Assembly: GCF_028389875.1 (NCBI RefSeq)
Contig: NC_084670.1
Coordinates: 11,379,383 to 11,443,382, forward strand
From: Rhea pennata
Taxonomy: Eukaryota > Chordata > Aves > Rheiformes > Rheidae
Reading direction: 5' to 3'
DNA length: 64,000 bases
The notes under the pieces were generated by a model, which was not told the origin of the DNA, did no database searches, and saw only the letters and a program-made list of their open reading frames with translations. This document shows, piece by piece, positions 1-64,000 of this stretch (position 1 is the stretch's first letter; every line of letters begins with the position of its first letter). Both the position numbers and the translations under genes were made by a program.

Positions 1-1111
1 TTTGGATAGCCCTCAGCCTGCAAGGAGCATGTCCCAGTGTGTGCTCTGTTTTAGCCCTACAAAATAGCTGCAGGAATATAGCAAGCAACGAATCCAGGCT
101 TTAAGAGGACCGCATCCAGCTTTAACTCCCACTGCATCTCTCCTTGCTTAGAAGTCTAAAGACCTGCTGTGGCTTGGTTCTGCATGTAGTTACCCTGCAC
201 TAGAATTAGCTGGCCCAGCACAGTCTTCTCCTTCCCCATCTCCTGTAGGAGTGAAGGACTTGTATGTGTTGTAACCTGGATTAAGGTAAAGTATGAATTT
301 GAGGTGGGATAGCTTTCCCAAGTGGATGTTCTAAACCAGGTGAACCCTCTGATGCATGGTCAGTGCCTATTTTTTTTTCCCATGCTTTTTTTTTCTGATA
401 ACACTTTTCCTTAAACCTTCTAGGCTTCCTTAAAAAGACTGGAACTAATTGTGAGGGTTTTAGGGGATTACTCTACGAGGTGTGACTGAAAGCAGTAACA
501 CTCGGCTCAAATGCATCAGATTTTCCTGCAGCAACTGTTCATAGCAATTTCAATCAACCTAGTGTGGGTTAACAACTTGCAGCTTTCCAATGTGTTTCTG
601 TAGGTAGATTTTTGACCTTTTGTGCATGCTGCTTTTGAAGAGGTCCTGCGAAACCTTTCTAGGTTAAGCAGCAACAGCATGTAGTAAAGCCATAGTACAG
701 AAAGGATAAAAGCAGTATCTGGGAGGATGCTGTTGCTTTAGCACGCTAAGAGGTTTAAAGAGGGAGCTCTGGCCTCTGTCTCCTAATTTTGCATTATCAA
801 GGGATTACCCCCTTCATTTTCTGCAAGAAGTGAGACCTGTGCTAGTAGTGTGTTATTTCTTTTTTCTCCTGAAAGACAGCCCTGATTGGTTTGTAAAAAC
901 CCACGTGGATGCAGAACACTTCAGTTTGCAGCCGTGGGTGCATTGGAGAAGTGCACTCTTTGTCCTTCTCCAACCTCACCCAGTCTTCACAGCTCAGGAT
1001 GCTGCTAAGGAACAGCATGGGGAACTCCAATTGAGAGCAATTTAATTGGTCAGAAGTTAAAGCAAAAGCAGGAATAAGAAATTTGCTTCCTTCTTGGTCA
1101 GTTCTTGATAG
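1..1111. other. No coding gene seen; possible 3' UTR of a plus-strand neighbour
   Basis: No convincing coding exon is visible on either strand. In human the gene beyond TOE1 at this end is TESK2, converging on TOE1, so this stretch may be the 3' UTR of TESK2 on the plus strand. An AATAAA at 1112-1117 on the plus strand would suit its end. That identity rests on synteny only; nothing in the sequence itself names the gene. Confidence 0.3.
1041..1046 (-). terminator. TOE1: Candidate poly(A) signal of TOE1 (ATTAAA)
   Basis: On the minus strand this reads ATTAAA, the commonest variant poly(A) hexamer, 132 bases beyond the TOE1 stop codon. No AATAAA is seen on the minus strand nearer the stop. It would give a very short 3' UTR. 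Confidence 0.4.
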
Positions 1112-1117
1112 AATAAA
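1112..1117 (+). terminator. Candidate poly(A) signal of a plus-strand gene to the left
   Basis: AATAAA on the plus strand, 60 bases before the TOE1 stop on the other strand. If used, the neighbouring transcript and TOE1 would end tail to tail, with their 3' ends overlapping or nearly touching. Confidence 0.35.
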
Positions 1118-1177
1118 GTCAAGACCTTCAAAACTTGGGGTGGGGGGACACAAAACAATTCTGAGAGTCTTCTAGCT

Positions 1178-4100
1178 CTAGCCACTGGCCCAGGCCAACT
1201 TCATCTTCTGGCTGTGAGCTTTGGAAGATTTAGAAAACGAGCTCTTCACTATTTGAAGTGGCACTGATTTCCCACTGAGGTACAGTTTATTATGACAGTC
1301 TGGCAACCATGGCCCTGCACCAGTGTCCGTGCTTTTTCCTTTCTTGAGCATCCAAACATAAGCCATTATATAGCCAGTCATGAAAGCATCAAAGCCAGCT
1401 CGGTGGGTGCCCCCCTGAGAAGGGAGGGCCTGGGATTCCCTTTGCTTTCCTGCAGCAGATGCAGTTTCAGTCTCAGAGCTGTTTGGGTGACTGACTGAGC
1501 CTGCCCCAGCAGGGACCTCTGATTTCCCTTCCACTTGGTCACTGTCAGAGCCATTTCCCTTGGCAGAAGGGCTCATGGAGGCTTCTAAGGGGACAGCAGT
1601 TGCTTCAGTGCTCCCCAAATCATCCTCCACTTTGGCATGTGTGCTGGTGTCTGAACTAACCTCTGGTTCCATGTCAGTCCCCTCCAGCTGCCCACCCTCA
1701 GTGTTGCATATGATCTCTGCCAGCTGCATAGCTGTCTCTCTGAGCCAGCAGCTGCTCTGTTTTCGTGGTGGTCCCTCCTCCCCATTCTGAGCTAGCTCTA
1801 TTTCTTTCCCTGAGCTTTCCTGCTCAAATTCCTTTGCAGACCCTTCTACATTCTTTCGACGTTTCCATTTGTGCTTCCGTTTCTTCCGCTTCTCCTCCCA
1901 AAGCTTGTCATCCTCATCAATTATGAGGTCAATATTATGAGACTGGGGACACTTCAATCCATTTGGGCACCATCCATAGGCCTAGGGAGAAAGAGAGAAG
2001 TCAGTAGCCACCAACCTCCTCATTAGAGCAGATTCCAGGTTTATGGTCATACAAGCATCTCACTATGGCATCAACTAATAGTTCACAGGTAAAGTTGAAG
2101 CAGAAAAAGTGAATGTTTCTGCTGTTCTAGAGGGGAGTATATGACAAAGTGGGCTGCACTAGCAAAAGCACAGCCAGCAGGTAAAGGGAACTGATTAATC
2201 TTCTCTTTTTAGGGACTGTGAGGCTGCATCTGCAGCACTGTGTCCAGTTATGGTGTCCCTCCCTTCCCTCCCCCAGCACAAGGCACTGACAAACTAGAGT
2301 GGGTGCAGCTGAGAGCTATCAAGATGTAACACATGAGGTATGAGGAGAAACCAAAGAAGATGGGCTTGTTCCACCTGAAGAAGACTAAGATAAGGGGTGT
2401 AGGGAGAGCCAATTGCTGTCTGCAGCTGCCTAAACCAGAAGTTACAGAGAAGATGGAGCTAGGCTATTCTGGGAGGTGCACAAGAAACAGCAAGTGGTAA
2501 AAATCAAAAGGAAATTCTGATTAGATACAAAGGAAAGTGTTTTTAAAATGAGTGTTTGAGCACTGGAACAGGGGCCTGGAAGGGTTTTGTAATCTCTCTT
2601 TGGAGGTATCAAAACTCACTGGGCAAGGCTCTGAGCAACTGAGAGATGGAGGCTGGATGTGAGACTCCCAGAGATGCCCTCAACCTACATCGTTCTGTGG
2701 CATTAACAAATAACGTGGGGAAGAGCTCCTTTTTCCTCTAAAGACTCAGAAACAGGTTGTGATCCAACTGGCTCTTGTTTAACGCTGTAGCAGCACCAAG
2801 ACTTGAGAGACCATGGATGACACTTAGCTACAGTCCCACAGGCTGCAGCCAGGTAAGATTTTTTGTATTGCTAATCAAGATACAGGGGAGAAAAGAGGAG
2901 GCCTTTCTTGCTTAGAGGTTAAGCCAAACTTAGAATTTTTGGCCCTTCCATGACAGCAGCTGGTATTGTAACTGATACCATCCCACTATTTAGGACTGTA
3001 GAGACTCTTTTTGAATCCTGGCCTCTCCTGAACCTGTGAATTTCACTGCTTCAGAGCAGAGCATGCTACATCTCTTTTCAGCTCTGAGGTCACCTCAACT
3101 TTGAAGATGTTCCCTCCTTGTACCATGAAGCAAACAAATGGAAGTTTCTAAGTGCTTTCCTACCACTTCCTGTTCTGGCCACACTTGGCTCTTCCCATAG
3201 AGCAAAGTAGGAAACTGAGATTCACATTACTTACTGAAAATTTCTCGCAGACAGGCACCTTATTTGCCTCCCCCACAGTGTGTCTTGTCTCTTCCAAAGA
3301 ACAGTAGCGATAATCGATGTAGCAAGACATGTTGGCAGGGTAGTTGCAGAACTCGATGGTAAGGTGCTGGCTGCTGGTGTCCTTCAGCTTACAGTTTTCT
3401 CGCTTGCTGGAACACACAAGAGCATGCCGTTACTGTAGTTAACTCACGGAAGATAACCCAAGACAGAGCTGGTGCAAATGTGCTGTTCTGCATCAAACCT
3501 TAAATCCTCTAGTTTCTTGCTCTTGAGCTCAAGGCCTTTTGACGGCTTGCTGGGAAAAAAAATAGCCCAGGGAGAATAGCTTTAGTAAGCAGTTGTTTCC
3601 ATGCTTATTTAGAGGCTGGTTCTCTTATATCTACATACAGACAAGGACAACGCTGTCACTGGTGAAGCTATAGGAGAAGGCCACACATACCTTGGTTTAA
3701 ACTCTAATACACTAAGATAATGTGTTAGTTATAATAGTGCTAATGGAGAAAGAATGAGCTGTTTAGTATAAAGTATTCAGCAGCCATTATCTAGATAGAT
3801 CATATATGAGCAGTGGAGACAAGTTCTCCCAACTCAAGAGAAAACTGTTTTGTCCCAAGAGCAGACTTAAAGGCCCTAAAGGCCTTTATACCTTTTCATG
3901 CAACTAGGACTGTTTACTGAAGCATTTAAGAGATCAGTTCTAAAAGTATCTTGATTCTGTTAAAGCATTCTCATGTTTGAGTACAGCCATCCTGAACACT
4001 TCCAGATGCGCCAAAATGACAGTTTCTGATTGTAAAAGTCACTGAAACACACTACTTTTCCTCTGCACAAAGACAGCACGGTCTCAGCTTAGAGGAGATT

Positions 4101-6482
4101 CAAGGGGCTGTATCACTACCAGGGTCTTGATTAGATTGTGTGGTGAGTACAGAGCCAAGGTCCAAACTGACATGTGAGCTGCACTGACATGGCTGCTTCT
4201 AACATGTGGGTGCCTAGAAGATATCTATGAAGATATCCATGAGGAAACCAGGAAGTAAGTCAGGACCCCTTAGAAGGAGAGCCCAACCTTTGCCTGGAAT
4301 GAAAGAGATGACCCTATGTGACAAGAGACAGCCAGCATGACAGAGCTGGCACACTGTGTCAGACGTGCAGGGAACATGCACACTTCACCTGCACTATCCC
4401 CTGGAAAACTGAATTACAACAAGTAGATCCTGCAGACAGAGCCTAACTGTCTGTGTGTCTGTCATTTTGCTTTCTCTCTAGCAGGGTTGTAAGGGAGTGC
4501 TTCTGCTTTTTTTGCATGTGTTACTGCTGTGTCCCTGGAGCACTGTCAGACCAAGTAATTGCACAGCCATGCAGTGCAACAGCTTAGTTTTCAGTCAGAT
4601 CAGTCACTGAGTGACCACAATTGCTGCCAGAAGCTGGAACTCCCCTTTCAGCAGTTACCTAATGAACAGATAAAGCATATTATGAAATATACCCTTATTT
4701 AGTCAGCACCCATCCTAGAAAGAGAAAGCACAGAAAGGCACAGTACAGAATCATCTCAAAAGCACCTTTCTTCACTCATCAGGATAGCACAAAACCCTCA
4801 ATCTCTATCTGTAAAAAAAAAAAAAAACACTGAATCCCTTTGCCATTCTCCCCTTAACCTTTAAATATCAGACAGCCACTCACCACTTCTTGTAAGCGTA
4901 TTCCAAATAGGATGCTACAAAGCGGGTCTCAAACTCAGAAGCATATTTAGTGTCGTATATTCCTGCTGGAAACATTTCTGAGAGGTCAGCAGTGAAAGTG
5001 CCAAGGCTGTCTGGAAGGTGAGCATAGAAGCACTGGTACAAGAACACCAGATCAATCAGGCCATTATGGAGAACGAGGGGCTTCTTTGCTCGTATAAGTT
5101 CCAGAAAAAAGGTCCGAACGCTCTGGCTCTGGTTCTCATTGCCCTGAAAGAAGAAGGACTAAGTCAGCAAGCCTTAGTGTCTTGACTTGCACCCATACCA
5201 GGAAGTTCTTAGAGCCTGCTACAGCAGGATGCTGCCTTCATCTGTTGCTTGCTTTGACTATATACAGGCCTGGATATCTGGAAAAAGCAGCCACAACAAC
5301 AGAAAGCCTGGATATAAAAAGCAAAGGGATATCCCACAGTCGAGATCCCAGCTCAAGCCCATCTTCATACAGCAGCCACATGTCCTACACAGTAGCTGTA
5401 GGAAGACAACTCTGGGGCCGGGGGAAACCCAGCATCCTCCCTGTGATGTCTCTGCAAAAGCCTGGAGAAGGGCAAGCCAAGGAGCCCAATGCAGAGACAG
5501 CCACCAAGCACGGATTCACAGGAAAGTAGTAGGTATCGGCCTCGGGCAGCAGTTTCGTACCTTGTCATTGCCCTTGTGGTAGGGGATCCCCCGAGAGTAC
5601 TGCTTGTTGAAGTCAAAGCCGTGCTGCACCAAGAACTGCACTGACTGGGGCTCGACGATGTAATCTTCCATGCAGAGGAGCGTCAAGTTGTAGATCTGGG
5701 AGAGGTAGGTGTTCTCAGGCTGCAGAAAGAGAGCGTGCAAAGCAAGGAAGTCAGGCTAACACAAACCCCCGTTGCAAAGAGCTCTAGATAAGAAAGCAAC
5801 AAGTTCGAAGAGCTGTAAGCACTCAGCCAGACCGCGAACGTTGGTGGGATGAATCCCACCTCAACTTGGAGTCCGTGCGCCAGCTCCTCCCTCTGAAGGT
5901 CTCAGGCCAGCCGGGAGGAACGACTGGGTCCACGGCGAGCGAAGCCGCGCCCCGGGCCACCTACCTTTTCGGGGAGCTGTTTGAAGCACGCGATTCCCAG
6001 CGACAGCACGGAGCGCGTTCGGGCAGCGCTGCACACAGCCTTGTACCGCTCCTCGATGCACCTGCGCCGGGACGGCAACGAGAGCTGACGCGTCCCCACC
6101 GCCGGCGGCCCGCGCCGGCTGCCCCCGGGCCTGCGCTGCGGCGGGGCCGAGCGCGAACCGCCGCCGAGCCGCCGGGCCCGGGCCGTTACCGGCGGCGCCC
6201 CCCGCCGCGCCCCCATCCCCCCCCCCCCCCGCACCGGTGCGCACTCACGGGCTCAGCAGCGACTTCCTGGCGCCGAGGCCGCTCAGCTCCTGCGGGCGGG
6301 ACACTCCCGTCAGCGGCCCGGCCCGGCCGCGGGCACCGGCGCCCCCCGGCCGCCCCCCGCCCCCGCCTCACCGTGTCCACGGCGACGAAGGTGGCGGTGC
6401 GCACGGCCAGCACCATGGAGGGCCACAGCTCCGTGAAGTTGTCGCTCTGCACGTCCACGACCGGCACCCGCCAGCCCGCCAT
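1178..6482 (-). CDS. TOE1: TOE1, nuclear DEDD-family 3' exonuclease (target of EGR1 protein 1)
   Basis: Coding exons on the minus strand: 6482-6372, 6289-6249, 6061-5965, 5719-5561, 5143-4884, 3406-3235, 1981-1178. All have GT-AG borders and keep phase, giving 547 residues (human 510). TOE1 trims 3' tails and extensions of snRNAs and other small RNAs in the nucleus and Cajal bodies. The start at 6482 has a strong context (GCCATGG) and leads into VPVVDVQS. First exonuclease acids D36 and E38 (VAVDTE) span the exon 1/2 junction; a further acid is D167 in NGLIDL. A CCCH zinc finger is complete at C276, C285, C291 and H295, split by the last intron. A basic nuclear-localisation run ([14 protein letters not shown]) follows, then a low-complexity acidic and serine-rich stretch, and the conserved C-terminal block [12 protein letters not shown]...[11 protein letters not shown]. 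The bird N-terminus is about 28 residues shorter than human. Upstream it shares a promoter with MUTYH. Confidence 0.97.
2205..2690 (+). repeat. Old CR1 LINE fragment in the last TOE1 intron
   Basis: The plus strand is recognisably a decayed CR1 ORF2 3' part. Landmarks in CR1 order are CACTGTGTCCAGTTATGG, then GAAACCAAAGAAGATGGGC (the 'rarely elgl' region), GAGCACTGGAACAGG, and TTTGGAGGTATCAAAACTCA followed by a 'ctgagcaact' block. It has no open frame and is much more diverged than the CR1 at 29684. It is antisense to TOE1 and lies wholly within the 3234-1982 intron. Borders are approximate. Confidence 0.72.
4806..4830. repeat. Short poly(A) run in a TOE1 intron
   Basis: About 15 consecutive A bases follow TATCTGT. 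On the TOE1 strand this is a T tract about 80 bases into the intron that separates exon 5 from exon 6. The surrounding intron (3407-4883) shows no other feature that can be supported. Confidence 0.6.
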
Positions 6483-6572
6483 GGCCGCCCGCGCCTCCCT
6501 CACGGCGCCGCCATGCTGCCGCCGCCGCCGCGCGCTCGGGGCCTCGCCGCCGGGGCTGCCCCGGGCTCTGCC

Positions 6573-6607
<35 letters not shown>

Positions 6608-7042
6608 GGCCCCGCTCCTGCCGCTGCGGACCCCGCGACGGGTTTTTGCTCCTTTCCAAAACCTGCTTTCGACTGAAATCTGTTTTTTAAGGAACCGGGC
6701 GTTTAGCGCGGGCAGCCTCTCGGGGCCCTTCTCGGGTAGCCGCTAGGGCCGGCGGGAAAAGGGGCGGAGCCATTTTTTTCCCCGGAGCGCTGGTTGGCTC
6801 TGCCGCCCGGGAGGTCCCGCCCCCTCCTCCCGGGGCTGCACGGAGAGAGGAAGGGCGCGAAAGTGCTGCCTTGTGCCTCGTTCCGATTGGCTCACTCGCG
6901 GAGGGCGGGTCCGGGGCCACCGGCTCTGATTTGTCCACGCTCGGGGGCGGGGCGGTGGAAAGGAAACATTTTCCCGGGAAAGTCTCACGCGCCGCCGTGC
7001 GGGGTTCGGCTCCGGCCCGCTGCGGGCCGCCCCGGCCCGGGC
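6483..7042. promoter_or_regulatory. Divergent CpG-island promoter of TOE1 and MUTYH
   Basis: The two ATGs face away from each other 560 bases apart in very CpG-rich DNA. GC boxes are visible (GGGGCGGAGCC near 6760; GGGGGCGGGGCGG near 6943-6955). An inverted CCAAT box, ATTGG, lies at 6886-6890, and a palindrome TTCCCGGGAA at 6971-6980. There is no TATA box. This head-to-head arrangement is also the human one. A (GCC)n run at 6575-6606 lies in the likely TOE1 5' UTR. The island extends into the first exons and introns of both genes, about 5.9 to 7.3 kb. Confidence 0.85.
6575..6606. repeat. (GCC)n trinucleotide repeat in the TOE1 5' UTR/promoter
   Basis: About ten uninterrupted GCC triplets, 93 to 124 bases upstream of the TOE1 ATG. 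In the TOE1 frame it would read as poly-alanine, but no ATG lies upstream in that frame, so it is taken as non-coding. The length is likely to vary between individuals. Confidence 0.85.
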
Positions 7043-10000
7043 ATGAGCCAGCTCCGGGCGGCTGCTGCCAGGGGGCTCCGGCGGAGCCGCGCGGCGCCGT
7101 CCCCGGGGAAGAGCCGGACGGGCGCCGCGCCGCGCGGAGGTGCCCGGCGGTGGGAGGGCGGCGGGGTGCGGGCGGGCGGGCGCGGGCAGTCTTTCCTGCC
7201 CCTCCCGGAGCCTCAAGCCCCCAGCTCGGGCTCTTCCCGCTGCTTTGCGGCTCCTTACAGCGCCCTCGCAGGGCTCGGCCCTCGGCGCTCCGCCACCCGG
7301 CGGCGGCTCTGCTGAGCCCCTTCTGCCAGCCCCTCCTGTGCCCTGACCCTGTGCTGCTCTCTTGGCAGGGGGTCCTGCTCCAGCGCCCGCTCAGCCTTCT
7401 GCGCCGCATCTCTTCAGTGATGCAGCCGAGATTGAGGCCGTGCGCAGGAACCTGCTCGCTTGGTATGACAAATGCAAGCGGGACCTTCCCTGGCGGACAC
7501 TGGTAAGGGCAGGCAAGGAATCTGGTCCCACCACTTTTAGGGAGCATTGGTGAGGTGACTGCAGTGTCTTTCACTATGTGAGGCAAGCTTTAATGGCTTG
7601 AAAGTGGAAGGGGTCTTGGAAATGGGGTTGGGCTTTCAGCAGAACCTGGTTGTTTCCTGATCTGTGTCTAGTCTCTGACTGTGAGCGGTAGAGCAGGATG
7701 TAAGGTGAAGCTAGGAACAGGGTAACAGTTCTTCAAATGTATCCTCCCACTCTGAGGACTTTTCTACCATAAATGTAATCATTTTTAAACCTATTTTGTT
7801 CCTGTCTCTGTGGTGTCTTGCAGCAGTGAGTGCTGTGTAAAGATGACTTTCCTTGGATTTGTTGCAAGCCTGCAAAGTGTTTCAGCTAGTGCCATGCTCT
7901 GTACTAGGTCGAAAAACAGGTAGTTACCCAGTGGCTGGGAAAGTGTGGAGTGGACCTTAGCTTTATAGCAAGCATTCGTCCAAGTAGCACTGAGACCCGT
8001 GTGGCTCTTCTGGGACATGCTCCTGTGCAAAGGGGCTCGGGTCTGGGACAGCTCCTCTGTTGGGGTTTTGAGCCTCTAGGGCAAAGTCTGGCTGTAGAAG
8101 AGTCATGCAGTTTCTTGTGCTGTTTCCTGGGGACAGTGCTTTGGCTATTGCCTGGTTAACCTGAATTCAGAACTTGTGAGCACTTTGAGGGAGTTTTTTT
8201 TTTTTGTAGGTTCTTTCGTATTGCTCAAATTGCAGAATAAGTGATTTTTTTTTTTTGCCTGATCAAGTGCTTTGGGGTATCAGTATGCAGAGGTAAAATG
8301 GAAAGGGAATGAGTGGGCCTGGCATCTTTCAGGGCATGTCCATCTGCAAGAGAGGTCCTGTGTCACTCTGTTCTAACACTGTCTTCCTGTTTCAGGCTGC
8401 AAGTGAGCCAGATGTTGACAGACGGGCATACGCAGGTGAGGAGCAGGGACCGTGCTGGCAGCACTGAGGAGTGCTTCTGTGTTGCCACATGATGTGGATG
8501 CACAGCTCGGGCTTGTGAGGAACTAATGGCTTTTGTCAGCATCCTCTGAACAAGCTGCCTGCTGCTTCCGGCTGGCCATGAGAGCCTCCAAGTCCCACTA
8601 TCAAGCCTTTGGTGGGACAGCATGTGGGGATGGAGGGATGGATTTGGGAAGAGGCCCTGTGAGTGAGGGCTGCTACAGTGCTTGTCATCTGCAGTCCCAA
8701 TGTGGCCACGGTGTGGTAGGCCTGGTGGTGGTGGTGGGGGAGGGGGGGTCAGTGGCATTGGTACCTTTGCTCTGATCCCTCCTGTGCTCCCTGCAGTGTG
8801 GGTGTCTGAGATCATGCTGCAGCAGACACAGGTGGCTACGGTGATCGACTATTACAACCGCTGGATGCAGGTGATTCTTCCCCACGTCTTAGTCTTGTAC
8901 TTAGAGCCCTCTGTTTTGGAGATCTTGGCACATCCCCAACTGCAGAGCGCAGCTGTGCTTGCTCCTAACTTTTCCCTTCCCTCTGTATCACAGAAATGGC
9001 CAACACTGCAGGCTCTGGCAGAAGCATCCCTGGAGGTGAGCGTTGCTTGGGACTGGGCACTCTCCTGTGCTCGTGGCCCTTCCTGTTGCCCCTTCTAACA
9101 CCGCATCATGCCTCTTGGAGCAGGAGGTGAACGAGCTGTGGGCAGGACTCGGCTACTACTCACGAGGGAAGCGTCTGCAGGAGGCAGCGAGGAAGGTAGC
9201 TGGGTGTTGAGATGTTGGGGGGCATTTCCTAATCTCTCTACAGCCCGTGAGGTGATGCTGGCTCACATCTGCCCTGGCTCCCAGGGGCTGTGTGCTGCTG
9301 GCAGTGCTCAAGTGTGGGGCCACAGAGACTGGGATCCCTCTCTACTATGGGCAAAATGGGTTGCAAATGCACATCCTGGCTGCTCCTCTGGCCATGGACG
9401 CTGCCTCTCTTGCAGGTCGTGTCCCAGCTGGCTGGCAGGATGCCCAGGACGGCTGAGGACCTGCAGAAGCTGCTGCCAGGAGTGGGCAGATACACAGCGG
9501 GAGCCATCGCTTCCATCTCATACGGCCAGGTGAGAGCTGGGCAATAGTGGCAAGAAGAGGGGCTGGTCTCTCCTCTCTGCCACCCAGATCTGCTCCCAGG
9601 AGAGTCCTGCTGTCAGAGCTTGCAGAGCTGAGGCTGCCCGGGGGGCTCTGTGCATGGTTCTGCTTCTCCCCTGCTTTGCAGCTCGTCTCTCCCACTGCCC
9701 GGTTCAGCATGCGGGTTGGAGTCGGGCTCATTCGTTTCCCTCCCTCCTGTCCCTGGGCCGGCTCCTGCGGAGCACAGGCAGGGCCCAGCACAATAACTGC
9801 TGCTGTCTGGCTCCTCATCCCAGGCCACAGGTGTTGTGGATGGGAACGTGATCCGCGTCCTGTGCCGCCTGCGGTGCATCGGTGCTGACTCCAGCAGCCC
9901 GGCAGTTGTCAACCGGCTCTGGTGAGGTGAACGCTTGTCCCTGTTCTGAGCTGCGTGGTTGGGCCTGGGTGTGGGCAGAGGGGTGCAGAGCCATTGCTCT

Positions 10001-12357
10001 TCTCCAGCACCCACCAGGGGCTTGTTCGCATCGGCTCTCTTGGTGGTAATTGCAGCTCTGCTCATTTGCAGCTGAGGATGGGAGTATTTGGGAGCCTCAG
10101 GGAGCTGAGCCCATGGAGGGAGGCCAGGGGTGCGGGAGCTCTTGGGAATGGAGGTTCCCCTCCTGGTGCTGGGGGTCGCAATTCCTGCACAAGGGAAAGG
10201 ACTCTTGTTGCCTCTGCTCAGCTGGGAGCATCTCCCTTTGCCGGCTGGAGTCCTGCGGGCCCTTCCCTGCGGAGCCCCGCGCCGCTCACTGCCATTTCTC
10301 CCAGGGACATGGCCAATGCCCTGGTAGACAGGAGCCGCCCGGGGGATTTTAACCAAGCCCTGATGGAGCTGGGGGCTACTGTGTGCGTGCCCAAGGCCCC
10401 GTTGTGCGACAAGTGCCCTGTGAAGCAGCACTGCCGAGCACGGCGCAGGGTAGGTACGGTCCCCAAACCTGTCTTGTGCTAGCATGCAGCTGGCTGGGGG
10501 CTAATAGCCCTCCCAAGAGGGCTGCAAAAAGACCCTGAGCCCACTCTCTGGATGCTTCTTATTTGTCCCTGTCCCATACCACTGTTGCAAGCTGTCCTTG
10601 GCTGGGTGTAATCTTGCATCCCAGGCAGGTGCTGGTCTCGAGAGGTTGCTGAGCATGGGACGAGGCTGGCTGATGGGTGAGCCTGTCCCTCTGTCCTGCC
10701 CCGCAGGTGGAGAAGGAGTTGGGCCTCGCCTCCCAGAGGCTGCTTGGGACCTGCGCCCCAGTGCCTGATGTCGAGGACTGTCGTAAGCACCGTGGCGGGG
10801 AGGATCCCTGTTGCAGCTCTAGGTACAGCCCTGCGGTGACTGTTGCTTTGGTGTTTTCAGGAGTTGGGGGCTGTTCCTTGTGCCCTCCAGCCACGGAGCC
10901 ATGGGACAGCAGCCTAGGGGTGACCAACTTCCCCCGGAAAGCAGCAAAGAAGCAGCCGCGGGTGGCGCGGATGGCCACATGCGTGCTGGAGCGGAGGGAC
11001 CACCGCGGGGCTCTGGAGTACCTCATCGTGCAGAGGCCCAGTTCGGGTACTGGCGCTGGGCGCGAGGAGGGCCGAGGCACCACGTGGCACCTTCCTGGCT
11101 GCCCAAGGCATGGAGCAGCCTGGGAACAGGGCGTGCCATAGCAGAGCTCCTTGCAGGCAGAAGGTGCCCGTCAGGGCTGTGATGAGGCTCAGTGTCCCCA
11201 GCTGCACCTCTCGCCTGTTCACATCTCTGCCCCTTCTCCCCAGGGCTCCTGGCTGGGCTGTGGGAGTTCCCCAGCCTCCCGCTGGCTCTGGGCCTGCAGG
11301 AGGAGGAGCAGAGGGAGGTGCTGGCGGATCATCTGCAGGCCTGGACAGGGCAGCGTGTCGCAGCAGGAGGCCTGCACTATGTTGGAGAGGTGAGCCTGGG
11401 GTCAGAGGGAGCAACATGAGCCCCATGCACAGCTCTGAGGGATGTAGCAGAATGAGGAAGAGGGTTCCTCTTCCCTCCCATTAGTCCTCTCCCTTCCTGC
11501 CTTGCTCCTCTCAGCCCTGATAGACCTTGGTTCATGCGTGGAGGAGCCAAGCGAGTGACACTACCCCAGCTGCCTCCCAGCTGCCCATCTCAGCCTGTTT
11601 TCATCTGCTTGCAGGTCATCCACATCTTCTCTCACATCCACCAGACGTATGTGGTCTACTCCCTACCTGTAAATGGAGATGTGACACTAGACCCTGAATT
11701 GTCTCCATCTCGCTGGGTGACAGAGGAGGAGTTCTGTACCTCTGCTGTGTCCACAGCCATGAAGAAGGTGCTGGAGGGCCTTTACTCTCTTCCCTCTGCA
11801 TCTCTGACACCTCTGAAGTCCCCCTGACTTCTGTGGAGCCATCCTGACTCCAAGCCCTGGATGTTATTCAACTGACTCTGGCTCTCTTGGGCTTCCTTCA
11901 GGTGCTGAAAGCGTATGGGAAGCAGCGTGGGGAGCAGAACAGCTTTTGCAAGGTGGGCATGGCTGGTGGGGTGAAGGAAGGTCTCGGGAGCCACTTAGTG
12001 TTGCCATGGGCCAGGCCACAGCCTGCATTGCTGAAGGCCTTGGCGCATGTGAGATGCGCTTGAGGGCTTGGGGTCAGGCCAGGGCAGGTCCTGGGGCATC
12101 CCTGGCCTGGGATGGGGCTGTGTGGGGGGGATTTACCTGGCTGGTTTTGCCTCTGGAAGTTTGTGTTGGGGTGTTCCCCTAGTTCTGCCCTGAAGGGTGG
12201 TTTCTGGGGGCTGCTCAGGGTTTGGCTCAGCCCCAGCTGGCCTTTCCTGCAGGGCTCCAAGAGGAAGCGGCAGGCAAAGCCAGGGGGAGCTGGTAGCTGC
12301 TCCACTGGGACGCAGCTCTCCCTCCACGCCTTCCTCCGAGCACCGAGCCCCCAGTGA
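7043..12357 (+). CDS. MUTYH: MUTYH, adenine DNA glycosylase
   Basis: Fifteen coding exons: 7043-7139, 7369-7502, 8396-8435, 8797-8870, 8994-9035, 9124-9195, 9416-9529, 9824-9921, 10305-10449, 10707-10782, 10861-11046, 11244-11389, 11615-11767, 11902-11952, 12253-12357. Phase holds throughout, giving 510 residues. The enzyme removes A opposite 8-oxoG in base-excision repair, in nucleus and mitochondria. The arginine-rich, acid-free first 32 residues resemble a mitochondrial presequence. E95 ([11 protein letters not shown]) and D197 (VVDGNV) match the catalytic acids, with the helix-hairpin-helix [12 protein letters not shown] between them. C251, C258, C261 and C267 form the 4Fe-4S loop (C-x6-C-x2-C-x5-C). 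A second cysteine cluster (CRVGGCSLC) sits in the linker. The Nudix-like C-terminal domain includes [11 protein letters not shown], the region of the human G396D variant. The last exon has a basic patch GSKRKRQ and a PCNA-binding box QLSLHAFL (497-504). The exon 13 donor (AAG|GTGCTG) is weak. Confidence 0.97.
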
Positions 12358-12953
12358 TGGCATCTTTGGCTGCTGAGACTGCCGGAGAGCTGCACTGTGG
12401 TGAGTCCTGCCCGGGACATGGGGATGGGGACGGAGTCTTCCACACTGCTCCAGCCCGAGGCTTGGAGGAATGCAGACCCCATAATAGCTTCCTGCTCCTC
12501 CTTTCAGCCCCACAGTCATCAGTACAGACCTCCGGCTTCACTGGCTCAGCTGTGGAAACATGCCTGCTTTCCCAGGGGGCCTCTAAATGGCCAATGTGGG
12601 TCCTGAGGTCAACGTTATGCAGAACCGGGCTCTCGTCTCCTACTCAGCTTGCAGGAGAGAGTGTGACTGCTGAGTATTGCTGGTGCCCTGGCTTAGGTTT
12701 TCAGCCCACTATGGCCACTGCTTCTGACACTGCTGCCTGGCGGTAGCAGGGGTCTCTCTGGTGGTGGGGAGGATGCCACCAGAGCCGCCACTGCCCTGTT
12801 TCCTCTAGGAGCTGTCTTCCCAGGTGCTGAAGATCTGGGTGCTTCCCTGCAGCTCGGCTCCCAGACGGCAACTGGAGATGCTGCTATACCCATCACGGGC
12901 TCCAAAGGCCCTTTTTATACTTGCTTTTATTGAATCAGAGCCACAGGCTTTCT

Positions 12954-12959
12954 AATAAA
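12954..12959 (+). terminator. MUTYH: Poly(A) signal of MUTYH
   Basis: AATAAA on the plus strand about 600 bases after the MUTYH stop. A second AATAAA at 13219-13224 could serve a longer transcript reaching into the HPDL 3' UTR. Confidence 0.6.
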
Positions 12960-13247
12960 TCTCCTAAAGCTTTTCTTAAGTCACCTTCTGCTACTTTTGC
13001 ACTGTGGATCTGCTGAGCTAGCGGTGCAGGGCAGCTGCTGTGACCTTCCCTCACCATGTCTGCAGCTTTCCTCAGATAAGACGGTGGTAGGCAGGACACA
13101 TGGCTCGGCTGGGGAAAGCAATGATTTCTTGGATAATGATTTCTGGGCCTGTGAACCCCTATACAATAAGGTAGCTAGAGGACTGCCTGACACCTGGTGC
13201 CTCCTTAACAGGAAGAGAAATAAAAGCAGTGTTTTAAGTTCAACTCT

Positions 13248-13253
13248 TTTAAT
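13248..13253 (-). terminator. HPDL: Candidate poly(A) signal of HPDL (ATTAAA)
   Basis: The minus strand reads ATTAAA 424 bases after the HPDL stop. A minus-strand AATAAA at 12926-12931 is a further candidate. The MUTYH and HPDL ends therefore lie tail to tail within about 300 bases and may overlap. Confidence 0.4.
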
Positions 13254-13676
13254 TCATTAAGAGAAAGTCACTATACTAGAACTGACAGGGCTCTAGGCTG
13301 TAATCCCCATGCGGCTGCGGTTTGCATGCCTGCTCCCTTCCCTCTGGCAGCGCTTCAGTTCTGAGGCTTCATCCCTGTACAGTTTGCAGCAGATCTGTCC
13401 ATGCAGCAGACACATCTGCTTAGATTCAGTTGAAATTAAGACAAATGTCTGCACAAGACAGTGATTAAATCATTGGAAGGGGGAAGTCTAAGGACAGGAA
13501 GAAATCACTCTCCATGCTAGGAGGTCAGCTGGACCTGACGCTGAGCTGAGCTTGGCTTTGGGGTGGATCAGGGACTTCTTGAAGTCCCTATCAGCCTCAG
13601 ATGTGTTGCAGCTGCATGCTGGTATCTGCAGTGGGGTCCTACCCCCAGGGACAGCAGGAGGCTTGCAGAGTTGCTG

Positions 13677-14879
13677 CTACTGTTGCTGGGCCATATGGAC
13701 CTGCACAGCTTTCCACAGAGCCCTTATATTGGCTTCCCCAAAGCCCGGGGCACCTTGCCGCTCAATGAGCTCCAGGAAGAAGGTCTCCTCAGGGAAGATG
13801 GGGTGAGTGAAGATCTGCATTAAGTATTTCTTCTGAGAGGAGCTCTCTGAGATGTCAGCAGCCAGCCAGCCATTCTCACTGTCCCCAGGCACTGCAGCAT
13901 CCAGCAGGATGCCCAGCTCAGCCAGCACATGGGGATCTTGCCCAGCCCCCTGAATCTCCTCCTTTTTGCCCCCCTGGCTGTAATAGGTGGGAGGGGGCAT
14001 GAAAAACCACACGCCAGCCTGCTTCAAGGCCCTGGTTGTGTTTATGATGTCTGGGGTGCAGAGGCCAATGTGCTGGATCCCGGGCCCCCTGTGCTGCTCC
14101 AGGAAGGTATCAACTTGGTTCATGCCATCCTCTGAGAGGGACTCAGCAAAGATGAGTTTGCAGTTGTGGAGGGGCAGGGCTGGGGTATCCTCGCTGCTCT
14201 GCAGTGCCAGGAGGAGCATGCTAACCCCTTGCCCACTGATAGTGTACCCCTTGGACAGGCTCTCCTGCGGGTTCAGCTGGAAGCGCTGGAAACCAAAGCA
14301 TTGCTGGTACCAGTCCAAAGCCACTTTGGTGCTCCCCCGTGAGCAGACATAGGTGATGTGGTCAAAGTGTGTGATTTCAACATGATCCCCAACATCTAGG
14401 GGGGGTCCTGGGATTGCCTGAAAGCCAGGCAGGAAGAGCCCCCGGTAGCGGGATCGGTCAAGCAGGGTATGGCTGATGTTGCCCACGATGGAGCTTGCCA
14501 CCGCGTAGGTGACAGAGCCGCTGTCATCACCCACCTCGGTGGGGGGCACCTGCAGGGAGCACCCCCGGCTCTGTAGCTGCTTGCAAAGCCCAGGTACATT
14601 GTCCACCTCAAAGCAGATGTTGGAGGCTGTGCCCAAGGCTGGCTGGGGGTCCACATCATAGAGAAAGTCCCCATGGGAGCTGCCACCACAGCTGGGTGCC
14701 AGGCGCTTATTGACTATGAAGACGGCAGCGCCCTGCCGGAGAGCCAACTGCCGGACCCGTGGTGTCTCCCGCACGGCAAAGGGCTGGAAGCGAAAGGCGG
14801 TGGCGAGGTCCTGGGCCCAGGCCTGCCCGTAGGGGATGTGGAGGGAGACGAAGCACACGCGGCTCAGCGAGGCTGCCAT
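13677..14879 (-). CDS. HPDL: HPDL, 4-hydroxyphenylpyruvate dioxygenase-like protein
   Basis: One uninterrupted coding exon, 400 residues (human HPDL 371, also single exon). HPDL is a mitochondrial non-haem iron enzyme of the vicinal-oxygen-chelate fold; in mammals it converts 4-hydroxyphenylpyruvate to 4-hydroxymandelate, a step towards a coenzyme Q head-group precursor. The three iron ligands of the HPPD family are present: H174 (HFDHITYV), H270 (GIQHIGL) and E370 (FFLELIERQG). The C-terminus RQGAPGFGEANIRALWKAVQ is typical. The start at 14879 (MAASLSRVCF) fits the human start. An upstream in-frame ATG at 14915 lies beyond a good 3' splice site at 14901-14902, so is probably intronic. About 20 extra residues (near 328-349, PGDSENGWLAADISESS) lengthen the loop before the last beta strands. 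MUTYH converges on it from the other side. Confidence 0.96.
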   Translation of the reverse strand: MAASLSRVCFVSLHIPYGQAWAQDLATAFRFQPFAVRETPRVRQLALRQGAAVFIVNKRLAPSCGGSSHGDFLYDVDPQPALGTASNICFEVDNVPGLCKQLQSRGCSLQVPPTEVGDDSGSVTYAVASSIVGNISHTLLDRSRYRGLFLPGFQAIPGPPLDVGDHVEITHFDHITYVCSRGSTKVALDWYQQCFGFQRFQLNPQESLSKGYTISGQGVSMLLLALQSSEDTPALPLHNCKLIFAESLSEDGMNQVDTFLEQHRGPGIQHIGLCTPDIINTTRALKQAGVWFFMPPPTYYSQGGKKEEIQGAGQDPHVLAELGILLDAAVPGDSENGWLAADISESSSQKKYLMQIFTHPIFPEETFFLELIERQGAPGFGEANIRALWKAVQVHMAQQQ

Positions 14880-14900
14880 GGCATGGGCGCTTTGGGCACG

Positions 14901-16121
14901 CTGCAGGGAGGACACGTGGCTGTCAGAGCAGTCTCTGTGGGGCTTGCTGGCCTCAAGGAATTAGCTGTTCCCCCACCCCTTACCCTGATCCACCAGGCTG
15001 TGATAGATACCATGCATGTGGCTCTGTGTTTGTGTAAATGTATACACACACACAGGTATGTATGCATGCACATATGTGTATATATATTCTTAAATAAGGG
15101 TCACTTATTGCACTTGCAAGAATAGATGCTTCTCACCGTCTTCTGAGGGCACCTGCCTTTGAGACTAGCTGCAAGGTGCTACCTAAAGATGCTGAATATT
15201 CCACGACCCCTCTGGGGCCTGGTAGCTGCTCTGCCCCACACGAGCACTGGGGGCTGGGGAGGAGGAAAGCCCCAAGCCCTTGTGGCAGCCAAGGGAGACC
15301 CTCCTGGAGTCGTGCATCCTAGGAGGGGGCTGCAGCAAGGTTTGTGATAGGGATAGTCAAGGGTATCTGGGTGCTTGAGGAGTGTGTGTGGCCGTGGGGA
15401 CGAAGGTAGTGGGGGCACCCTGTACCAATAACTGGGAATGCAATGGTTGGACTGGTAAACACAGAGGAGCATGCTGGTTATGTCCTGAAGTCTCCTGCTC
15501 GGCCCCTGCCCGCGTCAGCGGTGCACCCCTGCTCTGCTAACGGCACGGGGCAGCAGAGACACGGCAGCGCCATGCGCCAGCCCCCTTCCCGACAAGGACG
15601 GCGGGGACACGGCGCTCCCCCAGCAGGCGCCGAGCCGTGACCTTGCTCTAGAGCCACAGAGGGTGAAGTATGTGAGACACCAGTGGGAACTGACCCTCCC
15701 CCCCCAGGGCAAAAATACGATACTTAATGGGAATAAAAGACCTGTCCAAAAATATCATTATTGGACGAGAGCATCCAGCTGAGGCCTCCTGACCCCATGG
15801 ATGTGCATCGGGGTGGGAGTGGGGGAAACCTGTTTAACATTGCCCCACCACCGCCCCGGGAAGGGGGCCTTGCTGGGGCTGGCAGAAAGCCTTCCCCCCC
15901 CCCCCAACCCCGAGCGAGCCCGGGCGCGTCGGCAGGGCCTCCCGCACGGCCGCCCTGCTTCCCTCCTCCCCTCCCGCAGCTGCTGCGCCTGCTCCCGGCA
16001 CGGCCTCCGCCGCTGCCGCCGGGCCTGGCACAGCCCCGCCATCCCCGCCAGGCCCGCCGTCCTCCTGTCCTGCCATCCCATCATCCTGCTGTCCCGCCAT
16101 CCCGCCAGGCCCGCGGCTCAC
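14901..16121 (-). other. HPDL: Predicted HPDL 5' UTR intron
   Basis: On the minus strand a consensus donor CAG|GTGAGC lies at 16124-16116, inside the CpG island. An acceptor TCCTCCCTGCAG ends at 14901, 21 bases before the HPDL ATG, with a branch-like CTCTGAC upstream. Joining them places the HPDL transcription start in the island rather than in the AT-richer DNA just upstream of the coding exon. This is inferred from splice signals alone; human HPDL is usually shown as one exon. Confidence 0.4.
15036..15090. repeat. Imperfect (TG/CA)n-(TA)n microsatellite
   Basis: Alternating purine-pyrimidine tract (TGTATACACACACACAGG, then GCACATATGTGTATATATAT). It lies in the predicted HPDL 5' UTR intron. 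Confidence 0.85.
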
Positions 16122-17700
16122 CTGGGCGCGCACGTGGCGGCCAGCCGGCTCCCGGCAGCGCCGTGCAAGGCTGCGAGGCGGGAAGGGGGTTTTGGGGGCA
16201 GAGGCGTGCTCTGCCCGGAGGCAGCGCGGAGCCGGCGGTTCGCTCCTCCCCGGAGCGGAGCGGAGCGGGAAGGGGGCCGGCGGTGCCGGGGGGCGTTTGC
16301 CCGCCGCGGGAGAGGCTCGCCGGCAGGCTGCGGAGCGCGGCGTTGGGGCAGCGCGGGAGCCGCTCCGGGGCTGCACCGGGCGCGTTTGAGCCGCCCGCCG
16401 GGCGCTGCGGGTGCTGCGAGTTTACACTGGTCCAAAAGATGCCAGGCCGTGTTCGCAGGGAAAAAATAAATAAATAAATAAAAAGGCCTGATAAGCAGCA
16501 GCACCGCTGCCTGCAGCAGGGGAAGGCGGCCGAGACGGGCGCGGGGAGCCGGCGAGGGCTGGGTGCAGGGCCGGGAGCTCGGGCTGCAGCCCTTGGTGCC
16601 GGGGCGGGCGGCGGTGCCCCCCCTGCCGAGCGCGGGACGTCGGGGGGCTGCTCCGTGGAGGGGGGGGCTGCAGTGAGTTGGCAGATGGTCCAAACTGCAG
16701 GCACCCCTCAGTCCCAACCTGCGCTCTCCCCACGGCTCCCAGTCCCTACTGACGCCCCCAAACCACGCCAGCCCTCCCACCCCCCCAGCAGTGATTTCCT
16801 CCCCGTGCTGCTTTTGCACCTTCCTCCGCCGCTTGTTCCCAGGCGAAGCTCCCCTCTCGGAGCCCGGCCCGCGTGTCCGCGGCTGCATCGCTGCCCCAGC
16901 TGTGTTTACGCCGGCTGCCCTTCCGCAGCCTATCGTGTTTTTGTACAGATCCCAGGTGCGATAAACCCGCTCAAATATTTGCGGCGCTGTCAGCGCCCGG
17001 CTGAAGCGGGGGCGGGGCGGGGGGGGCGCCTGCTGTTTGCTTTGGGGCAGGGGTGCTCCGGCAGCGCCGCGATTTCGCAAGGCAGCGCCGTCGGCCCGCG
17101 CCGTCGCGGCCCTCCTCGGCCGAGGTCCGCCGCGGGGGACCCCTTGCCGAGGGCCAGTTGTGGGGTTATGGTGTGGCAGGGGCACTGGGGCGGGGTGGGG
17201 GGCTCTGCCCAGCTTGTGGGGCTGCTGCGAGGGGATGGCAGAGCCTGCGGGGCAGAGCCCCGCCGGCACCCCGGGGCTGGCGGCAGGCGCCCGGCCTTTC
17301 GGCCGCCTCGAGACGCAGCGGGGCGCCCCTTCGGCCCGGGCGGTGCCCGGCCAGACCCTCTTTGCCCCCCACCCCGACGGCAGGGTTTTAAAGCCCGGCT
17401 TTCCCCCCGGTGGCGAGACCACGGCCGCGGCGGCAGGAGCCCGGCGCCGCTCCTGGGGCAGGCGGTGGCGGCCGGGCAGCCGTCCCCGACTCCGGCCGGG
17501 CTCTTCCCCTCCCTCGTGGGTGGAGAGCGCTGGGCCAGGAGATAAAAGCGGGGCTGAGGGCCAGCCAGGCGTTGCGGAGAGCGGCCGGGCCCGGGCTGCC
17601 GAGGCTTGGACGCAGGACGGGGCGGACGTAGCTCCAGCGGCGAGGGGACGGCACGGTACCGGGGGCTCCTTCTTGCACAGCGCAGGGTGGGGAGGACTGG
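15780..17700. promoter_or_regulatory. Large CpG island between HPDL and SELENOP2
   Basis: About 1.9 kb of very GC- and CpG-rich DNA with a C12 run near 15894 and an A-rich break, (TAAA)n, at 16461-16484. HPDL points left from it and SELENOP2 right, so it probably serves as promoter for both. The HPDL side is marked by a splice donor at 16116-16124 (minus) and the SELENOP2 side by an ATAAAAG box at 17542. The long open frames across it on both strands have no recognisable protein content. Confidence 0.65.
17542..17548 (+). promoter_or_regulatory. SELENOP2: TATA-like box, candidate SELENOP2 core promoter
   Basis: ATAAAAG in otherwise GC-rich DNA, preceded by GGGCCAGGAG. Transcription would start near 17570, giving a non-coding first exon. 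An intron would then end at the strong acceptor CTCCTCCTCGCCAG (18352-18365), eight bases before the ATG. The first-exon donor could not be fixed by eye. A non-coding exon 1 also occurs in other selenoprotein P genes. Confidence 0.45.
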
Positions 17701-18372
17701 GAATTGGGACCCTCTGTCCACACCAGGCAGCTCCCTGCTCCCTCCCCACCGCCCCGGAGCAGCCCCCGACCCCAACGTCCTCCCCGTGCCCATTAAACGT
17801 GCTGGATCCGGGAGGGATGAGGTGTATCTCGGTGCGGGAAGGGTTGGGGAGGATGCTTGGTTGGGCAAGTGTCGAGGGGTTGCAAGGTCCACGCAGCCTC
17901 CCCCCGCCAAGAGCTTTGCGGAGGCGTGGGGGAGCTCAAGGTGGCCTGAAGGTTAAAACGCCTGTGCAGAGGCCCCGGGTGTTTGCCCCGCGCTCCTGCC
18001 CTTTGCACTGCGGACGGCTGGGACGTCGTTAACCCCGGCAGCCCCGACACCGCGGCAGAGGGGAAACCGAGGCACGCTGCCGCGGCCACCGGCGAGGGGG
18101 CGGCGTCCTTCGGCCAGGACTGAGATCCCCCAAACCCAAACCGTTAGCCCCGTTTCTGGAGACTCGAGGTCCGGCCGCACGGCCCCCGCCCCCAGCCCCT
18201 CCGCAGCGGGTGCCCGGCACGACGCTGCCCTCCCTGCAGGAATCAAAGCAGGTCTTTGTGCCCCGGCGCCGGCTGCAAAACCCGCCGTTCCGCCGAGGCA
18301 GCGGGGCGCCAGGCGGCGAGGGCGCTGAGGACGTAATATCCCGCTTCCCTCCTCCTCCTCGCCAGGGCCGGG

Positions 18373-21300
18373 ATGGGGCCGGCGGCAGCGCTGGCCCTGG
18401 CCACCTGGCTGGTGGCGGCGGCCGAGGGGGCGGCCAACAGCAGCCGGCTCTGCCAGGAGCCCCCGGCGTGGACGGTCAACGGCTCGAGCCCCATGGCGGG
18501 GGCGGCGGGGCAGGTGACGGTGGTGGCCCTGCTCAAGGCCAGCTGACACTTCTGCCTGTTGCAGGCCCGCAGGTGAGACCCGCCGCCATCGCGGGCCCCG
18601 TTGCCGGCGGGGTGGTGGCGGTGGGGGTGGCCCCGGCCCGGCGGCGAGGCCCCGTGCGGCCCCTGGCGCCCCGTCGGGCGCCGCCTCCCTCCGTCTCTCC
18701 CCGCAGCCTCGGGGTCTTGCGAGAGAAGCTGTCGCGGCACGGCATGGCCGACGTCCGCTACATGATCGTCAACGAGAAGGCGCCGCTGTCGCGGGCCATG
18801 TTCGGGGAGCTGGCGCGCCAGGCACCTGCCGGCGTCCCCGTGTACCAGCAGGAGCCCCAGGACCCCGATGTGTGGCAGGTCCTGGAGGGCAACAAGGACG
18901 ACTTCCTCGTCTACGACCGGTGAGCACCGGGCCCGGGCCCTGCCGGGGCGGCGGGGGAGCGGGATGGCAGCTGGCGGTGGTGGTGGTGAGGACACCAGGG
19001 TCCCCCCCTCCACGCCGGCTCTGCTCAGGGTCAGGACACTGGTTTCCGCCACAGGAGCGCCATCCCGGCCGGTGCCGGCCCCTTGGACTTTGGCTGCCGC
19101 GGGGGCCGGCGGTGGGGTCCTGCGAGGGGGGAGCCGCCGAGCACCCGGTCGTTGCCTGGGTGGCCCCGGCACCCAACGCCCCTGCCCTCCTGGTCCGCCC
19201 CTGGGGCCCTGGTGAAAGGTTTCCAGCGAGAGAGCCCTGGGGGGGCCGTGAGAGCTGAGAGCTCTCTGCTGTCCCAAAAGCTCGGGGGCTGCGGGCCTGG
19301 GTACCCTCTGGTTGCCCTCAGCCAGGCTGCTGTGCCGGAATTATCTCCACCGCTAGATGTCCTGGGTTTCCATCGCGTTCTCCTGCGGTCACTAGGGGAT
19401 GTAGCCACCAGCACAGCTTGATCCCTCCCATCTTACAAAACAGCCACCCGCTCCGAGCACCCACGGCCCAATAGCCCAGCTCGGCAGAGTGTTGGCAGAG
19501 CTGAGGAATGGGATTAATGATCAGTAGAGCTCAGGACTTTCCGTCTGAGCAAGGGAAAGGTTCATCTGAGACTTGCGTGAGTCATCACAGAGCACCCCAC
19601 CTCGAGGGCATTGCTTAGGCCGGGAGAGGCGTGGGGCCGGCTGTGGGTGCAAATCACACTGTGTGCACCTCAGTTCCCCCAGCTGCAGGATCATGTTAGT
19701 GTTTTGCTGTCTGTGGGCAGAAAATGCTCCCTGCGGGTAGCGTTATTGCTTTGTGCAGGGTGGTGTGGCATCAGGAAAGGCAGGAGGTAGCTGAGGGCTG
19801 AGAGAAGGCAAGGTTGCTGGGCTGAGTCACTTTTTTCTGCCCTGGTGAAGCGTCTCAGTGCCCCATTGCTGGGCTGGGAGGGCAGAAGGGGGATCCTCTC
19901 TTTCAGCCCCTTTAGCTCAGCCCTCGATTTGCCCCACAGCTGTGGCCGCCTGGCTTTCCACATCCAGTTACCCTACAGCTTCCTCCATTTCCCTTATGTT
20001 GAGTCAGCCATCCGCTTCATCTACAGCAAGGACTTCTGCGGCAACTGCTCTCTCTACTCCAACAGCACCCAGGAGGTAAGAAGCAGCGTGCAGTGCAGGC
20101 TGAGCACTTTGAGCACTTACCAGACCCAGATTCCCGTCTCTTCTCTTGAGCTGGCCCCCTTTGGCTTCAGGCTGAGCACTTGGGATCTCAGCATCCCAGC
20201 AGGGACCCAGGACAGTTCCACCCCACGCAGATCCTGTGCTGCTTTATTCCAGGAGGTGACTTCTCATGGAAATCTGTCTTGGTCTCAGAGGCCTGGAAGG
20301 TGGCTAGAACCAGGGTTGTTTTTAAAAAGAAGGAACCAGGGAATGAGAGCTCTAAATCTAACATCCAAACTGACAGAGGCTAATAAAGAATAAAATACGT
20401 GGTGCTGCAGATGGGCAGGATGTTTTGTGGCACAGCCAACATGCTGTGGGAGGGGAGGCAGAGCTCCCAAACCTGCATAGAGGAGACGGTCCCCTGAGAT
20501 GCTGAGGCATCCAAAAAGTAAGCAGTGAGATTCCTCACCAAAGGTCTTACAGGCAGCTGTGGTGCAAGAGAGGTGTTTATCTGTTCCATGGATAAAAAGT
20601 TAGTTGAAAGATAGGAAACAGGGTAGCAGTAAGTGGCTGGTTCTTGCAGTTGCACAAAGGCTGTTCCAGGACCAGGGCTGTTTCAGCATCTTCAGCAGCT
20701 GGGGAGAATGGGCTGCTTCAGAGAACAGAGGTGTGACAGAATTTGATGATACTGGGTTATCTGGGCTTGTATAATTGAAAACCAATTGCAAGGAACTGCA
20801 GAAATACCTCAGAGTACTGTGTGAGTGAATAAGTGCAGATGAATTTCAGTGTGAATAAATGAAAAACAGTGCACATCAGACAAAACAACCCTTCATCTAC
20901 CTTCCTTTAGGGTGTGGGCTCAGTTGGCAGTCACACTCGGCCATGGGGTCTTGGAGATCTAGGGATTAATATCACGAGAATACTGTGTTCAGTGCACAAT
21001 ACAGCAACACATCCCTCCCCCCACCAAACCTAATGTTAAAAATGGAATGGAGAGCAAAACAATGTTATGCCTTTGTGTAAACCCACGCTGCATCACATCT
21101 TCAAGCCTGTGTGCAAATCTGCTCTTGCTGATAATAGGACTGGAAAAGGTTGAGAGGGAAGGTGGTGAAAACCCTGGAATAAGGGTAGCTAAATAGATCA
21201 GGGTTTTGCAGGCTGAGAAGGAGGGGACTGAAAGGGTTATAGTAGAGGAGTATAACAAGCAGCCTGGAAAAGCAGACCAAGATCACTGTCTCTTCTGATA

Positions 21301-21945
21301 TAAGGAAGGGGAATGCAATGGACTCAGTCATGGCAAGCTCAGAGCAAAGAAAAGCACATAGCTCCCAGCTCTGGGCTCAGCGGGTGATTAGACACTTCAT
21401 AGAAGAAAAATCCATCTAGGACTATTAAATGCAAAGGCTCTTTTCTGGCACAGGAATTCCCTGGACCACAGTCAGCTTGAGCCAAGGGATGTGCGTAAAG
21501 AGGTTTGCTGTCTGTGTGCTCTAATCTCTTCTGTCGTCTCTGTGTATTGGGTCCTGGCTAGAGAGGCTTTTCTCTGACTTGTGCAGCTTTCCTTACGACT
21601 GATACTCTTCTGCTTTCATCCCAGCACGTATGTGCACTTGCAGGGTCACTGCGGGGCAGTGTGTGCATTCATGTAACATACCAACCTTTGTGTTACTTTT
21701 CCCAGTTTAACAGCACCATTGAGGTCCCTGCAAACCCAAGCCTGCTTCCCAAACAGGAGGAGAAGGAGCCAGGGATGCCCATTCACCAGCACAGCCCTCT
21801 CCATTCTCAACACCTTGTGGTCAGCAGTGAAAAAGCCTCAGACCTGAGTGGGGACCACCAACCTGCTGCCCATGGTCTCCACCACCACAGAGACCACAGC
21901 AAGACCGATCCCAAGGGGCAGGAGCAGGAGCAACATGACCACTAA
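18373..21945 (+). CDS. SELENOP2: SELENOP2, selenoprotein P2 (SelPb), single-selenocysteine secreted protein
   Basis: Coding exons 18373-18572, 18707-18919, 19940-20075, 21706-21945; GT-AG borders and phase agree, giving 262 residues if the TGA at 18544 is read as selenocysteine (U58). The frame stays open and family-like after it. A hydrophobic signal peptide (about residues 1-20) is followed by the selenoprotein P N-terminal domain: LCQEPPAW, VTVVALLKAS, a UHFC redox motif (U58, C61) as in thioredoxin-fold proteins, VPVYQQEPQDPDVW, KDDFLVYDRCGRL and LPYSFLHFPYVE. N-glycosylation sequons are NGS, NCS, NST and NST. The tail is histidine-rich (HQHSPLHSQH, HGLHHHRDH) and ends QEQEQHDH. The selenocysteine-rich C-terminal domain of SELENOP1, which carries selenium in plasma, is absent. 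Selenoprotein P2 is known from fish, amphibians and birds and is missing in placental mammals. Its role is not established; a secreted redox or heparin/metal-binding protein is plausible. Confidence 0.93.
18544..18546 (+). other. SELENOP2: UGA recoded as selenocysteine in SELENOP2
   Basis: In-frame TGA, codon 58, in the first coding exon. It sits between KAS and HFCLLQA, exactly where human SELENOP has U in ASUYLC. The reading frame continues 26 more bases to a consensus donor and three further exons follow in frame. A SECIS element in the 3' UTR (22196-22262) supplies the required signal. Confidence 0.92.
20560..21340 (+). repeat. Ancient CR1/L3-type LINE relic in SELENOP2 intron 3
   Basis: The plus strand follows the old vertebrate CR1/L3 ORF2 in order. 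Landmarks: GTTGAAAGATAGGAAACAGGG; a reverse-transcriptase active-site remnant that still reads EFDDT at about 20731-20748; GCAGATGAATTTCAGTGTG with AATAAATG; TATGCCTTTGTGTAAACCCA, then CACATCTTCAAGCCTGTGTG and GCAAATCTG; GGACTGGAAAAGGTTGAGAG; and ATAGTAGAGGAGTATAACA. It has no long open frame and clearly predates the CR1 at 29684. Both borders are approximate. Confidence 0.72.
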
Positions 21946-22195
21946 GCAGGGCTGGGCTGCCTTGGGGAACTCAGTGCTGTGCAAACCATGCCAATCCACT
22001 TCCTAGAGGCATGAAAGAACTTGCTGGTCCCTCAGGTTGCTGGTCACCAGCAGCATTGATTTAGCAACCTCCTTCAGCATCCCTCATGTAGGTCATATTC
22101 CCACTCCGTAATGAAAATCTCCCTCAGTCATCAAAAGATGCTGCCTTTCCTGCTGTAGGGTTCAGTTCTGACTTCCTCTGCTGACGCTTGCCTTT

Positions 22196-22262
22196 CCATG
22201 ATCAATGAAGCCCGCAGTGCAAACTGGGACCACCCTGGTCACTGCGGGATGACACTGCATGG
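22196..22262 (+). promoter_or_regulatory. SELENOP2: SECIS element of SELENOP2 (type II)
   Basis: All parts of a eukaryotic SECIS are present in the 3' UTR, 250 bases after the stop. Helix I is CCATG (22196-22200) with CATGG (22258-22262). The quartet is ATGA at 22205-22208 against TGAC at 22250-22253, giving tandem G-A/A-G pairs. Helix II is A22209-T22250 plus nine uninterrupted pairs, CCCGCAGTG with CACTGCGGG. The unpaired AAA at 22221-22223 begins 12 bases after the quartet. A small extra stem GGG/CCC over an ACCA loop caps it, making it type II. This structure recruits SBP2 and the selenocysteine elongation factor so that UGA is decoded as selenocysteine. Confidence 0.88.
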
Positions 22263-22690
22263 AGCAGCAGAGCAGAGGTGGAGGAGACAGAACTGGGACG
22301 TGAGCAGTGCTGGCCAGCAGAGCCTCTGCCCATCCTAGCATCCCCAGGCATCTTGGCCAGGGAGTGAGTGGAGGGGCAGTGTGCACCCATGAGATGTGAG
22401 CCCAGAGGGTAGAGGAGTTACAAGTGAATGCTTATGGGAGGTCACTGCTTCTGATGGTCCAAACCCTGTACCCCCAAAGCTGCTACATTCTGGGGACCTC
22501 CATGCCTTGCACACAGATATGTGCAGTGGTGATGGGTGGCCGCAAGATGGTGGCCTTGCTCCCTCTTAGAAACCCAGGGGCCATGTCCAGGGCCCACAGC
22601 CCTAGGAGAATGCACATGAAGATACTGGGGCCTTTCCTGGAGAGGGAGAGAGGTCGGTGGTCTATGGGGGATGTGAATATTGAGATCATG

Positions 22691-22696
22691 AATAAA
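22691..22696 (+). terminator. SELENOP2: Poly(A) signal of SELENOP2
   Basis: AATAAA on the plus strand, 430 bases after the SECIS, giving a 3' UTR of about 770 bases that contains it. A GT-rich stretch follows (TCTGTGGAGTG, CTGGTGGTGCC). Confidence 0.6.
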
Positions 22697-22719
22697 ACCT
22701 CTGTGGAGTGAATCCTGCT

Positions 22720-25700
22720 GAGCCTGGCCTCTGGTGGTGCCCCTTTCCCAGGGGGGATGGAGGGTCTTGCTCAGACCTGACTTGGAGTGATTTGGGAAGG
22801 CACATGCTCTCCCAGCATGAAGGGATCTGGGCAGCATGTGGACTCCACAAAGCAGCAGCTGGAGAGAAGATTTGCGTTCTCCTGTGGAGGGAACTGGAGG
22901 TAAGGCAGAGGGAGAGAGAAGAAACACTCATTTTTTTTTTATACCTGCCCATTACTTTCTGACCTGGGAGGGAAAGCAGGGTTTGAATCCAGGACTTAGC
23001 CTCCGTAAGGGCGGAGTGCACCCCTGCACTATCTGGGGGAAGTTTGGCTGGGCACCTGGGTGTCTGGCTTGTAGGTATGATGTGGGGCTGCCTGCCCTGG
23101 GCTATGGAGTGAAGTGGGCAGTGGGGACAGAGATCTTGACAGGTTAGAGCTGGTCAGAGGGGAGCTGGGGGAATGTGGGGAGAAGAGAGAAGGAAGAGAG
23201 ATTGAATGGGGGTTTGCAGAGACCCAGCACAAGTGGGGGTTGTGGGTGAGCCTGAGGCCTTGCTAAGTTAAATAGTAACTACCACCTGGTTGCTAGTGGG
23301 TCCCAGACTTTGCAGGACCTGAAAATATTCCTTTTAGGTTTAAACCTCACAAGAGCTTTGAGTGAGGCTATACTTCAGCCCACACTGCTGGAGATGTTGG
23401 AACTCCCTGTGCCTGTGCTGCATGGGGGTGGGACTGTGCAGTGCAGATCTGTTTGCTTGGCACCCTGTCTGCTGTTTGCCCAGCTGACTGGACTACTTTG
23501 CTCCTTGCTGATGTTGCTGAGAGGTGGCCGGAGCTGACAGTGAGCTGCTGGGATGCTGCAGTTGTCCTCATGGGGATCAGCCAAGTATGTATGCATGATG
23601 GAGAGGGCAGCATGGGGCCCATAGCAAGATGAGAATGTAAGGGCAGTCAAGCGCTTGTGGTCAAGATCTTCTCACTGCTGATGGAAGGAAGATGTTTTTT
23701 CTGCTTAATGCTATACGGGTCCATGTGTTGGTGCTTATCCTGTTGCAGACTCTCTGAGCTGAATTTCTGCCCCATGTTCTGGAAGGCTGCATCCCTCTGT
23801 CCATCGCTGCCAGGCGGTGCTTTGCCCAGCAGGCAGGACAAGACCCAGGATGAACAGGAGATGGTCCCTGTGGGGACAAGCACAGAGCAATCAGACGGGT
23901 CTTTCTCAGCAGGCCAGCGGAGTCAGCCCCACTCTCCTGTGGGGCCTTGGCACTAGTTGTGCCAAGAACCAAAGGTGTGGGGTCCCACAGAGACCCTGAT
24001 CTCCCTCCCTTCTCTCTCTCTCTCTCGCTCCTTTCTTCCTCCTCCTCCCCCCTTCCTCCTCTAGCTGCTCCAAGCAGCCCCCAAGGGCACCTCTGTCTGC
24101 TGCTCTTGCCATCAATATCGAGGTTATCTTCTTCTTCTGGCAGCTGCTGTAATTGAAACAAAGCAGGCCGAGCCTCACGGGCTCCACTCCTCTTGCTTAT
24201 TTTGCTGGTGCTGCTGAGACAACTAATTCATTTTATCGATGTGTGGCTGGCCTCTTTTCCACCAGATTCAGGCAGAGCCCTCTCTGCGCCACAGGCGGTG
24301 GGAACAGTGTGTGTCCCCACGACGTGCTGCTGGGTGCTGTTGTGAGCCAAACTCTGGTCCTTGGCTTGCAGAGGCAGGGGCTGGTCACCAGCAGGAGCTG
24401 AACACGTCCCTGAGTCCCCAAGCCCAGCAGAGCAGCCCTGCCTGGGGACCAGAATGGCCAGGCCAGGTCCTACTCCCATGCACACAGCGCTTGGGAACGT
24501 AAGGTTAAAATCTGGGCTGTGCTTCTTGTCCTGCTGTCCTCACACTGTCCCAAGAAGTGCCTTCGAAATGCGCCTGTCCGGAAGGAAGCACGATGCACTC
24601 TTGTGGCGGGCTTGCCTTCAGCACCTCCTCCAGCTGCTGGAAGCCCAGACCTGCCATGCAAACAGCTGCTCTCCTCTCCTTTAAGTCTCTTCCTACTCAC
24701 AGGACTCTTTCCCCACCAGAAGTCCCTCCTCGCCACAAAACTCCAAGGACTCTCAGGGGCTGAGAGTGGCACTGGACACCATGCACTGGGCTCTGCTGCT
24801 GCAGCCTTTGGCAACCCCCTCAGCTCCATGTGTCAACAGCCCCCAACCTGCCACCATGACAAGAGGAAAGAAAGCTGAGCCCTCTCCTGTCCCCCTGACT
24901 CCCAGGTTGCTCTGGAGTTGCGCCCTGTGGTCCTGCTTTGGGGAGCTTTGGTGGAGCAGCCTTCCCACCAAGTGCCAGGGCAAGCCTCCAAGGCAGGTGC
25001 CATTCCTGGGTTAGGGTTAGCAGCAGACTTAAAACTCTCCGTGCTTTAGGTTTGCTGCTTTCTTTTTCCATCTTGGATCCCTTTCTGACAACAAAGACTG
25101 TTGCCAGCATTGCAGGGACACCAGGGAACTGCACATGGGTGTCTCCTGTAGGAATACAGCTCTGCACAGATGCAGCACTTGCCTGCTGGGACACGCATGA
25201 GGAAATGCATGTGTGCATGTGTCAAGGACACAGATAATCAAGCCCCATGGTTCAGGTGTACAAAGGACATGGGCACCTTCATGTTCCCACATCAGTAACT
25301 GAGGATGTAATGTAATGTGTAAAGTAAAGTAACTGTATTGCATAGTTAAATCCTGATGAATGAATGTACCAAGGCAGCATCGTTAAGGTTAGTCTCTGGA
25401 TTTATAAATACATTTATCACTTTCTGTTTAATAATTAAATCACTCAATCACTGCCAAAAGTATTTATTATGGCCTGGGACCATCCTGGCTAGGATTGTGG
25501 TCTTCCCAGAAGAATGGAGACCCTTGGGAGAGATCTAGGGATTGCTGGGTCCCAGCGACGTGCCCGACACATTTACAAGCACTGAGTCGTCCACCCCCCC
25601 CCACACCAAGTGCAGATGAACAAGATGTGACCAGGTTACTTCTATCTTAAAATTAGAGCTGTGGAACCACTTCAGCTGCTCTTTACCCTGCCAATGCAAG

Positions 25701-28700
25701 GGGAAAATCTCTGCAGTCCTCAGCCGGTCTTATGACTTCCTTTGCAAAGCTTTCCATATTAAGATACAGAGCCACGTCCCAGCTCAGTCCAGACCACTTC
25801 TCACTGTGCTGTCTAGCCCCTCCTGTGGTGCTGTGCAGTGCTGTGCACCGCTGCTGTGCTTCTCCCCAGAGATGGTCACCTTCCTTGAGGGTCTGCTGTG
25901 GCGGGGGTTTTGAAAACCCTCTATGGCAGCGGCAGACAGGGTTTCTCACCTATCTGCCTTGAAATCTTTCTTAGGGAAGGTGAGGAGCAGACAGCAGCTG
26001 GCACCATGTTTTTGGGGAGTGGGGAAGGGGTGCATATACTGCACCAGGGGCTCCCCGCACCACATCCTCTGTCCTGCAGGGCCTTAGTTTTTGTCGCTTT
26101 CAGGAGAGCGCAGAGAGGTCCTGCCAGTGATGCGCTGCTTGGCTGCCCCAGTCCTTTTTGGGCATTGTCCAGGGCAGCACTAGCTCAGGTTTAAACCCGC
26201 TACCCACTACCTTACGCCACACAAGCCTTGTCTGCCTCAGTTTCCCTGCTGAAAAAATACAGTGGGGAGAGTGGTGCTCTGTGAGCCTCTACTGGGAGGG
26301 CTCAGAAAGGCCCTTTCTGGATCGTGCTCCACATAAAGCCTGCAGAGCATCTCTGAAATCCCAAAGCCTGGAAGGATCCAGGCATTGGTTCTTCTGGGTT
26401 TCCCCTTGCCGTACAGCTGTGGCTCAGAGCCCACTGCAGGACAAGGAGCGAGGTGCGGGCAGCACACAGCACCTTGGGCATCCCACGCAGCAAAGCAACG
26501 GCAAGACTCTGGCTGGAGCACAGAGCACCATTTCCATCCTCAGTAGGGGTTTCAGGACTACCAGGGAGGATTTCGGGCCAACTGACCCCCATCAGGGCAG
26601 AGAAGGTAGGGGAGGCCTCACCAGCTGTATTTTCTGAGTCCCGGATCCAGTGGCAGCTCCGTTCGTTATCGGCAGACCCTGCACTGCAGACCAGCTCTGT
26701 GCTGTCTCTGTGCTGTTCAGCAAAGTGCTGAATTACAGTAAGTTTTTTTTCTTTTCCTTCTTTCTTAAGCAGCTGCAAGTTTCTCGATGAGCTTCATCCT
26801 TCTGGTCTGGAAACGGGAAGATTTGCTATGCATTTGATATTGAAATGCGGCTCTGAGCAGCAAAGCTCTCCCAATCTTGGTTAATACGCGCTCCCACTGG
26901 TGTGGCCACGGCAGCTGGAAACCTTCCAGGGACCGCAGCGGCTGTGGAGATGCCAGAGGAGCCGGCCAGCAGTGAGAGGTGCAGATTGGAAGGATACTGA
27001 TGACTTTTATCTCCTTTTTTTAGTTCCAAGTGCTTCCTCAGCCTTTTTGCTAAACTCCTCCTCCTCTCCCTTGCATGGTTCCTAAAGCTGTGGGGCTGGA
27101 GAGCTGGAGAGGAGGTGGTGTTGGGATGGGTGCCTGAAGAAGGGAACAGGGCTGCTGGAGGTCTTACTGGGAGACCCGATGGGCACGTAGGGCTGCTTCT
27201 ACACAAAACCCCTGCGTGGCGAGCGAATGGGGACGTCTCCCTGCTGCAGCTCATGACCAGCCCTGGGCATCCTGCGGCTGCCCTGGGGCCAGTCAGCCTG
27301 GGCGTCACAGCACAGGCTCCTCGAGCGGAGCCAGCCTGCAGCTGCGACGAGACTGCAAGGGTGCTGGGGCAGTCCTGCGCGTCTGTGCTATGGCCAGGGT
27401 TTGGGTGAAGCTGGTGCCAGGCTGCATAATATTGTCACCAGGGGCTGCTCCACCAGCCTGCACAGCCTCTTGTCCCTGGTGGCTGCTGGGGACGTTTGAT
27501 CGTGTTCCGCTGTCCCAGAGAGCCCAAGCTGTGGTGCAACTCTCCCGAGCAAGGTGTTTTCAATTAAAAGGAAAGATGAAAGATTTAAAGGGAGACAAAC
27601 AATTTGCTGTCCAGAGTTATGCAAGGCTGGGAATGAGTGTCTGACTGTAAATCCGCCTGGATCAAAGAGGGGACAAGAATGAAGCAGGGGGCTTTGTTTG
27701 GGAGCCCAGGGCCAGGAAGACCCTCCTGAGCCATCATTGCTGTGAGGTGGGAGGGAGGAGGAAGGATGTTCAGCTGCCACGATGCCCTGTGGTGCCTGGT
27801 GTCTGTGGCTCTGCCACCTCCTTGGAGGAGCAGGAAGATGCTGGTGCTGTGTCACGTGCAGCCTACTGCCTTTGGGCTGGCGCTGCTGCCTCCGAGGCCA
27901 GGCAGGTCCTCTCGGGGGACGGGGAACAGCCAGTCCTAATGTCAACAGAGGCCTCTTGTGCAGCGATGCTGTGTCAAGAAGAGGAATGGGTCCCTCCTCC
28001 TCCGCCCATTCATCTGGCAGCCAGGGCTGGCGTGCCGCCAAGCCGGGCTGCTTTGGAAACATTTCATTGAGGAGACAGCTGAGCCTAGGAAAACAGAATG
28101 AAAATATACAGAGAGATCACTGTTGTTAGGCAAAATAAATGAAAGCGGCTGCATTTCTGCCCCCCAAGTCCAGCCCAGCCAGGCCCCTCTCGCCTGTGCG
28201 GGAGCAGCAGGAATGTCACTGCCCAGGGGTGGCAGCCGCGTATTTCCATCACAAGTTAGGAGCCAGGGAAGGAGAGCTCATCCCTGGCTTTGGCCAGCTT
28301 GCTGAAGTTCCTGGTGACTAGGTCCAGGCTTGCTTTGGTGCAGGATGTCCTGCGGAGATGGGACAGAGTGGAGAAAGCAGCCACAGGAACAACCCAGCTC
28401 TGGTGACCAATATCTCCAGCATGGCCACAGAGCTGGAGACCAGTGCAGGTGGGGCCAAGGGAGCATATCTGATATGGCCCCGGTCATCCTCATCTCCCTC
28501 TGCACACTGCCACTCTTGTTATTTCCCCCAAGCATCACCTCCCTGGCACAGTCCAGCCATCGTGGTGTGGGAACCAAACAGCCATTTCTCCTCACTGCTG
28601 TTTTCTAGCTCCTACCTCTGTTCGCCAGCAATGAAAGATGGCATGGAGAGAACAGTTTGCTTCTGTTATTTATTTTTTTTGATCCAGAGGCTGACAGGCA

Positions 28701-29683
28701 CCCAGCAAGAGCAGACAAAGCCTGCCAGTACCACAGCACCACAGGACAGAGGTATGTGACCAGCCAAATATGAGGCCCAGCATGCACACACACATTTGCA
28801 GCATGGATCAGATGCCCAAGGCTGAGCTGGATCATGAGCTCATCCAGGCATTCACAGGTCCTTTGCCAACACTCACACTCCCCTCTTCTTGCCCTACTGC
28901 AAGGAAAGCAGATGGCAAGCTAGTCCTTCTTGCAACAGGCTGTGATGCAAGGGCAGATTTGTGGTTTCTCTCTCCATCCATCTCTTCTCAAGTCTTGCTG
29001 GGTGCAGTCCTTGATTTCCCATGGCATTGAGCTGCTGTGTCCTGCTCTCTTGTCAAGTGGCTTAGAGATTCTCAGGCTTGATGTGAAGGACCGGCAGGGC
29101 TGGTTTGGGCAGCAGGACCTGGCACTCAGGGCACTGCACACCCTGGGATGGCATCAGGAAAAAGCTGGCATAAAATGTCTGAATTGTAATGAGAAAGTCA
29201 GATGCTGTTTTAAAAATGTTAGCAGGGCACAAGATAGAGGGATTACATTTTTCACCGCTATACTTGACTGCTTCTTAAAGCAAATAGTTAGGGGGAAGAG
29301 GATGAACTTTATTTCCCATGGAAGAGTGTGTAGGACCCAAGTGCTACTACGGAGAGTGGTAATGTACACTAAAAAGGCACAAAGCTTGAGTTAGGGTGGA
29401 TGATTACTGAACTAAAGTAAGAACCCTGGTAAAGTCATAAAAGACCCAAATTAATTATTTTCGTTGTTTTTTCCACTACAGAACATGTCCCAGACTAGAG
29501 GCTTTTTTTCACAAAGAACCCAGTAGAGGAACTGCCTCACATTGATGTACCTGCAGAAATGGCTTTAGAATAAAATGTTGAAATGAAGAGTAAGAAATGA
29601 CCTGGGAATGACCACAGATGCTCCAAACTCCTGAGCTATGGCTCATGAAACCTGTTGCTGAAAGTGGCCTTGAAAGATGGCAG
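22720..29683. other. Intergenic DNA, no gene recognised
   Basis: Nearly 7 kb between SELENOP2 and a CR1 LINE. The open frames found here (for example the minus frame 28062-27388) are proline/serine-rich with no family resemblance and no consistent splice pattern, and are read as chance. A (CT)n run lies at about 24009-24032 in a pyrimidine-rich stretch. No RNA gene was recognised. Confidence 0.55.
24005..24032. repeat. (CT)n microsatellite
   Basis: CTCTCTCTCTCTCTCG repeat inside a longer pyrimidine-rich tract, followed by CCTCCTCC runs up to about 24062. Confidence 0.8.
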
Positions 29684-29734
29684 ATCATAGAATCAGTAAG
29701 GTTGGAAGGGACCTCTGGAGATCATCTACTCCAA

Positions 29735-29760
29735 CCCCCCCCCCCCACACACACACACAC
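29735..29760. repeat. C12(AC)7 simple repeat inside the CR1 3' UTR
   Basis: Twelve C bases (29735-29746) followed by seven AC units. It lies between the CR1 3' tail and its ORF2 stop, and probably grew after insertion. Confidence 0.9.
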
Positions 29761-29773
29761 TCAGCAGGGTCAC

Positions 29774-31330
29774 CTAGAGCATGTTAGACAGGGTTGCATC
29801 CAGGTGGGCCTTGAATATCTCCAGAGAAGGAGACTCCACAACCTCTCTGGGCAACCTGTTCCAGTGCTCCGTCACTCTCACAGGGAAGAAATTCCCCCTC
29901 ACGTTCAGGCAGAACTTCCTGTGCTTCAGTTTCTGTCCATTGCCTCTTGTCCTGTCACACGGGACAACTGAAAAGAGTTTGTCCCCATCCCTTTCACACT
30001 CTCCCTTCAGGTACTTATAAACACTGATAAGATTCCCCCCCCTCAGTCTTCTCTTCCCCAGGCTGAACAGGCCCAGCTCTCGCAGCCGTTCCTCATGGGG
30101 CAGGTGCTCCAGCCCTCCGATCATCTTTGTAGCCCTATGCTGGACTCTCCAGTAGCTCCATGTCTCTCTTGTACTGGGAGCCCAGAGCTGGACACAGTAC
30201 TCGAGATGAGGCCTCCCCAGGGCTGAGTAGAGGGGCAGGATCACCTCCCTCAACCTGCTGGCAACACTCTTCCCAATGCACCCCGGGATACCATCAGCCT
30301 TCCTGGCCACAAGGGCACATTGCTGGCTCATGGTCAGCTTGTCATCCACCAGCACTCCCAGGTCCTTCTCTGCAGAGCTGCTCTCCAGCAGGTCAGCCCC
30401 CAGCTTGTACTGGTGCCTCGGGTTATTTCTCCCTAGGTGCAGGACTCTGCACTTGCCCTTGTTGAACCTCATGAGGTTCCTCTCTGCCCAACTCTCCAGC
30501 CTGTCCAGGTCTCTCTGAATGGCAGCACAGCCCTCAGGTGTGTCAGCCACTCCTCCCAGCTTGGTATCCTCAGCAAACTTGCTGAGGAGGCACTGCATCC
30601 CCTCATCCAGGTCATTGAAGTTGAACAGGATGGGACCCAGTACTGAGCCCGGGGGGACACCACTAGCCACAGGCCTCCAACTAGACTCCCTGCCACTGAT
30701 GACGACCCTCTGAGCTCTGCCTTTCAGCCAGTTCTCAATCCACCTCACTGTCCACTCATCTAACCCACACTTCCTGAGCTTATCTAGGAGGCTGTTATGG
30801 GAGACAGTGTCAAAAGCCTTCCTGAAGTCAAGGTACACAACGTCCACTGCTCTCCCCTCATCTACCCAGCCAGTCACTCCATCATAGAAGGCTATCAGAT
30901 TGGTTAAGCAGGATTTCCCCTTGGTGAATCCATGCTGGCTACTCCTGATTACCTTATTTTCCTCCATATGTCTGGAGATGACATCTAGAATGAGTTATTC
31001 CATCACCTTACCAGGGATTGAGGTGAATTTGACTGGCCTATAGTTGCCTGGGTCCTCCTTCTTGCCCTTTTTGAAGACTGGAGTGACACTGGCTTTCTTC
31101 AAGTCCTCAGGCACCTCTTCAGTTCTCAAGGACCTTTCAAAGACAATGGAGAGTGGCCTGGCAACAACATCTGCCAGCTCCCTCAGTACCCGTGGGTGCA
31201 TCCCATCCAGGCCCATGGATTTGTGGATGTCCAGCCTGCCCAGAAGGTCTCTAATCCTATCCTCCTCAACCAAAGGGAAGTCGTTCCTTCTCCAGACTCT
31301 CTCCCTCACCCTGACTTTCTCAGAGGCGCT
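29774..31330 (-). pseudogene. CR1 ORF2 reverse transcriptase, partial and inactive
   Basis: The frame encodes the reverse transcriptase and C-terminal part of CR1 ORF2, lacking the endonuclease. Palm motifs are in order: [79 protein letters not shown], then FAEDTKLGG, where CR1 normally has FADDTKLGG. The final [19 protein letters not shown]-like block ([15 protein letters not shown]) and a stop at 29774 complete it. A TAA at 30995-30997 falls in the same frame where CR1 usually has glutamine (GKVMEQLI). The changed active-site aspartate and the stop mean it makes no enzyme. Confidence 0.9.
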
Positions 31331-31690
31331 CGTGGAACAGTAAGGTAAAATAGTAAAACCTTTTGTAAAGACCAGAAATAACAGACACATGGACAAATAT
31401 TATAAATGGAGATGAAATGATTTGATTTTTCCCAAAGCTGGTTTTACCAGGCTTTTTCTTTTGCAGATGGGAGTGTTTTCCCGGTGGAAGGGTGGCATGT
31501 AGCAGGGGAAGAGAGCAGCAGGTCTCATCCTCGCAGGTGTTGCTATAAACACTCATCCTTGCTGTGGTCTGTGCGTTGCCCAGGTGGGGCTGTGCAACCC
31601 AAAGGAGATGAGATGGGGACCCATCAGGCCCCGGACAGAAGCCCCCTTGGAGGCATCACCTCCCTTTCTCATTGCTACCTCTGGATCTAG

Positions 31691-31960
31691 CCACCCAGCC
31701 AATCAGCATGCAGTGCTCTGGCCACCCAGCCAATCAGCCATGTGGTATTGTAGCCATGCTGCTCTTTGTGGCATTGTAGCCACCCAGCCAATCAGCCTCA
31801 CGGCATTGTGCCCACCCAGCCAATCGGCATGCAGTGCTCTGGCCACCCAGCCAATCAGCCATGCGGCATTGTAGCCACGCAGCCCTTTGTGGCTTTGTAA
31901 CGACCCAGCCAATCAGCGTCGCGGCAGTGTGCCCACCAGCCAATCAGCCTTGCGGTGTGC
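31691..31960 (+). repeat. Tandem array of CCAAT boxes with a 121-bp higher-order period
   Basis: CCAATC occurs at 31699, 31730, 31788, 31820, 31851, 31909 and 31940, nearly always in the context CACCCAGCCAATCAGC. Spacings are 31, 58, 32, 31, 58, 31. This is two copies of a 121-bp unit, each made of four roughly 30-bp subunits, one of which has lost its CCAAT (GCCATGCTGCTCTTTGTGG and GCCACGCAGCCCTTTGTGG). CCAATCA is the NF-Y core, and spacing near 31 bp keeps the sites on one face of the helix. GC-rich DNA with two good splice donors (GTGAGTTG near 32066 and GTAAGTTG near 32080) follows. It may be a minisatellite, a promoter or both. Confidence 0.8.
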
Positions 31961-34900
31961 ACCCTTAGGGAGAGCCCCAGCCGGTAGGTGCTTCCCGTGG
32001 CTGGAGGCAGCCGGTGCCCTGTGCTGGTGCTGAGCTTTGCTGCGCGCAGGCACCGCTCCGCTGGGGTGAGTTGTCCCGCGGTAAGTTGTCTAAGGTTTGG
32101 AGAGCAGCACTGATGCCCTGGGACACCCCCCCCTGGGATCGCCTGACCCACCTGCTGCCCGTGTGCCCCAGCTGAGCTGCAAGGGGCCGTCTGTTTGTGT
32201 TAACGCTTTGCCCCTCTGCCTGCCCTTGCCCATTTTAGGGTTTCCTAAATGCCCTGGAGCAGTGTGGGCTCCATGCCTTGTCTTGAGCACAGGCAAGCGG
32301 GAAGGCACCTCTGCTCCCGGGCTCCCGGGGCTGGAGTCAAGACCATGTTTCCCGGATGGCTTCGGCACCAGTCTCTGGGCCTGATCCCAGGGAAAGGAGG
32401 GCACTCAGGCAGGTGAATAGAAGCGACATGACGAACATTCGGTGGCTGTGGGGGCTGTTAGATGATGTGGGAGGATGAGCCCCGACCGTGGCCTGACTCT
32501 GCCTTTCCACCTCAGCAGACCCTGAGGCCTGTTCATATCTCCAAAATCAGGGCAGCTCTAATATGAAGGGCTAAGGGGAACACCCTGGGTATTCTTTGCT
32601 TTTTCTATAATTTATTCCTGCTCCATCAGCCTACAGAATGATTGCCCAGTTACTTTAGCATTTCTAATTAATGGGAGGGAGCTTCAATGACCAAGATGGG
32701 GGCGATGTGCTGGAGGTGCTGAGCCCAGCACCGTGAGAGCCAGGCTGGTTGGGTTGGCAGCTGGCTCTCCATGCAGGGCTGAGTAACTTTCTGGAGCGCT
32801 CTGCGCTATTAACGTCCGCTCCAGGGAGGCGAGAGATGACCATTTCTCCTGGAAGCAGAGGGTCTTTGCCCGGCAGCTCCTCTGTACTTAATTGCCGCTC
32901 CACTGCTGGCCTCCATAGCAAATGCATTTCTTGGAAGAGCACAGAAATCTCTGTGGGAAGGCAGTGGCTCAGCACTTTGCTATCTCACAGGGACTGTTAG
33001 GGAAGGCAGCCTGAGCTTGGACCCACTCAGTCTTCTACCACCATCCTCACTGGGTTCAGCTGCCCATACCTGTGGTGGCACACGCCAGGGCAGGGTGGAC
33101 AGGGGCAATGCAGCCTGCACGTGATCAGTGACCTCCTTACCATCCCATGGCCTCATGCCTCTGGCTGTTAGATCCTGGAGGTTGGGCTTGCTTCAGGCAG
33201 TGTGCTCTCAAAAGATGGCCTGAGGTTTTTCTCCTGCAGAGCTGGGATCGCTCTCCCCTTTGGCAGTAGACGAAGGGCAGAGAAATGGCAGTGCCCAGCC
33301 TGAGCATCCATTGCTTTAAACTCTTCCACATCTGAGCAGATGCAGAAAGATAGAGGCGAGCGGAAATGTTCCTGTATCTAAATGAGTGTGAGAGCATCCA
33401 TCCTACGCATGAGCTTTGGATTCATGTGCTGGGGAAGGGAGAGGAGAGCTTTCAGTCCGCACACCTCTTGAACGCATGAGCAATTGCACTCACATCCGAA
33501 AGAGGTCTCTGTGACTGCCAGTTCCTGAAAGTTTCATGAAATAAGTTGGGTAGTGAAAAGCCACTTTGTGTTGTGCCCCTACTGAAAGAGGAGCATAGCA
33601 TGAACTCGGTGCTAATGAGTCAGTGGAGAATCCCTGGGGGATTCGGACAGCTTGATGGCAGAAAGCACCAGCTCAGACTTGCACTTTGCTGGAGACCTTA
33701 CCAGACACTGGAGAATCTAACCATGTGGCTCAGCTCCGTGGGCAATCAAACTGGTTTGCACCCCTTGCTTGCCAAGCCGGCTAGTACATAGGGCAAAGCT
33801 CTTTGCCCCTTTCCAGATGTCGGATCCCCAGGGATACTAAGGAATAGGTATCCTGTAGAATAGATCCCTCTGCTTCTGAATGCATTAAGCTGGGGGGGCT
33901 GCATGCTGTGTTATTCCCCTATGTCATTTTTACTGCTGCTTTGAGCAGCACTAGTGACATGGGAAAGGCAGAGACTGCCATGCTTTGAACAAGTGCCCAG
34001 GGCTGCCGGCTGTTACGGGGAGGCTCGTTGCTGATAAACCTGACTTTGGCTCTTTTGAAGCAGCAAATCCTCTGGGTGGCTTAAGCAGGAACTTGGTGGC
34101 TGTTTGCACTCCGCTCTCTAGCTCATTTCCAATTGTTAATTGCCATAAAGCTTCCGCTGCTGTTGCGTATCTTCATCTGTCGTCAGAGGACTTTCTTGGT
34201 GCTTGCTGGGTCTTGCAAAGCTCTGCTGTTATCTCGGCAAGGCTCTACTACTGTTATCTGTGTTATCGAGGGCACAGCATTAAACTGCTGTTCAGAATTA
34301 GAGCAAGGTCAAAGAGGCATGGGAGCATCAGATAGAGGGGAAATTGCCCTAGCCTTGTCCTGCCCAGGAACAGGTTTTGAGGGTTTCTGCTAGTGATGGA
34401 GTTTGGGCAAGAAGGGAAGAGAGGAGAGCAGCTACCCAGAGATGTGCATGTGGGAGCATACAAAGAGAGCAGCCACCCCTTGTGCTTGGTATGTGGGTAC
34501 CCCTGTGGTACCTATGGATGCTTGGCTCATGTCTGCAGCAGTAGAAAGCACAGGGATTTGGGTATCTGCAGCCTGGCTGGGCCCTAATGCACAAAGATGT
34601 GACAGAATTGAGATAGCCAAAATTGCATGATAGTGTCAGAACTGGGAATGGACCCCAGCAGTCTTGGATGCCGGTTGTTTGCTTGATGCAGCAATGCACT
34701 TTCCTCCCCAATATAGCCAGAGGCTTGAGCTAGGGCTTGGGGACTGGTATTACAGCTTTTTCTGATGCCAGGAAACCTGTGGAGAGCAGCTGAGCAGAGT
34801 GGGTCTCAGCAGGATCCTTTTCTGCTCTCTTTGTAGGTGCTCTTGAAGTTAGTTTCCAGCAAGAGGAAAGCATGTTTTCTTCCTCGCGATACCTGCAGCT

Positions 34901-35059
34901 TAAAACTGGACTTCTAACTGAGCTGAAACCTGAAGAATTTCCCATGCTAGAGCATTGCATAGGCAGTAAGTGCATTGTAGAGCCACAGGGGCTCCAGCCC
35001 TTTTGGTCAAAAAAATTTCTAGCCAGGCACTTAAAATAAAAAGCTTTCTGGGGGCAGCA

Positions 35060-35099
35060 TGAAAAATCAGCACTTTGTGAGTAACATCAATGCTTGGGC
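35060..35099 (+). repeat. Direct repeat, copy A
   Basis: TGAAAAATCAGCACTTTGTG continuing to TGCTTGGGC. It matches copy B at 35548-35587 at 34 of 40 bases in the same orientation, 488 bases away. Confidence 0.6.
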
Positions 35100-35547
35100 C
35101 AGAATGGCTGAAGTTGATACATTATAGCATGGAGAGACCCCGACCGAACAACCCCAAATGCAGGAGGGGAACCGAGGCTGATGTTAGAGGCTCGGCAAAT
35201 GGCTGGGTTATGGAAAGTGTGCAGTGAATTATTGATATACCTAGTTCCAGGCTCTGAATGAGCAGCATCAGGGGCTGGGCGGGAGGCTGACATTTTGCAT
35301 CCTTCCCCGGGGAGAAGAGGTCTGTCCGTGTCATCCAGGAGGAGGAGAGCTCCCTGCTTGCAAAATTCAAGGCAATAATGAAAAGAACAAGGAGAGACAT
35401 GGGAGATAGGAGGAGAGAGGAAGAAACGCTCAGGTGAAGGAGGAGAGAAAAAAATAGATTGATTTGTCTTTGAAATAATGTGGTAACCCCCCAGAGACAG
35501 ACTGCTGCACCTCCCTTGCTTTGAGTGTGGATTATATGTTTATGCAG

Positions 35548-35587
35548 TGAAAAACCAGCTCATTGTGAATAACATCAGTGCTTGAGC
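35548..35587 (+). repeat. Direct repeat, copy B
   Basis: TGAAAAACCAGCTCATTGTG continuing to TGCTTGAGC. See copy A. The origin (local duplication or ends of an unrecognised element) is unclear. Confidence 0.6.
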
Positions 35588-36922
35588 TGGAGTCTAAAAT
35601 CCTCTTTATCGGCACAGGCTGGGGACGACGTAAGTAAGGACACTCAAGGTTGTCACTAGGTGAACTCTGCAGAGACTGGCCACAGGAGGACTGGGAAAAA
35701 CTGGGGTGCCATGTCCAAGCGCTCCCATGTGCTCCCGTGCATCCTGCCAGAGCAAATCCGACCGGCCACTGGGAGACTTGGATGCTGGTAGAAACTCCCA
35801 CAGAGTTGGGCTCGTGTGACCCCCGTGCCTGCTGCCCCCACGCCAACAGTGCTTCTCGTCCTGCCAGACTGGTGTCCGCTGGGACACCTTGCTCTGCCTT
35901 GGGGCAGGAGGAGGGTTTGGGATGGCCTCGCAGAGTCACTTTAAACAGAGAGGGAGAGAAGTGAACCCTCCCCCAGTCCCCAGTGGTGACCCATGAGAGG
36001 AGGGGATGCGGCAAACGCTGGCGGTGGGTGCGATGAAGCGCCCAGTCTGACTTGCTCACAAGTGCTCCATGCTGCAGTGAGCCCCTGTGTGCCTGTTACC
36101 AGGCCCTGCCATGGGTCAGCACTGATGATCATGAGCAAGACCAGGGACACCTCTACCCTTTAAGGAAACCTCTTGGTGACCTTCCTTGATTGCCATTTGG
36201 CTTGTTCTCTAAAACAGAGATCTCCCATTGCTGCAGCAGGAGCTCTAGCTGTTCTCATTACCCGCCCGAGCACCTCATTCCTTCCTGCTGGGTCTAAGAA
36301 GACCTAAGGAGACCTTGGTCTTTTCTGTGCGGCATGGTAAAGGTGCATCATTATTTCCTGTTCTCTAGTTGATTGGCCTTGTTATTCCAGGGAAGGTACA
36401 CTTGAATAAGTAGGAGACCTTGGCAACAAGGGAGAAACCAGTAATGGTCTAAATGTGACTGAAATGCATGTGGGAGGGAACTGTTTTAAGATTGCTCGAA
36501 GCACTGAGTCTAAGAGCGACAGAGTAAGAAAATCAAACTCTAAGATCTACTATAACTCAAAGGTAAGCCACCTAAAGCTACCAAGGGGAATGTGTTTCTG
36601 GGGAAAATCGTAGGCTGGTGCACCTCGGCACAGGAGCTGGGCAACCGGCCCCCAAGGGCAGCAGCCACCCCTGCCCTCCCCATTCGCCCAGCTCTGCGTG
36701 GTTGTCCGGGGGCTGCCGCAACCGGAGAAGAGTCGGCTCCCTGCCTTCCACGGTGCCACGACACTAGCAGGGGACCTGACAGCATCGCAGCCCCAGCTCG
36801 GAGCCGGGCAGAGCTCCGCTGAGGTCAGCGCTGCCTGTGGGTCTTGGTTTCCTCTGCCAAAGGCTGAATGTGCCTCTGGGCTGAATTTCCTCCGGGTTCA
36901 AGGATGCTGCAGTGTGGGATGA

Positions 36923-38473
<1,551 letters not shown>

Positions 38474-39219
38474 TAGTGTTTTACATAAAATAATCTGCTC
38501 CTGGTTATTATTAAAAGTGATTGAAATGCGTGTTCCCATTAAAATGACATTAGGCTGGAATTTGTTTTGCAAATGTGGAAATGTAAATTCATCTCGTGCC
38601 AGGGTATGGCGTGAATGAGTGAAGGGAGGGTGGTTTCTTTCTGTTTTTGTTTTAAGGGATGGTTAGTTCTGCTGTGTTTATTTAAAGAGCCCTCCTTCCA
38701 TTCCGGGAAAAACTGCTTTAAAAGAGAAAAAAATCACATTTGGTACAGTTTACATTTAAAAGGGCATTATCAAAACGTTTTCCAGTTGAGGCATGAAAAT
38801 AGAAAACAGAAAAAGAATTTTTCTTTTACCTCTGAGGATGTGCAGTGAAAATTCATGCAACACAAAAGCTCTTGCTCTGAGGATATGATTATACCCTTTT
38901 TTTGTGAATTAGTATTTTCTAAGGGCTGCGTTAAGATGATTAATTATTCTGAGTTGGTTTAAAATACTTTGAAACTCAAAACCAAATAATTTTTTTAAAG
39001 AGAAAGAGCTCTGAAGGAACTTTAAAATTAGAGGGGGAAAAAAATCAGCTTGCCGTGGGTAACGTTTGATTAAACTGGCTATCGAAGTATGGATGCGAGC
39101 TGCAGCCAGCGTGGGAGATTTAGGTAACGGTTGCCTAAAATCGGGGCTGGTTCTGTACAAGGGATTTTTTTTTTTTTAATTAAAGGGGATTTTTTTTTTC
39201 TTTTAAATGCGGCTCGGAA

Positions 39220-40030
39220 AAGGTTAATGTTGCCTCGGTGAGGCTGGGGCTGGCAACGCAACGCGGTCCCGGAGTGGCAGCGGTGGCATCGCCGCGCGCC
39301 GGGTCCTCGCTCGCTCGCGTAGCGCCCGGAGCCGCCGGCGTGCCGGAGGACGGGGACGGTCCCGTCTGCGGCGTTTCGCATCCCTCGACGAGTCCAAACC
39401 GTCTCCTGAGCTTTGAAATTGGAGCTCGCGCCCGCTGCGCGCCGAAACGTAAGCTCTGGGGTGAAGCAGCAGCACGTTCTGGAAGCGCCGGCGGCGGCCG
39501 GAGCCTGCGCGCGGCGGGTCGCCCGTTTTCCACGCGCCGAAGGGGTGCGGACCGCTCGCCGCGGGCGCTTTCCCGGGGAAACGTTGTTTTTTGGGCGTCT
39601 CTGAGCAGACGCGGTGCAACGGGACGACTCCGTTTCCCGCCCGCCCCGCGCGCGAGGCCTGGGGCGGCGGCGGGGGCTCGGGGGGCCGCGGCCGCCCCCC
39701 GTCGCGGCGGCGAGGGCCGGCGCGTTCGTCTCCAGCGGGCGCAGCGGGGAGGAGGTGCCGTCCGCCGGCTTTCCGCCTCCGTCCCGAGGATGCGCCCCGA
39801 AAGGGTGAGGTGACGAGCTGGAGCCACCCGGGATGCGAGCGCGCTCTGCGTGCGTGTGTTTGCAATTAAGGTAGGAACTTGGTTGCCAGCTTATTTGGGA
39901 ACCGTTGAGCCTGGGAAAAAGCCCTGCCTTGCTTGGTGCTCGGAGGCGCTGAATCAAAGCTACGCTTCCCCTCCGCGGATCTCTTCTGCTGGGCGACCGC
40001 GGGCTCGCAGCGCTGCGACCTGGTGTTTGC
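39220..40030. promoter_or_regulatory. Second CpG island inside ZSWIM5 intron 1
   Basis: About 0.8 kb of dense CpG (for example GGGGCGGCGGCGGGGGCTCG near 39661), separated from the exon 1 island by about 750 bases of AT-rich DNA. Open frames through it on both strands look random in composition. It may be an alternative ZSWIM5 promoter or the start of a non-coding transcript. Confidence 0.55.
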
Positions 40031-40093
40031 GTGGTGGAGATGGTTGCTAATAAAGATCAGATGTTTGCACAGTTGCATTTCTGACTCAGACCT

Positions 40094-40110
40094 GCGAAAA
40101 AAAAAAAAAA
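40094..40110. repeat. Short poly(A) run in ZSWIM5 intron 1
   Basis: About 15 A bases followed by CAAAACAAC. There is no sign that it is the tail of a recognisable element. Confidence 0.55.
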
Positions 40111-43100
40111 ACAAAACAACCCAAAATTGTACAGACATGAAATTCCTTCTCTCTGTGGTTGGAAAAATCTCTTTGAAAAATTTAAAAATGAAATCCAATT
40201 GGAACGGCCTCCTTGGAGGTTGACAGCGGCGTGGTGGGGTGAGGGTTGGAGTCATGTGGACAAAGTGCGTCGGTCTAGAACTCTCTTGTGCTTACAAATC
40301 TGGCAGGTTTGAGAAAAACATATATGCCCACGTTATGAACTAATAATTCCTTTATGCTTAGTAAAACTTAAACGAGCCTTAAACCCTGATCTCACTGGAG
40401 TCATTAAATTGATTTTTTTTTTTTTTGCTCAAAGAAAGATCTTGGATGTTGAACACAGGCATCTTTGTCTTCTTAAAAACTGCTTTATTATTATGTGTAC
40501 AGATCCCGTCTTTGTGTGTGTGTGGTGTGTGGGTTTTTTTTCCTTTTAATTTTTAGACAAATGACAAAAGCATGCAGGAAAGGAATGCAGAAATGCCAGG
40601 CTTAATATAAAGCACGCAACGGCGTTGCATGCTGGGAATTCTAAAGGATACAAAACCTTTAATGGTGGCGGTTAATTTTTAACAAGTTCGCTCACATAAA
40701 TATTTATGAACAAAAGTTTTACACCATTATCTCTAGGGTTCTTGGAGAGAGAAAAGACCTTCAGTGGATTTTGACAGTAGGCTATTATCCAGCATAACAA
40801 ATTCATGTTTCTAGTCTACGCTTCCTAATATAGTATAATACGGTTTGCCCTTGAGTTGTCGTGTCTGCGTATGGGCAGGCAAGTATCTAGGTGGGAGTTT
40901 ACTTTTTTTTTTTAATTGCTTTCAGGACTGCTGTTTGGAAAGGCCCTTTTTACTGTTAACGGTAAGCATCAGGCTTGATGTGACTTTGTGCCTTGCAGCC
41001 GACCGCTCGGGGACGTGGATGGGGTGTCCCGCGGGCCTCCCCTGCAGAGGAGGGGCTCTCCGAGATAAGCCTTGGTGCCCCGATGCAGTGGTATGCGGTC
41101 CAGCCATAAGTACATACGCAGAATTTACTTTTGCTGCTAGAGCAACAGTGAAGCAGAGCTTTAAAACCGCGCTGCCTTTGTAAACACTGGGAGCGAGCCT
41201 GTTTTTTTCCAAAGCTGCAGTTAATCCTGGATATTTTATCTGATGCTTTGCAGGTCGGTCCCGCGTACCTTCCCGTGGTGGCGCGTGATTTAGCTGGACG
41301 CAGAAGCGTGGGGAATTTTCTAGCTCAGCTTCAGCCGCCTTCTGCTTGCTCAGAGACTGAGGGAGATGTGCTACCTGCGGGATGGCCCTTGGCGTTTGAG
41401 AGGCAGCAGCTTTCGTGAAGCCGTCGGCTTGGAAGCTTTCTGTTGAACTGCCTTTTTCAGCCTTTATCAGAGCGTTTGTAAACCTGCCCGTTGACATGCA
41501 ACTTCAGAGGGAAAAGTACTAATGAGTGCTTTTAATGTGGTTGTGTTAAGAAAAAAATAATAGCTGTTCCAAAGCATTTGGTCTCCCTCACCTGCCTTGC
41601 AGTATGGGGCAGAGTCCGAATCTGTATGCAGTTGTTTTTCTTTTTAGAGATGTAGGTGGTACGCTTCTTTATAGAGCTGTTTATTTTGGGGAAAACACTT
41701 TCATGGGGCTCTCTAGGCCTAGCCAGGATTGTTTGTGTTTTATGTGAAAATTAGTCTCTCTCTGGGTCAGACTGCACCCAGCAGAAAGGGGCTTGGAGGG
41801 ACACCAGGTTGCACAGAAACGGCGTTTTCATGTTGAAACCTGGGTCCCCCGTCATCACGCTACTAAGGGAGGTTAATTTTTCTATACGCTCTTAATTTTT
41901 GGGTGGGGTAGTTGTACAGCGTGTTCCCAATTTACTAATTCATTTTCTATTTTATCTTTTCACATGTAGCTTACTTTATCCTAGTGTGTATATTAAAATA
42001 CTTTAGACCACATAAAAGGGGCCAGAAGAGGTTAATGAGTCCTATCATGATGGAAACTGTTGAAGATTTTGAACATATATTATGCCCTTTACATTTCTAA
42101 TTACTTTTTCTTAACATTTATAATTAAAGAATTGTTGGACGTTAAACCTTATGATTTGTTTATTGCTGCTCCCTCATAGGTGAGAGATTTCTTGAGTGTA
42201 TTCTGGAGTATATTACAGAAACTGGAATCAGAGATGATTAAAAAACCCCAGCATTTCTTGCTGGTAGTGCGGAGAGAGCTAGCAAAACTTTGACGGCCGT
42301 AACTTTAACTTGGATTATTTTGAGCGGATGTATTTATTGGCTTTTGAATCCTTTTTAAAACCGTAAACAGACCATGTGAAGTAGAGGTGTCTCTTTAACT
42401 AGGTGGTTAATTACAGAATGTGGCTGGTTTGAAGAAGCTAAGGAGACCTGAAAAATAAAGCACAAGGAAAAAAATATAATATTTTTAAGTTTTGGCTTTA
42501 AGAAGAGACAGGCTTGAAGACTTTTTTTTTTTCAGAGAGAACGTGTGACAAGTTCTGGTTTCTGGTGTAAACAGGCAAGGGGAGTTTGTTCACAGCTTAT
42601 ATATACTTTTATTCATTTCTTCTTAGTCGAGGTGGGAAACGGGCTTTCACTGCTTCCAACATGCAAGTTGTTTACAACAGATCTTAATTTTGGTCACAGG
42701 GAGAAGGAATCTTCTAGGAAATATTTAACTGTGCTAAAATTGCAGTAACGTGAAACACATGTGCCTGCGTGCTTTGTTTCTGAGGCTTGGTGCAAGGGAA
42801 TGTGCTTTGCTGCTATTTGATGCTTACTTTGATGTTAGATGTTTTATGATTATTCCCTCTTAGCCTAAGATAGGACTTTCGGACAACTTAATGTATTAAC
42901 GTATCTCATATTTCCCTCATCTGAGTATCTCTGTAAAGCCACATTCAGCTCTTGGGCTGCGAATTGCTGCTTGCGGTGTGAGCGCTTTTAATTTCCTTTG
43001 GAAACGTGTATTAAAATAATCTCGTTAGCATTAGGATAGAAAAGAGTGTTTATGGACTTACATATTTCATTTAAACATATACGAACCTAACCTTGGAGAA

Positions 43101-46100
43101 GAACCTGATCTGGGAAGATGACAGGGAGTTTTCTGTGCCTTTTCTCTGGCGGTTTTGGGCTTAACCTTCGGCTCCCGTGTCTCGGCAGAAGGCTTGTCGC
43201 GTGCGGGCTCTGCTCGCCGTCTCTGTTTAGCTCAGAAAGCAAAATGAAGGAATCGCAGGGCTAATATTGCGCTGGCGTTTAATTAGGTTTGATGGCGAGC
43301 TCTCTGTTTAGCTGTGATGCAAGTTTTTCCCCTTCTGCCCACTTTGCTTGCGATCAGAATAGCTAATGCTGCTAAGGAGCTGCAGCGATTTTGGAAGGAG
43401 CAGCGTTTTGCGCAAGTTGGACTCGTCTCCTCCAAGGTAGCCAAGCACAGGCGTTTCAGCAAGAGACCAAGACTCTGTCCTAGAGTAGCAGTGATCGTGC
43501 TGCTAAATAGCAACATTTGGGGTTTGAACAGGGAGAATTTTCCCCTGGAAATCGAGTGGAACTGCTGTTCTTCCTGAGAGCGCGAGGCTCTGCTCTCTGT
43601 GCATCTGACCACGCTCCGAGGAGTGGAAGGCGGTTGGGTTGTGCTGGGCTTACATAAGGGATTTTTCCTTGCTATTTTATGTTGTGCTCATAGTGGGGTT
43701 TGATCCTGAGCCTTGAAACATACTGAGGTTTTATTTTTCCCCCTTTGGCGTGGCAGTGGGATCAAGTCCACGTTCTCTTAGTACTCAAAATCAAAGGAGC
43801 TCCATTTCCTCTGTAACAGCAGGCCTTGCATAATATACCAGATGAGGCTTTTTTCCCTAAGAAATAAGCCAGTGTGACCGCTCTGGTGGCCTGCTGCTCC
43901 CATAGCTTTGAGGTCTCTCAGCTGGTTCTTCTCAAACCTGGTGGAGAGTCTTAAACATCCAAAGTTCCTCCAAGTTTTGTGAAAGAGGAGGTGGGCCAAG
44001 TGGAGGGGAGACCCAAGTGAGGGTCCCTTGGTGGAAAGACTGCGGTGGCTGTTTGGTCATTGGTGGTCCCAGGGGTCGCTGAGCAGGGGCTCGCCTCTTG
44101 CCGTACATGCAGGAGAGGGGAGGCTTTGCTTGTCCCCCTGCTCTTATTTCTTATGGTTATTTCTTCCAGTGATGTTGCTGGTAAGGTGCACTAGAGGAAA
44201 CTCATGCCAGGGCAAGGTCCTGGCTTTGCTCAGGAGGCAGCAGGCAGCGGGTCGGACCTGCGTTTTACCATCCGCACGTGGAGCGGTTGATTTTGTTTTA
44301 CCTAGCTGTGAGGAGCTCTTTGCAAGGAGCCAGAGGTGCGGAAGAGCTTTTCTTGAGGATATGGAAATGAACTTCTTGTGTGTCCTTCCCCTCTGTTAGA
44401 TGCTGTCTTGAGGAGGTTATATCACACTGGTTGTCGTATTCCTGGTCTTCTGGGAATAAGGGAAAGGGAAGAAAATAGCTTTTCTGAATACTTGGTTTCT
44501 GTCTCTGCTGAGTCTTGACTTTCTCCAGCATCAGCATCAATACAGAATTGATCTGTTTTCCAATGAAAACCAAAACTCAAAGACACTGAACCCTGGCTAT
44601 GTTAATAAATGCTGTGAGACAAGCTCACGTCTTTCATGGGACCAGTTTTGCCACTGTCTCCTGCTGTGGGTGCAGCAGGATGTGGGACTGCGGTGGGGTC
44701 CTGCCGGTCTTTGGGAGGGCGATCAGCTGGAGCTGAGGTGAAACTGCTCATCCACACGCTCGGAAAAGCAGGATTCAGTGCATTTGCTTTTGTGACCTAG
44801 TTTTCACAACTGTAAGAGTTAGATATATGGACCTGGCTTCTTGGGTGTTTGCAGTTAGAGCTGGGAATGGGCCTGGTAATGTCTTGCAGAAACATACACA
44901 TTCTGCAAAAGCAGTTGTGTAGTGCTTCACCTCATTTGTTGGGGAGTGTGGGGACAAAAAGTCTTTGTGCTTTTACTGTGAAATGTTCCCAGAGCACAAA
45001 TTCAAAAAAATTTTTTCTTTCAGTCCTGAAGTTTAAGTACTAATAGCTTTCATTTGGTTGGTACTGCAGGAGTGCTTTATTGAATGCTGAGGATTCACCT
45101 GCGCATGACACAACCACACTTCTCTCCCAAAGGATTTTCTAGTGCTTCGTTTTAAGAGCATTTGCTTTTTTGTCTCAAGCTTACAGCTTAGGAGTTCAAG
45201 CAGGATTGGGGTTAGCTCTTGTGAAATGGCGCAGTTCGAGTCATGCACAAATTAATAAAATTTTGGGCTTTTCCTTGTCACATTCTAGGTGTGCGTTGCC
45301 AGGGATTTTTATTTTTTTGGCTTTTCTTACATCGTTTAAAATCAAAGCGACGAATGTGCTCAGGAGGCAGATCCGCTGGGATACCACTTGGGAAGTGCAT
45401 GTGCTTGTACATGGGTCCAGCTTTCAAAACTGGGGGGACGAGGAGGCTCATGGTGGGCAGTGCTGCTCCATGTGACGAATTCGCGGGGGCTCTGCAAGCA
45501 GGGTGATGAGGTGTCCGGGACGTCAGCCAGGTCAGGACCTTCTGGTAGCCCTGGCCTGCATCCCGCTGCGAACGCCGGTGCAGAATGTCGGCAGTAGCAA
45601 TTACTCGTTCCTGGGGTTGTGTGGCTTGGAGGCGGTGGCTGCAGGATGCTGCATGCTGTGCCCCGACGGTAGGTGTTGGGATGCCGTGATGAAGACGAGT
45701 GGCAGAGCAGCAAACGGGTTCCTTAGAGAAATAAAATTTGCATTAATGGATTACAATGTCTTCGGATGCCAAATGAGAAGAAGTGTATCAGGAGGACGAA
45801 AAATGAACATGTTTTCCCTCTCTGTCGCTGGTTCTCGTCTGTTTTGTTTTCTTTAAGATGATAAAGAAATTTTTAATTTTTTTCAAAGCCAGTTGTGTTT
45901 ATTTTGGGAACAGTTCATTGGCTGTACTGCGTACAGAAGCTTCCTCCGGAAAGTACTGAAACTATATTAAAAGTGTTTTTGGCTGTCATCTTTTATTTTG
46001 CTGTTGCTTCGTTCTTTTGCCAAAGTGGGGCTGATGCTGCATCGAGCACTCTGAATCTGGTAGTGCTTTTCCTGTGGTGCTCTATATAAACTTTGGGGGA

Positions 46101-47054
46101 GGGGGGAGGAAGAAATTTCAGGATTTGGATTTTGACTACTCTTTTTTTGGGAGGTCCTGTTGAAGCATGAGCAGCTGCCTCGACCCACGCATCGCGCCGA
46201 TGGCCGTGCATGGATCGGTTCCTTGTGGTTAAAGGGGAGGTAATACCCCGGTGTGCGGAGAGGGATGGGGGGCCGCGGGCGCCCGGGGTCTCCCCCTCGC
46301 CTTTGTCCCTGCTCCATGGGGCTGGAGCAGCCGGCGGCTTGGCTGCTTTTTTTCTTCAAATCCTTGTTTCTGCATGCGTCTCCCAAAGCAGCATCCCGTG
46401 CCGCTCGCCGGCCAGACCGCCCCCCGGCAGGACCTCAGCCCGGGGCGGACGCTGCCGCGGCCCCAGCAAACCGCAGGGGCCCCAAGATTGTGCTGTATTC
46501 TGGCGTTGTTGGAATATTTCGAGCTCTTCGGCAGCCCTGGAATCGCTTGCCACCAGCACACTTTGAAAAATACCCAGCAAGTGGGGAGCATCTGCCTGTG
46601 AAGGGGGAGGAAATCCTTCCCCCCCTTTATTATTTTCTTCCAATTGTCCTTGCTTGGTGTGGCTTTGGCTATTATGGGCTTGTAAAATGGAAATATATAT
46701 GACCTTTTATCTTACGCGAAATAGGTTAAGCCACTTTTAAAGAAAGTGATGGAGTCAGCAGTGCTGCCGAAGGAGCCGCTTTCGCATGGTTGATAGGCTG
46801 TGAAGCCGTTCAATGGACTTTGGTTTCAGAGACAATATCTGTTTAAATTAATCTTTGTCAGATACATGCCACTGCAGACAATTCAAATTCCATTTGCTTT
46901 CTGATCTCATAACAAAAAAGCACCTTACACTGGTTCTTTTATCATAAAATTAACTTTTGTCTGTGTGTCCTGGAAACAGAGGTGGCATAAAATCTAGTTA
47001 AAAGGCTCTGTTATAGGAGGATTCTGTTTCTTTGTACAAGGCGGACTCTTTTCT

Positions 47055-47090
47055 TTTATTTTTCTTTCTTTCTTTTTTTTTTCCTGTGTG
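47055..47090. repeat. Pyrimidine (TTTC)n-like tract
   Basis: TTTTATTTTTCTTTCTTTCTTTTTTTTTTCC on the plus strand: a short tetranucleotide repeat merging into poly(T). Confidence 0.6.
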
Positions 47091-49625
47091 CATTTCGAAA
47101 GAAGAGTGTTTGAGATGGATTAAGGAGAATGCCAGCAGATGGACAGATTCTGTTGTTGCTGCTGGCAACCATCTAAGCAGCCATTTTGAACAATGCTGAT
47201 ACCGAGGTGCTGATAACACAAAGATGAGGATGGGATAAACATCCAGCCAGTTCCTATCGCCCTGCTCGCGCATCCTCCCTCCCCGCGCACCGAGGCTGCA
47301 GCCCTCTTAGTAGAGACCTTGGTGACTTCCAGAGAAGCACCTTGTCCTCTTAGCTCTGCTGGTGGACCCAGCCTTCTTTATTTATATTGATTTTCCTAAA
47401 GCTTAACAGAGATGTTGGCGGTTTGGTCTGTCCCAAGAGTGCCCGTCTTGTGGATCCCAAGCGTGATGTGCCATGGTGGTCTTGACATTTGGGTATTTTG
47501 CAGCCATTGTGCACCCAAGTAGAGCTCAGGACATTTGGTCATTCTAGTATAGGTGGGAAAAACTTCCCTCCCTCCCTGTGCACGTTTTAAGTGTTTAGTT
47601 ATAGAGCGTGATGGTGTTTGAGTGGATTCTAGGGTTGGCAGGAGATGTGCCATGAGTTGGATGAGTTTGAGATCTTTTTACCTTTGCATCAAAACGATTA
47701 ATATGGGACTGTGGTTGCAAACTGAGTAGATCCCCTTTGCACATACATACACTGGTCTCACCTTCCACTTCTCCCACTCCCATTACTGCTGTCTCTTGGC
47801 TGTCAGGGGCATGTTTTGGGTTAGGGTGTACTGCTCTTGGAGGTCTTTAAGACCTGTATTGGTAACTATTTGGATTGTTAGATTTTTAGCACCGGAATCA
47901 GTGGCCTTATTTCTGTCTGTTGTGTTTCTCCTCTGTTCCCCATTCCCAGATAAATAACCTTTTCATGCATCAGCCTTTCCCCAGCAAGCCCGATCTTTTC
48001 CTAATAAATAAAAAAGGTTTTTTCTTGTTTTGCAGGAGGAGTTGGGCCAGGACGAGTGTGGGGTTGTTCTTGGGAACTGCCTAACTTTGCCCAAGGCTCG
48101 CTGTGTCAGTGAGGCCCCCAAGTAGCTAGTCTCTGGCCACTGTAAGGGCACTGAAAGGCGAGCGCGGCTCTGAGTATGTGCCCCACAGAGCCAACCAGGG
48201 GAAACTGCAGGGCCTTGGCTGCTCAGCCCGAGCACATCCCTGGGACGCTGGACGCATCTTGGATCAAAGAAATGGGACCTCTGGTTGCCACAGGTCATGG
48301 GGGTGCAAGGTGGGGGTGATTAGTTGGTGACGTGCATTTGCAATTTGGTGTTTTGACATGCTTTCCGTAAGACACCCCATTCCCAGTTTCCAAGTAACAC
48401 TGATGTGCTGTGTGCAGCAACCCTGTCTCAGTGTTTCCGCTGTCTAGGAGCATGAAGTGGCCCAGATTGGGGCTGAGCCAGGCAGCCAGAACAGGCACAG
48501 TGACAGGAACACGATACAATATTTATACTGATTCTCAGTGAGTTGCTTTAGGTCAAGGATTTGCATCTAATTTCCAAATTACGGGTCTTTCAGATGTCCC
48601 TGGAGTGCAGGGCCCCACATGAGGAGCTGAAGGTGACTAACAGTAAGCTGGTGTTTTCTTGCTGCCTTCCAGTAATGCTTCGGACTAGTTTGTAGACCAC
48701 AGGCTGGAAGTTCTGCGTATTTACATCGCAGCATCTCTGACCTTGATGTGTGAGGTGATGCTATTCCTTTCTTCCACAGCAGTTCTTGCTGCAGCTTTTT
48801 CCAGTGAGCACAGTTAAGAATTTCTTTGGGATTAAGATTTGTACATACAAATTGTAGAGAAATCTGTTTGTACATGTACACATATATCTAATTATACACA
48901 GTACAGGAAACTTTACTGTGAAGTAGCAGATGGGAGAATTAAAGCAGTTGGGCAAGCATTTTGTGGTTTCCTTTTTTAATTTGTCCCTTGAGTCTGTTAC
49001 ATTTTGAGGTAAATCTTACGTTTTACTTCTTTACTTCTTTTTTTATCCTATCTGAGAAGTATCTTCTCCCCCTTGAGTTTCTCCTCTTGAAGCCTTCTCT
49101 ATTTGATCCATGAATCATGGACTATTCATATTTGACGTTCTTGCTAAAATAAGGGACATCTGGACTGAAAGTTGGAAAATCAAGTCATAAACCTCACTTG
49201 TGAAATGTTATTTTGGTGTGTTGGGGAGCTGTTGAGATTGAATGAGCTCTTTGAAGACCTCAAGGTCACAGAGGCACTGCAGTGGATACAGCATTAAGTG
49301 GGATGGTGAACTTGGTGGCTTCTAATGTGCTGTTTTGCTGTGTGTTCCTGTTCACCTGCTTCCCACTGTGGAAAATATCACTTGGCAATGGCAGGCATGA
49401 AGCAGGTGCTTGTAAGGATAACCAAGAACAAACTGAGCTTTGGAGTGTTTTTCAAGCTGTAGCTTCTGAATAGCGCAGAATGTAGTGTAACCCTTTGCTC
49501 TTTCCCAGAAACCCCTGGATGGCTCAGAAATGTGTTTCTTCCCTTTCCTTGAGCTCTTTCCATCTCATCTTGAATTTGACTCCATCTGCTTTAGCTTCAT
49601 GGCCTCTGTTCTGCCATATAAAACA

Positions 49626-49679
49626 CTCTTCAGGATGGCTTAGAGTGAAACCCTCTTCAGGCTGGCTTAGGCGTGCTTG
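49626..49679 (+). repeat. Two-copy 27-bp tandem duplication
   Basis: CTCTTCAGGATGGCTTAGAG is followed 27 bases later by CTCTTCAGGCTGGCTTAGGC. It is a small local duplication in the intron with no coding content. Confidence 0.6.
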
Positions 49680-52600
49680 CAAGCAGCCAGGTCATTGCGA
49701 TGCAGGAGCATGTTCAGTTGATGGTTTATGAAGTTGTGGCTTCCAGAACCAGAGCATGACACTGCAGTGCTACCGCCTGCCATGCTCCCCTGCAGCACAA
49801 GGGCAGTCGGTTCTTCAACCATCACTAGCATGCGCATGGCAAAGGGCAGCAGGTCTCCTTGCTTTCTGCTGCTTTAGCATCGGAGATGGATGAGTGGGTC
49901 ATCAGGCTGTTCCTGTGCAGACAAGATGTGTTGGGAACAGGTATTTGCTGCCCACTTGTTTGGAGTGAGATAGGAAGTTGGTTTCTTATCACTTCCTGAC
50001 TTTTGCTGCTATCATGTGGGATGAGCAGGTACGTTCAGAGGCATCGCTGGGTCCACGTTGACTGAGTAGCAGCCCCCATGTCATGCAAGCAGCCATTCTC
50101 TCAAAAATTCAAAATGATGACTTTATTTGAAAGAGTCACATGCTTAGCACCTTGCTTAAGTCAGAAGTTTTTGCTAGTGGCTCACAATGGGCTAATTTCC
50201 AAGTGGCATACCAGAAATGTAAATGGAGAAGTCATGCCGTGTTGGAAGCATGTTAGTGCTATGCTAACTAAGAGAAGGAGCAGAGAGAAATTTTGTTCTG
50301 TTGTCTGTCTTTATTGTAATAAAAATCTGCTACCTAGACCCTGTAAATTCTTTAAAACTAAAACTAAAAAAAAAAAAAAAGTCTGGGCAGGCTGAAGATG
50401 AATTGGTTCCAAAGCCCTTGACTTCCACAACAGAAAAGAGAGTTGGTGATGTGGAGGAATGGCTTCATGATGTGAAGGGAACGGCTTGGGATTGTCCAAA
50501 TTTGGAGAACTCACTTGAAAGCACTTGTTTTCCAAGAAGGTTGTGCCAGTGGGACGTGGAGGGCTCTTCCTGAAATGGCCAACGCTTAGTTATTCTTTTG
50601 CAGTTGAGTATAGCATGGAAATTAAGGCTCAGGGAAAAAAGGCCAAACCAAATGAAATCAGTGCAGAGAACCACCTTTCTGTTACCAGAGCAGACTTTTT
50701 CCTTGCCGAAGGGAGAACTTGTATGTTGGGTATTCCCTCTGCAAACGATGCTGTCTTTCGCCAGCACCACTGGCGCAACCCAGCAGCTGTAGGGGTTTGC
50801 AGAATCAGGTGAAGGATTTAGCAGGCACGGCTGCTTCTGATGTGGTGATGCCACACTTTGGAGAGTGTCCTGAAAATGAGATCCAAGCCCTTGGTTTCGA
50901 TAGGTGATTATTTGCAGTGTGTGTTTGCCATGTCTGAAAGAGGCACAAGGTGGTAGCCAGGCTTTCCCTCCCAGTGCTGCTCGCCTGCCTGGGTCTGGCT
51001 TGATTTTGGTGGCTTCCAGCTTAGCCCAGAGCCTGTGGTTTGAGCGCTGTGCGAAGTGCCAGTGTCTGAGAGGTTGTTTTTCCTCATCCATCCCCACACC
51101 CACGCATCGGTCAGCCACTCGATGGTTTCCTGGACTATGAGGTTTGATGAACCATTAACCTAAAAATGCCCTGAGTAGGAAGAAACGTTTCCAAGGTCTA
51201 AAAATCTTATGAGGCCTCTGAAGTGGGAATGGGAACTGTGGTTTGCCTGAGTGGCTTTCCTTGCTGCTGGCTTTGCTGTGAACTGGCTTGGCGTTGTGGG
51301 TGCAAGGGCATGTTTGGGATCTTGCAGAGACGGGAATTCAACCCTCCAGGGCTGGGTTGGCAGGAGAAGCCGTCTTCCAAGCAGATGTCCTTTTGGCATG
51401 AGATCCAGCAGGTTTTAAGACAGGATGTCCCTGTGTGCTCCAGAGAGAGCTGAAAGTTTTAAAATAAATAACAGCCTGGGAATGTCTGAATCCAGCTAAG
51501 AATTCTTGGGGAAAGGGATTTGGCAATCGCGGTCTGTGTCTGTGGGCAGGCTCAGGGCTGCTGATGGAGGATGACATTTTCAGCTTCTCACTGTCCCGCT
51601 GGCTGTGCCAGGTGAACCCTGAATCGTACTTTACACGGGGCAGTGGGTTTGGGTAACCCCTTCCCATTCAGGGCAGCCCTGTGCCCAACTCCAGCGCTGA
51701 AGATACCACTCCCCTCCTTGTCTGCTACTTTTCCTGAAAAGGGGCTCTTGAGCTAGAGGGAAAGCAACTCTTTTTAAGGAATAACGGCCCTTCATTGCGT
51801 CAGCCTGCTGTAGCTTTAGGGATGCAGTTGTTAGGCCATGACCACGGTGTGCTGGGACAGGAGTTGAGTGGCTATAGGAACGCCCTCCCACTGCCCGGAG
51901 GAGGACATGATGGGTGACGCTACATATGAAACTGGAAGTAGGGTGTCCACGAGCTCAAATCAGTGCCAACTAGTGATTGTATGATGTTATGGGACCTTGG
52001 GAGAGCCTGTGTAGTGCGGATCTGCTGGAAAATCTGAGTTGCTCTGGGGAGTCTAGTGCAGAGACACCTGGGTGGCAGAAGGTGGCCTTTCCTCCTGGAG
52101 GAGTTTGGCAGCTTTCCTGTATGCTTCTGCTCCGGGTGCTGCAACTCAGGAGGGAGCTGGCAGCAGAAACCTGCCCCCATTTTCACAGTAGGGGCCCTGG
52201 GACTCTAGGGACACTCAAGGGACTTCAGGGGGTTTGACTAGGAGCAGCCAGAGAAAGTAAGAACGAGCAGGTTATCCTGTGTTGGCCGATGGGTGGATGC
52301 TTGGGGAAGGGGGGAAAGAAATCCAGAGCAGAACGATGCTTCTCCTGGTTATGTGCAGTGTAACACAGCCAGCAGAGCGAACACGCTTTTTGGAGAAACC
52401 AGCCCTTCCTCCACCCTACTTCAACACTGTCCTAGAACGATGCAGTGAGGTTTGGGAGGAGGGCGGTGAAGAAGACACTAGGAGTGATAGAGCTGTAGTT
52501 TTCACAGGCCATGAGAACTGTAATAAAAAATGAATGTATTGTAGCATGACTTTTTTTTCCTTCCAATTGCAGTATTCTTGGCAGTTTGGCTTTGCTAAAT

Positions 52601-53489
52601 ATTTTAACACTTTTCTAATTGGAGGCCGAATTAATTTCCCCATGCTAATATTTGCACAGGGTTAGCATGCCCGCAGAAGAAGCCTCTCTGAAGGGCTTCC
52701 TCTTTGAAGGGCTTTCCATGCTGTTTGGCTCTGTTGTGTTGTCTGTCCATCTCCAAGGTGCCAAAGGTTACCGGTTGGGTAACAGCCCCTCAAGTGCTAG
52801 TGTCCCTGTCGTAGGGCTTTGGGGTATTTGTTGGAAAGATCAAGGACTTTGTGCTCCTGAGACTCCCCACGGCTGTGACTTCTTGGGTTTTTCTTCAGGG
52901 TTTGTAGGGTGTGATGGAGAGATTTGCGGCCTGCGGTGAAGGGGACAAGTGGAGGGTGTCTGGTGGACCAGGCTGGAGGAAGGGAGCCCCGCTGCAGCGT
53001 GGCCTGGGGTGCTGAGGCTCATCTCTTCTAGCCCAGCATTTGCAGGCAACGTTTTTGCATTGGGAGCATGCAGCTGTTATCCGGATGTTGGGTGAAAGGT
53101 TCTCCTCGGAGCTCAAGAGAACGTATTTATCATTTAAGAGGGTAACTTGGGGTGAGAAAGAAAAAGAAAGAAAAGCAGCCTAATCTTGCAATTTAAATAT
53201 ATTTAAAGATTCCCTCTGTTTGAGGCTGCTTCCTACCCTTGATCAGAAGGAAATGCTGTTAGCTACAGAGTGGAATAAATCGAGGGCACCCTTATCTGTG
53301 CAAGATAAATTACTATTGTTTAGGAAAGACACTCCAGGGATTGAAGAATTTAATTAAATACACAGGGATTATGAATATGCATGTAAATTAGACAATCTAG
53401 ATATGACATGGCTATAACTGCAGGGAATTGTTCGAACTTAAAAGTGTAATCATTCTTTTTATCAGTATGTGGGGACGGGTAGCAAAGGA

Positions 53490-53640
53490 GAAGACTCCTG
53501 TTCCCGTTCTCCTCCGACTTGGCTGTGCGCGGGTCGTCGAGCAGTGGGAATCGCCCGCAGCGGGTTCGTCGCCGGTGCCGCGAAGACGGTGCACCGGAGC
53601 CTTTCCTGCGGCCAAAGGAGCCGCGGCAGCCCCTGGAGAT
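53490..53640. other. Small isolated CpG-rich patch in AT-rich intron
   Basis: About 150 bases with many CpGs (GCGCGGGTCGTCGAGC, GGTTCGTCGCCGGTGCCGCG), flanked on both sides by AT-rich sequence. Too short for a standard CpG island; the function is unknown. Confidence 0.5.
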
Positions 53641-56600
53641 GTGCAAATGTTAGCTGAGGGGTTTATTTCCCCTGGCATGCAATAGATAAGTGTGAATAAG
53701 AGAAACAATATAGAAAGAGATTTCTTTCTTTTTTTTAATTTTATTTATTTTTTTTTAAGAATTGAGACTCCCAAGAAATTCAGAGTGACATGTGGAAATG
53801 TGCTTGTGCTACAAAATTACAGTGAAGTTTGGGGAGCTTGTAACAGCTTGGTAACTGTACTGACCAAAGGTAGTTGTTAAAGGGGTGTTAACTGTAATAC
53901 GTGGTGTTGCCTTTAATGTTTTTAATTAGCAAATTTTAGAAGTAGCATCTACTGCAGAGAGATTTGTTCTGTTTTCCCGCATGCTTCCTTTGTCTGACTT
54001 CCCCTCTGTCCATTTGCTTTCATTGTCCTACTAAAATCAGTTTTCTTTATAGTTTGAGTCCAGGACTTGCAGCTGAAGAAGAAAGAAATCGTCACAAGCC
54101 CTCCGCCCTTGATTTTTTTTTTTTAATACTCAAAATGGGCAGAGAGACTTGGGCATAATCTGATTTTGGGCTTGACCAGACATTAAAAAAAAAGAAAAGA
54201 AAAAAAGAGAGTGGATCCTAGTGGGGTGTTGTCCATTTTGCTGATTTTTCTCCCACTCCTTTTCCCCAGCCTTGTTCTTTTTTGGGTTTTGGGTTTTTTC
54301 TCCCCCCCCCCTTTTTTTCTATTCTTGCTTTCCAGTCAGAGGAAAACACTCTCCACTGCCTGGGAGTCGGAGCTGTGCGAAGGGACTGGTTTGGATGGGG
54401 GTCCCCATTGGGTCCCCTCCGAGCCAGGGGCTGGGAACGGAGCCGCTTCCCAGGAAGGCAGGGTGCTCCGCAGAGCCCAGCGGGTGCTGCTGGCCCTGGT
54501 CCTGGCACCCCCCTTCCTTCCCTGAGGGCTGATGGTCTTCAGGAGCTCAGTCCCTTTCCTGTTCAAGCCATTTATTTCCTATTTATCTCTTCGAAAAAGT
54601 GATTTTCCAACCCCTGGTTTGTGGGTTTTGATTTAAAACAACAACAACAAAACAGGAAAACCTCCTCTAACCTGAAAATGTGAAAGATCTGAAGCCTCCG
54701 TGCTGCACGTTTTTCAAAAGCCTTGGAAGACTTTGTTTTCATCAAAAAAAAAATATAACGGCAGGAGCATATTTGTATGGGCATGCAAGTGCACAGAGAT
54801 GGGTTTGAACATTTGTAATAAAGTATTTCTAATAAAAATTTAATGTCCTCAAGACAGTGTTATGGTAGCTCATTACTATTAAAGGTCATTTGAAGAGTAT
54901 TGATCCTAAATGTTACAGCTGAATGTAAACTTTGAGTGTTACAGTTATTAATGTATATTTATGATCTATGGGACGTGTGTAAAAGGAAAATGAGAATATA
55001 AATGAGATGGTGACCTCATTTGTTTCAGAATTGCCAAAGGCTGAGTTCACGTCATCCAACTCAGTTTTAAGTGTTGCTTTCTTCCTCATATTATATAAAT
55101 TGAGCCAGGTTTTTTAGCTGGCAAAATCTTTCAGTCCTGCCTCAGAAAGGGAATGAATACTTGAATTTTCAGGTCATACCTGTGGCAGAGCCTGAAGCTC
55201 TGTATCTGTTGCTAAATGTGTATCGGGGAACAGTATTTTGCACGCGGCTTTGATGCTGACACCGAAAGAGCAAGGACTGAACTTTGTGTGTGACCAAATT
55301 GCTAACATACATAGGAGCTCAGGGAAGCATGCATCTACTGTGAGTGTAATTAGAAGGTTATGCCAGTGAAAAGCAATTACGTTTTTTTTATTAAATTAAT
55401 TTAAAACATTAAGGCTGTATACTGAGGGAGCAGGTGGTAGTATATTTATATTTTTGCTGTACTCTAATGCACGTATGTTTGCACATCTGAGGCAGAAGGA
55501 ATGTATTCACAGTGAATTTTAAGGCTCTTTGTATTTAAAAAGAAAAGACAAAAACCTGTGGTGGCAGGAGGAAGATAAACGGAGCTTGTGATATTTCAAA
55601 GTCACATTAATCTTTTTTTTCTTTCCAATTTTTTTTTTCCTTTTAATGTATGACTTTCTCCAGGGAAATTGTCTCCTCATTGACTGCAGCGGATTAATGT
55701 GCACAGATCAGCTCCTGCATTATTTTTCTGTTTTGACAGAGTGATGATTTTTATAAGCGCGTCCCTTTCTGCCAAGATTACAACTTGTGTTTTTTTGGCA
55801 TTTGGAAGAATTCCATGTTAAGAAGTGGCGGAAAAAAAAAAGAAAAAAGAGGGAAAGCCAAATTTCTGAGGCTCAGTGCTAGGAAAGACAAACCCCACTC
55901 AGTGGGGACCGAAGCTGGGGCTTTGGTGGCAGTGATGGGAAGCTGTGGGACCCCTTGCTGCTCCTCGTGCTGCAGGGGCGCTCCGTGTTCCCGCGCGGAA
56001 ATGGGAGGTGGCTGCTGGCGGCGGTGGTGCGGTGGGATGCTGCCCAGCGGCACGAGGGAGGCAGCCCTTGGCGGGGGCGCAACTGCTCTGAGCACAAGCC
56101 GCCGTTCGGACGAACCTTTCCAAAGAGCCCGCTGTTCCCTGGGCCTGTTGATGTCTGTGTATTTTTCTTAATTGTAGTTAAACATAACATTTTTCTGGTG
56201 AACATCGGTAAAGTCCTCTTAAATGAAGAAGTGGTGGCAGAGCAAGCTCTGGCCAAACTGTGCGAGTGGACCGTCTAATGACAGACTTGGCTTTTTTTTT
56301 TTTTTCTTTTTTTTTTCTCTTCTCTATGTGGCTCCCGCAGTATCTTTGGACATGGACTTGACATTGCATTTCTGATGATCGTTGCATCCTGTTTTTAATG
56401 GTTTGTCTAGACAGTGCTGACACAACTATGAAAATAGTTTGGTGACCTAGTCTAGAATTAGTGTGCAAAGAGAAATCAAACATAGCTTCTCATGTTTGCA
56501 ATCAGTTTGAATGACTATACTGTAGAAAAACTTAAGAGGGAGGCAGATTTGGAGTTGCTCCAAAGAGCAAATTGTGAGCAGAATAGCATCCAAACAAACT

Positions 56601-59600
56601 CGTGCAGTAAATATGGAGTGGGTAGCAAAAATGCCCGTGTGCAGGCTAACTGATGCTTTGTCTAGGAGCTGTGTGGCAGGTTTAGGAAGGCTGAAGGAAA
56701 GCTGGAGGTTCGCCACGTTTGCCCCAAAGTTCAGCAGGGAAGTTTGTAACCCAGACTCTGAACTTTGTGGTGTTGTGCCCCGTGTTTGGAGAAGCTCTGT
56801 TGACACAAAAACAATATGTTCCTTGCAAACAGTGTCTTGGATTAGTAATTTGTGAACTTCAGGGACTGTGTTGTGTCCAGTCGAATGGCTCAGAAATACT
56901 TGGTGTGTGCCAGCACTGATGAAGATCAGCAGTGCAGTCGCACCAGGCTGGATTTCAAACCAGTTCCTACACCGCTTGACTACCATCCTAATGCACATAT
57001 CAGCAGTTTTACTTAGATTACTAAACTGGGGCATTTAAAAAGAAAATGTAAGTCAGCCTATCTTTGGGATCATGGGGATACCTGAGCAGATATGTCCCTT
57101 CCATCGTGGAGTTTGTCATCCAGTGATGACCTGAGCACCTTGGAAGAAGGGTGCAATTTGAAACAAGACTCCTGGTTTTAATGTAGCAGCAGCAGAGCTT
57201 TGGGGCTGCTTTGGGCAGCAGGTACTGACATGCTCTTTGGGTTTAGCAGCCTTTGAGAGCTGATTTGCTGCCCGTGGAGGTGCTGATGTCTGAGATATCT
57301 CACAGGGCATCTCTGTCCTGTAGTAGGAATGGAGGGAAAATGGCAGAAAGCTGATAGGCAACTTTTGAGCTCATTTGCAAGGAGATAAATGAAGCGTGAA
57401 AGGGAGTTGTCTATCCATCCTGTTCGTTTAAGGCTTGGCTTTGTTTGTGCAGAGGCAGCTTTGCTTTGGGGATTGCAATCTCGAAAACGCTGGAGCTGCA
57501 GGCATCTTGCTGCAGGGTGGGAGACCCGCAGCTGGCCGTCACGCAGCAGGATATGGGGCCGAGCTGTGCCCCACGCCGCGGCAGAGGGCAGCTGGATGGA
57601 GGCCGTATTTAGCTGGGAACCAGGTGTGCGAGTACTTGAGTGTCGGACTGTGGCCTGGTGACTTTCCGTGCCCTTGAACCTTTGCAGAAACACCATCGTG
57701 ATGACCGAAGGGAGCCGGTCGTGACATTTGCAGGCCTGCAGGGAGCCTGCCCATCTGCGTGCTGCTGTTGGAGGAGGTGTTTCATGACTGCAATTAGTTA
57801 CGTGCGTGAAGAAGGAGGAAACAAATCTTTACTGAGTTGGAAATCCTGTGAAAAGGTCACACTTCTGAAAAGCTGTATGTTTTAAGACCGCTCAGTGCTG
57901 CAAAGCTGCCTTTGAACTGCAAGTGTAGGAGTTTAACACCCTTGCTGCAGCTCTAGGCGCATTAAACCCACAGAGCGGGAAGCGGCGGCAGGGTTAACCC
58001 TCGCGGAGCTGGCCTGTGGCCTTGGACTGGGGGCTCCGTGGCTTTTCCACGTGCTGATGGTGAGGTTTGAGGGAGCTGTGTCCCTGCTAGGTCCCTAGAG
58101 AAGGGCCACCCTGTAACTCGCTGCCCTGGGATGGTGAGGAGCCTGGATGAAGGCAGCAGTGGGAGCCCAACCCTTCTACGAGACGCTGGAGCATCCTGGT
58201 GGGAGGGAGATGTTGGAACTAGAAGAAGCTCTGGTTATTGCTTGAATTTTGGTGGGTGTCAATGGGCCATGAGAGGGGCTGTCTCCCAGGGAACTGTGCT
58301 TCCCCAGTGGGAATACGTGGCTTTTAAAAGACAGAGTAAATATATTTCATCTTGGGTTTGATCAATATTTTGTGCTTACATATTTCTTTTGTCTCAGAGC
58401 TCCCCTGGGCAGGCTGGAAAAGGCTGCCCACGTTAGTGATTTACTTTTCTATGATAAAAAAAATCCTTTTTTGGATGCTCTTCTTAGTTCTCTTTTACTT
58501 GGGCTCTTTAGAAGCTTATTCCTTTGCTGCCCTTCCATATCACCCAGTTCCCAATGTGCCAATATCATCTTTGCTTGTGTCTTTTCTCCTCTACAGCGAC
58601 AGGATTAAGATTCCCTCACCCCAGTGAACATCGATAGTGAAATTCATGTTTATCACCCGGCCTGCTATTAACATAGGTAAAACCCCTTCATTACAGGCTA
58701 TTAGTTAGAGATTGTAGGTGCTAATGGCCTCATTCGGGAGCATACCAAGCACTTGCAAAATCCTGCTGATGTGCAAGAATCGATTGCTATTGATCAGTAG
58801 TCCCTAAGCACAGGCCACATGTTTTGAAGAGGCTTTACTGCTTGCAGAGCAGCCAGCTTCTTCACTCCAGTCCTTTGTTATCCTTTGGACCCTGTCAAAT
58901 CTTGTGAATGAGGAGCCTGGATGTTGTCCACCTGCAAAGTTGGGGCTGGGGCAGTGGGCACGGGAGTCCTTGCCCCCTCACTGGACATTGCTGGCTACTC
59001 AGATGAGGTGTCCTGTCTGCACTCGCTGTTCAAGGTCTCCTTGCTTTGCGGGCTGTGCGCACAGACGTATATTGTGCCCTAGCTGAGTGGCGGGTGGTGC
59101 GTGGGACCTTTGCAGCTGCACAAACTCCTTCGCTTGCAATTCTCTATCTGTAGTCCCTGTGCAAAGCAAACCAGGCAAGTGCAGAAGGAGACATGAAAGC
59201 AGTCTTCATTATCTCCCTTCAGTTTTGTAGTCTTGCTTGGATCCTTCCATTGTAGTGCAGGAGTTGACTAAAGAGGGAAGGAAGAGGCTGAAGAAGACAG
59301 CCAGTCTGCATAGAGGAAGTCTGATCTGGACAAAGGTTGAAGCCTAGGTGATGTACTGAGGTCTAGTTCTTCTTTGAATGGTTGCCATAGCTGCTGGGCT
59401 GTTTTTTGTCTTGGACTCATTTCTTTCGCAGATGACACATGGCTTTTTGGGGAGGAGCTTTCTAATGTCTTCTGAATTTCCTATTTTCTCCCTTCTTGAG
59501 ACTGTTCCATACCCTCATGGTGGTTTTGGTCTGGAGGGTCATGTTATGTTCACTTCTTCTTTGAAGCTGGGCATGGGTGTGAAGAGCCCTTTTTTCTAAC

Positions 59601-61331
59601 CCTGGCCATGTTATCTTTTCAAAAGTGTTTGTATGTGATCAGTTTGTATTTTAAGGTCTTACTGATTCTGGCTGAGGACAAGGAGGGGGTGTTTTTGGCT
59701 TTTTATTTCTGTTGTGAGTGTGTTTCTGTAGAGATAACTTGCTCAGCAGTTGCAGTGGGCATAGGAAGCAGGGACATTTGCTGTATTGAGGCTGATTCGT
59801 GGTGGCATCTGGAGATCTTGGTCTTTTGTGGTCATGCTCTAGGTGAAACTGGTCCGCTGCCCCTTATTATCCCAGATAGATATTTTGGAAGTGTGATGCA
59901 GGTTCTACTGACAGATGTTTCTTTGCAATCTCAATCTCTAACCGAGCTGGATCATGTGATGAGCTGACAGATGGTACAAGTTTTAGGAGTGTTATCTATG
60001 GGCAGTGGGAGAACCAGCAAATGCTTAACCTACCATCTGAAACACCAATGTGTGTCTTGTTGTCTGTGGCCACTCAGCACAATAGCCAAGTGCTCTTTGA
60101 GCACAGGGCCCAAGGCCAACGTTAGTATGTGTTGCCACTCTTGTTCCAAGGGTCCAAGACTCCTGGCAATGGCCTAATGCAACATGCCCCCTCATTCATG
60201 TGGCTTTACTTTCATGGCTAGTCCTAGAGGTTTTCTGGGGATTCCCAATATGCATCAAATATCCATGGAGAGGAATGTACTGCAGTTCCCTGTGGCTGCT
60301 GTGCCCTTGCGGTTCCTTCTGGACTGGAACATGCCTCACGGCCCGGGAGGGCTGGGACAGGACTAAGAGGGTCAGGAAGACACTGTAGTACTGGCAAATT
60401 GGATGTGCTGCTTCCCATGCAGGCTGATGGCTTACACTCTTAGCGAGGGGTCAGGGCACTGGGAATAGCATGTCTTGGGGATGTCTGAGAGGAAGGCTAG
60501 TTAAAAGCAAGAGAGGAAAGCAGGAGCATGGGCTCTGAGCAGGTGTTGACCTCTGCTAGTCTGCCTGACCACTGGGGACCAAGTCCAGAGGGACCTCTGA
60601 CTCTTGCAGTGTGAACTAATGTCATTTTAATCAAATCATATATACCTGGTTAGGTTTCTGCTGGTGTAAGGGATTATTCTGAAGAGTCAGCTTGGCTGTA
60701 TGAACATTGCTCTTGCTGCTTTTGGTGTCTGGCATAAGTTTTTCCCAAGACAGATTTCGCTGTTCTGTCAGTGGCAGTAGCCTTGTCTTTTTCCTGCATC
60801 ATCTGAGTGAATCAGGTGCGAAGCACTTTTGGGGAAAGCTGGGTGAATTGCTGCCTTCTAGATGCCCTGAGAAACACCTGGGCTCTAGTTGCGCTGGTGG
60901 TAACATGCTTATGTCTCTGCATGAGACTAGGATTGCTGGGTGAGGGCCTACTTGTGACAGGTGAAAACTTCTAGTAAATTAATAAATAAATTCGGATGCC
61001 TTTCCAGGCTGTGTGACGTGAGCAGGGGAGAAATTTTTCATGGTGATGAGTCACCTGTTCGTGGCCTGTTGGCAGACAGACCACCGAGCTGCCTTGAATC
61101 TGCAGTCCTCCTGTGTTCAGACACCATCGGGTGGAGAAACTGCTGATGCAGCCTGCAGTGTCTGAAACGCGTTGTTGCCATCTGCCTCCCTGACAGAGTT
61201 GAAACAGCTTCTTTTTTTAACTCGAGTTTGCTGAGTCTTGGCTAATTAGCTGCCTTTGGAATTTGTAACGTAGAAAAAAGCCTGCTAAGTTTGGGATGCA
61301 GTGGGGGTACTAGGGCAATGTACATGCATGG

Positions 61332-61332
<1 letters not shown>

Positions 61333-61368
<36 letters not shown>

Positions 61369-61380
61369 AAGTCTAATTTG
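61333..61380. repeat. T39A9 homopolymer tract
   Basis: Thirty-nine T bases (61333-61371) then nine A bases. No LINE body is recognisable next to it on either side. Such tracts are length-variable and error-prone in assemblies. Confidence 0.9.
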
Positions 61381-64000
61381 AGCTAGAACACATATAGGCA
61401 GTACTCTGATTTGCTTGAGTCCTCAATTTGAACGTTTCTCTTGGATTAGACCTTACACTGTGTCACAGTTCAGCATGTTTTCTTATGAGAAAAGTAATTT
61501 GTGCCCTCTTGCTAGCCTATGGGGCAGTGATAAGCTGATAAGGCCTCCAAGTGTGCCCGTGGAGAGTATCTTGACAGCGCAGCGGGAATGGGTGAGTACC
61601 TGGGGGTGCCCACTATGGCTTCATTTCACCTGCCTTGTGGCTTCTCTTGGTCTCTGTCTATTGTGGTTCCCTTTGGGAATGAGAGACATGGGCTCTTTGT
61701 ATCTACCCTATCCCAGAAGGGACCCCAATGGTAGAGGGAGCGTGGATGAGCAGCTAGGATGGGAGGTTTTGTTGTTATGCCTGGACTAGGACAAGGTGAG
61801 TCCCAGCTCAGGTGGCCTAGTGTGGTTCATCTTGGAAGATTTTTCCCAACTGAAAGACCCAGGAGGGTTCAGGGATCCATCTCTGCTCCTTTTTGTAATT
61901 GCTCACTATCATCTTCAGCAGAGGTCAGTGGTTTGTAGCATGGTAGAGATGTTTCTGGCTAGGGTGAGAAGACCATTTGCTATAGAATTAGGAACACCAT
62001 TCACCGTTATGCTGGCTCCAGGGTTGGTTGAACTGTGTGCTCATGTAGCCTTTATTGCTTTGAAAGGAGACGAGCACGTGAGGTCCACCTGGCACTTTAA
62101 ACAAGGGAATTTATTTCCAAGTGAGCATGCTTTTGATCTTTAAGATTGAATCGCCTGCTTGGACCCCAGATGATCTTTGCTGCACTACCCCATATCTCTG
62201 GACCCACTGCTACCAATGGGCAGGAGGGCACTTCAGACAAGGAAGGTGATTTGAATTAGTTTTCTTCAGATTTGGGCCTCCTGTGTGCTCTGAACATGAG
62301 CATCCAGCCTTATCTTAACACAAATCATCAGCTTGTAAACTGGAGTGACAATCAGATGATGCCTGGGCAGCGAACATAGTAAGAGGCCAAGTACAGCTGA
62401 TGTTTCACCCTCACTGACTGAGCACCAGCAGACTGGCTAGCTGACATGCATCCTTTCTCCAAACAACATTGGCATCCAGGCAGTTAATAGCAGCTAAAAT
62501 AAATAAGCTCCTCTCCATTTTGTCTGCCAGGAGAGGTCCTTGCTGTCCCCTGGGAGGTAACCTGGAGCTTGCTTCCCTGCAAGAGCTGGCTGCAAGCTGC
62601 CTGCCAGCAGCTGATAGAGAATCTAGACTCCTTGCTGCTGTTTTGAGCAGAAGAAAGGGTGCTCTGCCCTGCTTGAAGCTTGAGAAAAGGAGAGGAGGGG
62701 AAAGGAAAACCCGGTCTTCAGAGAACTATTCTCTTCTGCTTTTCCAATTCAAATTTCCTAATTTTTTCTAAGCTCCTCCTGGAAGTCTTTGAATAACTGT
62801 TTCGTTTGGGAATGGTCTGTGAATATTTGTCCATTCATCTCTCTGCCTTTTGGTATTGGTCTTCGGATCCTTGCTGAGCCTCCCTCTTGCAGTCATGTCC
62901 TCATTGCAAGAGGATCTGTTTTGATGTCCCTGCTTGCCCAGCATTTCAGGAGATGCAGGGAGTGGAAGAACCTGGCCATTTGCTTTCCTTAGTGTTTACC
63001 TGTTTGCTCATGTTGATCTCCTGCAAGCAACACAATGAATGGTGAATTGCTGGGAATGGTGGAGCTCTGAGCCCTGCCGCACTGGGAGGGTGTCTTGCTG
63101 AAATTAGTGGGGGTTAGCAGGGCTTGGAGTGCTGGAGAGACCAGGCTGCTTTCTGATTTAGTGCTCACTTGACGTTCAGATGCCTTTTATTCATTGCAGT
63201 TGCTAAGAGCGGGGGTGCTGGACTCTGCCCTCTGGTATTTGGGTGTTTGTGCTGTTGGGATTGATTTCTCCTCATCTGTGTCCGAACTGCTTTCTTCATC
63301 ATCAGGTACATGGATAGGATGGGATGAGGCAGGGCAACAGCCCATTCTGCACAACCTTTCATTGATGGATTTTACTCTGGAATTGCTTTCTGTGCCATTA
63401 GACAAAGAGAGTGTATGCAATTGCTAAATGAAATACTAGTCTCCTGCTATTTTTGAGAACTTGCCTATAATGTGCCACAGCAGGTACACACAATTAACTT
63501 GAACAAAACCTGCACCTAGTAGGAATAATACAAGGCAAGAAGTTGCAAATACGTCCAGCATTAGCCTTCTGCAGTGCCTTTTAGTTGGCCTCTCTGCCAT
63601 TGAGTGGCAAAAGATATGAGGGAAATGCAAAAACACATTTTGCTAATGCTTATGTGGCTTGAACTTAGCATCTTTTCTTCTTCGTTTGTGTTTTTGTAGT
63701 CGTGTTCTGCCAGCTTCCCTTCCAAATTCATATTCCTCTTTTTCTCTTTTTTTCTACCTTTACCTTCTTTGTGTCTCTTCTGTTGTCCAGCCCAGTGAGT
63801 TTCAATTTGAGGTCTGAGGGCCTGAAAATTAGAGGATTACCCTAAAGGATCTGTAAAAGGCAGGCTAAAAAAATCGAGCCCAGTTTCAGGAAGCTAATGT
63901 TTGTGCGGTGGTGGGGGTTACATTCATGTTCATGTCATTAGTGTCGTTCATGTTGTGGCATTACATTTTCTCTGGGAAAATGAATAGGGATCTGCAAACA

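Follow-up and report, generated by a model that had tools for sequence, protein, structure and literature searches.

Does the TGA at 18544 end a short peptide, or is it read as selenocysteine (Sec) within a protein whose remainder lies in three further exons? The question arises in a 64-kb stretch of DNA (the window, analysed at its full length), where four coding exons on the + strand encode a 262-residue protein once the TGA, codon 58, is read through. If that codon were a stop, the protein would end at residue 57, as the first-pass annotation had correctly pointed out. I conclude that the gene is almost certainly an intact ortholog of SELENOP2 (SelPb/SEPP2), most likely from a bird, with UGA 58 very probably decoded as Sec with the aid of a hairpin in the 3' UTR. 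The features of the locus, in window coordinates, are these:

18373..18572, + strand: SELENOP2 coding exon 1, with a signal peptide-like start, MGPAAALALATWLVAAAEG and the onset of SelP_N; donor GTGAGA, phase 2
18544..18546, + strand: in-frame TGA, codon 58, the predicted selenocysteine of a U-H-F-C motif
18707..18919, + strand: SELENOP2 coding exon 2, 213 nt; acceptor CCCCGCAG, donor GTGAGC, phase 2
19940..20075, + strand: SELENOP2 coding exon 3, Cys-containing part; acceptor CCCCACAG, donor GTAAGA, phase 0
21706..21945, + strand: coding part of exon 4, His-containing tail; TAA stop at 21943-21945
21946..22720, + strand: SELENOP2 3' UTR, 775 nt, to shortly past the AATAAA at 22691, the end being assumed
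22196..22262, + strand: SECIS-like element with basal stem, UGA/UGA core, 9-pair helix, unpaired AA and capping stem
22691..22696, + strand: polyadenylation signal AATAAA, 3' of the SECIS-like element

The gene itself is intact. All three introns are GT-AG, with phases 2, 2 and 0, and apart from TGA 18544-18546 the 262 codons form a single open frame, with no other stop or frameshift and no second in-frame UGA before the closing TAA. The predicted protein thus contains one U, at residue 58, in U-H-F-C. This is the arrangement that had been read from the letters alone: a TGA within KAS-U-HFC and a frame that runs on through three further in-phase exons. Upstream of the start ATG at 18373 the genome has an in-frame TAA at 18334, which may lie inside an intron, and no in-frame ATG was found in the approximately 40 nt checked. 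At the other end, the tail has 12 His from residue 184 onward. The splice between exons 3 and 4 has some outside support, in that published chicken and turkey qPCR forward primers map to exon 3, and the amplicons match the predicted splice exactly at 107 nt and 120 nt, respectively. Mismatches to the window amount to one base in each chicken primer and to four and five bases in the turkey primers, which makes it probable that the window comes from neither species.

What kind of protein is it? Pfam SelP_N (PF04592) matches it over profile positions 2-217 of 234 with an E value of 9.5e-76, which bears out the earlier claim of selenoprotein P content. The match can be had from either side of the TGA separately. 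Residues 23-57, before it, match SelP_N 2-36 (E 2.3e-10); residues 59-138, comprising the end of exon 1 and exon 2, match 38-117 (E 1.3e-27); and the exon 3 part matches 118-161 (E 3.8e-18). Between the first two pieces the profile thus skips a single position, that of the Sec residue. The exon 4 piece has no Pfam match by itself, and the Pfam search found no SelP_C in the protein. A PDB sequence search with the 262 residues gave no match up to E 1. NCBIfam offers a weak match to a thioredoxin-fold selenoprotein model, NF053656 (E 0.0055; 16.6 bits against a cut-off of 100), which I do not count as evidence.

The genome provides its own standard of comparison. A profile search of its 1.27 Gb, with all nine of nine candidates scored, found six SelP_N exon matches, amounting to two genes with three matches apiece; in both genes the exon 1 match contains a TGA and, besides it, one other stop. 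The other gene, on a separate contig (C61, L005), is SELENOP1 (SelPa), which has 14 UGAs and a SelP_C domain. The two proteins are identical at 104 of 233 aligned pairs, and UGA codon 58 of SELENOP2 aligns with a UGA codon of SELENOP1 (residue 55). The genes have in common the three intron phases, an exon 2 of 213 nt and a spacing of 26 nt between UGA and intron, a spacing that has been termed highly conserved (PMC5133445). They differ in that SELENOP1 carries 13 further UGAs and SelP_C, and has a SECIS that scores 36.2 bits in Rfam, above the cut-off of 35. The SelP_N match and the pair of genes uphold the naming of the window gene as SELENOP2, and the aligned UGAs uphold the recoding of codon 58. 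The region 3' of the UGA, folded in both paralogs at three lengths and with no shuffle control, is stable in each, and no common shape is evident.

Decoding a UGA as selenocysteine calls for a SECIS, and one had been described in the 3' UTR as a hairpin with an ATGA/TGAC quartet, nine perfect pairs, an AAA bulge 12 bases on, a capping stem and a basal CCATG/CATGG helix. Most of this stands. The basal stem pairs CCATG 22196-22200 with CATGG 22258-22262, the core is ATGA 22205-22208 with TGAC 22250-22253, and the nine perfect pairs of the main helix (22211-22219/22240-22248) start 2 nt inside the core on the 5' side and 1 nt on the 3' side. Twelve nucleotides separate the TGA of the core from AAA 22221-22223, and the capping stem is 22223-22228/22234-22239. 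What does not stand is the third A of the bulge: A22223 is predicted to pair with T22239 (unpaired probability 0.11), which leaves C22220 and AA 22221-22222 free (0.98-0.99 in the fold model). Within the core, U22206 and G22207 are drawn into pairing with A22254 and C22253 in more than half of the ensemble (unpaired 0.41-0.42), but the nested energy model that says so has no term for the sheared G.A pairs of a SECIS core, and so the competing pairing neither proves nor refutes the quartet. I take the element to have the type 2 SECIS shape.

How unusual is such a hairpin? An Rfam scan of the whole 64-kb window at the gathering threshold gave no match. Against SECIS_1 (RF00031), where the cut-off is 35 bits, the element reaches 19.9 (E 0.55); its core, helix and AAA line up with those of the model, and none of the 64 model positions is left out of the alignment. 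The RF00031 covariance model is not in itself what defines a SECIS. A descriptor of the SECIS form with at least nine pairs occurs once in the window on both strands, at this hairpin, and shuffles of the whole window contain a mean of 0.32 occurrences (at least one in 130 of 500). Confined to the + strand of the 775-nt UTR, shuffling yields the descriptor in 72 of 20,000 cases. By itself, then, the hairpin is unremarkable in a genome scan; it stands out at its place in SELENOP2. The distance from UGA 58 to the SECIS core is 877 nt, and the mammalian mean is 872 nt (PMC3316567). The core stretch from ATGA to TGAC spans 49 nt and begins 260 nt after the CDS. The turkey SEPP2 mRNA has one SECIS listed, a stretch at 566-614, likewise 49 nt if the same end points are meant in both, lying 237 nt after the CDS (PMC4466519).

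Might the TGA nonetheless be a true stop or a disabling mutation, leaving a short peptide or a decaying pseudogene with remnants for 3' exons? A TGA is by default a stop, the hairpin falls below the Rfam cut-off, and a Sec-tRNA profile search of the assembly, in which 53 of 56,579 candidates were scored, listed 23 matches with none above the cut-off. (The same Sec-tRNA family also matches in all 14 of 14 control genomes, above the cut-off in five; two queries built from a human sequence found no match in the assembly.) But all three introns keep intact splice sites, the 262 codons are free of another stop or frameshift, SelP_N is strong on both sides of the TGA, SELENOP1 has a UGA at the aligned residue, and the same 3' UTR bears the SECIS-like hairpin. 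I consider this reading very improbable. Even less credible is that translation restarts past the TGA, at the next Met (in the HGM of exon 2), giving a Sec-less protein and making the hairpin incidental. Models that omit the Sec codon are often produced by annotation pipelines (PMC12822975), but a restart would forfeit both the signal peptide and UxxC, although exon 1 shows conservation both with SELENOP1 and with the family profile, and the hairpin would have to be one of those that shuffling of the UTR seldom produces.

There is just as little chance that the window gene is SELENOP1 or a recent copy of it. The N-terminal family is shared and close to half of the aligned residues are identical, but SELENOP1 is found elsewhere in the genome, with its many UGAs and SelP_C, and the window gene has a single UGA and gives no match to SelP_C. 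The neighbours, too, are compatible with SelPb. A CAF1 match is above the cut-off in two of three pieces of one neighbour; another has HHH above its cut-off and HhH-GPD and NUDIX_4 below theirs; a third has Glyoxalase above the cut-off; and a ZSWIM5-like first exon, with no Pfam match, begins at 37388. I take the first three to be TOE1, MUTYH and HPDL, and presume that the human genes TOE1, MUTYH, HPDL and ZSWIM5 have this order. With names and order so assumed, the neighbourhood is consistent with the SelPb locus, which on human chromosome 1 has been published as lacking the SelPb gene. All three readings, pseudogene, restart and SELENOP1 copy, are rejected.

SELENOP2, with UGA 58 very probably read as selenocysteine, is not a new kind of gene but a clean example of a known vertebrate one, described in birds by 2008 at the latest, and will seem ordinary to the specialist. 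As in SELENOP2 of birds, fish, platypus and opossum, its coding exon 1 holds a UxxC motif with the one Sec, and the gene has SelP_N, a His-containing tail that is not rich in Sec and one SECIS found after the stop; sequence divergence is the sole difference seen from these. One to four Sec have been reported for salmonid SelPb, against one here. In the literature examined, part of it in excerpt, I found no published transcript covering the UGA of a bird SELENOP2. The turkey SEPP2 clone lacks the 5' part and the table gives no UGA position; the legend to Figure 1 assigns 12 UGA codons to SEPP2, whereas the table and abstract of the same paper assign them to SEPP1, and I take the legend to be a slip (PMC4466519). 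The earlier expectation that standard prediction mishandles such genes fits a survey in which vertebrate selenoprotein annotation was flawed in 88% of cases in Ensembl, 95% in GenBank and 23% in RefSeq (PMC12822975).

How might the gene work? Bound to the hairpin in the 3' UTR, a SECIS-binding protein would bring in EEFSEC and Sec-tRNA, and the ribosome would decode UGA 58 as selenocysteine rather than terminate. Some ribosomes may terminate there; with exon junctions far downstream of that point, the mRNA would then be open to nonsense-mediated decay. The product would be secreted and glycosylated, and would have a thioredoxin-like domain with a redox motif, Sec58-His-Phe-Cys61. With one Sec, no Sec-rich tail and a short His-rich tail, SELENOP2 is probably an extracellular redox protein and not a bulk carrier of selenium, the role that SELENOP1 has.

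A rather improbable idea concerns the first UGA, which in both paralogs lies 26 nt from the intron: an exon junction complex left next to it may help or gate Sec decoding. The published tethering idea was devised for a type 1 element, the SECIS 2 of SELENOP1; the SECIS of SELENOP2 has the type 2 shape. If the position of the intron is kept for the sake of decoding, it should matter in SELENOP2 too, which has no second SECIS and would serve as a natural test with one UGA and one SECIS.

The finding leaves the view of selenocysteine biology unchanged. It provides a correct model, with exons, UGA and SECIS, of a gene whose class is often cut short by automatic annotation. The gene is also compact and has one UGA, so that the role of the conserved 26-nt spacing between UGA and intron can be studied in it free of the complication of multiple Sec codons.

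SELENOP2 (SelPb, SEPP2) is assembled from four coding exons, drawn from the reading frame and splice sites, the last of them ending in TAA.

Coding exons of SELENOP2
18373-18572, + strand, coding exon 1 (reading frame, splice sites)
18707-18919, + strand, coding exon 2 (reading frame, splice sites)
19940-20075, + strand, coding exon 3 (reading frame, splice sites)
21706-21945, + strand, coding exon 4 (reading frame, splice site, TAA end)

All three introns are GT-AG, in phases 2, 2, and 0, and the spliced frame runs for 262 codons before TAA. Its sole internal in-frame stop is the TGA at 18544-18546 (codon 58). The first-pass annotation had the frame continue from this TGA through three more in-phase exons, and frame and splice sites bear it out. 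A genomic in-frame TAA lies 5' of the ATG, at 18334, and may be intronic; the roughly 40 nt examined upstream of the start contain no in-frame ATG.

Translated with Cys typed for residue 58, the protein matches Pfam SelP_N (PF04592) over residues 23-247 (9.5e-76). Does the match depend on one side of the TGA? The protein was cut in four and each piece scanned alone. Residues 1-57 match profile positions 2-36 (2.3e-10), residues 59-138 match 38-117 (1.3e-27), and residues 139-183 match 118-161 (3.8e-18); residues 184-262 have no Pfam match. The gap between the first two matches is one profile position, that of Sec. The protein has five N-glycosylation motifs, five Cys, and, from residue 184 onward, 12 His. 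No solved structure resembles it by sequence up to E 1.

Then there is the paralog, an internal control. Searched for SelP_N, with all 9 candidates scored, the genome (1.27 Gb in 180 contigs) gives six exon matches, three for each of two genes, on contigs C8 (SELENOP2) and C61. Both exon 1 matches contain a TGA and one extra stop, TAA on C61 and in SELENOP2 a TGA at 18574, where the match overruns the donor into the intron. The C61 gene, with 378 residues, 14 UGAs, SelP_N and SelP_C, is SELENOP1; it spans C61:66184335-66190631, or 836-7132 of L005, the stretch extracted from that contig. The two proteins are identical at 104 of 233 locally aligned residues, and UGA 58 of SELENOP2 aligns with UGA 55 of SELENOP1. 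SELENOP1 has the same intron phases, the same 213-nt exon 2, and the same 26 nt between UGA and intron. This spacing is reported to be highly conserved in SelP, and intron positions to be common to SelP and SelPb (PMC5133445).

The fold of 22180-22275 has an energy of -39.3 kcal/mol (z -2.96), equalled in 2 of 200 shuffles. The nine perfect pairs ascribed to its helix are there (22211-22219/22240-22248). The supposed AAA bulge stands in part: A22221 and A22222 are unpaired with probability 0.98-0.99, but A22223 opens the capping stem. Pairing of the core quartet and AAA had been named as grounds for rejecting the hairpin; the AA is free, while the 5' core UG is otherwise paired in more than half of the ensemble, under an energy model whose scope does not extend to tandem G.A pairs. 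I take the shape, an AA bulge on the 5' side beneath a mini-stem, to be that of a type 2 SECIS. An AATAAA follows at 22691.

Might such a hairpin arise by chance? A descriptor (UGA, at least nine pairs, AA 10-14 nt further, UGA) finds one site on both strands of the 64 kb, and it is this hairpin. Shuffles of the whole window average 0.32 sites, with at least one in 130 of 500; shuffles of the 3' UTR give 72 in 20,000 (+ strand). Relaxed to eight or more pairs, it picks up three further sites, 38905 (+), 52512 (+) and 31139 (-), where shuffles average 0.92, so the descriptor by itself is weak evidence. Rfam SECIS_1 aligns to the hairpin over its full length at 19.9 bits, below the cut-off of 35, whereas the SECIS of SELENOP1 scores 36.2. 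That one is the only SECIS over the cut-off in L005 7100-9000, despite the 14 in-frame UGAs; the descriptor, run over 7100-9900, has another site at L005 7922, which looks unconvincing. One SECIS was likewise found for turkey SELENOP1, and mammals are said to have two (PMC4466519).

Published primers and a clone from other birds can be set against the predicted mRNA. The qPCR primers for turkey and chicken SEPP2 (PMC4466519, PMC4821606) span its exon 3/4 junction and predict amplicons of exactly the published lengths, 120 nt (turkey pair) and 107 nt (chicken pair), with 4 + 5 and 1 + 1 mismatched bases, respectively, mismatches that suggest DNA of neither bird; unspliced, the chicken pair would give 1737 nt. 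For turkey SEPP2, whose mRNA was cloned in its 3' part, the SECIS is placed at 566-614, 237 nt beyond the end of the CDS (PMC4466519). Its 49 nt equal the ATGA-TGAC stretch (ATGA at 22205, TGAC at 22250) in rhea, where ATGA begins 260 nt after the stop. From UGA to SECIS the predicted rhea mRNA measures 877 nt, near the mammalian mean given as 872 (PMC3316567). High expression in turkey is apparently restricted to liver (PMC4466519), where selenium deficiency is reported to halve the mRNA (PMC7205448); for chick liver no significant regulation is reported (PMC4821606). The legend of Figure 1 in PMC4466519 assigns 12 UGA codons to SEPP2, the table and abstract to SEPP1; the legend is probably a slip.

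The neighborhood can be read largely from Pfam matches.

Other features of the window
1181-1981, - strand, CAF1 match (21.2 bits, below cut-off 24.2)
4886-5158, - strand, CAF1 match over cut-off
5561-5755, - strand, CAF1 match over cut-off
8763-9041, + strand, HhH-GPD match (25.7, below cut-off 26.2)
9320-9535, + strand, HHH match over cut-off
11546-11818, + strand, NUDIX_4 match (31, below cut-off 35)
13680-14960, - strand, Glyoxalase match over cut-off
29777-30985, - strand, reverse transcriptase frame, RVT_1 (Pfam 3.2e-18)
37388-38000, + strand, GC-rich first exon, ZSWIM5-like, MAEGGE... start, no Pfam match

The reverse transcriptase frame is probably a CR1-type LINE; frame 30998-31393 beside it has no Pfam match. 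The genes run CAF1, HhH-GPD/HHH/NUDIX_4, Glyoxalase, SELENOP2, and the exon from 37388, presumably TOE1, MUTYH, HPDL, SELENOP2, and ZSWIM5. The window 3' of the last exon may be its first intron. This presumed order is consistent with the SelPb locus, whose synteny is described as conserved, chicken included, the human chromosome 1 locus being without the gene (PMC6301783).

The gene is one already known, correctly recognized. SelPb is described as having a single Sec in fish, birds, and mammals and Cys instead in frog, and as lost from placentals, armadillo excepted (PMC2397514); the loss is elsewhere said to predate placental mammals (PMC3316567). Salmonid SelPb has 1-4 Sec (PMC6301783), and SEPP2 has been cloned from turkey (PMC4466519). 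A limited literature search found no ribosome profiling of SELENOP2 and, in the text accessible to it, no direct proof of Sec in the bird protein, which may exist in print.

A Sec-tRNA gene was not identified in the assembly, either among the few candidates scored or with queries based on the human sequence, and that of turkey is likewise reported not to have been found in the bird's initial genome sequence (PMC4466519). Fifteen tRNA-like matches to the tRNA-Sec model at C10:24893906-25013059 (41.5 bits each, all below cut-off), mostly about 6 kb apart, are perhaps a tandem cluster of some other tRNA.

The alternative to recoding is that the UGA terminates. Exon junctions lie 26, 239, and 375 nt 3' of it. 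By the usual 50-nt rule for decay the first is too close to count, but termination would make the mRNA a target because of the other two. The first-pass interpretation, a recoded UGA with its SECIS, is supported by the open frame, homology on both sides of the UGA, the UGA kept in the paralog, and a hairpin 5' of the poly(A) signal. I propose, from the established eukaryotic pathway, that SBP2 and EEFSEC would be recruited for this UGA and Sec inserted at residue 58. The product would be a secreted protein, with redox action at U-H-F-C.
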